Made by a program: the position numbers and the translations under genes. Below are positions 1 through 64,000 of a stretch of DNA of 64,000 bases, one piece after another (positions within the stretch are counted from its first letter, which is position 1; every line of letters starts with the position of its first letter). Origin of the DNA: Nakamurella multipartita DSM 44233 (GTDB lineage Bacteria; Actinomycetota; Actinomycetes; Mycobacteriales; Nakamurellaceae). The DNA lies in contig NC_013235.1 of assembly GCF_000024365.1 (NCBI RefSeq), positions 1,178,001 to 1,242,000 of the forward strand, written 5' to 3'. Below the pieces are notes generated by a model that saw only the letters and a program-made list of their open reading frames with translations, did not search any database and was not told the DNA's origin.

Positions 1-2064
1 CCGAACATCGGCCTCATCGGCTCGCTGTCGACCTTCGCCCGGGTGAACCCGTTCGGCTTCATCGAGACGCCGTACCGCAAGGTGATCGACGGCGTCGCGA
101 CGGATCAGATCGAGTACCTGACCGCCGACGAGGAGGACCGGTTCATCATCGCCCAGGCCAGCGCCAAGCTGGACAACGACGGGCGGTTCACCGAGAACCG
201 GGTGCTGGTCCGGCGGAAGGGCTCCGGCGAGGTCGACCAGGTCCCGCCGGCCGAGGTCGAGTACATGGACGTCTCGCCGCGGCAGACCGTCTCGGTCGCG
301 ACCGCGATGATCCCGTTCCTGGAGCACGACGAGGCCAACCGGGCCCTGATGGGCGCCAACATGCAGCGGCAGTCCGTGCCGTTGCTGCGCTCGGAGGCGC
401 CGCTGGTCGGCACCGGCATGGAGGCCCGCGCGGCCAAGGACGCCGGCGACGTGCTCATCGCCGAGAAGTCGGGTGTGGTCGAAGAGGCCACCGCCGACTA
501 CATCTCGGTGATGAACGACGACGGCACCCACCGCACCTACCGGCTGAACAAGTTCCGCCGGTCGAACCAGGGCACCAGCTTCAACCAGAAGCCGATCGTG
601 GATGAAGGGGCGAGGGTCGAAGCCGGCGACGTCATCGCCGACGGGCCGTGCACCGACGGCGGCGAGATGGCGCTGGGCAAGAACCTGCTCGTCGCCTTCA
701 TGCCGTGGGAGGGCCACAACTACGAGGACGCGATCATCCTGTCCCAGCGCATCGTCCAGGACGATGTGCTGACCTCGATCCACATCGAGGAGCACGAGAT
801 CGATGCCCGCGACACCAAGCTGGGCCCTGAGGAGATCACCCGGGACATCCCGAACGTCTCCGAGGAGGTGCTGGCCGACCTCGACGAGCGCGGCATCGTC
901 CGCGTCGGCGCCGAGGTGCAGGACGGCGACATCCTGGTCGGCAAGGTCACGCCCAAGGGCGAGACCGAGCTGACCCCGGAGGAGCGGCTGCTGCGCGCGA
1001 TCTTCGGCGAGAAGGCGCGTGAGGTCCGCGACACCTCGCTGAAGGTGCCGCACGGCGAGACCGGCAAGGTCATCGGCATCCGGGTGTTCAACCGGGACGA
1101 CGACGGCGCCGAGCTGCCCCCGGGCGTCAACGAGCTGGTCCGGGTGTACGTGGCCCAGAAGCGCAAGATCCAGGACGGCGACAAGCTGGCCGGACGCCAC
1201 GGCAACAAGGGCGTCATCGGCAAGATCCTGCCCGTCGAGGACATGCCCTTCCTGCCCGACGGCACCCCGGTCGACATCGTGCTCAACCCGCACGGTGTGC
1301 CTCGACGGATGAACATCGGTCAGATCCTGGAGACCCACCTCGGGTGGGTGGCCTCCCAGGGCTGGCAGGTCGAGGGCGAGCCGGGCTGGGCCAAGAACCT
1401 GTCCGAGCAGACCCGGGAGGCCGGGCCGTGGACCAAGACCGCCACGCCGGTGTTCTCCGGGGCCTCCGAGGACGAGATCATGGGCCTGCTCGGTTCGACG
1501 ACCCCGACCCGGGACGGCGAACGCCTGGTTCACACCGATGGCAAGGCGACCCTGTTCGACGGACGCACCGGCGAGCCGTTCCCGTACCCGGTCGCGGTCG
1601 GCTACATGTACATCATCAAGCTGCTGCACCTGGTCGACGACAAGATCCACGCCCGTTCGACCGGTCCGTACTCGATGATCACGCAGCAGCCGCTGGGTGG
1701 TAAGGCGCAGTTCGGTGGGCAGCGCTTCGGTGAGATGGAGTGCTGGGCGATGCAGGCCTACGGGGCTGCGTACACCCTGCAGGAACTGCTCACCATCAAG
1801 TCCGACGACATCGTGGGCCGGGTCAAGGTCTACGAGGCCATCGTCAAGGGCGAGAACATCCCCGAGCCGGGAATCCCGGAGTCGTTCAAGGTGTTGCTCA
1901 AGGAGCTTCAGGCCCTGTGCCTGAACGTCGAGGTGCTCTCCAGCGATGGCGTCGCGATCGAGATGCGTGATTCTGACGATGACGATCTCGAGCGCGCCGC
2001 GGCCAACCTCGGAATCAACCTGTCGCGCAACGAGTCGGCCTCGGTCGACGACTTGGTGAACTAA
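1..2064 (+). CDS. rpoB: RNA polymerase beta subunit, 3' part (5' end outside window)
   Basis: Catalytic beta subunit of DNA-dependent RNA polymerase. The reading frame is open from base 1 ([15 protein letters not shown]), so the gene enters from the left. By alignment to E. coli numbering from memory, the window starts near P567. Rifampicin cluster I is therefore outside, and cluster II is only partly present. Visible landmarks are the flap/active-site stretch ending [13 protein letters not shown] (about 1183-1215), the clamp region [20 protein letters not shown], and an acidic C-terminus ([18 protein letters not shown]) typical of actinobacterial RpoB. It is followed by rpoC on the same strand after a 150-base gap. 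The identification is unambiguous; only the N-terminal portion is missing. Confidence 0.98.
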
Positions 2065-2074
2065 CCGGAAGCCT

Positions 2075-2169
2075 CCTGCGGGGGCGGGACTCACCTCCCG
2101 CGAGCCCCGTCCCCGCAGGTTCCCTCTTCCACCCCTTGGTTCCAGGCGCCGACCGGCAGTTGCTGCCGG
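2075..2169 (+). other. rpoB-rpoC spacer with two hairpins
   Basis: The gap between rpoB and rpoC holds two inverted repeats. The first pairs 2075-2090 (CCTGCGGGGGCGGGAC) with 2104-2119 (GCCCCGTCCCCGCAGG), about 14 of 16 positions pairing. The second is a perfect 7-bp stem, 2153-2159 with 2163-2169 (CCGGCAG/CTGCCGG). Neither has a T-tract, so they could be mRNA processing, stability or partial termination structures setting the beta/beta' ratio. Function is inferred only. Confidence 0.5.
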
Positions 2170-2218
2170 CTCGTCCGGAATCGCCCGCATTACTGACACA
2201 GACAGGGACGTGCCACCA

Positions 2219-6145
<3,927 letters not shown>

Positions 6146-6194
6146 GCGGTGGTCCCGGCCGGTGATCGACACCGGCGCTGAGCACGTCACGACA

Positions 6195-6225
6195 GGCCCG
6201 GCTCCCTTCGGGGGGCCGGGCCTTT
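6195..6225 (+). terminator. Rho-independent-like terminator after rpoC
   Basis: Arms 6195-6206 (GGCCCGGCTCCC) and 6211-6222 (GGGGGCCGGGCC) form a 12-bp stem with one G-T pair and a TTCG loop, followed by TTT. It sits about 50 bases after the rpoC stop codon. Confidence 0.8.
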
Positions 6226-6310
6226 CGCATCCCCGGCCGCTGGTCCGGCCGGTGTCTCCGGTCGGCGTCCGGCGCGGCGGGCGGTGGCGCACCGGCCGGC
6301 CGGGGCCCGA

Positions 6311-6316
6311 TAGCCT
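6311..6316 (+). promoter_or_regulatory. Candidate -10 element for leaderless transcript of the 6323 gene
   Basis: TAGCCT is followed by 6 bases and then the GTG start at 6323. TANNNT at this distance is the arrangement of leaderless mRNAs in actinobacteria. No Shine-Dalgarno sequence is apparent. Confidence 0.45.
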
Positions 6317-6322
6317 GGGCGG

Positions 6323-6895
6323 GTGATCGGGCCAATCGGGCGGGGGCTGCCGTGGCAGGCCGTCCGGGCCGTGCTGCTGGCGGTGATCACCGTCGGGTTC
6401 AGCGTGGCCGCGCACGGCGCCGCCGGCGGGGCGGTGCCCACGGGGGGCGCGCTCGCCCTGCTGACCGGGCTGTCCGCGGTGGTCGCCCTGCCGATCCTGC
6501 TGCGCTGGCGCTCGCCGGCCGCCCTGGTCCCGTTGCTGACCGCGACGCAGGGGGCCCTGCATCCGGCGTTCGGCGTGCTGTCCGGTGGCTCCGCCGGCGT
6601 CCATGACGCGCACGCGGCGGACCTGAGCGCGGCCGGCGCGCCCGGGTCGGTCGCGATGCTGGCCGCGCACCTGGCCGCCGGGCTGGTGGCTGCCGCGCTG
6701 GTCGTGCTGGTCGATCGGCTGCTGCGGGCGGCCTACCTGGGCCGCTGCGCGCTGCCGCGGCCGCCCCGGCCGGCTCCGCCGGCGGTCCGGCGGGTCGCCG
6801 GCCCGGTCCGCGCGCGCCCGGCCTGGGTGGCTGTGGCGGCCGAACTGCGCCACAGCGCCCCACGGCGTGGCCCGCCGTTGCTGCTGAGCTCCTGA
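6323..6895 (+). CDS. Small membrane protein of copper cluster, unknown function
   Basis: A 190-residue hydrophobic protein not recognised by name. It shows about four likely membrane segments: residues about 13-32 (VRAVLLAVITVGFSVAAHGA), 42-60 (ALALLTGLSAVVALPILL), 65-85, and 112-135 (VAMLAAHLAAGLVAAALVVLV). A histidine-bearing stretch (VHDAHAAD) lies between the last two, and a basic Arg/Pro-rich C-terminal tail would be cytoplasmic. It precedes YcnI, CopCD and a second YcnI on the same strand, so a role in copper handling is plausible but rests only on context. The gap to the next gene is 123 bases. Confidence 0.7.
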   Translation: MIGPIGRGLPWQAVRAVLLAVITVGFSVAAHGAAGGAVPTGGALALLTGLSAVVALPILLRWRSPAALVPLLTATQGALHPAFGVLSGGSAGVHDAHAADLSAAGAPGSVAMLAAHLAAGLVAAALVVLVDRLLRAAYLGRCALPRPPRPAPPAVRRVAGPVRARPAWVAVAAELRHSAPRRGPPLLLSS

Positions 6896-7018
6896 CGCAC
6901 CCGGCCTGTCCTCGCCGTCCCGCCCGCGCGGGGCGGCGATAGTGGGCTGCGCGAGCGCGTCCAGGGAGCCCGCGGACGACATCGAGCCAATCCCTTTCGC
7001 CTTTCGAGGAGTTTTGCC

Positions 7019-7750
7019 GTGAGCAAGTCCATCCTGCGTTCCGCCGTGGTCGTCGCCGGCGTGTGCGCCCTGTCCCTGGGCGGCGCGCTGGCCGCCAGCG
7101 CGCACGTGTCGGTCAGCCCGAACACGACCGCCGCCGGGTCCTACGCCCTGCTGACCTTCGGCGTCCCGCACGGCTGCGCCGGCTCGCCGACCACCAAGGT
7201 CGCGATCAAGATCCCGGAGCAGATCACCGCCGTCACCCCGACCGTCAACCCGAACTGGGACGTGCAGAAGGTGATGGTGCCGCTGAACCCGGCCGTCACC
7301 GACAGCCACGGCAACCAGGTCACCGAGCGGGTCGACCAGGTCGTCTACACCGCCAAGACCCCGCTGCCCGACGGGTACCGGGACGCGTTGGTGCTGTCCC
7401 TGCAGGTCCCCGACGCGGTCGGGCAGACGCTGAGCTTCCCGACCATCCAGACCTGCGAGGTGGGGGAGACCGCCTGGATCGAACCCACGGTCGAGGGTCA
7501 GGCCGAGCCCGACCATCCGGCGCCGGCGTTCGTGGTCACCCCGGCCGCCGGCAACGGTGACGATGACGGGCCGGCGGTCACCACCGCCCCGGCCAGTGCC
7601 TCGGCCGTGCCGACCAGTAGCGCCGAGGTCGCGACGGCGGCGGCCACCGAGTCCAGCTCGACCAGCCCGGTGGCGATCGCCGGTCTGGTTGCGGGCGTGC
7701 TGGGGCTGGTCGTCGGCGGGATTGCCCTGGCGCGTTCGCGGCGCGCGTGA
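7019..7750 (+). CDS. YcnI/DUF1775 family copper-associated protein
   Basis: A 243-residue secreted, membrane-tethered protein. The signal peptide is residues 1-27, with mature start HVSVSPNT. The new N-terminal histidine after Ala-Ser-Ala cleavage is the conserved copper ligand of YcnI proteins. The DUF1775 beta-sandwich covers about 28-160 and contains a conserved cysteine pair (GCAGSP, QTCEVGE). A Thr/Ser-rich linker and a C-terminal membrane helix (SPVAIAGLVAGVLGLVVGGIALA) with an RSRRA tail follow. The GTG start has a good ribosome site (GAGGAG, 9 bases upstream). Its stop overlaps the next gene by GTGA. Family knowledge: YcnI binds Cu(II) outside the cell and co-occurs with CopC/CopD. 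Confidence 0.88.
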   Translation: MSKSILRSAVVVAGVCALSLGGALAASAHVSVSPNTTAAGSYALLTFGVPHGCAGSPTTKVAIKIPEQITAVTPTVNPNWDVQKVMVPLNPAVTDSHGNQVTERVDQVVYTAKTPLPDGYRDALVLSLQVPDAVGQTLSFPTIQTCEVGETAWIEPTVEGQAEPDHPAPAFVVTPAAGNGDDDGPAVTTAPASASAVPTSSAEVATAAATESSSTSPVAIAGLVAGVLGLVVGGIALARSRRA

Positions 7751-9528
7751 TCCAGCAACTGGGGCCGCGGTCACCAGGACGGGCGCTGGTCCGGGCCGTC
7801 CTGGTGGCCGCGGCCGCGCTGGCCTTCCTGCTGGCCGGCTCCGCGCCGGCCTGGGCGCACGCCGAGCTGATCGGCACCGACCCGGCCGACGGGGCCCTGC
7901 TGCCGACCGCGCCGGCCGCCATCACCCTGACCTTCAGCGAACCCGTCGCGGTCGACGACGGCGGCATCCGGCTGCTGGACGCGGCCGGGACCGAGCTGCC
8001 CAGCACCAGCCAGGCCGTCGACAACCGGGTGGTGATCACCCCGCAGAGTCTGGGCACCGGGACGGTCATCGTGTCCTGGCGGGTGATCTCGGCCGATTCC
8101 CATCCGATCGCCGGCGGGCTGACCTTCGCGGTGGGCCAGCGCAGCGCCGCCACGGTGGCCGTGCCCGACGCCCAGTCCGATCTCGCCGTCAGCGTGGCCA
8201 GCGCGATCGTGCAGGCCATCGCCTACCTCGGCGTGCTGGCCGCCTGCGGCCTGATCGCGTTCGACGTGCTGGTTCTGCGTGGGCAGGGTGAGGCCGGGGT
8301 GCGGGCCACCCTGCGCCGGCTGTCGGCGTGGTCCGCGGGCGGCGGCGTGCTGGCCGCTCTGTTGCTGCTGCCGCTCACCGAACTGCGCCAGCGCTACGAG
8401 TCCCTGGCCGGATTGGCCGATCCCGCGGCCTGGACCGCCCAACTGGGGCGGGACGCGGGACTGACGCTGGTGCTCGTCGGCGCCGGGCTGCTGCTGGCCT
8501 GGGAGGCCGCGTGGGCGGTCAACCAGCGCACCGCGGCCAGCGCCGGCGCCGCCCTGGCCGGGTGCGGCCTGGCGATCGGGGCGTTCGCGGTCGTCGGGCA
8601 TACCCGCGGGTACGGCCCGGTGCCGCTGGTGCTCACCGCCGACCTGGTGCATCTGACCGTCGCCGCCGGCTGGCTGGGCGGGCTGGTCGGACTCGGCGTC
8701 CTGGTCCGCGCGACCGGTCGGGCGGTCACCGGCCGCCGCCCGGCACCGGCCCGCGGCGCGGCCGGCACCTTGACCGCCACCCGGTCGCTGCCGCGCAGCC
8801 GGGTCGAGGCGGCCGCGGTCGCGTTGAGCCGGTTTTCCACCCTGGCTGCGGTGCTGGTCGCGCTGCTCGCCGTCACCGGCACGCTGCTGGCCTGGCGGAT
8901 CCTGGGCTCGTGGTCGGCGCTGGTGCAGACCGGGTACGGCCAGGCGCTGCTGGTCAAACTCGGGCTGGTCGGGCTGGTCGTGGCCACGGCCGGCTACAAC
9001 CGGTTCCGGGTGACGCCGGCGATCGTCGCCGGGCCGACCGCCGAGGCGGGGTGGCAGCGGCTGCGCCGGTCGGTGACGGTGGAGGCGGGCCTGCTGGTGG
9101 CCGTGCTCGCGGTGACCGGATGGCTGGTCAATGCCAGCCCCACGCCGCCGACCGAGCCCTCCGCCGGGGCCGCGGCCGACGGTTCGAGCGCGGCGGCGAC
9201 CGGATCGCCGGTGGAGCAGACGGTCGCGCTGGGCAACGATCAGATCCGGCTGCGGCTCACCCCGGCGACCGCGGGGGTCAACTCGCTGGAGTTCACCGTC
9301 GTCGACGCCGGCGGCCAGCCGGTGTCACCGGTGTCGGACCCCGAGGTGTCGGTGACCATGCCGGCCGCCGGGGTCGGCCCGCTGACCCGGCCGGTCTCGG
9401 CCACGGGTCCCGGCGCGTACCAGGCCGTGCTGGATCTGCCGCTGTCCGGGCAGTGGACCATCGCGATCTCGGTCCGCACGTCCGAATTCGAGGAACCCAC
9501 CGCCCGGGCGGAGGTGCAGATCCCATGA
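7747..9528 (+). CDS. CopC-CopD fusion, copper import/resistance protein
   Basis: A 593-residue protein. The signal peptide (to AWA, about residue 37) is followed by a CopC domain starting HAELIGTDPADG. The first mature histidine and SADSHPIAGG are the expected Cu(II) ligands. From about residue 140 comes a CopD domain with about eight membrane helices, including the long helices SAIVQAIAYLGVLAACGLIAFDVL and LVHLTVAAGWLGGLVGLGVLV. The C-terminal ~100 residues (from GNDQIRLRLTPATAG) form a beta-sandwich resembling YtkA-like domains. The start overlaps the YcnI stop (GTGA) and the end overlaps the next start (ATGA), so the three genes are translationally coupled. Copper import rather than export is the better-supported role of CopCD in actinobacteria, but direction is not provable here. 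Confidence 0.88.
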   Translation: MIQQLGPRSPGRALVRAVLVAAAALAFLLAGSAPAWAHAELIGTDPADGALLPTAPAAITLTFSEPVAVDDGGIRLLDAAGTELPSTSQAVDNRVVITPQSLGTGTVIVSWRVISADSHPIAGGLTFAVGQRSAATVAVPDAQSDLAVSVASAIVQAIAYLGVLAACGLIAFDVLVLRGQGEAGVRATLRRLSAWSAGGGVLAALLLLPLTELRQRYESLAGLADPAAWTAQLGRDAGLTLVLVGAGLLLAWEAAWAVNQRTAASAGAALAGCGLAIGAFAVVGHTRGYGPVPLVLTADLVHLTVAAGWLGGLVGLGVLVRATGRAVTGRRPAPARGAAGTLTATRSLPRSRVEAAAVALSRFSTLAAVLVALLAVTGTLLAWRILGSWSALVQTGYGQALLVKLGLVGLVVATAGYNRFRVTPAIVAGPTAEAGWQRLRRSVTVEAGLLVAVLAVTGWLVNASPTPPTEPSAGAAADGSSAAATGSPVEQTVALGNDQIRLRLTPATAGVNSLEFTVVDAGGQPVSPVSDPEVSVTMPAAGVGPLTRPVSATGPGAYQAVLDLPLSGQWTIAISVRTSEFEEPTARAEVQIP

Positions 9529-10148
9529 CCCGTCGACTCGGCCGGATCCTCACCCGGGGCGCCGCCCTCATCGCGCTGGTGGCGCTCACCCTGCTCGCCC
9601 TGGCCCCGGCGGCCGCCGCGCACGTCGCCGTCGACTCGGCCACGCCCAACGGCGACGGCACGAGCACGGTCACCCTGGTCTGGAACCACAGCTGTACGCC
9701 CGATTCGGCCACCACCGGGGTCAGTGTGTCGGCCGGGCCGGGCGTCGAGTTCACCGGCGCGATCACCGATGTCGCCGGCTGGTCGGCGACCGTCGCGCCG
9801 TCCACGATCGAGTTCTCCGGTCCCGGCGTGCCGACCGGGCAGCAGGCCGCGGTCCGGGTGACGGCCCGGATCACCGCCGATCCCGGCGCCACGGTCAGCT
9901 TCCCGTCGATCCAGTACTGCGGCGATCAGCAGACCGCCTGGACCGACCCGGACCCGTCGTCCGATCACCCGGTGCCGACGCTGATCGCCACCGCGGCCAT
10001 CGCCACGCCGGCCGCGGCGACCGGGGAAGCCACGAGCCAGGCCGTCGACGGGGGCGCCGATCTGGCTCAGGTGCTCACCGGGGTGCTGCTCCTGACCCTG
10101 GCGCTGGGGACCGCCGGTGTCGTGCTCACCCGGCGCGCGGGCGGCTGA
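9525..10148 (+). CDS. Second YcnI/DUF1775-like protein
   Basis: A 207-residue protein, distantly related to the one at 7019. The signal peptide ends AAA, giving mature HVAVDSATPN, again with an N-terminal histidine. The body keeps the paired cysteines (HSCTPDS, IQYCGDQQTAW) and the PSIQ..C segment of DUF1775. A C-terminal helix (VLTGVLLLTLALGTAGVVL) with RRAGG anchors it. The start overlaps the copCD stop by ATGA. Two divergent YcnI copies on either side of CopCD suggest either partner specialisation or successive copper transfer. The gene ends 6 bases before a convergent SDR gene. Confidence 0.8.
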   Translation: MTRRLGRILTRGAALIALVALTLLALAPAAAAHVAVDSATPNGDGTSTVTLVWNHSCTPDSATTGVSVSAGPGVEFTGAITDVAGWSATVAPSTIEFSGPGVPTGQQAAVRVTARITADPGATVSFPSIQYCGDQQTAWTDPDPSSDHPVPTLIATAAIATPAAATGEATSQAVDGGADLAQVLTGVLLLTLALGTAGVVLTRRAGG

Positions 10149-10154
10149 CCCGGT

Positions 10155-10925
10155 TCACCAGACCGAGTCGCCACGCAGGACCACGTCCGAGCCACCGTCG
10201 ATGAAGACGACCTGACCGCACAGGTGGGTGTTCTCCGGACTGGTCAGCCAGCCGATCAGGGACGCGCACGCGGCCGGCTCGGCCACGCCGTGCAGGGGCA
10301 TCGGGACCAGCTCGAGCAGGCTCGCCGTCGCCTCGGGGGTGCTGATCATCTGCGCCGTCATCGGCGTCCGGATGATCCCGGGGGCGATGGCGTTGAGCGG
10401 GATGCCGGCGCCGGCCCAGTCGGCGGTCGCCGCGTGCCGGCGGATCCAGCGGGCGAGCGCCCGCTTGGTGGTCGCGTAGATCGTCTGCCCGCCGGCCTCT
10501 TCCAGTTTGCCGGCCAGTTCCAGGGCGTCGGTCGGCGTCCCGTCCAGCAGGGTGCGTTCCAGCTGCTCGTCGACCGGCATCAGCGAGGCCATGGACGCGG
10601 TGGCCACCGCCCGTGGGTTGGGCGAGCGCAGCAGCAGCGGGCGCAACCCCTCCAGCGTGGCCACGGCGCCGTAGTAGTTGACCGCGACGGTGGCCGCGGT
10701 GGGCGTGGCCAGTCCGGCGTTGGCGACCACGGCGTCGATGTGCCCGTCGGTGCGTTCGGTCACCGCCCGGACCATGTCCTGCCGGCCCTGCTCGGTGGAC
10801 AGGTCCGCGACGACCTCGGCATCGTGCCGATCGACCCCGATGACCACGTCGCCCCGGGCGTGCAGCATGGTCGCCGTGGCCAGGCCGATGCCCGAGGCCG
10901 ATCCGGTGATGACGTACGTGCGCAT
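10155..10925 (-). CDS. Short-chain dehydrogenase/reductase
   Basis: A 256-residue classical SDR. It has a Rossmann motif TGSASGIG at residues 7-14, NAG at about 68, and an active-site Ser/Tyr/Lys with YATTK. The VFIDGGSDVVLRG C-terminus is typical of NAD(P)-dependent hydroxysteroid-like SDRs. ATG 10925 is preferred over the upstream open frame because GGAGGAG lies 4 bases before it and because TYVITGSASGIG should be at the extreme N-terminus. The substrate is unknown; the insert after the catalytic Ser (TPTDALELAGKLEEAGG) is of the type seen in 3-alpha-hydroxysteroid dehydrogenase-like members. It stands alone between convergent copper genes and the zinc cluster. Confidence 0.85.
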   Translation of the reverse strand: MRTYVITGSASGIGLATATMLHARGDVVIGVDRHDAEVVADLSTEQGRQDMVRAVTERTDGHIDAVVANAGLATPTAATVAVNYYGAVATLEGLRPLLLRSPNPRAVATASMASLMPVDEQLERTLLDGTPTDALELAGKLEEAGGQTIYATTKRALARWIRRHAATADWAGAGIPLNAIAPGIIRTPMTAQMISTPEATASLLELVPMPLHGVAEPAACASLIGWLTSPENTHLCGQVVFIDGGSDVVLRGDSVW

Positions 10926-11014
10926 GACTCCTCCGATGTTCTGGACACCCTCCACCGTTGCTCGGGCGCGCGTGATCATCCAGAGGCGATGGTCCCGAGG
11001 GGCGACGTGCCGGC

Positions 11015-11057
11015 AGCCCCGGCCGGACCCCGTCTGGTGACGGGTCCGGCCGGGGCT
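11015..11057 (-). terminator. Terminator-like hairpin after zinc operon
   Basis: A perfect 16-bp stem pairs 11015-11030 with 11042-11057 (AGCCCCGGCCGGACCC), with an 11-base loop and no T-tract. It lies 14 bases beyond the stop of the leftward aztD copy, so it probably ends that operon. Confidence 0.65.
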
Positions 11058-11071
11058 CGGGCCAGATCGGA

Positions 11072-12286
11072 TCAGCTTCCGACGACGGCGATCTCGTTCG
11101 GCGTGTGGGCGAGCGTCCCGGTCGCCGTGGTCTTCCCCGTGGCCAGATCGAACGCCAGGATCTGGTTCTTGGCCGGCTCGGTGATGTAGGCGGTCTCACC
11201 GACGACGGACAGCGCGGGGTGCGGATCCTGCCACTTGGCCGGACCGGTCCAGGGTGCGATCACCGGCCAGGTGTCGAGCACGGCGCCGGTCTGATCGAGC
11301 CGGTAGAGGTTGCCGTCGGCGCTGAGCACCACCACGTTGTCCTGCGCGTCCCGGTCGACCCCGCGCCAGGTGTAGGACGCGCCCGCCGGCAGCGGCACGA
11401 CCGTACTGGTCTGGGCGACGCTGTCGATGAAGACCAGAGAGGTCAGCAGGTAACCCTCCTGATCGGGGTCGTTGCGGTAGTCGCCCACCGCGACGGCGCT
11501 GGTCTCGGTGACGTAGGCGTTGCCGGTGCGACCGTAGGCGTCGGGCGCCGCCAGCTTGACGAAGGCACCGTTCCGGTAGAGCAGGACGCCGTCCTCGCAG
11601 CCGAACATGACGACCTCGTCCTTGAGGGCACCCTCCCCGTGCACGGCCGGGCACTGCTCGTTGCGGGCGATCTCGCTGGTGGTCGTCGCGTCCAGGACCC
11701 GCACCCCGGAGCGACCGTCCTTGGTGCCGATCGTCGCCAGCAACGAGCCGTCGGACAGTTGGATCGCGACGCCGTGGTGGGCGGCGGGGGAGGTGACCGT
11801 CTGGGTCGGCGGCAGGCCCGTGCCGGTGAGCGAGTCGGTGTCGAACAGGGTGATGTTGCCGGTCCCGTCGGCGAACAGCGCGGTCCGGCCGGCGTGCGGG
11901 GTGACGTGGCCGGCCTCGGCCGCGGGGAACAGAACATCGGTGAGCCGCGCGGTCCCGGTGGTCAGGCCGGTGTCCAAGACCTGGAAGCCGTCGGTGGTGG
12001 TCACCATGACGTGGCCCTGGGCATCACCGGCGCTATTCACCCGCAGGAAGCCGTCCTTGGGCAGGTCGGCGACCGTCGAGAAGTCGGCGCTGTTCAGGAT
12101 GAGCAGTCCACCGTCGTAGGTCAGGGTGATCCGGGGATCGTCGGCGGGTTGCGCCGAGGGCGACCGGCTGCTGTTGCCGGCGGCGGCCGGCGCCGCCGAC
12201 TGGGGGGATGCGCAACCGGCCAGCACCAGGGCGGCGGTGGCCGTGAGCGCACCCGTGGCGACCCGGGCGCGGAGAGGGGATTTCAT
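11072..12286 (-). CDS. aztD: AztD-like zinc metallochaperone lipoprotein, copy 1
   Basis: A 404-residue lipoprotein with lipobox LAGC at about residue 24, a low-complexity linker, then a beta-propeller-like body with repeated blades (ITLTYDGGLLILNSADF, GNITLFDTDSLTG, DGNLYRLDQTG, NQILAFDLATGKT). This is the AztD family, which delivers zinc to AztC. The His-rich segment (HGDHDHYY) seen in the sister copy at 13248 is absent. The histidines here are scattered (AAHHGVAI, VTPHAG, PAVHGEG). ATG 12286 is chosen for its AGGAAG ribosome site and signal peptide. It is the last gene of the leftward aztD-aztC-aztD set, 41 bases after aztC. The missing metal motif suggests a different affinity or a structural role. 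Confidence 0.75.
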   Translation of the reverse strand: MKSPLRARVATGALTATAALVLAGCASPQSAAPAAAGNSSRSPSAQPADDPRITLTYDGGLLILNSADFSTVADLPKDGFLRVNSAGDAQGHVMVTTTDGFQVLDTGLTTGTARLTDVLFPAAEAGHVTPHAGRTALFADGTGNITLFDTDSLTGTGLPPTQTVTSPAAHHGVAIQLSDGSLLATIGTKDGRSGVRVLDATTTSEIARNEQCPAVHGEGALKDEVVMFGCEDGVLLYRNGAFVKLAAPDAYGRTGNAYVTETSAVAVGDYRNDPDQEGYLLTSLVFIDSVAQTSTVVPLPAGASYTWRGVDRDAQDNVVVLSADGNLYRLDQTGAVLDTWPVIAPWTGPAKWQDPHPALSVVGETAYITEPAKNQILAFDLATGKTTATGTLAHTPNEIAVVGS

Positions 12287-12327
12287 GCTGCTTCCTTCGT
12301 TCGGTGATGGATGGGACTGCTCACAGA

Positions 12328-13248
12328 TCACCGGGTCAGCGCCGCGGTGATCCGGGATGTGTTGGTGCGCATCATGTCCAAGTAGGTACCGGCCCCTTCG
12401 CCGGGCGGCGAGAGCGACTCGGTGAACAGCGGGACGACCTCGATGTCCAACCCGGTTTCCTCGGCCACCGCCTGGGCCAGCCGGTCCGGCCGGGATGAGT
12501 CGGCGAAGATCGCCGGCACCCCGGTGTCCCGGATGGCGCCGGCCAGGTCGGCCAGGTCCGCGGCGCTGGGCGCGGCCAGGGTGGTCCCGCTGGGGATGAC
12601 GGCGCCGACCACCTCGAAGCCGAAGCGCTGGGCGAGGTAGCCGAAGACGTGGTGGTTGGTGACCAGGGCCCGCCGGCCCGGCGGGATGGCGGCGAAGAAG
12701 GTGTCCATCTCGGCGGACAGCGCCGCCAGCTCGGCGCGGTACTTCGCCGCCCGCTGGGTGAGCTGCTCGGCGTCGATGCCCTCGATCCCGGCCAGGGCGT
12801 CGTCGAGGGCGTCCAGCACCAGCACCATGCGGTCCGGGTCGGTCCAGAAGTGGGGGTCGGGCAGGCCCGACGAGCCGTCCGCGATGAAGGTGAGCGGATC
12901 GGCCTGGTCGCCGGCGACGAACTGGGGCGTGCCGTCCGCGGCCGCGGCCTGCACCTGGGTCGCGACGCCCTCTTCCAGCCCGAGGCCGTTGGACACGATC
13001 AGGTCCGACTGGCGCATGCGCGCCGCTTCCTGGGCGGAGATCGAGAATGAGTGCGGATCCCCACCGCCGGGCATCAGAACTACGACATCGGCTTGGTCAC
13101 CGACGATCTCATTGACCACGTCACCGAGAATGGTGGTGGTCACGGTGACCGAGGGGCGGTCCGAACCGGCCGCCGTCGCGCAGCCGGCCACGCCCAGGAC
13201 GGCGCCCAGGATGGAGGTCAGGGCGGCGGCCAGCACGCGGGTGCGCAT
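12328..13248 (-). CDS. aztC: Zinc ABC transporter substrate-binding protein
   Basis: A 306-residue cluster A-I (ZnuA/TroA-like) solute-binding protein with lipobox VAGC at about residue 23. Probable zinc ligands are the His of GGGDPHSF (about 67), NHHVFGYLAQRFGF (about 200) and the Asp of ADSSRP (about 266). A further His lies in LPDPHFWTDP (about 130). The long His-rich loop of ZnuA is absent, as expected for AztC, which instead receives zinc from AztD. Its ATG overlaps the upstream aztD stop by one base (TGATG), so the two are coupled. Confidence 0.88.
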   Translation of the reverse strand: MRTRVLAAALTSILGAVLGVAGCATAAGSDRPSVTVTTTILGDVVNEIVGDQADVVVLMPGGGDPHSFSISAQEAARMRQSDLIVSNGLGLEEGVATQVQAAAADGTPQFVAGDQADPLTFIADGSSGLPDPHFWTDPDRMVLVLDALDDALAGIEGIDAEQLTQRAAKYRAELAALSAEMDTFFAAIPPGRRALVTNHHVFGYLAQRFGFEVVGAVIPSGTTLAAPSAADLADLAGAIRDTGVPAIFADSSRPDRLAQAVAEETGLDIEVVPLFTESLSPPGEGAGTYLDMMRTNTSRITAALTR

Positions 13249-14585
13249 CAGCCGACCTGCTGCAGGAAGCGGGGATCCAGGCCGTCGAAGGTCCGCGCGA
13301 TGCGGGCGCCGTCGCGGTAGTCGACCTCCAGGACGATGCCTTCGGCGGGACCGGAGACGTAGGCCCGGTTCGCGTCGACGACGAGCTGGATCTGCGACCG
13401 GGTGGCCGGGTCGGCCACCGAGGCGGCCAGGAGCGGCTCACTGGTCCCGAGATCAGCCCCGTCGGGCCCGAAGGCCCGGATCCGACCGGTCGCGTCGACC
13501 GCGACCAGCAGCCCGGAGTGGTCGCCAGCCGCGCTGACCGCGACCAGGCCCGGCCCGGGCCGGAATGTCCACTGCCGGCCCCGGGTGTCCAGCTGCCAGG
13601 CGCCGGCGGCCCCGGGATCGGCGGCCGGATCGGGAATCCCGGCCAGCACGGGTCGGCCGGTCCGCCCGTCGAGCGAGCGGGCCGGGGGCGCGATCCCGAC
13701 CGGATAGGGGATCTTCTCGAGGGTCAGCGTGCCGTCCGCGGCGGTGACGAGCACCGCCCCATCGGCGCAGGCGACGACCGCACCCACCCGGGTGGTCGTC
13801 GCATCGGATGCCTGCGGGCACGGCGCCGACGCGGCGGCGACCGGCTGTCCCAGGTCGTCAAGGGCCTGCACGCTCGAGGCGGTCCCGGTCTCGTCCGGTG
13901 CCGTGACCAGCAGGTGTCCGGCGAACGGCAGTGCGAGCAGGCCCGGGTGCGGGCGCCAGTGCACGCGCAGCGGGGTGCCGAGCGCGCCGGCGGCCAGTTC
14001 GTCGTGGGTGAGGACCACGATCTCACCGCTGTCGGGGAAGGCGATCGCGGTCCGCCGGTCGCCGACCCGGACCGCCGGGCGACCGGCTCCGTCGACCGTG
14101 CCCACCACCCGCTCGGCGGCGCGGTAGTAGTGATCGTGATCGCCGTGCTCGACGGTCCACCGTCCGGTGTCGACGATCTCGACCGCTTCCCGGCTGCCGG
14201 CCGACCGGGTCGGGTAGACGAATCGCCCGTCGCCGGCCATGGCACCGACCGGGGTGCCCGCGGCCGGCAGGGTGACGGCCGTCGTGTCGAGCAGGTCGAA
14301 CAGGGTGAGGGTGCCCTGGCTGTCGGCCAGGACCAGGCTCAGTCGGGGTTCGGCGAGTTCCTCGGCGCCCTCGACGTAGCCGTGGGTCGTGGTGGGGCCG
14401 CCGGCCGATGCGTCGGCAACGACATCGGCCGAGGATCCGGCGGTCGGACGGTCCGGCGCGGTGCAGCCGGAGAGCAGGACGGCCAGGACGGTGGCAGCGA
14501 CGGTGGCAGCGACGGCCGTGGTGCAACGGGCGGATCGTGCGGCAGGGGACGGCATTCGGCCGGGGGCGAGGGCAGGCATGATCAT
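13248..14585 (-). CDS. aztD: AztD-like zinc metallochaperone lipoprotein, copy 2
   Basis: A protein of up to 445 residues. The start could also be ATG 14579 or 14555. Lipobox LLSGC is followed by a linker and the family signature HGYVEGAEELAEPRLSL, then a WD-like propeller. It contains the His/Asp cluster EHGDHDHYYR at about residue 175, which matches the metal-binding stretch of AztD proteins as I recall them. It is the first gene of the leftward operon, with a Zur-type palindrome 11 bases upstream. The two AztD copies are divergent in sequence rather than a recent duplication. Family function: periplasmic zinc chaperone handing metal directly to AztC. Confidence 0.8.
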   Translation of the reverse strand: MIMPALAPGRMPSPAARSARCTTAVAATVAATVLAVLLSGCTAPDRPTAGSSADVVADASAGGPTTTHGYVEGAEELAEPRLSLVLADSQGTLTLFDLLDTTAVTLPAAGTPVGAMAGDGRFVYPTRSAGSREAVEIVDTGRWTVEHGDHDHYYRAAERVVGTVDGAGRPAVRVGDRRTAIAFPDSGEIVVLTHDELAAGALGTPLRVHWRPHPGLLALPFAGHLLVTAPDETGTASSVQALDDLGQPVAAASAPCPQASDATTTRVGAVVACADGAVLVTAADGTLTLEKIPYPVGIAPPARSLDGRTGRPVLAGIPDPAADPGAAGAWQLDTRGRQWTFRPGPGLVAVSAAGDHSGLLVAVDATGRIRAFGPDGADLGTSEPLLAASVADPATRSQIQLVVDANRAYVSGPAEGIVLEVDYRDGARIARTFDGLDPRFLQQVG

Positions 14586-14595
14586 CGGATCATAC

Positions 14596-14610
14596 TGAGA
14601 ACGGTTCTCG
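14596..14610 (-). promoter_or_regulatory. Zur-type operator before aztD-aztC-aztD
   Basis: TGAGAACGGTTCTCG contains a perfect 6-bp inverted repeat around one base (GAGAAC-G-GTTCTC, 14597-14609). It resembles actinobacterial Zur boxes of the form TGAnAACnnTTnTCA. It sits in the 33-base gap between aztB's stop and the aztD start. This implies zinc-repressed transcription of the three lipoprotein genes from their own promoter. Confidence 0.65.
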
Positions 14611-14618
14611 TTACCAAA

Positions 14619-15443
14619 TCAGCGTCGACGACGGCGGTCCCGGGCCGCCCGCAATCCGGTGGAGACGGCGAAGGCCGCGATCGCGGTGAGGGCGATGGCG
14701 GCGCCGGCCGCCCATGAGGCGTGCCAGGAGACGAGAAGTCCGACCAGAACGCTGATCCCGGCGATCGCGGTGGCCAGCACCATCATGGTGGTCACGCTGC
14801 GGGCCCACGCGGCGGCGGCCGCTGGCGGGGCCACCATCAGGCCGACCACGAGCAATGTCCCGACCGACTGATAGGACGCCACGATCGCGACGGCGAGGCT
14901 GCCGAGCAGCACCGCGTCGGCCGTCCGCGGTCGCAGGCCCAGGGTGTGGGCGATCCGGGGATCGAACGACAGGGCGGTCAACGGCCGGTGGGCCAGGGCG
15001 AGAACCCCGATGGTCGCGGCGGCGACCAGGGCGGTGACGGCGACGTCCGTCCAGTGCAGGGCCAGGATGTCGCCGAACAGGATGCCGCTCAGGTCGACCG
15101 GGAAGGCCCGGACCGCCGAGACGATGATCACCCCGAGCGCGAGCATGGCCACGAACAGCAGCCCGATCGCCGTGTCCTGCGACACCCGCCCGCGCCGGGT
15201 GGCCACGCCGATGCCGGCGGCCATGCCGCCGGCCGCGACCATGGCCCCGGCCGGTCCGGGCAGGCCCAGCAGGACCGCGGCGGCCACTCCGGGCAACATG
15301 CCGTGGGCCATCGCCTCCCCGAGAAAGGCCATGCCGCGCAACACCACCCAGGTTCCGGTCACCGCGCACAGGGCGGCGACGACGAGGCCGCCGCACAGGG
15401 CGCGCTGCATGAACTCCACGGACATCGGTCGGTGATCACCCAC
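14619..15443 (-). CDS. aztB: Zinc ABC transporter permease
   Basis: A 274-residue ABC-3 family (ZnuB-type) membrane permease with about eight hydrophobic helices. An early coupling segment (EFMQRALCGGLVVAALCAVTGTWVVLRGMAFLGEAMAHG) includes the conserved G..F.G.A..H pattern, and the C-terminus is basic (RAARDRRRRR). GTG 15443 gives the full frame; ATG 15425 (MSVEFMQRAL) is an alternative. It forms the channel with the ATPase encoded divergently at 15465 and imports zinc captured by AztC. A TAGGGT element at 15453-15458 (minus strand) is close enough for an almost leaderless transcript. Confidence 0.88.
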   Translation of the reverse strand: MGDHRPMSVEFMQRALCGGLVVAALCAVTGTWVVLRGMAFLGEAMAHGMLPGVAAAVLLGLPGPAGAMVAAGGMAAGIGVATRRGRVSQDTAIGLLFVAMLALGVIIVSAVRAFPVDLSGILFGDILALHWTDVAVTALVAAATIGVLALAHRPLTALSFDPRIAHTLGLRPRTADAVLLGSLAVAIVASYQSVGTLLVVGLMVAPPAAAAAWARSVTTMMVLATAIAGISVLVGLLVSWHASWAAGAAIALTAIAAFAVSTGLRAARDRRRRR

Positions 15444-15460
15444 ACGGTCCGTACCCTAAC

Positions 15461-15475
15461 GATAATGAGAATGAA
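15461..15475. promoter_or_regulatory. Possible second, degenerate Zur site
   Basis: GATAATGAGAATGAA, overlapping the aztA start in the aztA/aztB divergent region, matches one half (TAAnGAnAAT) of the mycobacterial Zur consensus. The other half is poor. Placement favours it; symmetry does not. Confidence 0.3.
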
Positions 15476-16190
15476 GACGAATCCAGTGGGGTCGGTCCGG
15501 CTCGAATCGGTGACCTTCGGGTACGGGCGCCGGCCGGTGATCGACGGGCTGAGCCTGGATGTCCCCGCCGGCCAGTTCCTGGCGCTGCTGGGTCCGAACG
15601 GATCGGGCAAGTCCACCGTGCTGTCCCTGATGGCCGGAGTGCTGACGCCGGCCGCCGGCTCGATCCACGGGATCCCCGGCCGGGTGGCGTTCGTCGTGCA
15701 GCGCAGCGCCGTGCCCGATCGGCTCCCGCTGACCGTCCGGGACACCGTGGCCATGGGCCGGTGGGCCGTCCGCGGTCCCTGGCACCGGCTCGATCGCCGC
15801 GACCGTGCCCTGGTCGACGAGGCCATGGAACGGCTGGGTCTGACCGAGATCCGGGGGCGCCGCCTGGCGTCGTTGTCCGGCGGCCAACGGCAGCGCGCAC
15901 TGCTGGCGCAGGCCCTGGCCCAACGGGCCGGCCTGCTGCTGCTCGACGAACCCGAGGCCGGCCTGGACGCGGCGGCCCGGGGCTGGATCTCCACGGCGGT
16001 GGACCAGGAGGTCGCCCGCGGGTCGACGGTGGTGGTCGCCACCCACGACGTGCGGACGGCGGTCCGGAGCGCGCGGTGCGTGCTGCTGCGGTCGGGGCGC
16101 CTGGTCGGGGATGGCCGACCGGAGGACATCCTCACCGGCGACTCCTTCGCACGGACCTTCCTGGCCGACGCGACCGCGCCCGACCGCTGA
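15465..16190 (+). CDS. aztA: Zinc ABC transporter ATP-binding protein
   Basis: A 241-residue ABC ATPase with Walker A GPNGSGKST (about residue 43), a Q-loop region FVVQRSAVPDRLPLTVRDTV, signature LSGGQRQRALLAQALAQ, Walker B LLLLDEPEAGLD and switch His VVATHDVRTA. The start could be ATG 15465 or 15471. It powers AztB. It is transcribed away from the rest of the cluster, so stoichiometry depends on two divergent promoters. No metal-binding extension is seen. Confidence 0.88.
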   Translation: MRMKTNPVGSVRLESVTFGYGRRPVIDGLSLDVPAGQFLALLGPNGSGKSTVLSLMAGVLTPAAGSIHGIPGRVAFVVQRSAVPDRLPLTVRDTVAMGRWAVRGPWHRLDRRDRALVDEAMERLGLTEIRGRRLASLSGGQRQRALLAQALAQRAGLLLLDEPEAGLDAAARGWISTAVDQEVARGSTVVVATHDVRTAVRSARCVLLRSGRLVGDGRPEDILTGDSFARTFLADATAPDR

Positions 16191-16279
16191 CGTCCCTGCG
16201 GCCGACGCCCCGATCGACGCCCGGGCGGGGTGCCCGGCATGGCAGGGTGGACCGGAATCGACGACCGAGGGGGCGCGCC

Positions 16280-17248
16280 GTGGACGGCAGGCAGGACCGG
16301 CCGCAGCCGGAATCACCGGGATCGGCCGACGCGGACGCGACCGACCCCCGGCTCAGGCCGGTCTCCGACAACGGCCTGGCCTACCCGCCGCCGCCCTACC
16401 CGCCGCCCCCGTACCCGTCCGCCGGCCAGTCGTATCTGTCGCCGGACCAGCCGTATTCGTCGCCGAACCAGCCGTACCCGCCGGCGAACCAGCCGGACCA
16501 GCCGTACCCGTACCCGGGCTTGCGGCCCGGACACCCGGCGGCCGGCCAACCGCCCTCCGGCGGCGAACCGTACCCGGCGTCCTGGGCACCGGCCGGGACA
16601 CCGGCGGGTGTCCGCACGCTGGGACTGGCCGTGCAGATCATGTTGGGCCTTGGGCTGGTCGCCGGCGCCGTCCGGCTGTGGGCCGAGACCGAGCAGTGGG
16701 CGATGATCGAGCGCTGGTCGAACCCACGCTCGATCGACCTGGCCGAGGCCGACGCCTCGGACCAGTTCGTCTTCGCCGCCACCATGGTCTGGAACGTGGT
16801 GCTGGTGGCCACCGCCGTGCTCTTCGTCGTCTGGTTCTTCCGGCTGCGCCGCAACGCCGGGCTGTGGGCGCCGGCCGCGCAGCGGCTGGGTCAGGGCGCG
16901 GCCATCTGGGGCTGGCTGCCGGTGGTCAACTTCTGGATCCCGTTCCAGGTCGCGCAGGATGCGCTGACCGCGACCAAGCCGCCGGGATCGCCCGACAAGA
17001 CCGGCAAGGGAGCCCTGCGCTTCTGGTGGATCATGTGGGTGGCGATGGTGGTCGTCGGCTTCGTCAACCGGGCCTGGGGGCAGGAGCTGGACACGCTGGC
17101 GGAGGTGCGCCGTTACACCAGCAACTCGATCCTGTTGACCCTCGTCTCCTTGGTGGCGGCGATCGCGGCGATCGGTGCGGTGCGGGTGTTGACCGCCGCG
17201 CAGGAGCGTCGCCGGACGGTCGCCGGGTACCCCTCCGGCCCGTTCTGA
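16280..17248 (+). CDS. DUF4328 domain membrane protein with Pro/Tyr-rich N-terminus
   Basis: A 322-residue protein. Residues 1-105 are a disordered Pro/Tyr/Gln repeat (YPPPPYP, then variations of SPDQPYSSPNQPY about every 7 residues). The rest is a DUF4328 membrane domain with about five helices: VQIMLGLGLVAGAVRLW, ATMVWNVVLVATAVLFVVWFF, the conserved re-entrant WGWLPVVNFWIPFQ, FWWIMWVAMVVVGFV and ILLTLVSLVAAIAAIGAV. The GTG start has GAGGGGG 8 bases before. Such proteins are common in actinobacteria and of unknown function. Nothing links it to the neighbouring zinc or transhydrogenase genes. Confidence 0.8.
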   Translation: MDGRQDRPQPESPGSADADATDPRLRPVSDNGLAYPPPPYPPPPYPSAGQSYLSPDQPYSSPNQPYPPANQPDQPYPYPGLRPGHPAAGQPPSGGEPYPASWAPAGTPAGVRTLGLAVQIMLGLGLVAGAVRLWAETEQWAMIERWSNPRSIDLAEADASDQFVFAATMVWNVVLVATAVLFVVWFFRLRRNAGLWAPAAQRLGQGAAIWGWLPVVNFWIPFQVAQDALTATKPPGSPDKTGKGALRFWWIMWVAMVVVGFVNRAWGQELDTLAEVRRYTSNSILLTLVSLVAAIAAIGAVRVLTAAQERRRTVAGYPSGPF

Positions 17249-17484
17249 TCCGTCCGGTGGATGGTAAAAGCAGGGGTGGATTCCCCTTTCGGGGTGCGGG
17301 TTGGATATTGTCCTGCGGCGGCGTGTGACCGCTCCATGCTGCCCTCACCCGGGGCCATGAGCCTCGCACGCTAGACGGTCCGACCGATTCCCACCAGCAT
17401 CGGGGTTTGGGCCCGCGCATGCGTCCGCCGGGCGAGGCCCGCGTCGGAACGCTCGTGGCAGATCGATGGAAGGCAGAGGCGTCG
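17249..17484. other. Intergenic region upstream of pntA
   Basis: 236 bases. A small inverted repeat with CCCC/GGGG arms (about 17274-17302) could terminate the DUF4328 gene. TTGGATATTGTCC near 17301-17313 could hold a -10-like element for pntAB. No ORF of its own is convincing here. Confidence 0.35.
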
Positions 17485-19041
17485 GTGCGCATCGGAATAC
17501 CCAGGGAAGAACAACCCGGCGAGACGCTCGTCGCGGCCACCCCGAAGACGACGGCCAAGCTGATCGCGCTCGGGTACGACGTCATCGTCGAGGCCGGGGC
17601 CGGGGTCGCGGCGAAGTTCCCGGACGAGGCCTTCGTGCAGGCCGGGGCGAGCATCGGCACCTCCGCGCAGGTCTGGTCGGCCGACGTCGTCGCCAAGGTC
17701 AACGAGCCGAGCCCGGCCGAGGTGGCCCGGCTGGCCGAGGGTGGCACGGTGGTTGCCCGGATGACGCCGGATGACCACCCCGAGCTGATCGAGGCGTTGC
17801 AGGCCAAGCGGGCCACGGGCCTGAACCTGCTGGCCATCCCGCGGATCTCCCGGGCCCAGTCGATGGACGTGCTGTCCACGATGAGCAACATCGCCGGGTA
17901 CCGGGGTGTCATCGAGGCGGCCGAGGCCTACGGCGGCATGTTCGCCGGGCAGGTCACCGCGGCCGGCAAGACACAGCCGGCGACCGTGTTCATCATCGGC
18001 GCCGGCGTGGCCGGGCTGGCCGCCATCGGTGCGGCGGTGAGCCTGGGCGCTCAGGTCCGCGCGTTCGACGTGCGTCCCGAGGTCGGGGAGCAGATCGAGT
18101 CGATGGGCGCGACCTTCGTGCAGGCCGCCGCCGCGCAGCAGCAGGTCTCGGCCGACGGGTACGCGCAGAAGCTGACCGAGGATCAGGAGGCCGCGACCGC
18201 GCGCATGTACGCGCAGGAGTCGGCCAAGGCGGACATCGTCATCACCACGGCGCTCGTCCGGGGCTGGGCTCCCACCACCATCACCGCGGAGATGGTCGCC
18301 GGGATGAAGCCCGGCAGCGTCATCGTGGACCTGGCCGCGGTCGGCGGTGGCAACTGCGAGGCCACCGTGCCGGGGGAGAAGGTCGTCACCGACAACGGGG
18401 TGACGATCATCGGCTACACCGACCTGACCAGCCGGATGCCGGCGCACACCGCGCAGCTGTACGGCACCAACATCGTCAACCTGCTCACCCTGCTCACCCC
18501 GGGCAAGGACGGGCAGCTCGTGCTGGACATGGACGACGTGGTCCAGCGGGCGATCAGCGTCACCCACGACGGCCAGGTGCTGTGGCCGCCGCCGCCGGTG
18601 CAGGTCTCGGCCGCGCCCAAGGCGGCCGAGGTGAGTGCCGCGGAGAAGCCGCACCTGCCGACCGCGGCCGAGCTGGCCGAGCAGGCCAAGCGCAAGCAGC
18701 AGCGCCTCTACGCCTGGTTCGGGGTGGCCGCGGTGCTGGTCGGGCTGGCCATCACGTTCTCGCCGGCCAGCTTCCTGGGTTACTTCACGGTCTTCATCCT
18801 GGCCGTGTTCGTCGGCTTCTACGTCATCACCAACGTCTCGGCGTCCCTGCACACCCCGTTGATGGCCCAGACCAACGCCATCTCCGGGATCATCCTGGTC
18901 GGCGCGCTGCTGCAGCTGGGCAGTACCAACGTGCTGGTCGTCGTGCTGGCGTTCATCGCCGCGACGGTCGCCTCGATCAACATCTTCGGTGGGTTCGCCG
19001 TCGCCGGTCGGATGATCTCCATGTTCCGGAAGGACGCGTGA
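17485..19041 (+). CDS. pntA: NAD(P) transhydrogenase alpha subunit
   Basis: A 518-residue membrane enzyme subunit that couples proton translocation to hydride transfer between NADH and NADP+. Domain I (residues about 1-370) has the AlaDH/PNT N-terminal fold ([21 protein letters not shown]) and the NAD-binding [29 protein letters not shown] linker and four C-terminal membrane helices (about 410-515, e.g. [18 protein letters not shown]) make it the full-length single-chain alpha form, rather than the split PntAA/PntAB. The GTG at 17485 is chosen by homology; the open frame extends 26 codons further. It overlaps pntB by GTGA. Confidence 0.93.
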
Positions 19042-20480
19042 ACACCGTGGTCAACGAGCGCTGGTATTCCCTGGTCCAGGCGGCCTACGTCATCGCGGGC
19101 GTGCTGTTCATCCTGTCGCTGGCCGGCCTGGCCCACCAGAAGTCGGCCAAGGCCGGCAACATGGCCGGCAAGATCGGCATGGCATTGGCCCTGGCCGCCA
19201 CGGTCCTGCTGGCCCTGCTGAACTCCGAGCAGGCCGTCGCGGTGACCGCGGCGCTGATCGCCGGTGCCCTGCTGATCGGTGCGGTGATCGGGACCATCGC
19301 CGCCCGACGGGTCGAGATGACCCAGATGCCGCAGATGATCGCGATCCTGCACAGCTTCGTCGGCCTGGCCGCCGTGCTGGTCGGCTTCAACTCCTACCTG
19401 ACCGAGGAGCACGCCGACGCCGTGCACCTGATCGAGGTCTTCCTCGGAGTGTTCATCGGCGCGGTCACCTTCACCGGTTCGATCATCGCCTACCTCAAGC
19501 TGTCGGCGAAGATGAAGTCGGCGCCGTTGACCCTGCCCGGCCGCAACCTGCTCAACCTGCTGCTGCTGGTGATCAGCGCCGCCCTGCTGGCCTGGTTCGT
19601 GGCCGCGCCCAGCCTGCTCCCGCTGGTGATCATGACGGTGGTGGCGCTGCTGCTCGGCCTGCATCTGGTCGCGGCGATCGGCGGCGGCGACATGCCGGTC
19701 GTGGTCTCGATGCTCAACTCGTACTCGGGCTGGGCGGCCGCGGCCGCCGGCTTCATGCTCAGCAACAACCTGCTGATCATCACCGGCGCCCTCGTCGGCT
19801 CCTCCGGCGCGATCCTGAGCTACATCATGTGCAAGGCGATGAACCGCAAGTTCACGGCGGTCATCCTGGGCGGCTTCGGCACCGAGGTGAAATCGTCGAG
19901 CAAGTCCGATGAGGATTACGGCGAGCACCGCGAGACCACCACCGGAGACCTGGCCGAGTTGTTGCGCGAGTCGCAGACCGTGGTGATCGCCCCCGGTTAC
20001 GGCATGGCGGTGGCCAAGGCGCAGTACCCGGTGGCCGACCTGACCGCCAAGCTGCGGGCCATGGGCAAGGACGTCAAGTTCGCCGTGCACCCGGTCGCCG
20101 GCCGGCTGCCCGGGCACATGAACGTGCTGCTGGCCGAGGCCCGGGTGCCCTACGACATCGTGCTGGAGATGGACGAGATCCAGGACGACTTCCCCGACAC
20201 CGACGTGGTGCTGGTGATCGGCGCGAACGACACGGTCAACCCGGCCGCCGCCGAGGATCCGGGCTCGCCGATCGCCGGCATGCCGGTGCTGCAGGTGTGG
20301 GAGGCCAAGCACGTGGTGGTGTTCAAGCGCTCGATGGCCACCGGGTACGCCGGGGTGCAGAACCCGCTGTTCTTCCGGGAGAACACCGCGATGCTCTTCG
20401 GCGACGCCAAGGACCAGGTCGAGGAGCTGGCCCACCTGGTCGGGGTGTCCGCGCACGAGATGGCGCCCGCGCAGAGCTGA
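19038..20480 (+). CDS. pntB: NAD(P) transhydrogenase beta subunit
   Basis: A 480-residue subunit. About eight or nine membrane helices fill residues 1-270, with charged or polar residues inside them. The soluble NADP(H)-binding domain III starts about residue 300 ([21 protein letters not shown]), followed by [22 protein letters not shown] and [10 protein letters not shown], and ends with the conserved [21 protein letters not shown] 19038 overlaps the pntA stop; GTG 19047 is possible. The product supplies NADPH using the proton gradient. A large hairpin follows. Confidence 0.93.
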
Positions 20481-20501
20481 TCGCGACCGCTGCGCGAGCA
20501 T

Positions 20502-20548
20502 TGCGCCCCGGCGGCCCAGGCGTGTCGCGCCTGGTCCGGCGGGGCGCA
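20502..20548 (+). terminator. Terminator-like hairpin after pntB
   Basis: Arms 20502-20522 and 20528-20548 pair over 21 positions with two mismatches, around a 5-base loop. There is no T-tract. It sits 22 bases past the pntB stop, in the gap before the next gene. Confidence 0.6.
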
Positions 20549-20649
20549 GTGGCATTCTCACCTGCGAGCAGTCTCGGTGGGTGAATCCCGCTTCCGAGCG
20601 GCATCCGATGGGGGATGCCCGCCCGCCCCGCGCTCGGGAAGGGCATGTC

Positions 20650-21375
20650 ATGAGTCCTGAGCAGATCCTCCGCGCCCGCTCCTTGCGGGCCCATGGCTAT
20701 TCCGCGCGTCAGGTCGCCAAGGTGCTGGGTCTGCCGCGGGCGGTGACCACCGCCCTGTTCCACCGTCCGCCGGCGACCGACGGCCGCATGCTGGCCGACG
20801 GTGAACTGCGCGCCTGCTGGGTCAGTGCCGGCTGGAGCAGCGGTCTGTTGGTGGACGACCGGTTCCGCTGGCCGGACCCGGACGACGCCGCCTCCGCCAC
20901 CCCCGGGCTGGCCGCCGTGCTGGTCGCCCGCAGCGCCGGCCGGGACTCGGTGAGCGCGTGCGGCTACCTGATTGACCTGTACTGCCTCGGGGTCAAGGAC
21001 GTGATCGGCCCGCGGGTGCTCAACGACCAGCAGCATGCCCAGTTCACCCGGGCCTTCTTCGCCGGCCACCGGCAGCCGCCGATCGCCGCCCCGCTGGAGC
21101 TGGCCCAGCAGCTGGTGCTCGGCTCGGCCCGGTACGCCCGGTCCCTGGGCTTCGAGCCGGCTCCCGGGTTCGACGACGTCCGCGGCCACCTGGGCGAATG
21201 GTCCGGGGTCCGGGCCATCACCTTCGGTCACCACGGGCGCCCCGAATACATCCAGGGGCCGTACGACAACGCCGGACACGTGCGGGACACCCTGCGCGGT
21301 GGCGCCGCGGACCGGCCGGCCTCGCCGCCGGTCTCGCCGTCGGTCCCGGCCCCGGTCGATCTGGTTGCCGTCTGA
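20650..21375 (+). CDS. HTH-containing protein of unknown function
   Basis: A 241-residue protein. Residues 1-40 form a helix-turn-helix (ILRARSLRAHGYSARQVAKVLGL) like Hin/transposase-type HTHs. The remainder is an alpha/beta domain I cannot name, with conserved-looking segments SACGYLIDLYCLGVKD, FGHHGRPEYIQGPYDN and a Pro/Ser-rich tail. ATG 20650 has GGAAGGG upstream and avoids an unlikely basic extension. It converges on egtD. A DNA-binding role is inferred from the HTH only. Confidence 0.7.
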   Translation: MSPEQILRARSLRAHGYSARQVAKVLGLPRAVTTALFHRPPATDGRMLADGELRACWVSAGWSSGLLVDDRFRWPDPDDAASATPGLAAVLVARSAGRDSVSACGYLIDLYCLGVKDVIGPRVLNDQQHAQFTRAFFAGHRQPPIAAPLELAQQLVLGSARYARSLGFEPAPGFDDVRGHLGEWSGVRAITFGHHGRPEYIQGPYDNAGHVRDTLRGGAADRPASPPVSPSVPAPVDLVAV

Positions 21376-21417
21376 GCACTGTCCGCTCGCCGTCCGATCG
21401 CCGTCTGATCGGGGCGC

Positions 21418-22404
21418 CTACCGCACACCCCACAGGGACAACGAGAACCAGCCCTGCTCGTCGGTCCACCAGCCCTGGGGGGTGAACCCGGCGTCGGTCA
21501 GTTCCACGGTCAACCGGTCCCGCCGGAACTTGGTCGAGATCTCGGTGCGGATGTCCTCGCCCGCGTCGAACCGCACGTCCAGGTCCAGATCGTCGACCCT
21601 GACCGCGACCGGGCGACGCGCGCGCAGCCGCATCTCGATCCACTCGGCCGTCGCGTCCCACACCGCCTGGTGGTCGAAATCGGCCGGATCGAAGTCGGCC
21701 CCGAGCCGGTGGTTCAGCACCGCCAGCACGTTGCGGTTGAACGCCGCGGTCACCCCGGCGGCGTCGTCGTAGGCCGGGACGAGCACCTCGGCCGGCTTGA
21801 CCAGGTCGGCGCCGAGCAGGAAGTGATCACCCGGGCGCAGTCCCGCCCGCAGAGCGGCCAGGAACGCCGCCCGTTCGGCCGGGTCCAGGTTGCCGATGGT
21901 GCTGCCCAGGAAGGCGACGGTGCGCCCGGCGCCCGGCGGCAGCACGTCGAGCTGATGGGTGAAGTCGGCCCGGACGGCCGCGACGCGCAGCCGTGGATAC
22001 TGCGCGACCAGTCCGGCGCAGGCCTGCCGCAGGGCGTCCTCGCTGACGTCCAGGGCGACGTAGCCGAGCCCGTCCGGATCACCATCGGCAGCAGTCTGCA
22101 TCGCGTCCAGCAGCAGCCGGGTCTTGTCCGAGGAGCCCGACCCGAGCTCGATCAGCGTGCGAGCGCCGGCCAGCTCGACGATCCGTCCCGCGTGGGCGGT
22201 CAGGATGGCCCGTTCGGTCCGGGTCGGGTAGTACTCGGGCAGGCGGGTGATGTCCTCGAACAGCTCGCTGCCGACCTTGTCGTAGAACCACTTGGGCGGC
22301 AGCCACTTGCGGGTCGCGGTCAATCCGGTCAGCACGTCCTCGCGCAGGCTGCGGTCGGCGAAGTCGGCGGGCAGATGGTCGGTGTAGGCAAAGCCGAAGG
22401 TCAT
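21418..22404 (-). CDS. egtD: L-histidine N-alpha-methyltransferase
   Basis: A 328-residue SAM-dependent enzyme converting histidine to hercynine by three methylations. Landmarks are KWLPPKWFYDKVGSELFEDI near the N-terminus, the SAM loop ELGSGSSDKTRLLLDA, YVALDVSEDAL, the GSTIGNLDP stretch, and the histidine-binding region with NRNVLAVLNHRLGADFD and IEMRLRA. All are characteristic of EgtD. It is the last gene of the leftward egtA-B-C-D operon; its ATG overlaps the egtC stop (ATGA). Confidence 0.93.
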   Translation of the reverse strand: MTFGFAYTDHLPADFADRSLREDVLTGLTATRKWLPPKWFYDKVGSELFEDITRLPEYYPTRTERAILTAHAGRIVELAGARTLIELGSGSSDKTRLLLDAMQTAADGDPDGLGYVALDVSEDALRQACAGLVAQYPRLRVAAVRADFTHQLDVLPPGAGRTVAFLGSTIGNLDPAERAAFLAALRAGLRPGDHFLLGADLVKPAEVLVPAYDDAAGVTAAFNRNVLAVLNHRLGADFDPADFDHQAVWDATAEWIEMRLRARRPVAVRVDDLDLDVRFDAGEDIRTEISTKFRRDRLTVELTDAGFTPQGWWTDEQGWFSLSLWGVR

Positions 22405-23249
22405 GGGTGTACTCCGGGGGAGATCGGCAGCGGCTCGACGACGACGTCGTCGGCCCCATCGGTGGGCTGGGTGGTCAGCAGTGAGCCGTCGGCGACCTCG
22501 ACCCAGTCCGGGTGGTCGTCGTAGGGCTCGGAGGCGACGACGACCCCGCCGGGCAGCCGGCGCCAGCACAGGCTGGTGCCCCAGGCGGTCGCGGTGATGG
22601 ACCGCCCGTCGGTGAGCAGCATGGTGGCCCGGCCGCCGCCGGCGTCCTGGATCCGGGCGATCACCTCGGTCAGGGCCGCTCGGGGTGCCTTGCCGCGGGC
22701 CAGCAGGTCCAGGGTCAGCGCCCACAGCAGGGCGGAGTCGGTCGGCGCCTCCAGGGTGGCCAGCACCCCTGGGTCGAGCCCCCAGGCCAGGCGGGACGCG
22801 GTGGCCGGCCAGCCGCCCACCGCGCCGTTGTGGCTGAACAGCCAGGGTCCGCGGCGGAACGGCGCGGCGGCCGCCACCGACTGACCGCCGACCATGCCCA
22901 CGGTGGCCGAGCGCACCGCGGCCAGCAAGGCCCGCGTGTGGATCACCCGGCTCAGCTCGGTGAACGTCTCGTCGGCCCAGACCGGTCCGGCGCCCCGGTG
23001 CCGGGCGGGCCCGGTGTCCGGTGCGGGGCCCAGCCTTGGGTCGGGCCCCGTGTCGGGTGCGCGGCCGGGCCCGCTCGGGTCGACGAACGGACGCTCGGGG
23101 TACCAGCCGACGCCGAACCCGTCGGCGTTGACCACCCCGTGCTGCTGCCGGCGGGGCGCCCACGACTGGCGGACCAGGCTGAACGGTGGGTCGGTCAGCA
23201 GCTCGCCCATCCGGATCGGCGGGCCCACGTAGGCCAGGTGACGGCACAC
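22401..23249 (-). CDS. egtC: Gamma-glutamyl-hercynylcysteine sulfoxide hydrolase
   Basis: A 282-residue class II glutamine-amidotransferase-fold (Ntn) hydrolase. The mature N-terminal nucleophile is Cys2 (M-CRHLAYVG), followed by NADGFGVGWYP, SHNGAVGGW and ASEPYDDHPDW. It removes glutamate from the EgtB product. Residues about 57-90 carry an unusual Pro/Gly/Asp-rich insertion (repeated PDTGP) with a matching repeat in the DNA near 23005-23075. The GTG start is fixed by the need for Cys at position 2. The 2-base gap from egtB and the 4-base overlap with egtD show a coupled operon. Confidence 0.92.
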   Translation of the reverse strand: MCRHLAYVGPPIRMGELLTDPPFSLVRQSWAPRRQQHGVVNADGFGVGWYPERPFVDPSGPGRAPDTGPDPRLGPAPDTGPARHRGAGPVWADETFTELSRVIHTRALLAAVRSATVGMVGGQSVAAAAPFRRGPWLFSHNGAVGGWPATASRLAWGLDPGVLATLEAPTDSALLWALTLDLLARGKAPRAALTEVIARIQDAGGGRATMLLTDGRSITATAWGTSLCWRRLPGGVVVASEPYDDHPDWVEVADGSLLTTQPTDGADDVVVEPLPISPGVHP

Positions 23250-23251
23250 GC

Positions 23252-24595
23252 TCAGCCCTCCCCGGGGGCGGCGTCACGCGCGCAGCGGAACCCGGCGAAG
23301 ATCTGCCGCCGGATCGGGTAGTCCCAGTTGCGGAAGGTACCCCGGCAGGCGACGCGGTCGGCGGCGAACGAGCCGCCGCGCAGCACCTTGTACTCCGGGC
23401 CGAAGAAGACCTCCGAATACTCCCGGTAGGGCCAGGCGGCGAACCCGGGATAGCCGGTGAAATCGCTCGACGTCCACTCCCAGACGTCGCCGATCAGTTG
23501 CTGGATCCCCAGCGGGCTGGCGCCGGCCGGATAGGCGCCGACCGGGGCCGGCCCCAGATGGTCCTGCCCCAGGTTGGCCCGCTCCGCGGTCGGGTCGTCC
23601 TCGCCCCACGGGTACTGGCGGGTGGTGTCGGAGACCGGGTCGTACCGGGCCGCCTTCTCCCACTCGGCTTCGGTAGGCAACCGCCGGCCGGCCCAGCGGG
23701 CGTAGGCGTCGGCCTCGTACCAGCACACGTGCAGCACGGGCTCATCCGGGGGTACCGGCTCGGTCCGGCCGAACCGGCGCCGCACCCACTCCGGGCCCTC
23801 GCGCCGCCAGAACAGGGGCGCGGCCAGACCGACCCGCTGGACGTGCGCCCAGCCGGCCGGGTCCCACCAGCGGCGGGTGGCGTAGCCGCCGTCGGCGATG
23901 AAGTCCTGGTAGTCGGCGTTGGACACCGGCACCGTGTCCAACCAGAACGCGTCCACGTGCACCGGATGCGCGGGACGCTCGTTGTCCAGGGCCCACGGGT
24001 GGGCCGAGGTGCCCATGGTGAACGGGCCTGCCGGGACCAGCGTTTGCGCCGGCAGCCGGTCGCCCGGGGCCGCCGGCGGGGGCGGCGCGGACAGCACCGG
24101 TTCGCCTTGCCGCAGCTGGTGGGTGGCCAGCATCGTCTCAGCGTGCTGCTGTTCGTGCTGGGCGATCATGCCGAAGACGAACCCGTCCTCGGTCAGCCGC
24201 CGTCCCCGCAGCGGGGTGCGGTCGAGCAGGTCGATGACCTTGGACCGGACGTCGGCGACGTACGTGCGGGACTGGGCCGGGTCCAGCAGGGGCAGGCTCG
24301 GCCGGTCGGCGCGCGGATGCTGGAAGGCGTCGTAGAGCTGGTCCACCGTCTCCGGCAGGAGCGGGTCGCGGCCGCCCACGTCCCGCAGCAGCCACAACTC
24401 CTCCTGGTTGCCGATGTGCGCCAGGTCCCAGACCAGCGGCGACATCAGGGTGGAGTGCTGGCGAATGAGGTCGTCGTCGTCGACCGCCTCGGTCAGCAGG
24501 GCGGTCCGTCGGCGGGCCCGGGTCAGGTCGTCGACGATCCGCGACCGGATCTCGTCGTCGGTGCCCTGCGCCGGCTCCCTGTTCGGTGCGCTCAT
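23252..24595 (-). CDS. egtB: Hercynine oxygenase (sulfoxide synthase)
   Basis: A 447-residue non-haem iron enzyme that forms the C-S bond between gamma-glutamylcysteine (or cysteine) and hercynine. The N-terminal DinB-like domain holds iron ligands in WDLAHIGNQEE (about residue 60) and AQHEQQHAET (about 145). The C-terminal FGE-sulfatase domain runs from VPAGPFTMGT to the end, with RLPTEAEWEKAARYD and the terminal FAGFRCAR. Genomic partners egtA, C and D confirm the assignment. It overlaps the egtA stop by ATGA. Confidence 0.94.
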   Translation of the reverse strand: MSAPNREPAQGTDDEIRSRIVDDLTRARRRTALLTEAVDDDDLIRQHSTLMSPLVWDLAHIGNQEELWLLRDVGGRDPLLPETVDQLYDAFQHPRADRPSLPLLDPAQSRTYVADVRSKVIDLLDRTPLRGRRLTEDGFVFGMIAQHEQQHAETMLATHQLRQGEPVLSAPPPPAAPGDRLPAQTLVPAGPFTMGTSAHPWALDNERPAHPVHVDAFWLDTVPVSNADYQDFIADGGYATRRWWDPAGWAHVQRVGLAAPLFWRREGPEWVRRRFGRTEPVPPDEPVLHVCWYEADAYARWAGRRLPTEAEWEKAARYDPVSDTTRQYPWGEDDPTAERANLGQDHLGPAPVGAYPAGASPLGIQQLIGDVWEWTSSDFTGYPGFAAWPYREYSEVFFGPEYKVLRGGSFAADRVACRGTFRNWDYPIRRQIFAGFRCARDAAPGEG

Positions 24596-25929
24596 GCCGT
24601 TCCCTCCCGGTGGTTCTCGGATTCATCGCATGCGGGTTCGCGCCCGGCGCCGGCGGGCGGGTCGTCGGCCGGCGAGCGGCCGCGCAGCGTCCAGCGCTGC
24701 AGGTATCCCTCGACCGGGTCGGCGAACCGGGCCGCGGTCGGGTCCCGCCGCAGGGCCTGCGCGGCGGTGGTCAGCAATGCCGTCGCCGCCCGGCCCAGCG
24801 CGGGATCCCGCACCCCGGACCGGGCCGCCGTCCGCCAATGCTCCTGGACCGGTTCACACGTCGCCCGGGCCTGGTCGGCGGCCGCCGGATCGTCCAGCAG
24901 GGCCGCGATCACCGCGGCCGGCACGATCCACCAACAGCCCGGCAGGGCATCGAGGTAGCGGATCTCCAGATGCCCACGCGGTCGGACCGGCGGGAACAGG
25001 GTGCTCAGGTGGTAGGCCAGGTCGTCGACGGTGGGGGCCGGGCGGTCCGGGACCGCGCGGCGGCCGTGCCGGATCCAGGACCGCATGCTCAACTCGGGCG
25101 GGGCCGACCAGTCGTCGTGCTCGCGCCGGATCAGCATGACCGGCGCATCCAGCGACCATCGGGTGAAGGCGGTGGCCGGATCCTCGCCCGGGGCGCGGGG
25201 CGGCGCCCCGGTGCGGGCCGGGTCCAGCTCCTGCCAGATGGCCTGCCGGGTGCTCTGGAAGCCGGTCGCCCGGCCCAGCCGCCGCGGGGAGTTGGCGAAG
25301 GCGGCGACCAGGGTGGGGCCGATCGCGTGCAGCAGTTCCCACCGGCGGTGCAGGTCGACGGCCGGGGTCGCGGCCTCCACGTTGACCTGCACCGATGCGG
25401 TCGAGCACATCATCGCCGGCCCGGTCGCGCCCCAGGGCCGGAAGTACCGCTCCATGGCTCGGTAGCGAGGCTGATCGGTGATCCGCCGGGGAGGCCGGAT
25501 CGGATCGACCCCCAGCCCGACCAGGCGAGCGCCCCGGCCCCGGGCGCGTCGACGCAGCCGCGCCAGGTCGTGATGAACGGTGTCCACCGTGGCGGCCAGG
25601 CTGTCACCGGGGCGGGAGCTGAGCTCGACCTGCCCCCCGGGCTCCACCGTGACCCGACCGTCCAGACCCCCGCCGGGCGGGCTGTCGGGCGGGCCGTCGA
25701 TCAGGCGGTCGATCAAGTGCGGGTACTGCTCGTGCGGGTAATGCGTGGCCAGGGCGTCGTCGCCGGTGCCGGCCACCAGGAACTCCAATTCCAACCCGAC
25801 CCGGTGCGGGGGCCCGTTCTTGAAGAAGGTCCGTGGGATCCAGGCCTCGGCGGCCGCTTCGGACAGGGTCGGTTCGACCGGCAGGTCGCTGAACGTCGTC
25901 GTCGACGGCGCGGTGGTGACGGGTCTCAT
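24592..25929 (-). CDS. egtA: Glutamate-cysteine ligase of ergothioneine synthesis
   Basis: A 445-residue GCS2-type ligase making gamma-glutamylcysteine. Recognisable parts are GLELEFLV near residue 40, VEPGGQVELSS, ARLVGLGVDPIRPPRRI, MCSTASVQVNVEA and HLEIRYLDALPGCWW. The frame is open much further upstream, but ATG 25929 is preferred: GGAGG lies 7 bases before it and homologues start near here. It is the first gene of the operon and is transcribed divergently from the sigma factor gene at 26144. Confidence 0.92.
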   Translation of the reverse strand: MRPVTTAPSTTTFSDLPVEPTLSEAAAEAWIPRTFFKNGPPHRVGLELEFLVAGTGDDALATHYPHEQYPHLIDRLIDGPPDSPPGGGLDGRVTVEPGGQVELSSRPGDSLAATVDTVHHDLARLRRRARGRGARLVGLGVDPIRPPRRITDQPRYRAMERYFRPWGATGPAMMCSTASVQVNVEAATPAVDLHRRWELLHAIGPTLVAAFANSPRRLGRATGFQSTRQAIWQELDPARTGAPPRAPGEDPATAFTRWSLDAPVMLIRREHDDWSAPPELSMRSWIRHGRRAVPDRPAPTVDDLAYHLSTLFPPVRPRGHLEIRYLDALPGCWWIVPAAVIAALLDDPAAADQARATCEPVQEHWRTAARSGVRDPALGRAATALLTTAAQALRRDPTAARFADPVEGYLQRWTLRGRSPADDPPAGAGREPACDESENHREGTA

Positions 25930-25949
25930 CGGCGGCCTCCTGCGGTCGT

Positions 25950-25970
25950 CCGGGCTCGCGTCGAGCCCGG
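25950..25970 (-). promoter_or_regulatory. Hairpin in presumed egtA 5' untranslated region
   Basis: A perfect 9-bp stem (CCGGGCTCG, 25950-25958, with 25962-25970) has a 3-base loop, 20 bases upstream of the egtA ATG. It could stabilise the leader or modulate ribosome access. Confidence 0.45.
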
Positions 25971-26046
25971 GTCGGTGCGGTAGTTCCCCATCTGAGCTCC
26001 AGTGTCTCTCCGAGGTCTGACAGTCGGCCCGACAGCGGGCCCACCC

Positions 26047-26070
26047 ATGGTCTCGCGGATGGTCTCGCGG
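26047..26070. repeat. Tandem 12-bp direct repeat between egtA and sigma gene
   Basis: ATGGTCTCGCGG occurs twice back to back (26047-26058, 26059-26070), ending 10 bases before the -35 element at 26081. This is a possible regulator-binding site or a small tandem duplication. Confidence 0.6.
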
Positions 26071-26080
26071 GAGGTCGGAC

Positions 26081-26108
26081 TGAACCATTGCCCCGTCCCG
26101 GTCGTGCT
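26081..26108 (+). promoter_or_regulatory. SigL-type ECF promoter of the sigma factor operon
   Basis: TGAACC (26081-26086), a 16-base spacer, then CGTGCT (26103-26108). This matches the consensus TGAACC-N16-CGT recalled for M. tuberculosis SigL. It lies 35 bases before the sigma gene's GTG, implying autoregulation. Confidence 0.65.
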
Positions 26109-26143
26109 TCTGGCAGCGTGTCGGGAACGGGCGAGGACGGGAG

Positions 26144-26731
26144 GTGAGCGTGGCCGACGACGATCGGGGCGGGCCCGTCACCGACCGGGGACCGGCGCCG
26201 GTCGAGCCGGAACTGGACGTCCCGGAACTGGACGACGCCGCGTTGCTCAAGGCGCTGCACGACGAGCACGCCACCGCCCTGTGGCATTTCGTGCTGCACC
26301 TGACCGGCGGCGACCGCAGCCGGGCCGAGGACGTGGTCCAGGAGACCCTGTTCCGGGCCTGGCGGCGGCCCGCGGTGCTGGCCCAACAGCAGTCCTCGGC
26401 CCGCGGCTGGCTGTTCACCGTGGCCCGCAACATCGTCGTGGACGGGTGGCGGGCCGACCGCCGGCGGCCGACCACGTCCACCGAGTCGGTGCCCGAACCC
26501 TTGCAGCCCGATGCCACCGACCGGGCGTTGCAGGCGATGGTGGTCGCCGAGGCGATGCAGCGACTCAGCCATGACCACGGCGCCGTCCTGCTGGAGTGCT
26601 ACTACCGGGGGTGCACCGCCGCGCAGGCCGCCGCCCGGCTGGACATCCCGATCGGCACGGTCAAGTCGCGGCTGCACTACGCCCTGCACGCGCTGCGGTT
26701 GGTCCTGGAAGAGATGGGGGTGGTGAAGTGA
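26144..26731 (+). CDS. ECF sigma factor, SigL-like
   Basis: A 195-residue group IV sigma factor. Region 2 (about residues 38-105) includes HATALWHFVLHLTGGDRSRAEDVVQETLFRAWRRP and WLFTVARNIVVDGWRA. Region 4 (about 130-190) has the HTH YYRGCTAAQAAARLDIPIGTVKSRLHYALHALR. GTG 26144 or GTG 26150 both have GGGAGG upstream. The zinc anti-sigma gene overlaps its stop (GTGA), the arrangement of sigL-rslA. Targets are unknown; the divergent egt operon is a candidate by position only. Confidence 0.88.
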   Translation: MSVADDDRGGPVTDRGPAPVEPELDVPELDDAALLKALHDEHATALWHFVLHLTGGDRSRAEDVVQETLFRAWRRPAVLAQQQSSARGWLFTVARNIVVDGWRADRRRPTTSTESVPEPLQPDATDRALQAMVVAEAMQRLSHDHGAVLLECYYRGCTAAQAAARLDIPIGTVKSRLHYALHALRLVLEEMGVVK

Positions 26732-27471
26732 CCCAGCAGCCGGCCGATGACGACCTGCTCTGTCACGACGACGCCGCCTACGTGCTGGGCGCGCTGTCCG
26801 CGGCCGACCGCCGGGCGTACGAGGAGCACCTGCGGGAGTGCCAGACCTGTCAGGCCTCGGTGCGCCGCCTGGCCGGAATGCCCGGCCTGCTGGCGTTGGC
26901 CGCCCCGGACGCGATCGGCGATGCGGACCCACCGGTGCCGCCGTCCCTGCTGCCCACCCTGCTGCGGCGCGCGCGCCGCGCCGACCGGCGGCGCCGCCGG
27001 TTGGTCGGCGGGGTGGTCGGTGGGCTGGCGGCGGCGACGGCCGTGCTGCTGGTGGTGCTCGTCTGGGCGATCGCCCGGCCCGGCGCGGCCCCGACGAACA
27101 GCGCGGACGCGGGGACCTCGACCAGTGCCTCGGCCGGGTCGAGCGCCGGCCCGATCGCCGCACCGGACGAAACGGTGCCGCTGGACCAGGTGCTGCCCGG
27201 GCCGATGACCGCCACCCTGGAGCTGGACGACAAGCGCTGGGGGACGGCGATCACCGTCGTCTGCTCGTACGAGCAATCGATGCGGGGGTCCGTCCCCTAC
27301 GACCTGGCCGTCGTCGACACCGACGGGCAGGTGACCTCGGCCGGCTCTTGGAGCGGGGTGCCGGGGGTGACCGCCCGCGTGCCGGTGGCCACCGCGGTGA
27401 CCCGCGACCACATCTCGGCGTTCGAGATCCGGTTGGCCGACGGCCGGACCATTCTTCGCGGTTCGCCGTAG
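26728..27471 (+). CDS. Zinc-binding anti-sigma factor, RslA-like
   Basis: A 247-residue single-pass membrane protein. The cytoplasmic N-terminus carries the ZAS motif H-x3-C-x2-C (HLRECQTC, about residue 36), which releases the sigma factor on oxidation or metal loss. A basic stretch (RRARRADRRRRR) and a membrane helix (VVGGLAAATAVLLVVLVWAIA, about 95-115) follow. The extracytoplasmic part is a beta-rich domain from TVPLDQVLPGP. GTG 26728 overlaps the sigma stop. The C-terminal domain resembles the RskA-type sensor domain of anti-sigma factors. Confidence 0.85.
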   Translation: MTQQPADDDLLCHDDAAYVLGALSAADRRAYEEHLRECQTCQASVRRLAGMPGLLALAAPDAIGDADPPVPPSLLPTLLRRARRADRRRRRLVGGVVGGLAAATAVLLVVLVWAIARPGAAPTNSADAGTSTSASAGSSAGPIAAPDETVPLDQVLPGPMTATLELDDKRWGTAITVVCSYEQSMRGSVPYDLAVVDTDGQVTSAGSWSGVPGVTARVPVATAVTRDHISAFEIRLADGRTILRGSP

Positions 27472-27539
27472 CGAATGCGGATTGGCGAAATGTCAATCCG
27501 CCACGCGAGCAAATACCCGGTGATCAGGTTCACGCGCAG

Positions 27540-27545
27540 TACCTT
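27540..27545 (+). promoter_or_regulatory. Candidate -10 for leaderless transcript of the 27553 gene
   Basis: TACCTT is followed by 7 bases and the ATG at 27553, with no Shine-Dalgarno sequence. Confidence 0.45.
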
Positions 27546-27552
27546 CGGGCCC

Positions 27553-29004
27553 ATGACCCGTCGGATCATGCTGTTCGAACTCAACGAGGTCCCGTGGCGG
27601 ATCGTCGACGAATTCGTCGCCGACCACCCCACCTCGGCACTGGCCCGCCTGCTGCCCCGGACCCGTTGCTACACCTCGATCGCCGCGGACCGCGGGCATC
27701 TGTCGCCGTGGACGACGTGGCCGACGGTGCACCGCGGGGTCAATGACGAGCAGCACATGATCAGCGCATTCGGGCAGGATCGCGCCGAGGCGGACAAATG
27801 CTTCCCGCCGGTGTGGCAGTTGCTGCGCTCGGCCGGGGTGTCGGTGGGGGTCTGCGGCTCGCTGCACAGTTTTCCGCCGCCGCCGGACATCGACGGCTAC
27901 AGCTTCTACCTGCCCGACCCGTTCGCCACCGAGCCGATCGCCCATCCCGAGCAGCTGATTCCGTTCCAGGAATTCCAGCTGATGATGGTCCGGGCGTCGG
28001 CGCGCAATGTCGACACCGCGGTGCCGCGGGACGCGGCGCTGAAGTTCCTGCGGACCAGCCACCGGATCGGGGTGCGGGCCGGCACTTTCGCGGCCCTGGC
28101 CGGTCAGCTGGCCAGCGAGCGGCGCCGGCCCTGGCTGAGCACCCGCCGTCGCTCCATGCAGGCCATGGTCGCCTTCGACGTCTACGCCAAGTCCCTGTCC
28201 GACAGCCGGCCGGCGTTCAGCTCGTTCTTCACCAATCACGTCGCGTCGGCGATGCACCGGTACTGGGCGGCCGGGCATCCCGGCGACTACGACGAGATCG
28301 GCCTGGGCGAGGACTGGATGGACCGGTACCGCGAGGAGGTGCCCTGGGCGATGGCCCGGGCGGACCGGATGATCGGCCGGCTGGCCGACTTCGCGGACGA
28401 GAACCCCGACTACGAGCTGTGGATCGCCTCCAGCATGGGCCAGGGGCCGACCATGGCCCAGGCCCTGGAGACCCAGCTCTACCTGCAGGATCCGGGCCGG
28501 TTTCTGCAGGAGGTGGCCGGCGTGCCGCAGGACGGGTGGAGCCGGCGGCCGGCGATGAACCCGCAGTGCAACGTCCGGGTCGCCCCCGACCACGTGGCCG
28601 CGGTCGACCAGGCCCTGCGCACGGTCACCGTCGCCGGCCAGCCGTTGGTGTTCCGCCCGGCGGCCGACGGGTTCTTCTCGATGGACTGGGGGCAGCCGAA
28701 CCTGCACGACGTGCCGGACGCGGTCCGCGTGGCCGGCGTGGTCCGGGACCCGGGCGAGCTCGGCCTGCAGGCGGTCGAGATCGAGGAGCGCTCGGACACC
28801 ACCGCCTACCACGTGCCCGACGGGGTGCTGGCCATCTACGATCCGCAGGACACATCGGCCAAACCCGGTATCCGGCGCGATGTCTCGGTGCTGGAAGTGG
28901 CGCCGGCCATCCTGCACACCTTCGGCGTGACGGTGCCCGGGTACATGCAGGAGCCGTCGGTGCTGCGCCGCGAACTGGTCCCGCACTCGGTCGGCACGTT
29001 CTAG
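27553..29004 (+). CDS. Alkaline-phosphatase-superfamily-like protein
   Basis: A 483-residue cytoplasmic protein. The N-terminus (MLFELNEVPWRIVDEF) and the segment LSPWTTWPTVHRGV match the first metal site and nucleophile region of type I phosphodiesterase/nucleotide pyrophosphatase folds. The usual DHG metal motif further on appears replaced by SSMGQGP (about residue 295), so activity may be altered or lost. The C-terminal RRDVSVLEVAPAILHTFGVTVPGYMQ resembles the end of phosphoglycerate-mutase/PDE-like proteins. There is no signal peptide. The substrate is unknown. Its stop codon overlaps that of the convergent gene (CTAG). Confidence 0.65.
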   Translation: MTRRIMLFELNEVPWRIVDEFVADHPTSALARLLPRTRCYTSIAADRGHLSPWTTWPTVHRGVNDEQHMISAFGQDRAEADKCFPPVWQLLRSAGVSVGVCGSLHSFPPPPDIDGYSFYLPDPFATEPIAHPEQLIPFQEFQLMMVRASARNVDTAVPRDAALKFLRTSHRIGVRAGTFAALAGQLASERRRPWLSTRRRSMQAMVAFDVYAKSLSDSRPAFSSFFTNHVASAMHRYWAAGHPGDYDEIGLGEDWMDRYREEVPWAMARADRMIGRLADFADENPDYELWIASSMGQGPTMAQALETQLYLQDPGRFLQEVAGVPQDGWSRRPAMNPQCNVRVAPDHVAAVDQALRTVTVAGQPLVFRPAADGFFSMDWGQPNLHDVPDAVRVAGVVRDPGELGLQAVEIEERSDTTAYHVPDGVLAIYDPQDTSAKPGIRRDVSVLEVAPAILHTFGVTVPGYMQEPSVLRRELVPHSVGTF

Positions 29005-29354
29005 CCGGGCGAGGGCTGGTGCTGCCGGCGCATGTCCCAGGCGTCGGTGATCAACTCCTGCAGGCGGGCGGCATTCACCCGGTCCAGCCGGACCAGCACC
29101 AGCGCGGCGTGTTCGTACGCCGCGGTGGTGAAGAACAGCTCGGGTTCGCCGCGGATCAGGGCCTGCTTCTCGGCCTCGTCGCCGACGAACAGCACCGCGA
29201 TGTCGGTACGGATCCGCCGCCCGCGCCCGAACCCTTCGGGGTAGGACCAGATGAATCCCCGGTTATCGACGCGGAAGTCGAAGCCGTCACTGGGGATCTC
29301 CACGACGCCGGGCAGCGCCAGCGCGATCCTGCGCACATCCGCTGCCTCAGCCAC
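29001..29354 (-). CDS. MmcQ/YjbR family protein
   Basis: A 117-residue protein with the family pattern: helical start (ADVRRIALALPGVVEIPS), beta core (FDFRVDNRGFIWSYPE), IAVLFVGDEAEKQALI and AALVLVRLDRVNAARLQELITDAWDMR. The fold is a double-wing DNA-binding-like fold of uncertain function. GTG 29354 is preferred over an upstream ATG, because TACCCT lies 6 bases before it, suggesting a leaderless transcript. Confidence 0.75.
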   Translation of the reverse strand: MAEAADVRRIALALPGVVEIPSDGFDFRVDNRGFIWSYPEGFGRGRRIRTDIAVLFVGDEAEKQALIRGEPELFFTTAAYEHAALVLVRLDRVNAARLQELITDAWDMRRQHQPSPG

Positions 29355-29360
29355 GGGGCG

Positions 29361-29366
29361 AGGGTA
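29361..29366 (-). promoter_or_regulatory. Candidate -10 for leaderless YjbR-family transcript
   Basis: On the minus strand TACCCT lies 6 bases before GTG 29354, the same spacing as at 6311 and 40355. Confidence 0.4.
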
Positions 29367-29377
29367 CCGGGGCCGGC

Positions 29378-29416
29378 CGACGAGGGGCACGGAACGGACG
29401 CCGGTACCCCTCGTCG
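29378..29416 (-). terminator. Terminator-like hairpin after acoC
   Basis: A perfect 10-bp stem (29378-29387 CGACGAGGGG with 29407-29416), with a 19-base loop, starts 7 bases beyond the acoC stop. Confidence 0.5.
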
Positions 29417-29423
29417 GTGACGA

Positions 29424-30599
29424 TCAGCTCGTGCCGATGGCCTGGTGAATGGCCGCGACCACCTCGTGCGGCTTTTCCATGTGGGCCATGTGTCCGGCCC
29501 CGTCGACCACGTGCACCGGGACCCGGCTGCCCAGGGCCGAGGCATTCGCCGCCGGGACGATGGCGTCCTGCGCGCCCCAGACGGCCACCGTCGGGCCGCC
29601 GAACGAGGCCAGCGCCGCGGTCACGTCGACGCCGTCGGCCAGGTGCGTGGACAACGTGGCCAGGGCGACATCGACGCCGTCGATCCGCTTGTACCGCAAC
29701 AGGTCGTCGATCAACTGGCGGTGCACCAGCGACGGATCGGCGAACAGCTCCAGCAGGTGCGGCTTGAGTTCCCGCCGGGTCTGCGCCCCGGCGAACCCGC
29801 GCAGGTACTCCACGTTGATCTGCGGCCCGACGCCGGCCGGGGAGATCAGCGTCAGCGAGGACACCCGCCCGGCGGCCGCCGGGCTGCCGGCGACCGCCGC
29901 CACCACCGCCCCGCCCATCGAGTGCCCGACCAGGTGCACGCGGGAGAGCTCAAGGGCGTCCAGGAACCCGATGACGATCGCGGCCAGCGAATCGATCGTG
30001 CCGGGCCCGACGTCCTTGCTCGACGCGCCGTGCCCGGGCAGGTCCAGCGCGTACGTCGCCCGGGGCCGATCGGCGTCGGCGGCGATGGGTTCCTGGACGA
30101 ACATCCAGGAGTCCTTGTCCCCGCCGTACCCGTGCACGAAGACCACGGCCGTCTCCGCCGTCGGCTCCTCCGGGGCCAGCACCGCGTAGGCGATGGTGGT
30201 CCCGTCGAGCTGGACGGTGCCCAGCTTCGGGCCGGAATCGTCGACGATGTCACCGGAAGCCAGCTGCTCGCGGGCCTGGGCCAGCGCCGCGTCGATCTCC
30301 TCCTGCGGCACGTCGGCGTCGGCGACCAGGGCGATCGTGCCGCCCACCGGCACGTCCACCATCGTGTCCACGACCAGGGCCCGGACGGTGCCGGCCCAGG
30401 TCGATTCCAGGGCGCCGGCGATCTTGTCGGTGTCGATCTCGCAGATGTCCTGGCCGTGGGCCAGCTCGTCACCCTCGGCGACGAACCAGTCGGTGACCTT
30501 GCCGGACTCCATCGACAGGCCCCACTTGGGCATGGTGATCCGCTGGATGCGGTCGGTCACTTGGCTGGGGGCGGTTTCTTCCGTCGTGGTCACGGTCAT
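29424..30599 (-). CDS. acoC: Acetoin dehydrogenase E2, lipoyl domain plus alpha/beta hydrolase fold
   Basis: A 391-residue acetyltransferase component. The lipoyl domain (about residues 20-95) has the modified lysine in EIDTDKIAGALES. A short hinge leads to an alpha/beta hydrolase-type domain (VVFVHGYGGDKDSW, LVGHSMGGAV nucleophile elbow, WGAQDAIVP, DGAGHMAHMEKP). This is the domain order of AcoC, distinct from PDH E2 proteins with a CAT domain. It takes the acetyl group from AcoAB to CoA. It is the last gene of acoX-A-B-C; its ATG overlaps the acoB stop (ATGA). No E3 (dihydrolipoamide dehydrogenase) gene is next to it. Confidence 0.92.
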   Translation of the reverse strand: MTVTTTEETAPSQVTDRIQRITMPKWGLSMESGKVTDWFVAEGDELAHGQDICEIDTDKIAGALESTWAGTVRALVVDTMVDVPVGGTIALVADADVPQEEIDAALAQAREQLASGDIVDDSGPKLGTVQLDGTTIAYAVLAPEEPTAETAVVFVHGYGGDKDSWMFVQEPIAADADRPRATYALDLPGHGASSKDVGPGTIDSLAAIVIGFLDALELSRVHLVGHSMGGAVVAAVAGSPAAAGRVSSLTLISPAGVGPQINVEYLRGFAGAQTRRELKPHLLELFADPSLVHRQLIDDLLRYKRIDGVDVALATLSTHLADGVDVTAALASFGGPTVAVWGAQDAIVPAANASALGSRVPVHVVDGAGHMAHMEKPHEVVAAIHQAIGTS

Positions 30600-31612
30600 C
30601 GGCTCCAGTCGGTGACGGTCTTGACCGCGTTGAGGATGTCCTGCGCCTGCGGGATGTAGGCCTCCTCCAGGGAACGGGCGAACGGCACCGGGACGTGCGG
30701 CGGGCTGACCATCTTGATCGGCGCCTTCAGGTCGCCGAACGCCTCGGAGACCACCTGGGCGCTGATGTCGGTGGCCATGTTGCACCGCGGGCTGGACTCG
30801 TCGACGATGACCAGCCGGCCGGTCTTCTCGACCGATTCCAGGATGGTGTCCAGATCCAGCGGGCTGGTCGTGCGCGGGTCGATGATCTCGGCCTGGATGC
30901 CGGAAGCCTCGAGCTCGGCCGCCGCCTCGACGGCCTTGCTGACCATCCAGCCCATGGCCACGATCGTCACGTCGTCGCCCTCCCGCACCACGTTGGCCTC
31001 ACCGAACGGGATGGTGTAGCTCTCCTCCGGAACCGGCCCGGTGACGTCGTACATCGCCTTGTGCTCCAGGAAGATCACCGGGTCGTTGTCCCGGATCGAT
31101 TGGATCAGCAACCCTTTCACCTCGTACGGGCTGGAGGGCAGGACCACCTTGAGGCCGGGCAGGTGGGTGAAGATCGGGTAGAGCGCCTGCGAGTGCTGGG
31201 CCGCGGCCGACAGCCCGGCGCCGTACATCGCCCGGATGGTCACCGGGGTGACCGCCTTGCCGCCGAACATGTACCGGAACTTGGCCGCCTGGTTCATGAT
31301 CTGGTCCAGGCAGACGCCCATGAAGTCGACGAACATCAGTTCCGCGACCGGCCGCAGCCCGCGGGTGGCGGCGCCGACGGCCGCGCCGATGAAGCCGGAC
31401 TCGGTGATCGGGGTGTCCAGGACGCGGTCCGGGAACTTGGGGTACAGGCCCTTGGTGACGCCGAGAACGCCGCCCCAGGCGTCGTCGTCGCCGTCTCCGG
31501 CGACCCCGCCGGCCACGTCCTCACCCATCACGATGACGCTCGGGTCGCGTTCCATCTCCTGGGCGAGGGCCTCGTTGACCGCCTCGCGGTAGCTGATCGT
31601 GCGTGTTGCCAT
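30596..31612 (-). CDS. acoB: Acetoin dehydrogenase E1 beta subunit
   Basis: A 338-residue transketolase-family beta subunit. Landmarks are ISYREAVNEALAQEM, MGEDVAGGVAGDGDDDAWGG, RVLDTPITESGFIGAAVGAA, MFVDFMGVCLDQIMNQAAK, AQHSQALYPIFTHLPGLKVV and the C-terminal VTIVAMGWMVSKAVEAA with DESSPRCNMATDI. It pairs with AcoA to decarboxylate or cleave acetoin via TPP. ATG 31612 is used, 34 bases after acoA. Confidence 0.92.
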   Translation of the reverse strand: MATRTISYREAVNEALAQEMERDPSVIVMGEDVAGGVAGDGDDDAWGGVLGVTKGLYPKFPDRVLDTPITESGFIGAAVGAATRGLRPVAELMFVDFMGVCLDQIMNQAAKFRYMFGGKAVTPVTIRAMYGAGLSAAAQHSQALYPIFTHLPGLKVVLPSSPYEVKGLLIQSIRDNDPVIFLEHKAMYDVTGPVPEESYTIPFGEANVVREGDDVTIVAMGWMVSKAVEAAAELEASGIQAEIIDPRTTSPLDLDTILESVEKTGRLVIVDESSPRCNMATDISAQVVSEAFGDLKAPIKMVSPPHVPVPFARSLEEAYIPQAQDILNAVKTVTDWSR

Positions 31613-31646
31613 GATCGTTGTCTCCCTTGATCGTTCGCGAGTCGGT

Positions 31647-32654
31647 TCAGTACTTGACGTAGACGTCGGTGAGCAGGTCGGCGGCACCGGGGACGGCGGC
31701 GGCCTTGGCCTCGGCCACCGACTCGTCGATCAGCTGCGCCACTTGCGCGTCGACCTGGTCCAGCTGGGCGTCGGTGAGCCGGCCGGTCTCGGTGACCCGG
31801 GCCCGGAATCGCTTGAGGCAGTCCAGGCTTTCCCGGGCGTGACCGATCTCGTCCTTGGGCCGGTAGGTCTGCTGGTCGCCCTCGAAATGGCCGTAGTAGC
31901 GGGTCAGCTTGACCTCGATCAGGGTCGGGCCGCCACCCTCCCGGGCCCGCCGGATGGCCTCGCCGGCCACCTCGTAGACGGCGAAGAAGTCGAAGCCGTC
32001 GACGATGACGCCGGGCATCCCGTAACCGGCGGCGCGGTCGGCGATGTTGTCCGCGGAGACCGACCACTTGGCCGCGGTCGCCTCGGCGTAGCCGTTGTTC
32101 TCGGCCACGAAGATCGCCGGCAGGTTCCACACCGAGGCCAGGTTCATCGCCTCCGCGGTGGTGCCCTGGTTGGAGGCGCCGTCGCCGAAGAAGGCGATCC
32201 CGACGCCCCCGTCGCCCTTGATCTTGGACGCCAGCGCGGTGCCGCAGATCAGCGGCGGGCCGCCGCCGACGATGCCGTTGGCGCCGAGCATGCCCTTGGA
32301 CAGATCGGCGATGTGCATCGAGCCGCCCTTGCCGCGGCAGGAACCGGTGGTCCGGCCGAAGATCTCGGCCATCATCGGCTTGATGTCCACGCCCTTGGCG
32401 ATGCAGTGGCCGTGCCCGCGGTGGGTGGAGGCGATGGTGTCCCGGTCCTCGTCCAGGTGGGCGCAGATGCCGGCGGCCGAGGCCTCCTCGCCGGCGTACA
32501 GGTGCACGAATCCGGGGATGTCGCCGGTGGCGAACTCGTCGTGCACCCGGTCCTCAAACATCCGGATCGACTTCATCGTCCGGTAGGCCCGTAGCAGGCG
32601 TTCGGGGGTCAGCCCGTCGTCGACGTCCGAGGGACGGTCGAGCATCGCGGTCAT
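31647..32654 (-). CDS. acoA: Acetoin dehydrogenase E1 alpha subunit
   Basis: A 335-residue TPP-dependent alpha subunit. It has the entry motif YRTMKSIRMFEDRVHDEF, RGHGHCIAKGVD, GRTTGSCRGKGGSMH and the TPP/Mg motif GDGASNQGTTAEAMNLASVWNLPAIFVAENN. ATG 32654 has AAGGAG upstream and overlaps the acoX stop (ATGA). Substrate assignment to acetoin rather than pyruvate or branched-chain oxoacids rests on AcoX and the AcoC architecture next to it. Confidence 0.92.
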   Translation of the reverse strand: MTAMLDRPSDVDDGLTPERLLRAYRTMKSIRMFEDRVHDEFATGDIPGFVHLYAGEEASAAGICAHLDEDRDTIASTHRGHGHCIAKGVDIKPMMAEIFGRTTGSCRGKGGSMHIADLSKGMLGANGIVGGGPPLICGTALASKIKGDGGVGIAFFGDGASNQGTTAEAMNLASVWNLPAIFVAENNGYAEATAAKWSVSADNIADRAAGYGMPGVIVDGFDFFAVYEVAGEAIRRAREGGGPTLIEVKLTRYYGHFEGDQQTYRPKDEIGHARESLDCLKRFRARVTETGRLTDAQLDQVDAQVAQLIDESVAEAKAAAVPGAADLLTDVYVKY

Positions 32655-33769
32655 GATGACTCCTTCTCTGGGTTCCGGCCGGGGCCGGGAGTGGACGAGC
32701 GGGAAAGCAGGGTGGAGCGGGCGGTCGAGGCGCTCAGGGCGGTGGGCACGTCGATCACCCGGGGGCCGTCGTGCCGCAGGGTGACGGTGACCGTGTCGTC
32801 GGGACCGAACTCGATCTCGCGTTCGCCGTCGACGGCGACGGTTCCCCTGGGCTCCCGGACCGGATGCGGCCGGTCGGGGAGCAGTTCGCCGACCTCGCGG
32901 ACCCCGACCGGCTGCAGCAGGCCGGGGGCGAGCGGGGCCAGCACGGTGTGCCCGGCGCGGGCCGGGTCGTCGAGCAGGACCGCCGCGCCGTGCCGATCGC
33001 GGCGGTGGGTGGGCATCAGCCGGCCGACGATGGAGGACAGGCCGATGCCGTGCGGTTCGCCGAACGTGCAGTACAGCTCGCGCAGCGAGGTCCCGGTCCA
33101 CAAGGCCCGGGACCCGATGTCGACGGCGGTGCTCACGCAGGCGTCCACCAGGGCGACCTCGTGGTCGACCCGGCCGTCGGCCCGCCGCACCTGGACGTGC
33201 AGCATCTTGCCGCGGGTGGTCGGGGCGGCCGCCGCCCCGACCGCGATCATGCCCAGCGCCATGCCGGCGACGGTGGCCTCGATCATGATCGGGAAGGCGT
33301 TGTTGGTCCCGGTGGACAGGGCCAGCATGGGGGTGTCACCCAGCCCCGGCACCGCAGCCCGCATGGTGCCGTCGCCCCCGAGCAACACGACGGCCGCCGA
33401 GCACTGGTCGGCCATGATCCGGGCGTAGGCCGTGGTGTCGGCCGCGGTGCCGGTGGGGTGGTCCAGTTCCAGGAACTCGACCTTGGGCCAGCGCAGATGG
33501 GCGGTGGAGCGGGCGTTGGCCAGCCGGGTCATCTCCCGCTGCACGCCGGCCGCGATACCGAAGGTGTCGGTGGACAGCAGCACCCGCTCGACCCCGAGAG
33601 TGCCGGCCGAGCGCAGGATCCGCAGCACCATGCTGGCCTTCTCGGTGTTCGGGAACACCGAGGCCTGGGACACGATGCGGCGGATGTCGCGGCCGGACAT
33701 CGGGTTGGGGATGATGCCGATGGCGCTGCCCGGCACCACCGGCAGGTCGTCCCCGCGTTCGAGTATCAC
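32651..33769 (-). CDS. acoX: AcoX, ATP-NAD kinase-like protein of acetoin operon
   Basis: A 372-residue member of the NAD kinase/AcoX family, with IGIIPNPMSGRDIRR near the N-terminus, GGDGTMRAAVPGLGDTPMLALSTGTNNAFP (the GGDG motif plus substrate loop), and a C-terminal beta region (TVAVDGEREIEFG). It is consistently found with acetoin dehydrogenase genes; its exact biochemical role is not established. It is the first gene of the leftward operon. GTG 33769 follows GGAAGGAAGGGG. A palindrome-rich element at 33791-33874 lies just upstream. Confidence 0.85.
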   Translation of the reverse strand: MILERGDDLPVVPGSAIGIIPNPMSGRDIRRIVSQASVFPNTEKASMVLRILRSAGTLGVERVLLSTDTFGIAAGVQREMTRLANARSTAHLRWPKVEFLELDHPTGTAADTTAYARIMADQCSAAVVLLGGDGTMRAAVPGLGDTPMLALSTGTNNAFPIMIEATVAGMALGMIAVGAAAAPTTRGKMLHVQVRRADGRVDHEVALVDACVSTAVDIGSRALWTGTSLRELYCTFGEPHGIGLSSIVGRLMPTHRRDRHGAAVLLDDPARAGHTVLAPLAPGLLQPVGVREVGELLPDRPHPVREPRGTVAVDGEREIEFGPDDTVTVTLRHDGPRVIDVPTALSASTARSTLLSRSSTPGPGRNPEKESS

Positions 33770-33790
33770 TGCCTGCCCACCCCTTCCTTC

Positions 33791-33874
33791 CCGCGCGGAT
33801 CAACTACGCCGGCGCGGCTCAACTCACTCGAAATGTGACTGGTGTGGCGGAAGTCGACGACTTCATCCGCGCGG
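33791..33874 (-). promoter_or_regulatory. Element A: nested palindromes upstream of acoX
   Basis: Outer arms CCGCGCGGAT (33791-33800) and ATCCGCGCGG (33865-33874) enclose a perfect 15-base palindrome GAAGTCGACGACTTC (33850-33864) and the sequence AAATGTGACTGGTG. About 38 bases (33827-33864) closely resemble element B near 34836-34874. It ends 22 bases before the acoX start, so it is a probable operator/promoter. Confidence 0.6.
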
Positions 33875-33888
33875 ACGCGGGCTGCGGC

Positions 33889-34695
33889 CTACCGGTAGAC
33901 CATGCCGCCGTCGATGAGCACCGACTGACCGGTCATGTAGTCCGAGTCCGGCCCGGCCAAGTACGAGACAAAATTGGCCACGTCGTCGGCGGTCTGCGAC
34001 CGACCCAGGGCAATCGTGTCCGAGAACTGTTGGAAGGTGGCGCCTTTCTCGGCACCGGTGAGATCGGCGAAGCGCTGGTCGATCTCGACCCACATGTCGG
34101 TGCCGACCACGCCGGGGCAGTAGGAATTGACCGTGATGCCGAACGGGGCGTACTCCTTGGCCGCGGCCTGGGTCAGCCCGCGAACGGCGAACTTGGTGGC
34201 GCAGTAGACGCCGAGCATGGCGAATCCGTCGTGGCCGGCGATGGACGCGGCGTTGATGATCTTCCCGTTGTTCTTCACCCCCTTGCCGCCGGTAGTGGCG
34301 CCGCGCTGCTTGAACTTGGCCGCCGCGGCCTGGATGCCCCACAGCACACCCTCGACGTTGACCGCGAGGATCTGGCTGACCTCTTCGGGGGTGACGTCGT
34401 CGATCGGGTTGACTTGGGCGATGCCGGCGTTGTTGATCATGATGTCGAAACCGCCGAGGGCGGATTCGGCGTGGTTGACGGCCGCGTAGACCTGCGAGCG
34501 ATCGGTCACGTCGGCGGCGAAGACGGTGGCCTTGCGGCCCAGTGCACTGACCTCGTCGGCGACGTCCTGCATCGTCGAACGCTCGCGGTCGACGATGGCG
34601 ATGTCGGCACCGTCCTTGGCCAGGCGCAGCGCGATGCCGCGGCCGATCCCTCGGGCCGCGCCGGTGATCAGGGCAACCTTGCCTTCGATGCTCAT
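33889..34695 (-). CDS. Acetoin/diacetyl reductase (butanediol dehydrogenase-type SDR)
   Basis: A 268-residue SDR with [36 protein letters not shown], catalytic [10 protein letters not shown] and [12 protein letters not shown], and the characteristic [17 protein letters not shown]...[37 protein letters not shown] of meso-2,3-butanediol dehydrogenase/(S)-acetoin-forming diacetyl reductases (BudC/ButA type). It has an unusually long insert before the catalytic Ser ([17 protein letters not shown]). It lies between the butanediol dehydrogenase and aco genes, so it interconverts diacetyl, acetoin and 2,3-butanediol. The ribosome site is AAAGGA. Confidence 0.88.
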
Positions 34696-34820
34696 GCGGT
34701 GATGGTCCTTTCGACGGGTGGAACCGGGCCCGGGAGCGGGCCGGTCGGGTCGGTCGATGCTGTGCGGGATGCCCGCGAGCGGGCGTCCGCTCCGGGTCTC
34801 GGGTGGCGCTGGATTCCCCT

Positions 34821-34900
34821 GCGCGGATCAACTCGCCGGAAATGTGACTGATGGGACGGGAGTCAACGACTTCGGGCGCGCCGGGGAAGTTGATCCGCGC
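34821..34900 (-). promoter_or_regulatory. Element B: long-range inverted repeat between bdh and acetoin reductase
   Basis: A perfect 13-base inverted repeat, GCGCGGATCAACT (34821-34833) with AGTTGATCCGCGC (34888-34900), encloses GGAAATGTGACTGATGGGACGG and GAGTCAACGACTTC. Its interior aligns with element A. The shared interior and different flanks suggest a common regulator-binding unit. Confidence 0.6.
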
Positions 34901-34946
34901 GGGCAGGGGGCGCGGGGGAGGGGCGGGGGGAGGGGCGGCGGGGGGG
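34901..34946 (+). other. G-run tract after butanediol dehydrogenase
   Basis: On the plus strand about eight runs of 3-7 G occur within 46 bases, immediately after the leftward bdh stop. It could form a G-quadruplex on that strand. The bdh transcript would be C-rich here. Confidence 0.6.
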
Positions 34947-36002
34947 TCAGGGGTGGACGAGGATCTTGACGTTCTCGGCCTTGTGGTCGATCAGCTCGCG
35001 GAAACCGCCCTCGACGATGTCGTCCACCGCGATCTTGCCGGTGATGAACTGGGCGGCATCGACTTTGCCGTCCTGCAGCAGCTTGATGGTGGGTTCGTGG
35101 TCGTTGCAGTAGGCCAGCGACCCGATGATCGACACCTCGTTGAAGACCAGGTCGTTCATCGCGACGGTGGCCTCGTGGCCCCAGATGGCCACGTTGACGA
35201 CGGTGCCGCCGCCCTTGGTCGCCCTGATCGCCTGCGCGGTGGCCCCGTTGAAGCCGGCGCATTCGAACGAGACGTCGGTGCCCACACCGCCGGTGAGATC
35301 CTTGATCGCGGCGACGATGTCGGTGTCCGTCGGGTCCAGCACGGTGCTCGCGCCGGCCGCCGCGGCCTTGACCTTGCGGACCTCGGCCGGCTCCACCACG
35401 ATCACGTTCTCGATGCCCTGCGCCTTGAGCGCCGCCACCGTGACCAGGCCGATGGGCCCGGACCCGTAGACGGTGGCGCTGTCACCCGGGCGGGCCTTGG
35501 ACAGCCGGACCGCGTGATAGGCCACGGCCAGGGGCTCGATCAGCGCGCCGATGTCGGTGGGCAGGTCGCCGATCGGGAAGGTGCGCTTGGCGTCGGCGAC
35601 GACGAATTCGGAGAAGCCGCCGCCCCCACCGGACAGACCGATGAAACCCAGGGTGTCGCAGACGTTGTAGATGCCGGCCCGGCAGCGGGCGCAGGTGCCG
35701 CAGGTGATGTAGGGCTCGACCACCACCCGCTCGCCGACCGAGACGTTGGTGACGCCGTCGCCGACATCGGCGACGATCCCGGCGAACTCGTGCCCCAGGC
35801 AGACCGGCACGGTTTCCCCGGTCAGCGGGTGCGGCGATCCGGCCGGCGGCGCGAAGATGGGACCGTCCAGGTACTCGTGCAGGTCGGTGCCGCAGATCCC
35901 GCACCACTCGATCTTGACCTTGACCGTCCCCGGGCGGACGGTCGGCTCGGGGATCTCCTCGATCCGGATGTCCTTGTTCCCGTAGTACATGGCTGCCTTC
36001 AT
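34947..36002 (-). CDS. 2,3-butanediol dehydrogenase, zinc MDR family
   Basis: A 351-residue zinc alcohol dehydrogenase. The catalytic zinc region is IEWCGICGTDLHEYLDGP with GHEFAG. The structural zinc cysteines are in CGTCARCRAGIYNVC, and the Rossmann motif is VYGSGPIGLVTVAA. PIFAPPAGSPHPLTGETVPVCLGHE is typical of (R,R)-butanediol dehydrogenases. ATG 36002 has GGAAGGA upstream. It is the first catabolic gene after the regulator region and oxidises butanediol to acetoin for AcoABC. Confidence 0.9.
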   Translation of the reverse strand: MKAAMYYGNKDIRIEEIPEPTVRPGTVKVKIEWCGICGTDLHEYLDGPIFAPPAGSPHPLTGETVPVCLGHEFAGIVADVGDGVTNVSVGERVVVEPYITCGTCARCRAGIYNVCDTLGFIGLSGGGGGFSEFVVADAKRTFPIGDLPTDIGALIEPLAVAYHAVRLSKARPGDSATVYGSGPIGLVTVAALKAQGIENVIVVEPAEVRKVKAAAAGASTVLDPTDTDIVAAIKDLTGGVGTDVSFECAGFNGATAQAIRATKGGGTVVNVAIWGHEATVAMNDLVFNEVSIIGSLAYCNDHEPTIKLLQDGKVDAAQFITGKIAVDDIVEGGFRELIDHKAENVKILVHP

Positions 36003-36130
36003 GCGTGGGCGTCCTTCCTGGGGCGGATTGACCGGAGCGAGCGCGATGCTCGCCATCGCGGCGGACGGTTCGGGCCATGCTGTGGCCCCCGTCACGGTGT
36101 GCAGGAAGGCTAGGACGGTGAGGGTGGCAG

Positions 36131-36142
36131 CGGGGTTGCAGC
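36131..36142 (-). promoter_or_regulatory. GCTGCAACCCCG motif upstream of butanediol dehydrogenase
   Basis: The minus strand reads GCTGCAACCCCG, identical over 12 bases to 38411-38422 near the regulator gene. It sits about 130 bases before the dehydrogenase start. Candidate regulator-binding site. Confidence 0.4.
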
Positions 36143-36168
36143 GGGCCGGCCGGCCCGGCGGACCGGGG

Positions 36169-36471
36169 CTAGAGCAACCCGCGGGTGAACCATTCGGTCT
36201 CGAATTCCACCAGCCGATCCCACTCGTCCAGGATCGGTCGGTAGGCCTCCAACCAGGCCTGATAGGCCGGTCCCTGGGTCGCCCGGTCGTAGCTGGTCCG
36301 ATCGGGCCACCGCGCGATGGCCAGGACGGCGGCCGCGTCCTGCAGCTGCTCCAGGTCCAGTTCCACGGCCGGATCCAACGTTCGGTAGTGCGGTGCGATG
36401 CGGGCGCGCAGCAGGTCTCGCACCGCCTCGGCCGGCACGCCCGGCCGGAGCCGCCAGCGCCGATAGGTCAC
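36169..36471 (-). CDS. Small dimeric alpha/beta-barrel-like protein
   Basis: About 100 residues. VTYRRWRLRPGVPAEAVRDLLRARIAPHYRTLD, a central LAIARWPDRTSYDRATQGPAYQAWLEAYRPIL, and a C-terminal helix resemble antibiotic-biosynthesis-monooxygenase/EthD-like ferredoxin folds. The GTG start at 36471 is uncertain (no clear ribosome site). It lies 20 bases after the GAF regulator gene on the same strand, so the two are probably cotranscribed. Function is unknown. Confidence 0.6.
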   Translation of the reverse strand: MTYRRWRLRPGVPAEAVRDLLRARIAPHYRTLDPAVELDLEQLQDAAAVLAIARWPDRTSYDRATQGPAYQAWLEAYRPILDEWDRLVEFETEWFTRGLL

Positions 36472-36491
36472 ATCACGCGGCCCCGACCCGG

Positions 36492-38162
36492 TCACCGGCC
36501 GGGTGCCGTCCGCACTCCGGTGGCGCGGGCGCCGACCGGCTGAGGAGGAACCGAGCGCCGGCCGGCCATCGCGGGCACGCCGAACTCCCGGTCGATCCGG
36601 CGCAACCGGGCGGCAAGGTAAGCCCGGGCGGAATCGGCGGCCGGCAGGCGGGACAGCAGCAGCCGGATGGCCTGCGGGTCCATCGCGCCGACCTCGGACT
36701 CGACCCACCGGCGCAGGTGCGCGACGCCGGGAGCGGACAGCACGGCGTGCCGAACGCCCTCGTGCAGTTCGTCGCGGAGCAGTTCGATCGGCAGCACGCT
36801 GGACCGGGGGAGCAGCGGCCCGCCGTAGGCGTCCAGTGCGGCACCGAGCTTGCCGGCCCGGACCAGCCGGGTGACTTGCAGGAAGTCGGCCGTGAGCACC
36901 AGGTCGGGTTCGAAGCAGTAGGGGTTGGACCGGATGCAGCCATCGAGAATGGCCCGGATGCGGTGCATCTCGGCTCGTACCGTGGTCCGGATCCCGTCGT
37001 CGCCGTAGATCTCGCTGGCCAGCTCGTCGGCGGTCAGCCCGTGGGGGCTGGTCGCCAGCAGGGTCAGGATCTCGGCCCGGCGTTGGGACAGGCCCACCTC
37101 GCGGCCGTTGACCACGGCGCGAGCCTCGCCGGCCCCGAGGAAGCGCAGCTCCAACGTCGGCCGGGCCGCTCGGGTGCGCGCCGGGGGCAATTCGACGATG
37201 AGGTACTCGCCCTGCGGCTGGGCCGGTAGTTCGGAGCCGTCGGGCAGGGTGAGCCGGCCGGTCCGGTGGGCCTGGTCGATCAGGCTCGGGGTCAGCGTCG
37301 GCAGCTCGCCGAGCACGGGCCGGCCGCCCGGACTGAGCAGGGCGATGCCGTCGACCGCGCGGTGCTGCTGACGGACCAGGTCGCGGGCCCGTTCGTCGGC
37401 CTCCCGACGGGCGCCGCGGAGCATCTCGTGCACCAGGGCGGCGCCGCAGCGGACCAGGGCGAGTGCATCGGGATGGGCGTTGCGATAGGGCCCGGACACG
37501 TCCAGCACGCCGAGCAGGGCCCGCGTCTCCGGGTCGTACACCGGCGCGGCGCTGCAGACCCAGTTGTGGTGGCTGCGGACCAGGTGCTCGGCCGAGAACA
37601 CCTGGTTGGCCCGGCCCTCGACCACGGCGTTGCCGATGGCGTTGGTACCGACGGCATCTTCGGACCAGCGAGCGCCCTCGACGAATTCCAGACTCTCGGC
37701 CAACCGGATCACATCCGGCGAACCGACCCGCCACAGCACCTCGCCGGCCGCCGAGGCGATCACCAGGATGTGTGTACCGACCACCGAGTCGTCGCCGAGC
37801 AGCCCGGCCAGCGCCGGGACGAATGGGGCCAACGGATGCTCGGCCCGCAATCGGCGGATCTCCCGGATCTCGTGCAGGCGCGGTGGGCGCTGGCTGTCCG
37901 GATCGACGCCCGCGGCCAGGGCCCGGCCCCAAGAACTCTGGATCCGGTCGGAGACGAAGGCATCCATGTCCCCGGACAGCACCTTCTCGTAGGCCGCCCG
38001 CAACGCCCGGGCCCGATCGTCCGGATCCAGGAAGGCGGCGCGGGCCCGCGGGCGCAACTCATGGTCGTGCGCATCCGCGCCCAGGAACTGCCCGAGCAGA
38101 TCCACGGGTCCGCTGTCGGGTCCGCCGTCCGGCCCGCGGGGAGGTGCTGAGCGCTCAGTCAT
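36492..38162 (-). CDS. GAF-domain transcriptional regulator of acetoin catabolism (AcoR-like N-terminus, no AAA+)
   Basis: A 556-residue regulator. The N-terminal part (SDRIQSSWGRALAAGVD...LHEIREIRRLRAEHPL) is the helical region of AcoR-type activators, followed by a GAF domain (ILVIASAAGEVLWRVGSPD, GARWSEDAVGTNAIGNAV, SAAPVYDPETRALLGVLDVSG). Instead of a sigma-54 AAA+ domain and Fis HTH, it ends in a winged-helix/SARP-like region (EVGLSQRRAEILTLLATSPHGLTADELASEIYGDDG, then VRAEMHRIRAIL) and a helical tail. ATG 38162 with GAGGA is preferred over one 15 codons upstream. It lies next to the bdh-aco genes and is their likely activator. Confidence 0.82.
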   Translation of the reverse strand: MTERSAPPRGPDGGPDSGPVDLLGQFLGADAHDHELRPRARAAFLDPDDRARALRAAYEKVLSGDMDAFVSDRIQSSWGRALAAGVDPDSQRPPRLHEIREIRRLRAEHPLAPFVPALAGLLGDDSVVGTHILVIASAAGEVLWRVGSPDVIRLAESLEFVEGARWSEDAVGTNAIGNAVVEGRANQVFSAEHLVRSHHNWVCSAAPVYDPETRALLGVLDVSGPYRNAHPDALALVRCGAALVHEMLRGARREADERARDLVRQQHRAVDGIALLSPGGRPVLGELPTLTPSLIDQAHRTGRLTLPDGSELPAQPQGEYLIVELPPARTRAARPTLELRFLGAGEARAVVNGREVGLSQRRAEILTLLATSPHGLTADELASEIYGDDGIRTTVRAEMHRIRAILDGCIRSNPYCFEPDLVLTADFLQVTRLVRAGKLGAALDAYGGPLLPRSSVLPIELLRDELHEGVRHAVLSAPGVAHLRRWVESEVGAMDPQAIRLLLSRLPAADSARAYLAARLRRIDREFGVPAMAGRRSVPPQPVGARATGVRTAPGR

Positions 38163-38423
38163 GGCCGTCCTCACATCGGTGTCGGTCTCGCGGCACGCCG
38201 TGCGCACGAACCGCCCATCAGGGGACGAACAGGTTCACACGCCGCGTTGCGCACCTCCATGGTGTCCGCGCGCCGGACCGCTGACAAGGGGGCTGCGGCT
38301 GCGATGCCTGCAACCCGGATTGCCCAGTGATGAGAGTGGTTGTCGGTCAATCGATATGAGGGGTCAGGCCGAGGCTCGCAGGATCGGCGAAGGGGCCCGG
38401 TTGCAACCCTGCTGCAACCCCGG
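38163..38423. other. Promoter region of GAF regulator
   Basis: 261 bases without a gene. It holds three TGCAACCC-type words: 38308-38318 (CTGCAACCCGG), 38401-38411, and 38411-38422. No other structure stands out. Confidence 0.5.
38411..38422 (+). repeat. GCTGCAACCCCG motif near regulator
   Basis: A 12-base identity with the minus strand at 36131-36142, and adjacent to the related TTGCAACCCTG at 38401. Confidence 0.4.
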
Positions 38424-38948
38424 CTAGCGGGTCACCGGGCCGTCCCAGTCCCACTGCGGCACGGCCAGCCCGGGCGGCACCTGGTCGCGGTCCTCGTGGG
38501 TCAGCACCCGGTCCACCGCCCACGTCATGTACTCGCGCATCGCCGTCCGGAACGCCGGGTCGTCGGGCAGATCGGCGTCGTCCATGGCCTGCACGAAGCA
38601 CGCCACGAACCGTCGGCCCAGGTCGGACATGTCACCGTTGCCGGCATGCATCCGCAGCACCCCCGACTCGGTGCCGCACCGATCGGAATAGGTGCTCGGC
38701 CCGCCCAGCACCTGCGCCCAGTAGGCGGCCAGGCGCGCAACGTGCTCGGGGTGCTGGCCGGGATGGGAGAACGGGTGGTTGAGCTCCGGGTCCTGCAGGC
38801 ACCGCTGGTGGTGCGCCTGGGCCAGGGCCAGCAAGGCCGGGTCGCCACCGGCGAATTCGTACAACGAGGCTCGCATGCGGCAATCCTGCGCCTCGGCCGT
38901 CGTCAGCGCGAGAGGCCCGAGCCGGTCTGATCGGGTTGGTCCGGTCAT
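38424..38948 (-). CDS. Group II-type truncated haemoglobin
   Basis: 174 residues from ATG 38948, or 150 from the internal ATG 38876 (MRASLYEFAGGD). The globin pattern RASLYEFAGGDPALLALAQAHHQRCLQDPELNHPF, HPEHVARLAAYWAQVLGGPSTYSD and LRMHAG (probable proximal His) fits truncated globins. These bind O2 or NO and are oxidoreductase-like. The longer start is favoured because ATG 38948 overlaps the upstream gene's stop (ATGA). Confidence 0.8.
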   Translation of the reverse strand: MTGPTRSDRLGPLALTTAEAQDCRMRASLYEFAGGDPALLALAQAHHQRCLQDPELNHPFSHPGQHPEHVARLAAYWAQVLGGPSTYSDRCGTESGVLRMHAGNGDMSDLGRRFVACFVQAMDDADLPDDPAFRTAMREYMTWAVDRVLTHEDRDQVPPGLAVPQWDWDGPVTR

Positions 38949-40348
38949 CCGCCCAGCGCTGCGCGGGCCAGCACGCGGGCGGCCGCCGGCACCGCCTCGT
39001 CGCGGCGCTCCGGCCAACTGTGCCGGCTGGGCAACAAGCCGGCGTACTCGAAGGCGATGGAGGTCGCCCACATCATGTGGACGGCGCCCCGTGAGTTGAT
39101 CGCCTCGCCCTCGCCGTCGCGCCAGCCGGCGGCGGTCAGGCCCTCCGCGACGAGGCTTTCCCGGGCTTGCTTGGACAGTCCCGTGGCGACCCCGAGCAGG
39201 AACAGCACACCGGCCTGGCGTTCCCCCTCGGCTCGTGGCCCCCGCGCGGTCTCGGCGACCGGGAGCACGTCGACCAGGTGCTGCCAGAGAAAGTCCGGGT
39301 CGTCGATGACCCGCTGGCCGGCCCTGCTCGGCACCAACCGGCCGTTGGCCTTGCGGAGCAGGCCCAGACGGTGGGCCGACTCGCGCAGGTGCAGCACGGG
39401 AACGGTGTCGCGCTCCCGACTCGCGCGCCCGATCCACAGCTTGTCCAGATCCAGGGCCAGGGCCGCGTCCCGGACCACGGCCGGCGGGAGATAGCCGGCC
39501 GCCGTGAGGGTCACGCCGCCGGGACCGATGCGGTTGAGCAACCATCGATAGTGTCCGCCGACCTGGTGGCGCTGCCACGGTTCCACGACGGGTGGTGGCG
39601 CGGCCAGGGCATCCAGGGCCGTGCCGATCGCCGGCGAGGCGGAGATCTCGGCCAGCAGCCCGCCCAGCAGTGAATCCGGGTCGATGGCCGGTGATCGCAG
39701 CCCGCCGCGGTTTTTCAGCGCCTCGTTCACCTGCTCTGGTTCGAAGTGGGCCGGGTCGAAGTCCGCCCCGGCCCACCGTCGTAGCTCCCCGTGGTCGGGA
39801 TGACTCGGGTCGGCCAGGATCTGCAGCAGGTGGGCGTACCCCCCGATGCCACCGCAGTCCTCCGGCGGGCAGGCCCACTCGCCGCCGACGCAGCGGGCCG
39901 GATCGGCGCCCGGCGACCGGTCCATCACCTCCTCGAGATCGAGTGTGTGCGACCAACTGTCACCGAAGTCGTACTCGTAGAACAGGCGGTCGCCCGGTCC
40001 GACGAGCACCTCGTCCAGGCGGACCCGTCGCTCGTCGATTCCGACGATGCCTTCGGCCAAACCGGCCGGCATCACGTAGTTCTCGGCCTCCGGGTCGTGA
40101 ACCTGCCCGCCGCTGGCGAACTGGTGCAAGTGGTAGTCCTGCCAGCCCATCACCATCTGCAGGACGTCGTGGACCCGGTCAAGGAAAAGGTCGCTGGCCA
40201 GATCGACACGCCGCCACACCGGCGGCTGCGCACCAGTCAGTTCGACGTGCACCCGATAGGTGACGGGTACCTCGCGGCGCGGACGACGGCGAGACGCCGG
40301 GACAGCCTGCAGGTGACCGCCGGCCGGCCGGGAACTGGGCGTGGACAC
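38945..40348 (-). CDS. Plasmid pRiA4b ORF-3 family protein
   Basis: A 467-residue protein. Residues about 28-190 form the pRiA4b ORF-3 domain (TYRVHVELTGAQPPVWRRVDLASDLFLDRVHDVLQMVMGWQDYHLHQF, then FYEYDFGDSWSHTLDLEEV and ADFDPAHFEPEQVNEAL). A long unassigned helical C-terminus follows. The domain is widespread, often near mobile elements, with no settled function. The GTG start lies 6 bases after a TAGCCT element, so a leaderless transcript is likely. The N-terminal words SRPAGGHLQAVP resemble those of the protein at 53187. Confidence 0.8.
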   Translation of the reverse strand: MSTPSSRPAGGHLQAVPASRRRPRREVPVTYRVHVELTGAQPPVWRRVDLASDLFLDRVHDVLQMVMGWQDYHLHQFASGGQVHDPEAENYVMPAGLAEGIVGIDERRVRLDEVLVGPGDRLFYEYDFGDSWSHTLDLEEVMDRSPGADPARCVGGEWACPPEDCGGIGGYAHLLQILADPSHPDHGELRRWAGADFDPAHFEPEQVNEALKNRGGLRSPAIDPDSLLGGLLAEISASPAIGTALDALAAPPPVVEPWQRHQVGGHYRWLLNRIGPGGVTLTAAGYLPPAVVRDAALALDLDKLWIGRASRERDTVPVLHLRESAHRLGLLRKANGRLVPSRAGQRVIDDPDFLWQHLVDVLPVAETARGPRAEGERQAGVLFLLGVATGLSKQARESLVAEGLTAAGWRDGEGEAINSRGAVHMMWATSIAFEYAGLLPSRHSWPERRDEAVPAAARVLARAALGG

Positions 40349-40354
40349 CGCGGC

Positions 40355-40360
40355 AGGCTA
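40355..40360 (-). promoter_or_regulatory. Candidate -10 for leaderless pRiA4b-family transcript
   Basis: TAGCCT on the minus strand, then 6 bases, then GTG 40348; identical in word and spacing to 6311. Confidence 0.45.
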
Positions 40361-40811
40361 TCTCGTCGTCCGGACTCGTCATTGGCGGATTCGGTGCAGG
40401 GTGTTGCGGAGGGGTTGTTGGTGGGGTCGATCCAGGTGGGCGGGATGATCTCGGGGTGGCCGTCGGGGGCCGTGCGGATGCGCCAGTGGCCGGTGTGGAT
40501 GAGGGTGTGGTGGTGTCCGCACAGAACGGCACCCGGCCTGAGGATGGTGGGGCTGTGACCATCAGTCGTCGGCCCAGGTGTGGATGTGGTGCAGGTCGGA
40601 CCAGCGGGCGGGGCGGTCGCAGCCGGGGAAGACGCAGCCTTGGTCGCGCAGGGTGATGGCGCGGCGGATGACGGTGGGCCAGGTGCCCGCAGCGAGCAAT
40701 GTCATACCCGGGAAGCTTCCAGTATTCGGCGTGCAGCAGCCGGTCCAGACCGACCCGCACTTGCTCGGCGACGCGGGTCACGTCGTCGAGGTTGGTCACC
40801 GCCGCGGTCAT
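40361..40811 (-). pseudogene. HNH endonuclease (DUF222/13E12 repeat type) remnant
   Basis: The minus strand still encodes, in different frames, a start ([21 protein letters not shown]), an HNH core ([16 protein letters not shown] then [12 protein letters not shown]) and the family C-terminus (LCGHHHTLIHTGHWRIRT then DGHPEIIPPTWID). These are the hallmarks of the 13E12 HNH family. At least two frameshifts are visible, one right after WADD near 40560 and one upstream of the HNH core. Most of the DUF222 domain is missing and the stop is lost into the promoter of the next gene. A decayed selfish or repeat-family nuclease. Confidence 0.75.
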
Positions 40812-40990
40812 GCGAAAACCATCCCACACGTGTACGACACTACGCCCTGAGCAGGGATGATTCGGAGACCTTGCCCGGGCGACGATCGACCGTCCAGCTC
40901 AGATGCGAGGTGCGCGGGGGCATCGGGGGAGCGGTGTTGGACCGACAAATGACGCCGGGAACATAGTAGGAATCCCCCGACAGCGCTGGA

Positions 40991-41524
40991 CTACTTCACC
41001 GGGCCCGCCTCGAAGACCATCTGCAGGCCATCGTCGGGGTGGTAGGTCCAGGTGACGTTGCAGTTGCGCCCCTCGGCGTCTCGGGTCCCGTCGAGCGCGC
41101 GCGTTTGGCCCATGCGGTCGAGAACGGCGGAGCTGAAGCCGAGCTCGTCGAGCATGGCGCGCAGACCCGGCTGGGCCTTGGCCGCGCCGGAATCGAAGAC
41201 CACCACGCTGACTGAATCGGAATCGCCGGTGACGACAGCGGTATCACCCAGGTGGCGTTCGGCAACCTCGATCAGATTTGGCGTCGCGGCCTTGGCGGAT
41301 TCGGTCGCCGCCAGTTGGTTGCTCGTGCTCACCCACAGCGCGGTCACGACCCCCAAGGCGACCGTTAGGACGCCGATCACGGCGAGCAGGATCGGGGTCC
41401 GGGACCGCGCCGACGAACCCGGTGCCATCGCGTCCGGGGCGATGACGGGAACCGGGCCGGTGGGTGCATCAGGGTGGTAGAAGGGGTCGGCGCCGTTGTC
41501 CGGGGGAATGATCGGGGTTGTCAT
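40991..41524 (-). CDS. Single-pass membrane protein, unknown
   Basis: 177 residues. A Pro-rich cytoplasmic N-terminus, a membrane helix (ILLAVIGVLTVALGVVTALWVS, about 45-66), and an extracytoplasmic domain of about 110 residues (TPNLIEVAERHLGDTAVVTGDSDSV to the end) with one cysteine (GRNCNVTWTYH). It starts 4 bases after the gene at 41528 ends, so it is its operon partner. No family is recognised. Confidence 0.7.
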   Translation of the reverse strand: MTTPIIPPDNGADPFYHPDAPTGPVPVIAPDAMAPGSSARSRTPILLAVIGVLTVALGVVTALWVSTSNQLAATESAKAATPNLIEVAERHLGDTAVVTGDSDSVSVVVFDSGAAKAQPGLRAMLDELGFSSAVLDRMGQTRALDGTRDAEGRNCNVTWTYHPDDGLQMVFEAGPVK

Positions 41525-41527
41525 CGA

Positions 41528-42082
41528 TCAACTCACCTGGGTCCAGGGAGCGCATCGCCGGGACTCGAACGCCCGGTCCGACGGGTCGATCGTCACCACG
41601 GTCGCACCGTTGCTGTTCGAGATGATGTCGTTCAGTGAGCCGCTCGTCCCGGACAGCCGTGCCCAGTAGCAGTCCCCGTTCTCCGATCGGTACGTTCCGG
41701 GCTGGACGTCGACGCCCACCAGATTGATCCCGTCCTTGATGGTCGTGGAGGGTCCGGCCGCCGCCTCTGTCACGGTGACGGTCGTCGTGACGCTGACCGG
41801 TGGTGCCGTGATCGTGGTCGGAGCGGCCGTGACGGTCGCGGTCGCGGTGGTGGTGGCGGTCACGGTTCCTGGTGGTGCCATGGACGTAACGGTGGCCGGC
41901 GCCGCGACCGGCTGCCCGGCGCTCCTCGTGGCCGACGCCCGGCCGACAGCAACGGCGGCGACGAGCGCGACGACCATGGCCGCGATCGCCACGATCCTGC
42001 CGCGGCTGGATTTCTTGGTCTGGATGGCCGGCGGTGGTTCCGGGAATCCCGGGTACTGCATTCCCCCTGGGGTGGTACTCAC
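41528..42082 (-). CDS. Membrane-anchored Thr-rich protein with small C-terminal domain
   Basis: 184 residues. A short cytoplasmic region, a helix (IVAIAAMVVALVAAVAVG), a long Thr/Val/Ala spacer (VTATTTATATVTAAPTTITAPP) likely crossing the wall, and a compact C-terminal domain (GVDVQPGTYRSENGDCYWARLSG...ESRRCAPW) with two cysteines. That domain resembles a family often found on actinobacterial lipoproteins. GTG 42082 is chosen for AAGGAG 7 bases before. Confidence 0.7.
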   Translation of the reverse strand: MSTTPGGMQYPGFPEPPPAIQTKKSSRGRIVAIAAMVVALVAAVAVGRASATRSAGQPVAAPATVTSMAPPGTVTATTTATATVTAAPTTITAPPVSVTTTVTVTEAAAGPSTTIKDGINLVGVDVQPGTYRSENGDCYWARLSGTSGSLNDIISNSNGATVVTIDPSDRAFESRRCAPWTQVS

Positions 42083-42233
42083 GATCGCTCCTTCGCGATG
42101 GTCGGGTCGTGATTCAGCAATGGGATGAATGGGATGTCGTTTCGTCACGCAGAATGGCTCGACGAATTCGAATGCACCCGATCGGGTCGTCCGGGAGCCG
42201 ACCCCGCTGCGGCTCCGGGACGCCCGGCCCGGC

Positions 42234-43652
42234 TCAGGCAGCTGCGGATTCGGTGCCAGAGGCTCCCGTCAACGCGGTCATCGCCTGCCCGAGCAGCCGG
42301 TCCAGCCCCAACCGGAGTCCGTCCGCCTCCTTGTCGATCTTGGTCGCGTTGCTCCCGACCAGTCCGGCCAATCGCTTGACCTCGTCGATGCGGCCGAGCA
42401 GATCGATTGCTTCGGTGAGCTTCTCGCGCGCGGTGTCGATCTCCGCGTCTTCCCGCCGCGCATCCGCGGCGACTGCCGCCAGCCGCAACATCTGGACGAC
42501 AGTGCGCAGCATGGCCGGGTCGTCGTACTCGGGGTCGAAGGCCATGACGATTCGGCGGGCGGTGATCGTCTGGATGGTGCGGCCCCCCAGCTGGTCGGGG
42601 CTGCGGACCAGACCCAGCGACGCCAGCGCCGTCCGGTTGCGTTCGGCCTCGTCCAGGTAGCTGTTCCAGGACGTCCGCTTCGAATCGGTCATCTCGATGA
42701 CGACGTTGACGGCACCGCCGTCCACCGCGAGCACCCCGTCACCCTTCTTGCTCCGGGGCACGGCGCCGGGGCGAGTGCCCGTGGCGGCGTATTCGTCGCC
42801 CAGACCGGCGGCGATCCCGTCCATTAACTCGTGGACTCGCTGCTCGAAGGTGCCTCCCTTGAGCGTGGTGAGCCTCGCGGTGGCGGCGGCTGCCTCCGCG
42901 GCGGCGTGGGCCTGCCGGACCGCGGCCGTCAGCTCCTCGACCTTGGCTTCCAGTTCCCGATGGTTCTTGTCCAGAGACTGGCTGAGCTCCTGCTGTTGCC
43001 GGGTGAGCTCGGCATTGTGCTTGGCGATCGGCGAGGTCGGGTCGGCCGGATCGAACTGCCGAGTGACCCGCTCGATCAGGTCGGCGGTCTGCTTGGTGGC
43101 GCGGTCGTCCAAGTCCCGACCGAAGCGGTCCAGGACCGGTCCGAGCCGAGCCAACAGCTCGGGGTTCTCACCACCGAGCAGCCGGCCGACCTCGTCAGCC
43201 AGCGACTTGCGGGCGCCCTCCACGTTGTCCGAGAAACTCCGCCGGGCGGCGATTCCCGCATCGGTGATGGCCTTCCTGGCCTCGGTCGAGGCGCGCTCCA
43301 TCGCTGAGGTGGCGGCCGTGACGGCGTCGGCAGTCGCGGCTGCGGCTTTGCTACTGGCCTCGGCCGTCCGGTCCCCGACCTGCGCGACCAGGGTGTCGAG
43401 GCGGATCTGGTCCTGGACGCCGCCGGCGCCGGCGATCGCATGCACGCCGATGGTGATCGCCTGGGTGACGAACGCGGCGAGATCGGCATCGCCCATGTCG
43501 GCCGGGGTGACGATGGGGCCGCGGTGCCCGGTGGCCCACCGGCGCGACTCGGTGACGACCACCGGTTCGGTGATCGACAGTGACGCGATGACGACTGCGT
43601 CGTGGTGCGTGTCGTAGTGGGCCGAGGCCGGCCCGGTGGCGATGCTGGTCAT
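42234..43652 (-). CDS. Coiled-coil protein with putative PD-(D/E)XK nuclease domain
   Basis: 472 residues. The N-terminal ~70 residues are globular. Residues about 90-290 are Ala/Glu/Arg-rich coiled coil (ASSKAAAATADAVTAATSAM, LTRQQQELSQSLDKNHRELE). A C-terminal domain has GGTFEQRVHELMDGIAAGLGD, KKGDGVLAV and VVIEMTDSKRTSWNSYLDEAERNR, a layout like RmuC/DUF2130-type nucleases with D...(D/E)xK. A final helical region follows. ATG 43652 has GGAGGA upstream. It is divergent from the restriction operon across a palindromic operator, so it is a possible defence or DNA-processing factor. The nuclease call is inference. Confidence 0.6.
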   Translation of the reverse strand: MTSIATGPASAHYDTHHDAVVIASLSITEPVVVTESRRWATGHRGPIVTPADMGDADLAAFVTQAITIGVHAIAGAGGVQDQIRLDTLVAQVGDRTAEASSKAAAATADAVTAATSAMERASTEARKAITDAGIAARRSFSDNVEGARKSLADEVGRLLGGENPELLARLGPVLDRFGRDLDDRATKQTADLIERVTRQFDPADPTSPIAKHNAELTRQQQELSQSLDKNHRELEAKVEELTAAVRQAHAAAEAAAATARLTTLKGGTFEQRVHELMDGIAAGLGDEYAATGTRPGAVPRSKKGDGVLAVDGGAVNVVIEMTDSKRTSWNSYLDEAERNRTALASLGLVRSPDQLGGRTIQTITARRIVMAFDPEYDDPAMLRTVVQMLRLAAVAADARREDAEIDTAREKLTEAIDLLGRIDEVKRLAGLVGSNATKIDKEADGLRLGLDRLLGQAMTALTGASGTESAAA

Positions 43653-43733
43653 GGGTTCCTCCGTGGTCGAGACGAGTGATGGACGACTGGTCACCAGCCT
43701 CAAGTCGCATTCGACCAACGTCATCCCGATAGC

Positions 43734-43753
43734 GTGATAACGGGGGTTATCAC
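43734..43753. promoter_or_regulatory. Perfect palindromic operator in divergent promoter region of restriction island
   Basis: GTGATAAC (43734-43741), GGGG, GTTATCAC (43746-43753): a perfect 8-bp inverted repeat around 4 bases. It lies between the 43652 and 43825 starts, suiting a dimeric repressor of both units. Confidence 0.65.
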
Positions 43754-43824
43754 TTCCGCGATTGACCCGGCGAGCGCGGGACGGTTGACTGGTCGCAGCC
43801 GAGCTCGAAGGGGGATGTTCAACG

Positions 43825-45858
43825 ATGTCTGCGTTGTCGGCAGTGGACCTTCGACTCGGGCTGGCCGACGTCGCCGCACTCGCTCTTGTGCAACGCCCGG
43901 TCGTCTCGGTATGGCGGACCCGTAGCACCGGTACCGACCACCCGTTCCCCGCACCCGTCGAGACCCTGGACGGTCAGGAGTGGTTCGACGGTCGGCAGGT
44001 AGTCGAGTGGCTCGAGGCCACCGGTCGAGGCAACAACCCCGAAGCACGAGCGGATTTGGCCGCGTTTGCCAGCATCGATGGCGGTTCGCCCGCCGGCGAT
44101 CAGGAGGTCTTTTTCGGTCTGACCGCACTGCTGTGCTTGACGGCGATAGTCGGAAGCCCCTTCGGTGAGACGGCCGCCGGGGACATCCTGGACCTGGCTG
44201 ACGAGGCCGACCCGGACAATGATCTGCTGTTCGGTGAGATCGAGGAGCTCGGCGGACGAATCGGCGCCCTGGCCCACTACTGCGACCTGCTGGTCGACGC
44301 GGCCTACCACCCCGCTGCGGCGTTGGAGAAGCTGATCGGCGAGCGATTCCGTCGCCATGTCCCCGCACAGAGCACAGTGGCCTTGACTGGGCCGGCCCAC
44401 GAACTCATCGGGTCCGCCGCGATCGCACTGGCCGACGGCGCCGGGCACGAGTCGCTGACCGTTGTCGACCCGACCCCTGGCGGGAGCGATCTCCTCCTCG
44501 CGGTCGCCGAGCGGGCCGGCGCGCGTGACCTGACGGTGTTCACCGGCCGATCAAACGACGCGGCAGCCCGATTGGCCCGGCGCCGGCTGCGGGTACACGG
44601 CGTTCATCGCGCGGACGGAGCGGGTAGCGACGCTTCCGGCGACCAGCCGGACCAGGCGATCCTGCTCGCCCGATACCCGAGCCCGGGGCAGCCGGACGTG
44701 GCGGCGGCGGAGATGCTCAACGCCGTCACCGATCTGCTTCTCGGCACCACCCCCCAGCAGCGATTCCTGGTCGCAGCACCAGCCGCCGTGCTGACCGATC
44801 GGCTCCGTGATCCCGGGGCGCGAATGGCCAGGGACCGGCTGATTCGCTTCCCGACGCTGCGCGCGGTCGTGCGGCTGCCGGCCGGGCTGGTCGCGGCTAA
44901 ACCGCGCGAGCGACTGGCATTGATGCTGTTCGGGCGTCGGCACGACCCATCACCCGACGAGCCGCAGATGCTCGTCGGTGATCTGAGCAACGCCGCGCTC
45001 AGCAACGCGGTGATCGACGACCTGGTAACCGACCTCGTGGCCAGCACCTCGTCGCCCGCAATCGCACGAACACACCCTTTCCGCTTCCTGCGCCCGGTCA
45101 TGGTGCGCCGGGTCCTGGCCACCGCCGGTTCGATCGTCGAGGTCGTCGGTCCCGGTCAGGCCCGGCCGGTCTCTGGGGCCGACTTGGTGCTGCGCATCAC
45201 GGAGATTGTTGAGGGCATCGCCCGCCCGCTGGCGGCGCCAACCGTGCCGGAGATGGCGGTGGCGAGCCATCTCCAGAACCTCATCCCGATCACCACGCTC
45301 GGTGCGGCCAAGGACCGCGGTGACGTTCGGATCCTGGCCGGGTTGCGGCTGGACACCGGGCTCGGCCCCGGCGGGGTTATCCTCCTGGGCGAGTCGGAAG
45401 TGTGCGGCGCCGCCCGCGTGGGGGATCGGACGGTCGATCGGCTCGCCGTGATTGCCCGCCATCCGGCGGTCCAGTTCACGGAGCCGGGCGACGTGGTCTT
45501 CACGAGCTCCCCGCGGCCGGGTGCGCTGGTCGATACCAACGGCAGCGCGGTCGTGACCTACCCCGCGCGGATTGCCCGCATCGCCCGCCCCGACTCCGGG
45601 CTGGCCGCCCGCCTGCTCGCCGCCGACATCAACGCGCGGCCGGAAGGAGCGAAGGCCTGGCGCGGGTGGCCGCTGCGTCGGCTTCCGTCCGACCAGGCGA
45701 CGGTGCTCGACCAGGCCCTCGCGGAGATCGAGGAGTATCGGGTCGACCTCGAACGGCGCCGGCACGACGCCGAGGATCTCGCCCGGCTGCTGGCCCGCGG
45801 TGCCACCGACGGCGCTGTCACCCTGACCACCACAACCGAACCGACGAAGGGAACTTGA
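43825..45858 (+). CDS. HTH + degenerate N6-methylase + S-subunit-like protein of restriction operon
   Basis: 677 residues. The N-terminus (LADVAALALVQRPVVSVWRTR...WFDGRQVVEWLEATGRG) looks like a MerR/AlpA-type HTH. Residues about 130-420 follow a HsdM-like layout: ALEKLIGERFRRHVPAQSTVALTGPAHELIG, a SAM-loop-like VVDPTPGGSDLLLAVAERAG, RFPTLRAVVRLPAGLVAAKPRERLALMLFG. The catalytic NPP(F/Y) is absent (QAILLARYPSPG at that place), predicting no methylation. The C-terminal ~200 residues (FTEPGDVVFTSSPRPGALVD, ending in a helix) resemble type I specificity-subunit domains. It is the first gene of the operon, ending next to hsdM (TTGA overlap possible). Possibly a regulator or decoy target-recognition factor. 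Confidence 0.6.
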   Translation: MSALSAVDLRLGLADVAALALVQRPVVSVWRTRSTGTDHPFPAPVETLDGQEWFDGRQVVEWLEATGRGNNPEARADLAAFASIDGGSPAGDQEVFFGLTALLCLTAIVGSPFGETAAGDILDLADEADPDNDLLFGEIEELGGRIGALAHYCDLLVDAAYHPAAALEKLIGERFRRHVPAQSTVALTGPAHELIGSAAIALADGAGHESLTVVDPTPGGSDLLLAVAERAGARDLTVFTGRSNDAAARLARRRLRVHGVHRADGAGSDASGDQPDQAILLARYPSPGQPDVAAAEMLNAVTDLLLGTTPQQRFLVAAPAAVLTDRLRDPGARMARDRLIRFPTLRAVVRLPAGLVAAKPRERLALMLFGRRHDPSPDEPQMLVGDLSNAALSNAVIDDLVTDLVASTSSPAIARTHPFRFLRPVMVRRVLATAGSIVEVVGPGQARPVSGADLVLRITEIVEGIARPLAAPTVPEMAVASHLQNLIPITTLGAAKDRGDVRILAGLRLDTGLGPGGVILLGESEVCGAARVGDRTVDRLAVIARHPAVQFTEPGDVVFTSSPRPGALVDTNGSAVVTYPARIARIARPDSGLAARLLAADINARPEGAKAWRGWPLRRLPSDQATVLDQALAEIEEYRVDLERRRHDAEDLARLLARGATDGAVTLTTTTEPTKGT

Positions 45859-45863
45859 CGACC

Positions 45864-47510
45864 ATGCCGCCCCGCGGACGGAAGGCAAGTACGGCGGTCA
45901 CGCCGGCTGTTTCGACACCACCCGCTGCCTCCACGATGAAGGAACTCAAGGACACCCTGTGGAAGGCCGCCGACAAGCTCCGCGGCTCCATGGACGCCTC
46001 GCAGTACAAGGACGTGATCCTTGGCCTGGTCTTTCTTAAGTACGTCTCCGACGCGTTCGACGAGCGGCGGGAGCAGATCCGGGCCGAGCTCGAGGCCGAC
46101 GGGATCGATGAAGACCAGATCGACGGTTTCCTCGATGACGTCGACGAGTACCGCGGCCACGGGGTGTTCTGGGTCAACCGGGACGCCCGCTGGTCGTACC
46201 TGGCTCAGCACGCCAAGGGCATCCCGGCTGTCGGCAACGAGCCGCCTAAGCAGGTCGGACAGCTGATCGATGAGGCCATGGACTACCTGATGGACGCGAA
46301 CCCATCGCTGCGGGCCACGCTGCCGCGGATCTACAACCGCGACAACGTTGATCAGCGCCGCCTCGGTGAACTGCTCGACCTGTTCAACAGCGCCCGGTTC
46401 ACGGGACAAGGCGCAACCAAAGCCCGCGACCTGTTGGGTGAGGTGTACGAGTACTTCCTGGAGAAGTTCGCCAAGGCCGAGGGCAAGCGGGGTGGCGAGT
46501 TCTATACGCCGGCCAGCGTGGTCCGGGTGCTGGTCGAGGTGCTGGAGCCGACCCGGGGCCGGGTGTACGACCCGTGTTGCGGGTCCGGCGGCATGTTCGT
46601 GCAGACCGAGAAGTTCCTGGAGGCCCACCACCGGGAGGGCTCCGAGATCTCCGTCTACGGGCAGGAACTCAACGAGCGCACCTGGCGGATGGCCAAGATG
46701 AACCTGGCCATCCACGGGCTCAGCGGCAACCTCGGACCGCGGTGGGGCGACACTTTCGCCCGTGACATCCACCCCGATGTACAGGCCGACTACGTGCTGG
46801 CGAACCCGCCGTTCAACATCAAGGACTGGGCCCGCAACGATAAGGATCCCCGCTGGAAGTTCGGCGTTCCGCCGGCCGGCAACGCCAACTACGCCTGGAT
46901 CCAGCACATCATCTCCAAGCTTGCCCCCGGCGGCTCCGCCGGCGTGGTGATGGCCAACGGCTCCATGTCCACCCAATCCGGCGGGGAAGGTGCCATCCGC
47001 GCCCAACTGGTCGAGGCCGACCTGGTGTCCTGCATGGTCGCCCTGCCCACCCAGCTATTCCGGTCCACCGGGATTCCGGTCTGCCTGTGGTTCTTCGCCA
47101 AGGACAAGACCGTCGGTACCGGCGGGTCGGTGGACCGGTCCGGGCGGGTGCTGTTCATCGACGCGCGGTCAATGGGGAACATGGTGGATCGGGCCGAGCG
47201 GTCGCTGTCCGACGACGACATCGGTTTGATCGCCGGGACATTCCATGCGTGGCGGGGGACAGCCTCGGCGCGAGCGGCGGGGCTGGAGTACGCCGACAAG
47301 CCCGGGTTCTGTTACTCGGCGACGCTGGCTGAGATCAAGGCCGCCGATTACGCGCTGACGCCGGGGCGGTATGTGGGGGCGGCGGAGGTCGAGGACGACG
47401 GGGAGCCGATCGAGGAGAAGATCGATCGCCTGACGAAGCAGTTGTTCGACCAGTTCGACGAGTCGGAGCGACTGGCCAAGGTCGTTCGCCAACGGCTGGG
47501 ACGGCTGTGA
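45864..47510 (+). CDS. hsdM: Type I restriction-modification DNA methyltransferase subunit
   Basis: 548 residues. The HsdM N-terminal helical domain (MKELKDTLWKAADKLRGSMDASQYKDVILGLVFLKYVSDAF) is followed by the methylase domain with ARDLLGEVYEYFLEKFAKAEGKRGGEFYTP, SAM motif DPCCGSGGMF and catalytic NPPFNIKDW. It methylates adenine in the sequence chosen by HsdS. ATG 45864 is used; TTG 45855, overlapping the upstream stop and closer to GAAGGG, is possible. It overlaps hsdS by GTGA. Confidence 0.93.
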   Translation: MPPRGRKASTAVTPAVSTPPAASTMKELKDTLWKAADKLRGSMDASQYKDVILGLVFLKYVSDAFDERREQIRAELEADGIDEDQIDGFLDDVDEYRGHGVFWVNRDARWSYLAQHAKGIPAVGNEPPKQVGQLIDEAMDYLMDANPSLRATLPRIYNRDNVDQRRLGELLDLFNSARFTGQGATKARDLLGEVYEYFLEKFAKAEGKRGGEFYTPASVVRVLVEVLEPTRGRVYDPCCGSGGMFVQTEKFLEAHHREGSEISVYGQELNERTWRMAKMNLAIHGLSGNLGPRWGDTFARDIHPDVQADYVLANPPFNIKDWARNDKDPRWKFGVPPAGNANYAWIQHIISKLAPGGSAGVVMANGSMSTQSGGEGAIRAQLVEADLVSCMVALPTQLFRSTGIPVCLWFFAKDKTVGTGGSVDRSGRVLFIDARSMGNMVDRAERSLSDDDIGLIAGTFHAWRGTASARAAGLEYADKPGFCYSATLAEIKAADYALTPGRYVGAAEVEDDGEPIEEKIDRLTKQLFDQFDESERLAKVVRQRLGRL

Positions 47511-48709
47511 ACGGAATCGAACCTCGCACTCTGCCCAGTCTGCTCACCTTCATCGTCGATAACCGAGGCCGCTCGTGTCCCACCGAGGCGGAGGGCTTTC
47601 CTTTGATCGCGACAAACTGTGTCAAAGACGATAGTCTTTATCCGGTGTTTGAGAACGTACGGTACGTTTCGCAGGCCACCTACCGCGATTGGTTTCGCAG
47701 TCATCCAGAGCCGGGTGACATCGTCTTCGTATGTAAGGGTTCGCCGGGACGAATCGCGATGGTTCCGGACCCAGTGCCGTTTTGTATCGCGCAAGACATG
47801 GTGGCGTTGCGTGCGAACTCTCGAATCGTGAATCCGCACTATCTATACTATGCCCTCAAGAATCAGGAGGTGCGCGCTCGAATCGAGAATATGCATGTCG
47901 GGACAATGATTCCTCACTTTAAGAAGGGCGATTTCGGAAAGCTGCACCTGGACGTTCATGTCCGATTGTCCGATCAGATGGCGATCGCGGAGGTGCTGGG
48001 CGCGCTCGACGATAAGATCGCCGGCAACTCCAAGATGGCTTCGACTGCTGGCGAATTGGCTACGGAGTGCTTCCGTGATGTATCTATTGATGCAACGTTC
48101 GATGAAACGACTTTTGAGAAGGTGGCCGCTATCGGTGGAGGTGGAACACCTTCCACGAAGGTGCCCGGGTATTGGGACGGGCCCATCGCCTGGGCAACGC
48201 CGACTGACCTGACGGCACTGCCTGGCCCGTACTTGGAGCGCACGGCTCGATCGATCACCCTGTCTGGTCTGGACAACTGCGCGTCGGCACTCTTCCCGCG
48301 GGGCGCCATTCTGATGACCTCGCGCGCTACGATCGGAGCCTTTGCGATTGCGCAACGGCCGGTGGCGGTCAATCAAGGATTCATTGTCGTCGTTCCCGAA
48401 GATCCCCAGATGAAATGGTGGCTTTTCCACACGATGCGTGACCGGGTCGACGAGTTCATCTCGCATGCTAATGGGGCGACCTTCCTGGAGCTGAGTCGGG
48501 GTAGGTTCCGAAGCCTTCCGGTTCGGGTCCCCGCCGGGCGTGTCCTGCGGGCTTTCGATGAGCGAGTGGAGGCAATCCATGCGGTAGCGCGACACGCACT
48601 GGTCGAAAATACGGAGTTGGCCGAACTTCGCGACACTCTCCTCCCGCACCTCATGTCCGGCAGGCTCCGCGTCAAGGACGCCGAAAAGCAGGTGGAGGCG
48701 GTGGTGTAG
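47507..48709 (+). CDS. hsdS: Type I restriction specificity subunit
   Basis: 400 residues with two target-recognition domains (about 1-160 and 205-350), each followed by a conserved helix. The central one ends VRLSDQMAIAEVLGALDDKIAGNSKMA and the C-terminal one ENTELAELRDTLLPHLMSGRLRV. The second TRD opens with GGGGTPSTKVPGYWDGPIAWATP, typical of HsdS. The first TRD coding region (about 47590-47940) is visibly richer in A/T than its neighbours, as expected for horizontally exchanged TRDs. GTG 47507 overlaps hsdM. Confidence 0.92.
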   Translation: MNGIEPRTLPSLLTFIVDNRGRSCPTEAEGFPLIATNCVKDDSLYPVFENVRYVSQATYRDWFRSHPEPGDIVFVCKGSPGRIAMVPDPVPFCIAQDMVALRANSRIVNPHYLYYALKNQEVRARIENMHVGTMIPHFKKGDFGKLHLDVHVRLSDQMAIAEVLGALDDKIAGNSKMASTAGELATECFRDVSIDATFDETTFEKVAAIGGGGTPSTKVPGYWDGPIAWATPTDLTALPGPYLERTARSITLSGLDNCASALFPRGAILMTSRATIGAFAIAQRPVAVNQGFIVVVPEDPQMKWWLFHTMRDRVDEFISHANGATFLELSRGRFRSLPVRVPAGRVLRAFDERVEAIHAVARHALVENTELAELRDTLLPHLMSGRLRVKDAEKQVEAVV

Positions 48710-49816
48710 GTGTCCGCGAACGACCTCCCAGATCGCACTGGCTTCCCGCCGACCCCGAGCCACGTCGGCCTGCCCGGGTGGTACCCAGAACTGCTGGACT
48801 CGGTCGCCGGTCGGATCACCGCTGGCCGGCAGCGGGCGACCGGGGCGGTCAACCGGGAGCTGGTCCTGAGCTACTGGGCGATCGGCCGGGACATCCTGGA
48901 CCGGCAGGAGCAGGAGGGCTATGGCACCAGGGTCATCGACCGGCTCTCGGCCGACCTCAAAGGGCGGTTCCCGGACGCTAAAGGGTTCTCGCCGCGCAAC
49001 CTGAAGTACATGCGGAAGTTCGCCGAGGCCTGGCCCGACCCGGCAGTTGTGCAAGGGACCCTTGCACAACTGCCGTGGTGGTCCCAGATCGCTCTGATGG
49101 AGAAGCTGCACGACCCTGAGCAGCGGCTTTGGTACGCCGCCGAGGCCATTGAAGCGGGCTGGAGCCGGGACATCCTGGCCCTGCAGATCGACCTCAAGTT
49201 GCACGATCGCAAGGGCCGGGCGATCACCAACTTCGCCGGCACCATGCCGCCCGCCGACTCGGACATGGCCCAGCAGGCGACCAAGGACCCGTACGTGTTC
49301 GACTTCCTCGATCTCACCGAGCGCAGCCGAGAGCGGGAGCTCGAGACCGGGCTGGTAGAGCACGTCGGGAAGTTCCTGCTCGAACTCGGGCAGGGATTTG
49401 CCTTCGTCGGCCGGCAGGTGCGACTTGAGGTGGACGGCGAAGAGTTCTACTGCGACCTGCTCTTCTACCACCTGAAGCTGCGGCGATACGTCGTCATCGA
49501 ACTCAAGGCCGTGAAGTTCGAGCCCGGCTTCCTCGGCCAGTTGGGCATGTACATGGCTGCGGTCGACGACCTGCTCGCCCACCCGACGGACGAGCCGACC
49601 ATCGGGTTGATGCTCTGCAAGGGCAAGAACGATGTGGTCGCCGAGTGGGCGCTGCGCGGCTACTCCTCGCCGATCGGCGTCTCCGACTGGACCACCGCAA
49701 TTTCCACCGCGCTGCCGGACGACCTGGCATCGAGCCTGCCCAGCATCGAGGAGATCGAGGCCGAGCTGTCCGATCCGAGTTCGAGCCAGACGGACAACAG
49801 CGACACCACGGACTGA
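48710..49816 (+). CDS. YhcG-type PDDEXK nuclease domain protein (DUF1016)
   Basis: 368 residues. The N-terminal helical DUF1016 domain (RATGAVNRELVLSYWAIGRDILDRQEQEGYGTRVIDRLSADL, FSPRNLKYMRKFAEAW, LPWWSQIALMEKL) is followed by the nuclease domain (FVGRQVRLEVDGEEFYCDLLFYHLKLRRYVVIELKAVKFEP, with D and ELK) and GLMLCKGKNDVVAEWAL. These proteins are frequent guests in type I restriction operons, of uncertain role. GTG 48710 abuts the hsdS stop. The gene contains a perfect 35-bp palindrome at 49041-49075. Confidence 0.88.
   Translation: MSANDLPDRTGFPPTPSHVGLPGWYPELLDSVAGRITAGRQRATGAVNRELVLSYWAIGRDILDRQEQEGYGTRVIDRLSADLKGRFPDAKGFSPRNLKYMRKFAEAWPDPAVVQGTLAQLPWWSQIALMEKLHDPEQRLWYAAEAIEAGWSRDILALQIDLKLHDRKGRAITNFAGTMPPADSDMAQQATKDPYVFDFLDLTERSRERELETGLVEHVGKFLLELGQGFAFVGRQVRLEVDGEEFYCDLLFYHLKLRRYVVIELKAVKFEPGFLGQLGMYMAAVDDLLAHPTDEPTIGLMLCKGKNDVVAEWALRGYSSPIGVSDWTTAISTALPDDLASSLPSIEEIEAELSDPSSSQTDNSDTTD
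49041..49075. repeat. Perfect 35-bp palindrome inside the YhcG nuclease gene
   Basis: Arms CGGCAGTTGTGCAAGGG (49041-49057) and its exact complement (49059-49075) surround a single A. Coding sense is PAVVQGTLAQLPW, just before the conserved LPW motif. Confidence 0.9.
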
Positions 49817-49835
49817 ACGAATAATTGGGGGCACG

Positions 49836-52800
49836 ATGGGCTTACACGGGGGAATGAGCGAGAGCGAATGGGAACAGCTCGCTCTGGACACCTTGGGCGA
49901 ACTCGGCTGGCAACCAGTGCACGGCAAGGACGTCGCACCGGGCAGTGGAGAGCGGGAGAAGTGGGAGGACCTGCACATCCCGTCCCGCATGCTGGCCGCG
50001 ATGCGAAGGCTGAACCCGGAGGTGCCCGAGCAGTATCTGCAGCAGGCGCTTGCCGAGATCGTCACGCCGACGTCAAATGACGCGATCACCGAGAACTACC
50101 GGCTGCACATGGCGGTCGCCGAGGGATACCGGGGGATCACCTACATCGATCACGATGGCGCCGAACAGAATCCGACGATCCGCCTGGTCAGTCAGGACCC
50201 CGAGGCCAACGACTGGCTCGCCGTCGGCCAGGTCACCATTTTCCAGGGGGAGTTCGAGCGTCGCTTCGACATCGTGCTGTACTGCAACGGAATGCCGGTG
50301 TCCATCGTCGAACTCAAACGGGCCGGCAGCAAGTACGCCGATCTGGCGTCCGCTCACACGCAATTGCAGAACTATCTCGGGCTGTTCCCGATGGCCTTCC
50401 GTTTCTGCGTCTTCACCATCGTCTCCGACGGCATCACCGCGAAGTACGGCACCCCCTTCACCCCGCTGCACCACTTCTCGCCGTGGAACGTCGACGAGCA
50501 CGGCGCCGTCGTCAATCCTGGCGACCGCGACGCGCAGGGCAACGCCGACACCGCCATCGAGGTCGCCCTGCACGGCCTCTACACCCACGACCGCTTCCTT
50601 GACCTGCAACGCAGTTACACCGCGTTCGACGAGGGCGCCGAAGGCTTGAGCAAGCGCATCGCCAAGCCGCATCAGTACGTCGCGGTCAGCAAGGCGCTCG
50701 CCAAGACAATCGACGCGGTCGAGAGCGACGGGAAAGCAGGCGTCGTCTGGCACACCCAGGGCTCCGGAAAGTCCATGGAGATGGAGCTTTACACCAACCT
50801 GGTCATCACCGCGCCGAAGCTGCTCAATCCCACCGTCATCGTCATCACCGATCGCACCGAACTGGACGGCCAGCTGTTTCAGAGCTTCCGGGTCAGCCGC
50901 CTGCTGCCCGAAGAACCCCAGCAGATCCGTCGGCGATTGGAACTCCGCGACGAACTGTCCAACCGGATCAGCGGCGGCATCTACTTCACCACCCTGCAGA
51001 AATTCAGCAAGACCGGCGACGAGAAGCTGTCCGGTTCGGATCACCCCCTGCTGTCCAATCGCCGCAACATCATTGTGATGGTCGACGAGGCGCACCGCAG
51101 CCACTACGACGACCTTGACGGCTACGCCCGGCACCTGCGCGACGCGCTGCCGCACGCCACCCTGATCGCGTTCACCGGCACCCCCATCTCCTTCGACGAC
51201 CGCAACACCCGCGACGTGTTCGGCGACTACGTCGACATCTACGACCTGAGCCGAGCGGTCCAGGACGGCGCCACCGTGCCGGTGTACTTCGAACCTCGGC
51301 TGATCAAGGTCGGCCTGGCCGAGGGCGTCACCCAGGAGCAGCTCAACGAAGCCGCCGACCAGGCCACCGAAGGCCTGGACGACGTCGAGCGGACCAAGAT
51401 CGAACAAGGCGTGGCGGTGATCAACGCGGTCTACGGCGCGCCGGCCCGGCTGCGTGCGCTCGCCGGCGACCTGGTCGACCACTGGGAGCAACGGCGCACC
51501 GCGATGCGACCGTTGATCGGCGCGCACGGCAAGGCGATGATCGTCGGCGGCACCCGGGAGATCTGCGCCCGGCTGTACGAGGAGATCATCGCGCTGCGCC
51601 CGAACTGGCACTCGCCCGACCTGCACCAGGGCGTCATCAAGGTCGTCTACTCGTCGGACTCGTCCGACACGGGACTGATCGCGAAGCACCGACGGCGCGC
51701 GAGTGACAACGCGACGATCAAGCAGCGGCTCCGCGAGGTCGACGATGAGCTCGAATTGGTCATCGTCAAGGACATGATGCTGACCGGTTACGACTCGCCG
51801 CCCCTGCACACCCTGTACCTGGACCGCCCGCTCAAGGGAGCGCTGCTCATGCAGACCCTGGCCCGGGTCAACCGCACATTCAAGGAGAAGGACGCTGGGC
51901 TCCTGGTCGGTTATGCGCCGCTGGCCGACAATCTGCAGCAAGCTCTGTCCGAATACACCCAGCAGGATCAGCAGAACAAACCGCTCGGCCGGGACACCGG
52001 AGAAGCCGTTGTGCTGGTCAAGGAACTGCTGCAGGGCATCGAGACGATGCTGGCCGGCTTCGACTGGCGCAGACTCATCGTTCCTCGCCAGCCCAAGTCC
52101 TACGCCATCGCGGCGACCGCCACGGCGAACTACCTGCGGAGTCCCGAGACCCCAGGCAATCAGGTCGCCGAGGGTGAAGAACCACTGCGGTCGCAGTTCC
52201 GGCAAACGGCCGGGCGGCTGACCCGGGCTTGGGCCTTGGCGGCCGGCGACCCCGGACTGGCGGACCAGAAGTGGGACGTGCAGTTCTACGAAGAGGTTCG
52301 CATCTACATGGGCAAGTTCGACGCCGACGAACGCCAGGCCAACGGCGAGCCGGTCCCCGAGGAGATCGAGCTGCTGCTCTCGTCGCTGATCGCCGAGTCG
52401 ACCGCATCGGGCGAAATCATGGACATTTACCAGGCGGCCGGGATTCCGAAGCCGTCGCTGTCCGACCTGACCCCGGATTTCGCCCGAAAGGCGCAGCAGG
52501 CCCGCAACCCGCACCTGGCCATCGAGGCGCTGCGTAAGCTGGTCGCCGAGGAATCGGGCAAGGTGTCCCGGCATAACCTGGTGCGCCAGCGGGCGTTCGG
52601 CGAACGAATCGCCGAGCTGATGATCCGGTATGCCAACCAGCAGCTGACCTCGGCCGAGGTGATCGCCGAACTGGTCGCCATGGCTCAGGAGATCAAGGCC
52701 GAAGCGGGGCGCGGGCAGCACTTCTCGCCCCCGCTGGACGAGGATCAACTCGCGTTCTATGACGCGGTCGCGCAGAACCCCTCCGCGATCGACGTGCTCG

Positions 52801-53036
52801 GCGAGGGCAAGCTGGCCGACATCGCCCGGGACTTGGTCACGGTCATGCAACGCGACATCCGCACCGACTGGACCGTTCGCGAGGACGTTCGGTCCCGCCT
52901 GCGGTCTTCGATCCGCCGGCTGTTGGCGATTCACAAGTACCCCCCGGATAAGGCCCAGGGGGCCATCGAGTTGGTCATGGAGCAGATGGAGTCGATGGCT
53001 CCGAGGTACTCGGAGCAGCGTCGGGCCGGCTCGTAG
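49836..53036 (+). CDS. hsdR: Type I restriction endonuclease/translocase subunit
   Basis: 1066 residues. The N-terminal nuclease domain has RRFDIVLYCNGMPVSIVELKRAGS (PD-(D/E)XK) near residue 150. The SF2 motor has Walker A TQGSGKSMEM (about 308), VITDRTELDGQLFQSF, DEAHRSHYD, FTGTPIS, MMLTGYDSPPLHTLYLDRPLKG and the motif VI-like LARVNRTFKEKDAGLLVGY. The C-terminal helical domain ends with a DUF3387-like region. Either ATG 49836 or ATG 49854 could be used. It pairs with HsdM and HsdS to cut unmodified DNA after translocation. It is the last gene of the operon. Confidence 0.93.
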   Translation: MGLHGGMSESEWEQLALDTLGELGWQPVHGKDVAPGSGEREKWEDLHIPSRMLAAMRRLNPEVPEQYLQQALAEIVTPTSNDAITENYRLHMAVAEGYRGITYIDHDGAEQNPTIRLVSQDPEANDWLAVGQVTIFQGEFERRFDIVLYCNGMPVSIVELKRAGSKYADLASAHTQLQNYLGLFPMAFRFCVFTIVSDGITAKYGTPFTPLHHFSPWNVDEHGAVVNPGDRDAQGNADTAIEVALHGLYTHDRFLDLQRSYTAFDEGAEGLSKRIAKPHQYVAVSKALAKTIDAVESDGKAGVVWHTQGSGKSMEMELYTNLVITAPKLLNPTVIVITDRTELDGQLFQSFRVSRLLPEEPQQIRRRLELRDELSNRISGGIYFTTLQKFSKTGDEKLSGSDHPLLSNRRNIIVMVDEAHRSHYDDLDGYARHLRDALPHATLIAFTGTPISFDDRNTRDVFGDYVDIYDLSRAVQDGATVPVYFEPRLIKVGLAEGVTQEQLNEAADQATEGLDDVERTKIEQGVAVINAVYGAPARLRALAGDLVDHWEQRRTAMRPLIGAHGKAMIVGGTREICARLYEEIIALRPNWHSPDLHQGVIKVVYSSDSSDTGLIAKHRRRASDNATIKQRLREVDDELELVIVKDMMLTGYDSPPLHTLYLDRPLKGALLMQTLARVNRTFKEKDAGLLVGYAPLADNLQQALSEYTQQDQQNKPLGRDTGEAVVLVKELLQGIETMLAGFDWRRLIVPRQPKSYAIAATATANYLRSPETPGNQVAEGEEPLRSQFRQTAGRLTRAWALAAGDPGLADQKWDVQFYEEVRIYMGKFDADERQANGEPVPEEIELLLSSLIAESTASGEIMDIYQAAGIPKPSLSDLTPDFARKAQQARNPHLAIEALRKLVAEESGKVSRHNLVRQRAFGERIAELMIRYANQQLTSAEVIAELVAMAQEIKAEAGRGQHFSPPLDEDQLAFYDAVAQNPSAIDVLGEGKLADIARDLVTVMQRDIRTDWTVREDVRSRLRSSIRRLLAIHKYPPDKAQGAIELVMEQMESMAPRYSEQRRAGS

Positions 53037-53186
53037 ACGCCGCGGCGCTTTCGCGCCTCGCCTAGGCCGACGGCAGAACGGCAGGCGCCCGATCCGGGGC
53101 GAGCCGAGAAGGAGCGCAGACTTGGTAATCCTGCGGCGACTGCTGGCGACACGCCGCCGCCCGCCGGCACTGGCATCATGGGCCAA

Positions 53187-54224
53187 GTGAGCAGCCGCCC
53201 GCCGTCGCGCCGTCACCTGGAGGCCGTGCCGGATCCCTCGACGCACGCCGGGGCTCGCCGGGGCAAGACCGGGTCGGCGTTGAGCCTGTCCGACCGATGC
53301 GAGCCGGCCCCGCCGGTCCGTCGTCGGGATGGCCGCCCCACGACCGCGCAGCCGGCCGACCCGCTCCGGACGCCGGCCGCGCACGGCGCCCCGGACCCGG
53401 CGTCGGAGGACATCACCGCGGCCGACATCTGTCGACTGCTGGCCGACCTGGGGGCACCCGCCGACCTCACCCAGGCAGTGGCGGAGTTCGGTGACGACCT
53501 GCCGGCGCTGGCGACCTGGTTGCAGGAGATCGGCGCCTTCGGTGCCCCCGGTGACGTGCTCGAACCCATGCTGGCGCAGTGGACCGACCTGCTTGAACCG
53601 GGTGTCGGCGCGCTGGCCGCCGAGATCTGCGCTGGCGAGTTTCTGCACTCCTTCCACGCGGCCGCCGACGGTTCGCCGTGCCAGATCGACGCCATGGACT
53701 TCCTGCTCCGCGAAGTCGCGGCGACCGGTCGGCCGGAGGCCCTGGCGATGTGCCGGTGCCTGGCCCACCTGGGACCGCCGGTGGTCCGGCCGACCGCCCG
53801 CCGTAGCGCGCAGGATCTGCTCGAGGCCGGCCTGGCCGACCAGCCGTGGGTCGCCGACCTGGACCGGGCCGAGTTCGCGGCCGCCTTCGCCTACGTCGAG
53901 GCAGCTCAGGAATCCCTGGTTCTCGAGTTCCGGCGGGCCGACACCGGCCATGCCGTGGTCGTGGTCGTGGACCACCGTCGTGGCGGTGGCGTCCAGGACC
54001 TGTTCGTCGTCGACGACGCCCAGGTGCTGCGTCGCGAGGTCCGTCAGGCGGCCACGACCCGCGGATTCGCGATCACGCCGCTGCCCGCGCCGCAGGCGGC
54101 GGCCCGGTTGCAGGCGGCGCTGGCGGCCCCGAGTTGTGCCACCGAGCCGGACGAGATCGTCGGCGTCGGCGTTCATTTGCCGCTGCTGCAGGACCGGCTG
54201 ACCCGGCTGCCGACGTCGGGCTGA
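53187..54224 (+). CDS. Unknown protein sharing an N-terminal word with the pRiA4b-family protein
   Basis: 345 residues (348 from ATG 53178). It starts SSRPPSRRHLEAVP, similar to SRPAGGHLQAVP of the 38945 gene, then a disordered basic/Pro segment. A helical domain (DICRLLADLGAPADLTQAVAEFG...LEPGVGALAAEICAGEFLHSFHAA) and a beta region (ESLVLEFRRADTGHAVVVVVDHRRGGGVQDLFVVDDAQVL) follow. I do not recognise the family. GTG 53187 is chosen because CATCAT ends 7 bases upstream, as in leaderless starts. It separates hsdR from the ketopantoate-reductase-like gene. Confidence 0.6.
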   Translation: MSSRPPSRRHLEAVPDPSTHAGARRGKTGSALSLSDRCEPAPPVRRRDGRPTTAQPADPLRTPAAHGAPDPASEDITAADICRLLADLGAPADLTQAVAEFGDDLPALATWLQEIGAFGAPGDVLEPMLAQWTDLLEPGVGALAAEICAGEFLHSFHAAADGSPCQIDAMDFLLREVAATGRPEALAMCRCLAHLGPPVVRPTARRSAQDLLEAGLADQPWVADLDRAEFAAAFAYVEAAQESLVLEFRRADTGHAVVVVVDHRRGGGVQDLFVVDDAQVLRREVRQAATTRGFAITPLPAPQAAARLQAALAAPSCATEPDEIVGVGVHLPLLQDRLTRLPTSG

Positions 54225-54264
54225 CCCGGTCGGGCCGGGCTGGTGTCGGGAAAGGACTGACCAG

Positions 54265-55224
54265 ATGCGCATTCTCGTAGTCGGGGCGGGAGCCGTGGGC
54301 GGTCTGTTCGGCGGTCTGATGGCCCAACACGGCCGGGACGTCACGTTCCTGGTCCGCGCGCCGCGGGCCGCCGCCCTGGCGGCGGACGGCCTGCAGCTGG
54401 TGGGCATCCCGGGGGGCCCGCAAGACCAGGTCCGCGCCGTCCCGGTCGCGGTCGTCACTGCCGATCAGCTGTGCGAGGCGGGCCCGTTCGACATCGTCTT
54501 GCTCGCGGTGAAGGCCTACGACCTGGAATCGGCGATCGAGGCGATCGCTCCCGCGGTGGACGCGGGAGCGGCGGTGCTGCCGCTGCTCAACGGCATGCGC
54601 CATATCGACCGATTGACGGCGCGGTTCGGTGCCGAGAACGTCCTCGGCGGCTTCGCTTTCGTCTCCGCCTACCTGGACGAGCAGGGCCGGATCGGCGCCG
54701 GACCGGTGCCCGCCGCCCTCACCTATGGCGAACTGGACGGGTCGAGCACTGACCGGGTCCGCCGCTTCCACGAGCAGGCCGACGGGTGCGGGTTCCGGGT
54801 CACCCTGTCCACAGCCGTCCGCGACGAGATGTGGGCCAAGTGGGTGTTTCTGGCCGCGTTCGCCGCGCTCACCATCCTCTCCGGCGGCTCGGTCGGGGAG
54901 ACGGCGCGCGCGCCCGGCGGCCCGCGCACCGCGCGGGCCCTGCTGGCCGAAACCGCGTCGGTGGCGCAGGCCGCCGGCCACCGGCCGTCAGCGGAGAAGG
55001 TGGCCGGCGACCTGGCCGTGCTGACCGCGACCGATTCGCAGAACCGGGCCTCCATGGACAAGGACCGGTTGGCCGGACGGCCGGTGGAGAGCTCGGCGAT
55101 CATCGACGACCTGGTCGAGCGGGCCGACGCAGCCGGCCTGGACGTCCCGCTGCTCCGGGCCACCCAGGCGGCGCTGGGCGTCTATGTCACCCGGCTGGCC
55201 GACGCCGCGGCGGCCGCGGGGTGA
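54265..55224 (+). CDS. 2-dehydropantoate 2-reductase family protein
   Basis: 319 residues of the ketopantoate reductase (ApbA/PanE) family. It has the NADP loop MRILVVGAGAVGGLFGGLMA, the catalytic Lys in VLLAVKAYDLESAI, NGMRHIDRL, the second conserved Lys in EMWAKWVFLAA, and the C-terminal ASMDKDRLAGRPVESSAIIDDLVERA with the conserved Glu. It reduces ketopantoate in CoA synthesis or acts on a related 2-oxoacid; paralogs are common, so panE is not asserted. The ribosome site is GAAAGGA. Confidence 0.85.
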   Translation: MRILVVGAGAVGGLFGGLMAQHGRDVTFLVRAPRAAALAADGLQLVGIPGGPQDQVRAVPVAVVTADQLCEAGPFDIVLLAVKAYDLESAIEAIAPAVDAGAAVLPLLNGMRHIDRLTARFGAENVLGGFAFVSAYLDEQGRIGAGPVPAALTYGELDGSSTDRVRRFHEQADGCGFRVTLSTAVRDEMWAKWVFLAAFAALTILSGGSVGETARAPGGPRTARALLAETASVAQAAGHRPSAEKVAGDLAVLTATDSQNRASMDKDRLAGRPVESSAIIDDLVERADAAGLDVPLLRATQAALGVYVTRLADAAAAAG

Positions 55225-55312
55225 GTGCAGCGGTCATCCTGCGGCGGGGGACCGTCGCTGTGTCAGAGGCGGATGGAACGATGAGATCTCAGCCATGGCA
55301 CGAGGGAGACGC

Positions 55313-58300
55313 ATGCCGGACGGACCGACGCCGACGCTGAGCTCGGCGCAGGCGGACAAGCTCGGCCGTCAGCTCGACGCCTGGCGCCGCCAGCTGGTGG
55401 CCCTGGACCGCCGGCAGCGGCAGCTCTACTTCAAGCACACCCGCACCGCATCGTTGGAGCTTGTCGATCCGGGTCCGGACGACCTGGCCATCCTGCTGTC
55501 GGCCCGACCGACCCGGCTGTTCACCCGGGTGCCGGAGCCGAGCCTGCCGTTGGCCGTCGACGCCCCCAGCACACCGACCCCGGCACCGACCGCACCGGCC
55601 ACCCCGGACACCAGCCGCGCGCAGTACGGGCGGCCGGTCGAGCACGGCATCGAGGTCGCCGACAAACGCCCCGCCGAGCTGGAGGGGTCGCTGCGTCGGC
55701 TGGACGTCATCGCCCGCCAGTTGTACGCCGACCGCGGTTTGTGGACGCTCTACACCGGCCTGTTGATGCTGCAGTGGATCGACCCGGACGACAACGCCAC
55801 CGTCACCAGCCCGGTCGTGCTGGTTCCGGTCGAGCTGACCCGAGCGGCCCGCGACCAACCGTTCACCCTGCGGCGCAACGACGAGGACCCGGTGCTCAAC
55901 CCCACGCTGCGGCTCAAGCTCAGTGAGCTGGGGATCGAGCTGCCGGCCTTCGACGCCGACGATCTGGACCTGGCCGGGCTGCGGACGGCCATCACCCAGG
56001 CGATCGGCGATCGGCCCGGCTGGGCGGTGCTGGACCGGTCGGTGCTGACCACCTTCAGCTTCCAGAAGGAGGCGATGTACCGGGATCTCACCGACAACGC
56101 GGCGAGGATCCTGGCCCACGCCCAGGTCCAGTTGCTGGGTCTGGGGCCCGACGCCCCGGCCTCCGGAGAGCTCGCGTTCGACCCGCCCGACCCGGCCAGC
56201 CTGGACCAGCAGTATCCGGCCGAGGAGCTGGCCAGCATCCTGGACGCCGACAGCAGCCAACGAGCGTGCATCGTCTCGGCCCGCGATGGGCGCAGCTTCG
56301 TCATGGACGGCCCGCCGGGCACCGGCAAGAGCCAGACGATCGCCAACATCATCGCCGAGTTGATGGCCGCCGGGAAGACGGTGCTGTTCGTCAGCGAGAA
56401 GGCCGCCGCGCTGGACGTGGTGCGAGACCGGTTGACCCAGGCCCAACTCGGCTCGTTCCTGTTCGAGCTGCACTCGCACGCGGCGACCCGCAAGAACGTC
56501 GTCGACGACCTCTACCGCACGCTGCAGCAGCAGGTGGCCACCAAGGCGCTGTTCACCGACAACGACCGCCGGTTGCTCGTCGCGATGCGCGAGCAGCTCA
56601 CGCAGTACGCCACGGCGATGAACGAGGTCCGAGAACCGCTGGGTCGCTCGGTGTTCGGTGTGCTGGGCGAGCTCAGCGAGCTTCCGCTGGTCGCCCGCTC
56701 ACTGCCCACCGCGGACTTCTGGGCCGCCCTGGACGACACGACACTGCGCCGGATCGCCGACCGGGCCGACACCCTGTCCCGGAACTGGCGCCCGGTGCTC
56801 GACGGGGAGGCGTTCGGCTGGCGAGAGCTGGCGCAGGACAACCACACCGAGTTCACCATCGCCGAGCTGATCGCCGCGGTGACCGATGCCGCGTCCTCCG
56901 CCGATGGCGTCGCCATGATCGGGGCCAGCGTCGACGACGACACCGGGCTGGTGCTGCCGATGAGCCTGCCCGCGCTGCGGGGCCGGGTGCGGCTGCTGCA
57001 ACTGGCCGAACGGCGCCCGCCGGTGGCCGACGCCTGGTTGTTCCTGCCCGACCTGGCCCCGGTGGTCGAGCGGCTCGCCGCCCGAAAGTCGTTGGGTGGA
57101 CAGCTGACCGCCGCGCGAGCCGAACTGGGCGGGATCGTCGGCCCGCGGGCGGCACAGGTGGACGACCCTGCGCTGGAGGTCCTCGCCGGTCTGCGGGAGC
57201 TGATGTGGGCCCCGACGGAGACGACCACCACCGACGTCGCCGGCGGGCTGCTGGACTTCCTGGACTCCGCCCCGGCCCGGCTCGCGGGCATCGATGAGGA
57301 CGCCATCCACCTGGCCGGGCTGCTCGGGCTGCCCGACCGAGGACTCACGCTGGGCCGGGCCCGGGCGTACGCCGAGTTGGCGCTGCTGGCCGAGAACCCG
57401 GCCAAGCCGCAACCCGGCTGGCTGAACCCGGCGATGCAGGCGGCGGTCGGGGAGTCCATGACCGTGCTGGGTCCGCTCACCGATCTGGTCCGCCAGCACG
57501 AACGCAGCATGCGCGAGGTGTTCACCGACGAGGCCCTGGGTCTGGACCTGGCGGCGCTGAACACCCGGTTCCGCGAGTCGCACCACGGATGGGGGCGCTT
57601 CTCCGGTCAGTCCCGGGCCGACCGGCGCACCCTCAAGGCCGTCACCGTCCGCGGCAAGGTCGACAAGCGGGTCATCGAAAGGCTTCCCGACGCGGTGGCC
57701 TGGCAGGCGGCGACCCGCGAGCTCACCACCAAGGAGCAGCAGTTCGCGCCGCCGCTGGGTCGGGCCTACACCCGGTTGGATACCGACTTCGCCCGGGTCG
57801 GCAACGCGTTGGAGACGGCCCGTCGGGCCGTCGGGCTGGCCGGCGCGGCGGTCGACCCGGCCCGGCTGGCCCGCCAGCTGGCCGACGGTGGGACTCCCGA
57901 CCCGGGGCTGACGTTGGTCGCCCGGCGGTTGACCGATCGGGTCGCCGACTGGATCCGGTCCACCACGGCGGCGCTGGATCAGCCGGCGGTGCGGCAGATC
58001 GAGCACCTGTCGTTGGCCGATACCGCCCGCTGGTGCACCGACCGGGCGGCGGACCTGCGCGAACCGCTGGCCGCGGCCGGGCAGGTGGCCGACCTGTGCG
58101 GCCGGCCCATCAGCCTGGCCCAGGCGCGGGCCGCGCTCACTGCCGCCCGCCGCCGGGCCGAATACGAGCGAGCCATCGAGAGCACCCGCGCCCAGGACGA
58201 AGAGCTGCTCGGGCCCGGTTACACCGGGGCCGACACCGAGTGGGCGGCGATGGATGCCGCGATCGAATGGGCCCGTCAGGTGCGCGAGGTCGCCGGTGGG

Positions 58301-60916
58301 TCGGTCAGTCCGGCGACCGCGGAACGGCTGTCGTCGCTGACCCTGGACTCGGGTCTGCTCGGCGGGGCCATCGAGGACTGGGAACGGGCCCGCGACCGGG
58401 TGCTGGCCGCCTTCACTGAACCGCGGGCCCGCGAGCTGGCCGCCGACCTCGAGCTGGATCTGCGCCAGTCGGCCCAGGCCCTGCGCGAGATGGCCGACAG
58501 CGCCTACGGGGACATCACGCAGTGGTGCACCTTCGCCCAGCAGCGCACGGCGCTGACCGACCTGCACCTCGGCCCGGCCGTGCAGGCGGTCGCCGACGCC
58601 CAGACCCCGGCCGAGCAGGTGCCCGGCGCGATCGAGGCCGCCGCCCTGCGAGCCTGGCTGGACACCACGATCGAACGGGACGAGCGGCTGCACCGCTACC
58701 AGGCGGCCGAACGCGATGCCCTGGTCACCCAGTACCGGGAGCTGGACCGGCGGATCGTCAACCAGGCCAACACCCTGGTCGCCGCCCGCTGCGGCGAGCG
58801 GCGGCCGCGGTCGTTGACCGGCCGGCCGGCGCAGATCATCACCCGGGAGGCCAACAAGAAGACCCGGCACAAGCCGATCCGGCAGCTGCTGGACGAGGTC
58901 GGCAGCCTGGTCACCGAGCTCAAGCCCTGTTTCATGATGAGCCCGCTGACCGTCTCGATGTTCCTCACGCCCGAGATGCGCTTCGACGCGGTCATTTTCG
59001 ACGAGGCCTCGCAGGTGGTCCCGGCGGACGCGGTCAACTGCATCTACCGCGGGGACCAGCTGATCGTGGCCGGGGACCAGAAGCAGTTGCCCCCCACCGA
59101 CTTCTTCGCGCGGGCCGAGGACGCCGACTTCGACGTGGCCGCCGACGCCGGCGAGGGGCAGCTGCCGGACCCGGCCGCGCTGGACACCTTCCAGTCCGTG
59201 CTGGATTTGTGCAAGGCCGCTGGCGGGCTCAGCTCGCTGCCCCTGACCTGGCATTACCGCAGCCGGCACGAGGACCTGATCACCTACTCGAACTACCGGT
59301 TCTACGACGGCAGCCTGCGCACCTTCCCCAGCGCCGCGTTCGACAGCGCCGACCTGGGCGTCGAGCACTTCCTGGTCGAGGGCCGTTACCGCCGCGGCGG
59401 ACCCCGGGACAACCCGGTGGAGGCACGCAAGGTCGCCGAGCTGGTCGCCCACCACGTGCACACCCGACCCCATCTGTCCCTGGGGGTGGTCACCTTCTCC
59501 ACCGCGCAGGAGGACGCCGTCCGGGCCGCGATCGAGGCGTCGGACGAACCGGAGGTCGCCGAGCTGCTCGAGCAACACGACCGGCTCGGCGGGTTCTTCG
59601 TCAAGAGCCTGGAGAACGTGCAGGGCGACGAGCGGGACGTGATCATCTTCAGCATCGGTTACGGACCCGACGAGCACGGCAAGTTCACGATGAACTTCGG
59701 CCCGCTGAACCGCGAAGGTGGTTGGCGACGGCTCAATGTCGCGATCACCCGGGCCCGGCGCCGGGTGGAGATCGTCAGCTCGTTCGCCCCGGCCCAGATC
59801 ACCGGAGTCAGTTCGGCCGGGCCGCTGCACCTGCGCGGCTACCTGGACTTCGCCGACCGCGGTGCGGCCGCCCTCGCGCACGACGCGCCCGCCTCGGGCG
59901 GCGACGCGGAGAGCGTCTTCGAGGAGCAGGTGGCCCAGGTGATCCGGTCCTGGGGTTATCCGGTGCACACCCAGGTCGGGGCGGCCGGATACCGCATCGA
60001 TCTGGCCGTGCTGCACCCGGACCGTCCAGGAGAGTACCTGCTGGGTGTCGAATGTGACGGCGCCGCTTACCATTCCGCGCGCACGGCGCGCGATCGCGAC
60101 CGGCTGCGCGAGCAGGTCCTGGTCGGCCTGGGCTGGCGGATCCACCGGATCTGGGGTTTGAGCTGGTGGCGCGACCGGTCCACGCAGCAGGACCGGCTGC
60201 GGGCGGCCATCGAGGCGGCCATGCAGTCCACCGACCGGGCCGGCGTCGACGATGTCACCCACACCGGCCGCAGCCATCCCGCTGACGAGTCCTCGGTGAC
60301 CGAAATCGCGCGTGCCGCCATCGAATTCGACGAGCTGGATCCGCCGGCCGTGCCCAGCTGGGCGCAGCCGTACCGGCCGGCGGCCCACCGCGGGTCGGAG
60401 CGGCAGGCCGATCCACGTTCCCCCGAGGCCCGTCCCGCCCTCCGTCGCTTCTTCGAAGGCGCGCTGCGGGCCGAGGCCCCGGTGCACGAGACGGTGCTGC
60501 TGGCCCGGTTCCGGGAGGCCTGGGGGATCGGCCGGTTGGGGGCACAGGTTCGGTCCAACGCCGAGTACGTGCTGTCCCGGGTGCGGGTCGACGGCCAGGA
60601 GGTCCGGCGGGACCCGGCTGGTTTCTACCGGGTCGACGGCGCGCCGCTGGCGGTCGTCCGGGTGCCCACCGAGTCCACGACCGTCCGTCCGGCGCTGGCC
60701 ATTCCGCCCGAGGAGATCGACCTGGCCGTCGTCGGCACCGTCCGCGACGCCATCGTCATCGAGGAGGACCAGCTTCCGGTGGCCGTGGCCCGGTTGTTCG
60801 GCTGGCAGCGGACCGGGCCGGACATCCAGAACACCATTGCCGCCTCGCTGTCCCGGATGGTGCAGCAGGGCCGGGTGCAGCGCAACGCGCGGCGAGAGCT
60901 GCGGCTGGGCGACTGA
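55313..60916 (+). CDS. Giant DUF4011-helicase-PD-(D/E)XK protein, probable anti-phage defence
   Basis: 1867 residues. The N-terminal DUF4011-like domain (about 20-310) has FSFQKEAMYRDL and YPAEELASILDADSSQ. SF1 helicase Walker A GPPGTGKSQT is at about 333. After a ~880-residue helical insertion come FDEASQV (about 1227), GDQKQLPPT, LTWHYRSRHEDLITYSN, ENVQGDERDVIIFSIGYG and LNVAITRARRR. A Vsr/DUF559-like nuclease (about 1535-1640) has FEEQVAQVIRSWGYPVHTQVG, YRIDLAVLHP and GVECDGAAYH. A DUF3320-like region (about 1720-1780) and a C-terminal helical domain end it. The architecture matches the DUF4011-helicase-Vsr type reported as antiviral (Hhe, recalled). ATG 55313 has GAGGGAG; ATG 55295 is possible. 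Confidence 0.85.
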   Translation: MPDGPTPTLSSAQADKLGRQLDAWRRQLVALDRRQRQLYFKHTRTASLELVDPGPDDLAILLSARPTRLFTRVPEPSLPLAVDAPSTPTPAPTAPATPDTSRAQYGRPVEHGIEVADKRPAELEGSLRRLDVIARQLYADRGLWTLYTGLLMLQWIDPDDNATVTSPVVLVPVELTRAARDQPFTLRRNDEDPVLNPTLRLKLSELGIELPAFDADDLDLAGLRTAITQAIGDRPGWAVLDRSVLTTFSFQKEAMYRDLTDNAARILAHAQVQLLGLGPDAPASGELAFDPPDPASLDQQYPAEELASILDADSSQRACIVSARDGRSFVMDGPPGTGKSQTIANIIAELMAAGKTVLFVSEKAAALDVVRDRLTQAQLGSFLFELHSHAATRKNVVDDLYRTLQQQVATKALFTDNDRRLLVAMREQLTQYATAMNEVREPLGRSVFGVLGELSELPLVARSLPTADFWAALDDTTLRRIADRADTLSRNWRPVLDGEAFGWRELAQDNHTEFTIAELIAAVTDAASSADGVAMIGASVDDDTGLVLPMSLPALRGRVRLLQLAERRPPVADAWLFLPDLAPVVERLAARKSLGGQLTAARAELGGIVGPRAAQVDDPALEVLAGLRELMWAPTETTTTDVAGGLLDFLDSAPARLAGIDEDAIHLAGLLGLPDRGLTLGRARAYAELALLAENPAKPQPGWLNPAMQAAVGESMTVLGPLTDLVRQHERSMREVFTDEALGLDLAALNTRFRESHHGWGRFSGQSRADRRTLKAVTVRGKVDKRVIERLPDAVAWQAATRELTTKEQQFAPPLGRAYTRLDTDFARVGNALETARRAVGLAGAAVDPARLARQLADGGTPDPGLTLVARRLTDRVADWIRSTTAALDQPAVRQIEHLSLADTARWCTDRAADLREPLAAAGQVADLCGRPISLAQARAALTAARRRAEYERAIESTRAQDEELLGPGYTGADTEWAAMDAAIEWARQVREVAGGSVSPATAERLSSLTLDSGLLGGAIEDWERARDRVLAAFTEPRARELAADLELDLRQSAQALREMADSAYGDITQWCTFAQQRTALTDLHLGPAVQAVADAQTPAEQVPGAIEAAALRAWLDTTIERDERLHRYQAAERDALVTQYRELDRRIVNQANTLVAARCGERRPRSLTGRPAQIITREANKKTRHKPIRQLLDEVGSLVTELKPCFMMSPLTVSMFLTPEMRFDAVIFDEASQVVPADAVNCIYRGDQLIVAGDQKQLPPTDFFARAEDADFDVAADAGEGQLPDPAALDTFQSVLDLCKAAGGLSSLPLTWHYRSRHEDLITYSNYRFYDGSLRTFPSAAFDSADLGVEHFLVEGRYRRGGPRDNPVEARKVAELVAHHVHTRPHLSLGVVTFSTAQEDAVRAAIEASDEPEVAELLEQHDRLGGFFVKSLENVQGDERDVIIFSIGYGPDEHGKFTMNFGPLNREGGWRRLNVAITRARRRVEIVSSFAPAQITGVSSAGPLHLRGYLDFADRGAAALAHDAPASGGDAESVFEEQVAQVIRSWGYPVHTQVGAAGYRIDLAVLHPDRPGEYLLGVECDGAAYHSARTARDRDRLREQVLVGLGWRIHRIWGLSWWRDRSTQQDRLRAAIEAAMQSTDRAGVDDVTHTGRSHPADESSVTEIARAAIEFDELDPPAVPSWAQPYRPAAHRGSERQADPRSPEARPALRRFFEGALRAEAPVHETVLLARFREAWGIGRLGAQVRSNAEYVLSRVRVDGQEVRRDPAGFYRVDGAPLAVVRVPTESTTVRPALAIPPEEIDLAVVGTVRDAIVIEEDQLPVAVARLFGWQRTGPDIQNTIAASLSRMVQQGRVQRNARRELRLGD

Positions 60917-61068
60917 CCGACCGCCCCGGATCCGGGAGTGCCCGTCCGGGAACCCGTTCGGCCCAATCTGTTCATTTCGGGTATTTGACTGCGCCGTCGG
61001 GTCATCGGAGGAGGGACAGGCAGTCGGCGCGGGACACGGTGTTCCGCACCCACCGAAGGGGGTCAGCG

Positions 61069-62021
61069 ATGGCGAGCAGGGACACCGGCAGAGACAGCGG
61101 CGCACCGGAAGTCGATCCACACCAACCGGTCTCCAGCCAGGCCGAGGGCGCCGATCCGGACGTGGTGCTCGAGGAATCGGTCAGCGACGCGCCCGGGACC
61201 GGGCGGGGCGCCGTGGTGGATGCGGCCGGGGCCGTCGAAGCCGTGGGCACGGTGGCCGCGCAGGCGCTGTCCTTCGACGACGTCGTTCCGGACCTGACCG
61301 GACTTCGGCCCATCGGGAGGCCTCGTACGGGCCGATGCTGGGCCCGGAGACCGTGCACGGCCCGGACAACCGGATCCAGATCACCAACACCGCCGCCTAC
61401 CCGTGGAGCGCCCACGCGTCCCTGCTGATCACCGCCCGGGACGGGTCGCGCTGGATCGGCACCGGCTGGTTCATCGGACCGCACACGCTGGCCACGGCCG
61501 GACATGTGGTCCACATCAAGAACAGTGGCGTGGCCGGCCGCGACGGGTGGGTACAGAGCATCCAGGTGATGCCCGGCCGCAACGGCGGCGCGCTGCCGTT
61601 CGGCTCGGTCACCACCGCCAACCTGCGATCGGTGAGCGGGTGGACCAACGATGGCAATCCCGAGTACGACTACGGAGCCATCATCCTGCCGACCGACCTG
61701 GGCAACCAGACCGGCTGGTTCGGTCTGGGCGCCTACACCGACAACACCCTGCGCGGATCGACGGTGAACATCTCGGGCTACCCGGGGGACAAGCCGGCCG
61801 GAACCCAGTGGTACCACTGGAATCGCGTCGCCGACGTCGGAGCCCGCAAGGTCTACTACGAAATCGACACCGCCGGCGGGCAGAGCGGCAGCGCGGTCTA
61901 CCGGGTGGTCGACGGGGCCCGGTACGGCGTGGCGGTGCACGCCTACGGCGGCTCGGCCACCAACAGCGGTACCCGGATCACCACGCCGGTGTTCAACAAC
62001 CTGGTGGCCTGGAAGGCCTGA
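61069..62021 (+). pseudogene. V8-like trypsin-fold serine protease with a -1 frameshift
   Basis: Two frames make one protein. From ATG 61069 (AAGGGGG before it) an acidic pro-region-like segment reads to DVVPDLTGLRPIG. At GGG 61315-61317 one base is missing, and the other frame continues EASYGPMLGP through the protease: WIGTGWFIGPHTLATAGHVVH (His), NPEYDYGAIILP (Asp), DTAGGQSGSAVYRVV (Ser). The glutamyl-endopeptidase/V8 fold is clear. Either the gene is broken, the sequence lacks a G in a homopolymer, or translation restarts at ATG 61335, giving about 228 residues that keep the whole triad. No classical signal peptide is visible. Confidence 0.75.
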
Positions 62022-62023
62022 TC

Positions 62024-62091
62024 GCCCGCCCGCGCACCACGACCGGATCGAACCGAGGGTCCCGGTCCGGCTCGTGGTGCGCGGGGCGGGC
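62024..62091. terminator. Bidirectional terminator hairpin between convergent protease and transporter genes
   Basis: Arms 62024-62042 (GCCCGCCCGCGCACCACGA) and 62072-62091 pair almost completely (one bulge); inner bases also pair. It lies 2 bases past one stop and 32 before the other. Confidence 0.7.
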
Positions 62092-62123
62092 GGACGGCTC
62101 GCGCCCGGCCCGGGAGGCAACCG

Positions 62124-63506
62124 CTAGCGCTGGGCCGGCACCGACGCGGCCTGGTCTCGCTGGAAGGCCGGGTCGTCGGCCAGGTCTCGGTTCTTGGTCT
62201 CCGAGTAGGTGCCGACCGCCGCGATCGTCAGCAGCGAAGCCACCGAGACGTACACGGCGATGGCGTAGCCGGTGCCGAAGCCGGTGTAGAGCGCGACCGC
62301 GATCAGCGGCGCCAGCCCGCCGGCCAGGATCGAGGCGAGCTGGTAGCCGACCGATACGCCGGAGTAACGGACCCGGGTGCCGAACAGTTCGGACAGGAAC
62401 GCCGCCTGGGGGCCGTACATCGCGCCGTGGAACAGCAGGCCGCCGACCACCGCGACCACGGTGAGCGGGAAGCTCTTGGTGTCGATCAGGAAGACGAACA
62501 CGAACGACCACACGGCCACCCCGACCGCCCCGAACAGGTACAGCGGTTTGCGGCCCACCCGGTCGGACAGGGCGCCCCAGAGCGGGATCGTCACGAAGTG
62601 CACGGCCGCGCCGATGAGCACCGCGTTGAGCACGAACGAGCTGGACGCGGTGTGCTCGGGCGGATTCTTGGTCAGGTAGGTGACGATGACGACGGTGAAG
62701 ATGTAGTACGAGACGTTCTCGGCGATCCGGGCGCCCATCGCGGTGAAGACCTCACGCGGGTACTTGCGGAACACCTCGACGATCGGCATGTGCGACTTGG
62801 TGCCGGCCGCCTCGCTGGTCGCCGCCTGTTCCGCGGCCTGCCGGAACACCGGCGACTCCTCGATGGACAGCCGGATGAACAGCCCGATCAGCACCAGCAC
62901 CGCGGACATCAGGAACGGGATCCGCCATCCCCAGGACAGGAACGCGTCCTCGCTCTGCACGAGCGCGAGCAGGGCCAGCAATCCGTTGGCCATCAGCTGG
63001 CCCAGCGGTACCCCGGCCTGCGGCCAGCTGGCCCAGTACCCGCGCCGCTCCTTGTCCCCGTGCTCGGACACGATGAGCACCGCGCCGCCCCATTCGCCGC
63101 CGAGGCCGAAGCCCTGGACCAGGCGCAGCACGATGAGCAGGATCGGCGCGGCCAGCCCGATCGCGTCATAACCGGGCAACAGGCCGATCAGGAACGTCGA
63201 CAGCCCCATCATCAGCAGGCTGATGACCAGCAGCTTCTTGCGTCCCAGGATGTCTCCGTAGTGACCGAAGACCAGGCCGCCGATGGGGCGGGCAATGAAC
63301 CCGATGGCGAAGGTGCCCAACGCCAGCAGGACGCCGACCGCCGGATCACTGGCCGGGAAGAACACTTTCGGGAACACCAGAGCGGCGGCCACGCCGTAGA
63401 GGAAGAAGTCGTACCACTCCACGGTGGTACCGGCCATGCTCGCGCCGACCACCTTGACGATGGTCGATCGGCTCGGCGTGGCGGCTGGGGGCTTGGGGTT
63501 CGTCAT
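62124..63506 (-). CDS. MHS-family MFS transporter
   Basis: A 460-residue metabolite:proton symporter of the ShiA/ProP/KgtP class. It has 12 helices, the start GASMAGTTVEWYDFFLYG, the loop 2-3 motif RPIGGLVFGHYGDILGRKKLL, RLVQGFGLGGEWGGAVLIVSE in helix 5, and the second-half motif GALSDRVGRKPLY. The substrate is a small organic acid or osmolyte; the adjacent CoA-transferase gene suggests a carboxylate, by context only. ATG 63506 has GGAGG. Confidence 0.88.
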   Translation of the reverse strand: MTNPKPPAATPSRSTIVKVVGASMAGTTVEWYDFFLYGVAAALVFPKVFFPASDPAVGVLLALGTFAIGFIARPIGGLVFGHYGDILGRKKLLVISLLMMGLSTFLIGLLPGYDAIGLAAPILLIVLRLVQGFGLGGEWGGAVLIVSEHGDKERRGYWASWPQAGVPLGQLMANGLLALLALVQSEDAFLSWGWRIPFLMSAVLVLIGLFIRLSIEESPVFRQAAEQAATSEAAGTKSHMPIVEVFRKYPREVFTAMGARIAENVSYYIFTVVIVTYLTKNPPEHTASSSFVLNAVLIGAAVHFVTIPLWGALSDRVGRKPLYLFGAVGVAVWSFVFVFLIDTKSFPLTVVAVVGGLLFHGAMYGPQAAFLSELFGTRVRYSGVSVGYQLASILAGGLAPLIAVALYTGFGTGYAIAVYVSVASLLTIAAVGTYSETKNRDLADDPAFQRDQAASVPAQR

Positions 63507-63642
63507 TGATCCTCCGTGCTGGGGGCGATGTCGGCGTCGTTGCCCGGGTGATTCCCGATGCGACGCTAGAGCCACCCGCGCCCGGAAGTGATGTGCCGAT
63601 CACCCATGCCTTTCCGATGATGTATGTGTCGGCACCACTGCC
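63507..63642. other. Intergenic gap between transporter and CoA-transferase genes
   Basis: 136 bases. No hairpin or gene is evident; it should contain the transporter's leftward promoter. Confidence 0.3.
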
Positions 63643-64000
63643 TCAGCTGATCGCGACCGCCAGTCGCGACCGGAGCTCATCGATCGAGATGCCGTAGGTC
63701 TCGCGGACCCGAACGCCGTCCGCGCTGATCAGGAAGACGGCGTGGTCGGTGTAGACGCGGCTGACGCAGCCGAGTCCGGTGAGCGGATAGGTGCATTCGG
63801 GGACGAGCTTGGGCCGGCCGTCCCTGGTGAACAGCGACATCATCACGAACACGTCCTTGGCCCCGTTGGCCAGGTCCATCGCGCCGCCGACGGCGGGGAT
63901 GGCGTCCGGTTCGCCGGTGTGCCAGTTGGCCAGATCGCCGCGACCCGAGACCTGGAAGGCGTCCAGCACACAGATGTCCAGGTGACCGCCGCGCATGATC
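63643..64000 (-). CDS. 3-oxoacid CoA-transferase beta subunit, C-terminal part (5' end outside window)
   Basis: About 119 residues of the family I CoA-transferase beta subunit (ScoB/PcaJ/AtoA type). It has MRGGHLDICVLDAFQVSGRGDLANWHTGE, PAVGGAMDLANGAKDVFVMM, RPKLVPECTYPLTGLGCVSRVYTDHAVF and a terminal helix. The catalytic Glu region lies outside. The frame is open to the window's right edge. It transfers CoA between succinate and a 3-oxoacid; which one cannot be told here. The transporter downstream on the same strand may supply or export the acid. Confidence 0.9.
   Translation of the reverse strand, partial: IMRGGHLDICVLDAFQVSGRGDLANWHTGEPDAIPAVGGAMDLANGAKDVFVMMSLFTRDGRPKLVPECTYPLTGLGCVSRVYTDHAVFLISADGVRVRETYGISIDELRSRLAVAIS

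Follow-up and report, generated by a model that had tools for sequence, protein, structure and literature searches.

The locus considered here poses the question of what role is played by a protein that resembles a catalytically dead modification enzyme, yet is encoded at the head of a type I restriction-modification (RM) operon already possessing complete HsdM and HsdS subunits. The window, by which is meant the whole stretch of 64,000 nucleotides of Nakamurella multipartita DSM 44233 that was analysed, carries the operon on its forward strand. The first gene, here termed X (43825-45858), encodes a protein of 677 residues and is followed by hsdM (M; 45864-47510), in which the NPPF and DPCCGSG motifs are intact; hsdS (S; 47507-48709); yhcG (48710-49816), an optional operon member with DUF1016_N and PDDEXK domains; and hsdR (R; 49836-53036), for which the start codon is our choice. 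The first-pass annotation had placed X first in such an operon and described it as an HTH-like N-terminus, an HsdM-like core with ARYPSPG in place of NPP(F/Y), and an S-subunit-like C-terminus, a description that is borne out in each part below. It had also offered two roles, regulation of the operon through a palindrome at 43734 and action as an alternative recognition subunit. The first is strongly supported by a conserved footprint in the sequence, and the second is not.

Modelling and alignment resolve X into a helix-turn-helix (HTH), a dead HsdM-like core and a single HsdS-like recognition domain with an attached helix, all encoded on the forward strand. Residues 10-70 (43852-44034) are modelled as a winged HTH, which we take to be MerR/AlpA-like; an HTH_17 match was obtained for 3 of 29 relatives, and X thereby has the N-terminal HTH of the regulatory HTH-methylases. 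A Rossmann methylase-like core occupies residues 206-388 (44440-44988), the fold match spanning residues 77-445, and both the structure model and fold comparison clearly predict a methylase fold. A search of the window X protein against Pfam PF02384 gave no match, while 14 of the 29 members of set A5 matched this family at E values up to 0.01. By alignment, the motif I position is occupied by a degenerate DPTPGGSD (residues 215-222; 44467-44490) and the motif IV (NPPF) position by ARYPSPG (residues 282-288; 44668-44688). The target recognition domain (residues 488-618; 45286-45678) and the long helix that follows it (residues 622-661; 45688-45807), which aligns to the helical region of HsdS, were placed by alignment and model, and a sequence-profile match identifies them as homologous to HsdS. 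Only this one recognition domain is modelled per chain; the two expected of an HsdS find no support. Mean pairwise identities of the X domains across 74 loci range from 0.32 to 0.53, the HTH being the most conserved (0.53 against 0.43).

The core fold of X is shared with HsdM and HsdS of EcoR124I and StySJI and with the M1M2S enzyme PacII, to which the core and recognition domain also give a profile match; X differs from these in lacking motif I and NPPF, in having one recognition domain and in the addition of the N-terminal HTH. A one-chain methylase from Vibrio vulnificus (7eew) aligns by VIA over residues 79-670 of X, with a large rmsd of 33 that stems from domain placement. Unlike X, this protein is described as an intact MTase, and its aligned part begins after the HTH of X. 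VIA alignments mostly cover residues 79-646 of X, and thus hardly probe the HTH fold.

The loss of the catalytic motifs is a property of the family. NPP[FYW] is absent from all 81 X proteins and present in all 75 neighbouring M proteins; the motif I pattern DPxxG[ST]G is likewise found in none of the 81 X proteins, against 74 of the 75 M proteins. Two X proteins (L074 and L087) do have an SPPW, displaced by a few residues to the C-terminal side of where motif IV aligns. No [NDSH]PP[FYW] was listed among 28 order-level X proteins (L101-L127 and L006), a set in which the window locus (as L102) and some other loci recur. The most remote X proteins that adjoin an M of the same clade (L128-L130) possess DPPF and lack motif I. 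Further away lie 18 remote HTH-methylase relatives (L131-L147, these 17 taken from a longer list, and L017), homologous to X and with the same domain order. Nine of these have a motif IV-like [NDSH]PP[FYW] or NLPF, and eight a motif I-like DPxxG[GST]G. M-S-R genes adjoin three of the 18 (L017, L144 and L145), and L145, upstream of a complete M-S-R, retains both DPACGTG and NPPF. Because the motifs fade along this gradient, with NPPF, HPPF or DPPF kept by some of the remote homologues, the core of X appears to have decayed from an active fused methylase. The absence of the motifs predicts that X is a catalytically incompetent methylase. The intact NPPF or NPPY in the remote relatives L145 and L147 documents this loss rather than refuting the proposal of a dead methylase, since none is found within the 81-member X family.

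A genome scan with the window X protein alone as the query found no relative; a scan of public genomes with a five-sequence alignment confirmed 248, of which the best 80 were fetched. By their record titles these 80 span 34 named genera, and where annotation was seen the relatives are termed 'hypothetical protein'. M follows X on its strand in 76 of these best 80 of 248 and is no more than 100 bp away in 75. The other five are L044 (a 3 kb gap), L083 and L085 (contig ends), L098 (a truncated X) and L040. In the last of these, from Mumia quercus, X (6974-9031) has the palindrome and M, S and R are absent within 7 kb. YhcG is found downstream in 14 of the same 80, some of the loci ending early. 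Truncated X copies are seen in L020 (genome G283; about 9511-10419, reverse strand) and L098 (6962-8503), and the G283 copy has, some 3 kb away, a frame resembling a transposase by eye. One record (L095) is titled Sporosarcina beigongshangi, a genus that we take to belong to the Bacillota, which would make it the sole X record titled with such a genus; its palindrome is farther upstream, at -185.

Among 397 genomes of the order, 32 encode a near-full-length HsdM at 60% identity or more, and 30 of these carry X, adjoining M in 28 and separated from it by 2.4-3.1 kb in G747 and G751. The other two (G188 and G586) have S and M, with X and R absent from the fetched stretch. A second M copy in G462 sits at a contig end, so that the preceding DNA is out of view. 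Seven fetched loci with an HsdM at 50-55% identity are without X. In nine further genomes (G134, G414, G422, G566, G578, G621, G637, G660 and G704) HsdM is 64-68% identical from about residue 123-135 onwards, some frames reaching 877 residues, and there is no X match; X is therefore not tied to every close HsdM, and these nine possibly represent a differently built type I clade. Mobile records also contain the gene. Five plasmid records have X, annotated in all of them as a hypothetical protein; four of the five are typed as conjugative, and the order X-M-S-R was read in two. One phage record carries X, unannotated.

The strongest evidence on function comes from the DNA preceding X. The operator candidate, GTGATAACGGGGGTTATCAC, occupies 43734-43753 and has the core GATAA-N6-TTATC at 43736-43751. 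In a count covering the window and 79 fetched loci, within 250 bp upstream of X and 50 bp into it, the exact core was present in 72 of 80 loci and a version with at most one mismatch in 78; the misses are L044, which has a spacer-5 version, and L082. L053 was dropped from the count, its anchor residue being a gap, although the exact site is visible there. Many of the 72 loci are related Micrococcales and do not amount to 72 independent events. The remaining 1,179,880 bp of the fetched loci contain no exact and 11 one-mismatch sites, and spacers of 0-13 other than 6 gave a single match, with a spacer of 5. In the genome to which the window belongs (6,060,298 bases in one contig) the exact site occurs once, with three one-mismatch sites elsewhere compared with two for a reversed control pattern. 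A chance or host-wide occurrence is ruled out by these genome and locus counts. The seven X-less operons with HsdM at 50-55% identity and two X-less loci of the same HsdM clade lack the site even when one mismatch is allowed. Likewise, no site with at most two mismatches was found at the 18 remote homologues, whose HTH recognition helix differs; a search for a palindrome of their own gave a best shared half-site pair in 4 of 18.

Within the order, the 30 genomes with X have 14 exact sites and nine with one mismatch within 300 bp of the gene, and none with up to one mismatch is present over that distance in L111, L112, L116, L119 and L124. At L129 and L130 (G627 and G568) the exact site lies about 0.8 kb further up, before an extra gene (L148, 10005-10661, and L150, about 5864-6727, both on the reverse strand) whose G568 copy has a sub-threshold Abi-like match (E 0.012). 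Because this gene intervenes in G568 and G627, the palindrome appears to mark the head of the operon rather than X itself.

The longer form TGATAA-N6-TTATCA occurs exactly at 31 sites in the 397 genomes, nine directly at X and two heading X operons; the other 20 comprise ten of the form TGATAAT-N4-ATTATCA and ten others. When C or G is required beside both half-sites, a restriction on the inner bases chosen post hoc, 10 of 14 sites are X sites, with no X seen at the other four. The ten TGATAAT-N4-ATTATCA sites are distributed over nine genomes (G466, G491, G536, G548, G580, G678, G690, G702 and G721), seven of them in one genus, and none adjoins X. A second hairpin, with a run of C in its loop, is seen about 150-215 bp upstream of X in nine loci (L021, L024, L026, L029, L030, L045, L051, L084 and L096). 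Rfam gave no match in 41000-54000.

The palindrome is held at a fixed distance from a putative promoter. In the forward direction a -10-like TANNNT lies 40-48 bp away, centre to centre, in 66 of the 72 exact-site loci, and in the reverse direction in 43 of 72, compared with 8, 2, 0 and 1 in forward and 1, 0, 0 and 0 in reverse control windows; two slightly different selection rules for the 72 loci gave the same counts. The exact forward box is absent at this spacing from the window and five other loci. The window has instead a weak candidate, TTGACT (43785-43790, forward strand), one mismatch from TANNNT and 44 bp from the palindrome centre. The frequency of a -35 element between the palindrome and the -10 is near chance in the forward direction (9 of 66, with 7.6 expected from shuffles), and the reverse count was 8 of 43, with 5.7 expected; a parallel count gave 9 and 7. 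As the forward stretch between the two elements carries little information (0.01-0.29 bits per column), the -10 and the palindrome are not kept merely by kinship. An A at +12 from the start of the box, present in 36 of 66 loci, fits a start site and, if taken as such, places the palindrome centre near -53. Before the forward -10, a PafBC-like box with at least six of eight letters was found in 9 of 66 loci against 0.8 expected, and in 2 of 43 against 0.7 in reverse. We take this to be a damage-type box, and its excess may reflect relatedness.

A reverse promoter would serve the genes on the other side of the palindrome. In the window the nearest is D (42234-43652, reverse strand), a divergent coiled-coil protein of 472 residues with a conserved C-terminal domain in which KKGD...E...W..Y..(A)ERNR is invariant. 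Relatives of D divergently adjoin X in 7 of the best 80 of 248 loci (L070, L043, L068, L078, L081, L086 and L089) and are also next to X in seven other genomes of the order among the loci compared. A profile of D gave nine matches in 358 genomes of the order, and all seven clear ones, among them the window's own and a broken copy in G460, lie beside X by their coordinates. The other two (G641 and G720; E 4.7e-5 and 1.4e-4) are short stretches in frames of 743 and 772 residues and were set aside. No D was found in the plasmid records. As a candidate PD-(D/E)XK nuclease, D has a poor AF2 model (pLDDT 64) and a best Foldseek match to MspJI at E 0.03, and searches of Pfam and the PDB gave no support. 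In the eight loci with D, the window included, the reverse box is present in none and the forward box in seven. Next to D lies E (41528-42148, reverse strand), with a match to the Rv1352/Rv1906c domain (NF053833). Of the best 80 of 248 loci, 45, in many genera, encode an E-type protein upstream of X and on the strand opposite to it. These proteins look secreted; all three that were scanned have the Rv1352/Rv1906c domain, and in many of the E-bearing loci the -10 box is mirrored across the palindrome. Downstream of the RM operon, 55184-60916 encodes a protein of 1910 residues matching PADLOC PDC-S37 (E 0) and Hhe (E 2e-164), a candidate for a further defence system.

Taken as a whole, these features are probably best explained if X regulates its own type I RM operon via the palindrome, likely as an activator. 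Autogenous regulation is the best reading of the sequence because of the footprint, its uniqueness and the fixed promoter spacing. From the computed anatomy, motif loss, operon order, footprint and spacing we infer the binding, its sign and an input signal as follows. X would derive from a one-chain modification enzyme (HTH, HsdM and half an HsdS) in which the methylase died. A dimer of X would bind GATAA-N6-TTATC at 43736-43751. The site would thereby lie some 53 bp before the predicted start of a transcript covering X, M, S, YhcG where present, and R, and many relatives would have a divergent promoter at the mirrored distance. X most likely activates its promoter; activation is favoured because the -10 stands at a fixed spacing without a -35 element and the site is near -53. 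The result would be an autogenous positive feedback that delays full restriction until X accumulates. The dead methylase and recognition domains may, purely conjecturally, serve as a dimerization and sensing body for free M or S subunits. In its positive feedback X would resemble the C proteins, which have a timing role in type II systems. The two have in common the autogenous control of RM genes, proposed for X and described for C proteins in the source portions available. The C proteins are small HTH dimers, however, whereas X has 677 residues with methylase and recognition domains.

The sign of the regulation may be the opposite. Activation does not follow from the mere placing of a site some 53 bp before the start, and the tentative alternative is that X is an autorepressor, which binds the palindrome and shuts both the operon promoter and the divergent one, repression being relieved by phage or by loss of X. 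The footprint fits this equally, and the precedents, as far as the available portions of the sources go, point the same way. The HTH-methylase fusions described down-regulate their own gene (PMC3978073, PMC12707154). M.SsoII is an HTH-fused methylase that regulates its own type II system (PMC3978073), and a catalytically inactive mutant of M.EcoRII still represses its own gene if the sites are methylated (PMC12707154). In M.SsoII, M.Ecl18kI and M.EcoRII, as in X, an N-terminal HTH or repressor region is fused to a DNA methylase. The autogenous control exerted through a palindrome at their own promoter region, as the same partial sources describe it, is what is proposed for X, where such a co-conserved palindromic site is indeed found. 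M.SsoII differs in that it is catalytically active, as a C5 methylase, and itself carries out the modification in its system, whereas X has an HsdM-type core devoid of catalytic motifs, an HsdS domain, and a complete M and S adjoining it.

A precedent in a type I setting is provided by RptR of Gammaproteobacteria, which, in the part of the report available, is encoded by the first gene of a type I island, represses that island and binds palindromes in its own promoter (PMC12255303). The position of the gene and the co-conservation of site and gene recall X. RptR is, however, a 9 kDa single-domain protein whose TAGCTA repeats overlap the -10, whereas X is a multidomain protein of 677 residues and not a small single-domain regulator of the RptR or C protein kind. 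Against repression by X stand the position of its site, which is centred near -53 relative to the predicted start and leaves the -10 clear, and the lack of a conserved -35, which is more typical of activator-dependent promoters. In the open-licence PMC literature no HTH/dead-methylase gene of type I operons was found, and RptR was the sole relevant regulator encoded by a type I system; in the portion of another report available, a type I hsdM is placed under the ArsRS two-component system (PMC10810217). The mechanism is known from M.SsoII and RptR; a type I regulator built from a dead M and half an S would be new.

A separate issue is which part of X reads the DNA. In form, GATAA-N6-TTATC resembles the bipartite targets of type I or half-S enzymes, and it could be the recognition domain, not the HTH, that reads the palindrome, a restriction specificity domain having been turned into a transcription factor. 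The symmetric bipartite site with its strict N6 spacing would suit a chain with one recognition domain and one helix, and the recognition domain of X is conserved rather than hypervariable. Set against this, the HTH is the most conserved domain, and homologues with a different HTH helix lack the site, although the remainder of those proteins also differs; reading by the recognition domain is rather unlikely. Slightly more doubtful still is the fuller proposal that a complete modification enzyme was exapted into an activator, with the recognition domain, frozen on this one palindrome, reading the operator and the dead body measuring free M and S. Were it true, X would be a built-in timing or dosage switch for type I systems, shared with the divergent D or E.

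X could instead act as an extra M/S partner of HsdM and HsdS, altering specificity or activity in an M1M2S-like arrangement, as in PacII. This would account for the M fold and S-like domain of X, for the presence of the PacII M1 and M2 chains among its best matches, and for its co-variation with M. Across the 74 loci that have all three of X, M and S, pairwise X identity tracks that of M (r 0.74) and not that of S (r 0.15). Among the 39 pairs whose X proteins share 65% identity or more, mean identities are 0.77 for X, 0.76 for its recognition domain and 0.94 for M, compared with 0.30 for S, which is below 40% identical in 87% of the pairs. S is, by this comparison, exchanged between loci while X is kept. 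A diversifying unit should behave like S, yet the X domain is constant and shows none of the diversification of an HsdS recognition domain, so an alternative specificity subunit, the second role offered by the first-pass annotation, is disfavoured and was set aside as the main function of X. An M/S partnership also leaves the operon-specific palindrome unexplained and sits poorly with the loss of motifs I and IV across the family, which makes it improbable. Finally, it is very hard to believe that X is the decaying remnant of a former fused methylase and has no present role, for although its catalytic motifs are gone and it is truncated in G283 and L098, its domains remain recognizably similar across the 74 loci and 34 genera, it is kept in nearly all the genomes with full-length HsdM, and the palindrome is conserved.

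Regulation by X through the palindrome, then, remains the preferred reading. It would make sense of a nearly fixed fourth gene, resembling a retired modification enzyme turned regulator, in a type I clade that is spread over many actinobacterial genera. Such regulation could explain the establishment of these systems in new hosts, the plasmid records with X being mostly conjugative, and a family of 'hypothetical proteins' would gain a name. If true, X would clearly exemplify the reuse of a dead enzyme for transcriptional control.
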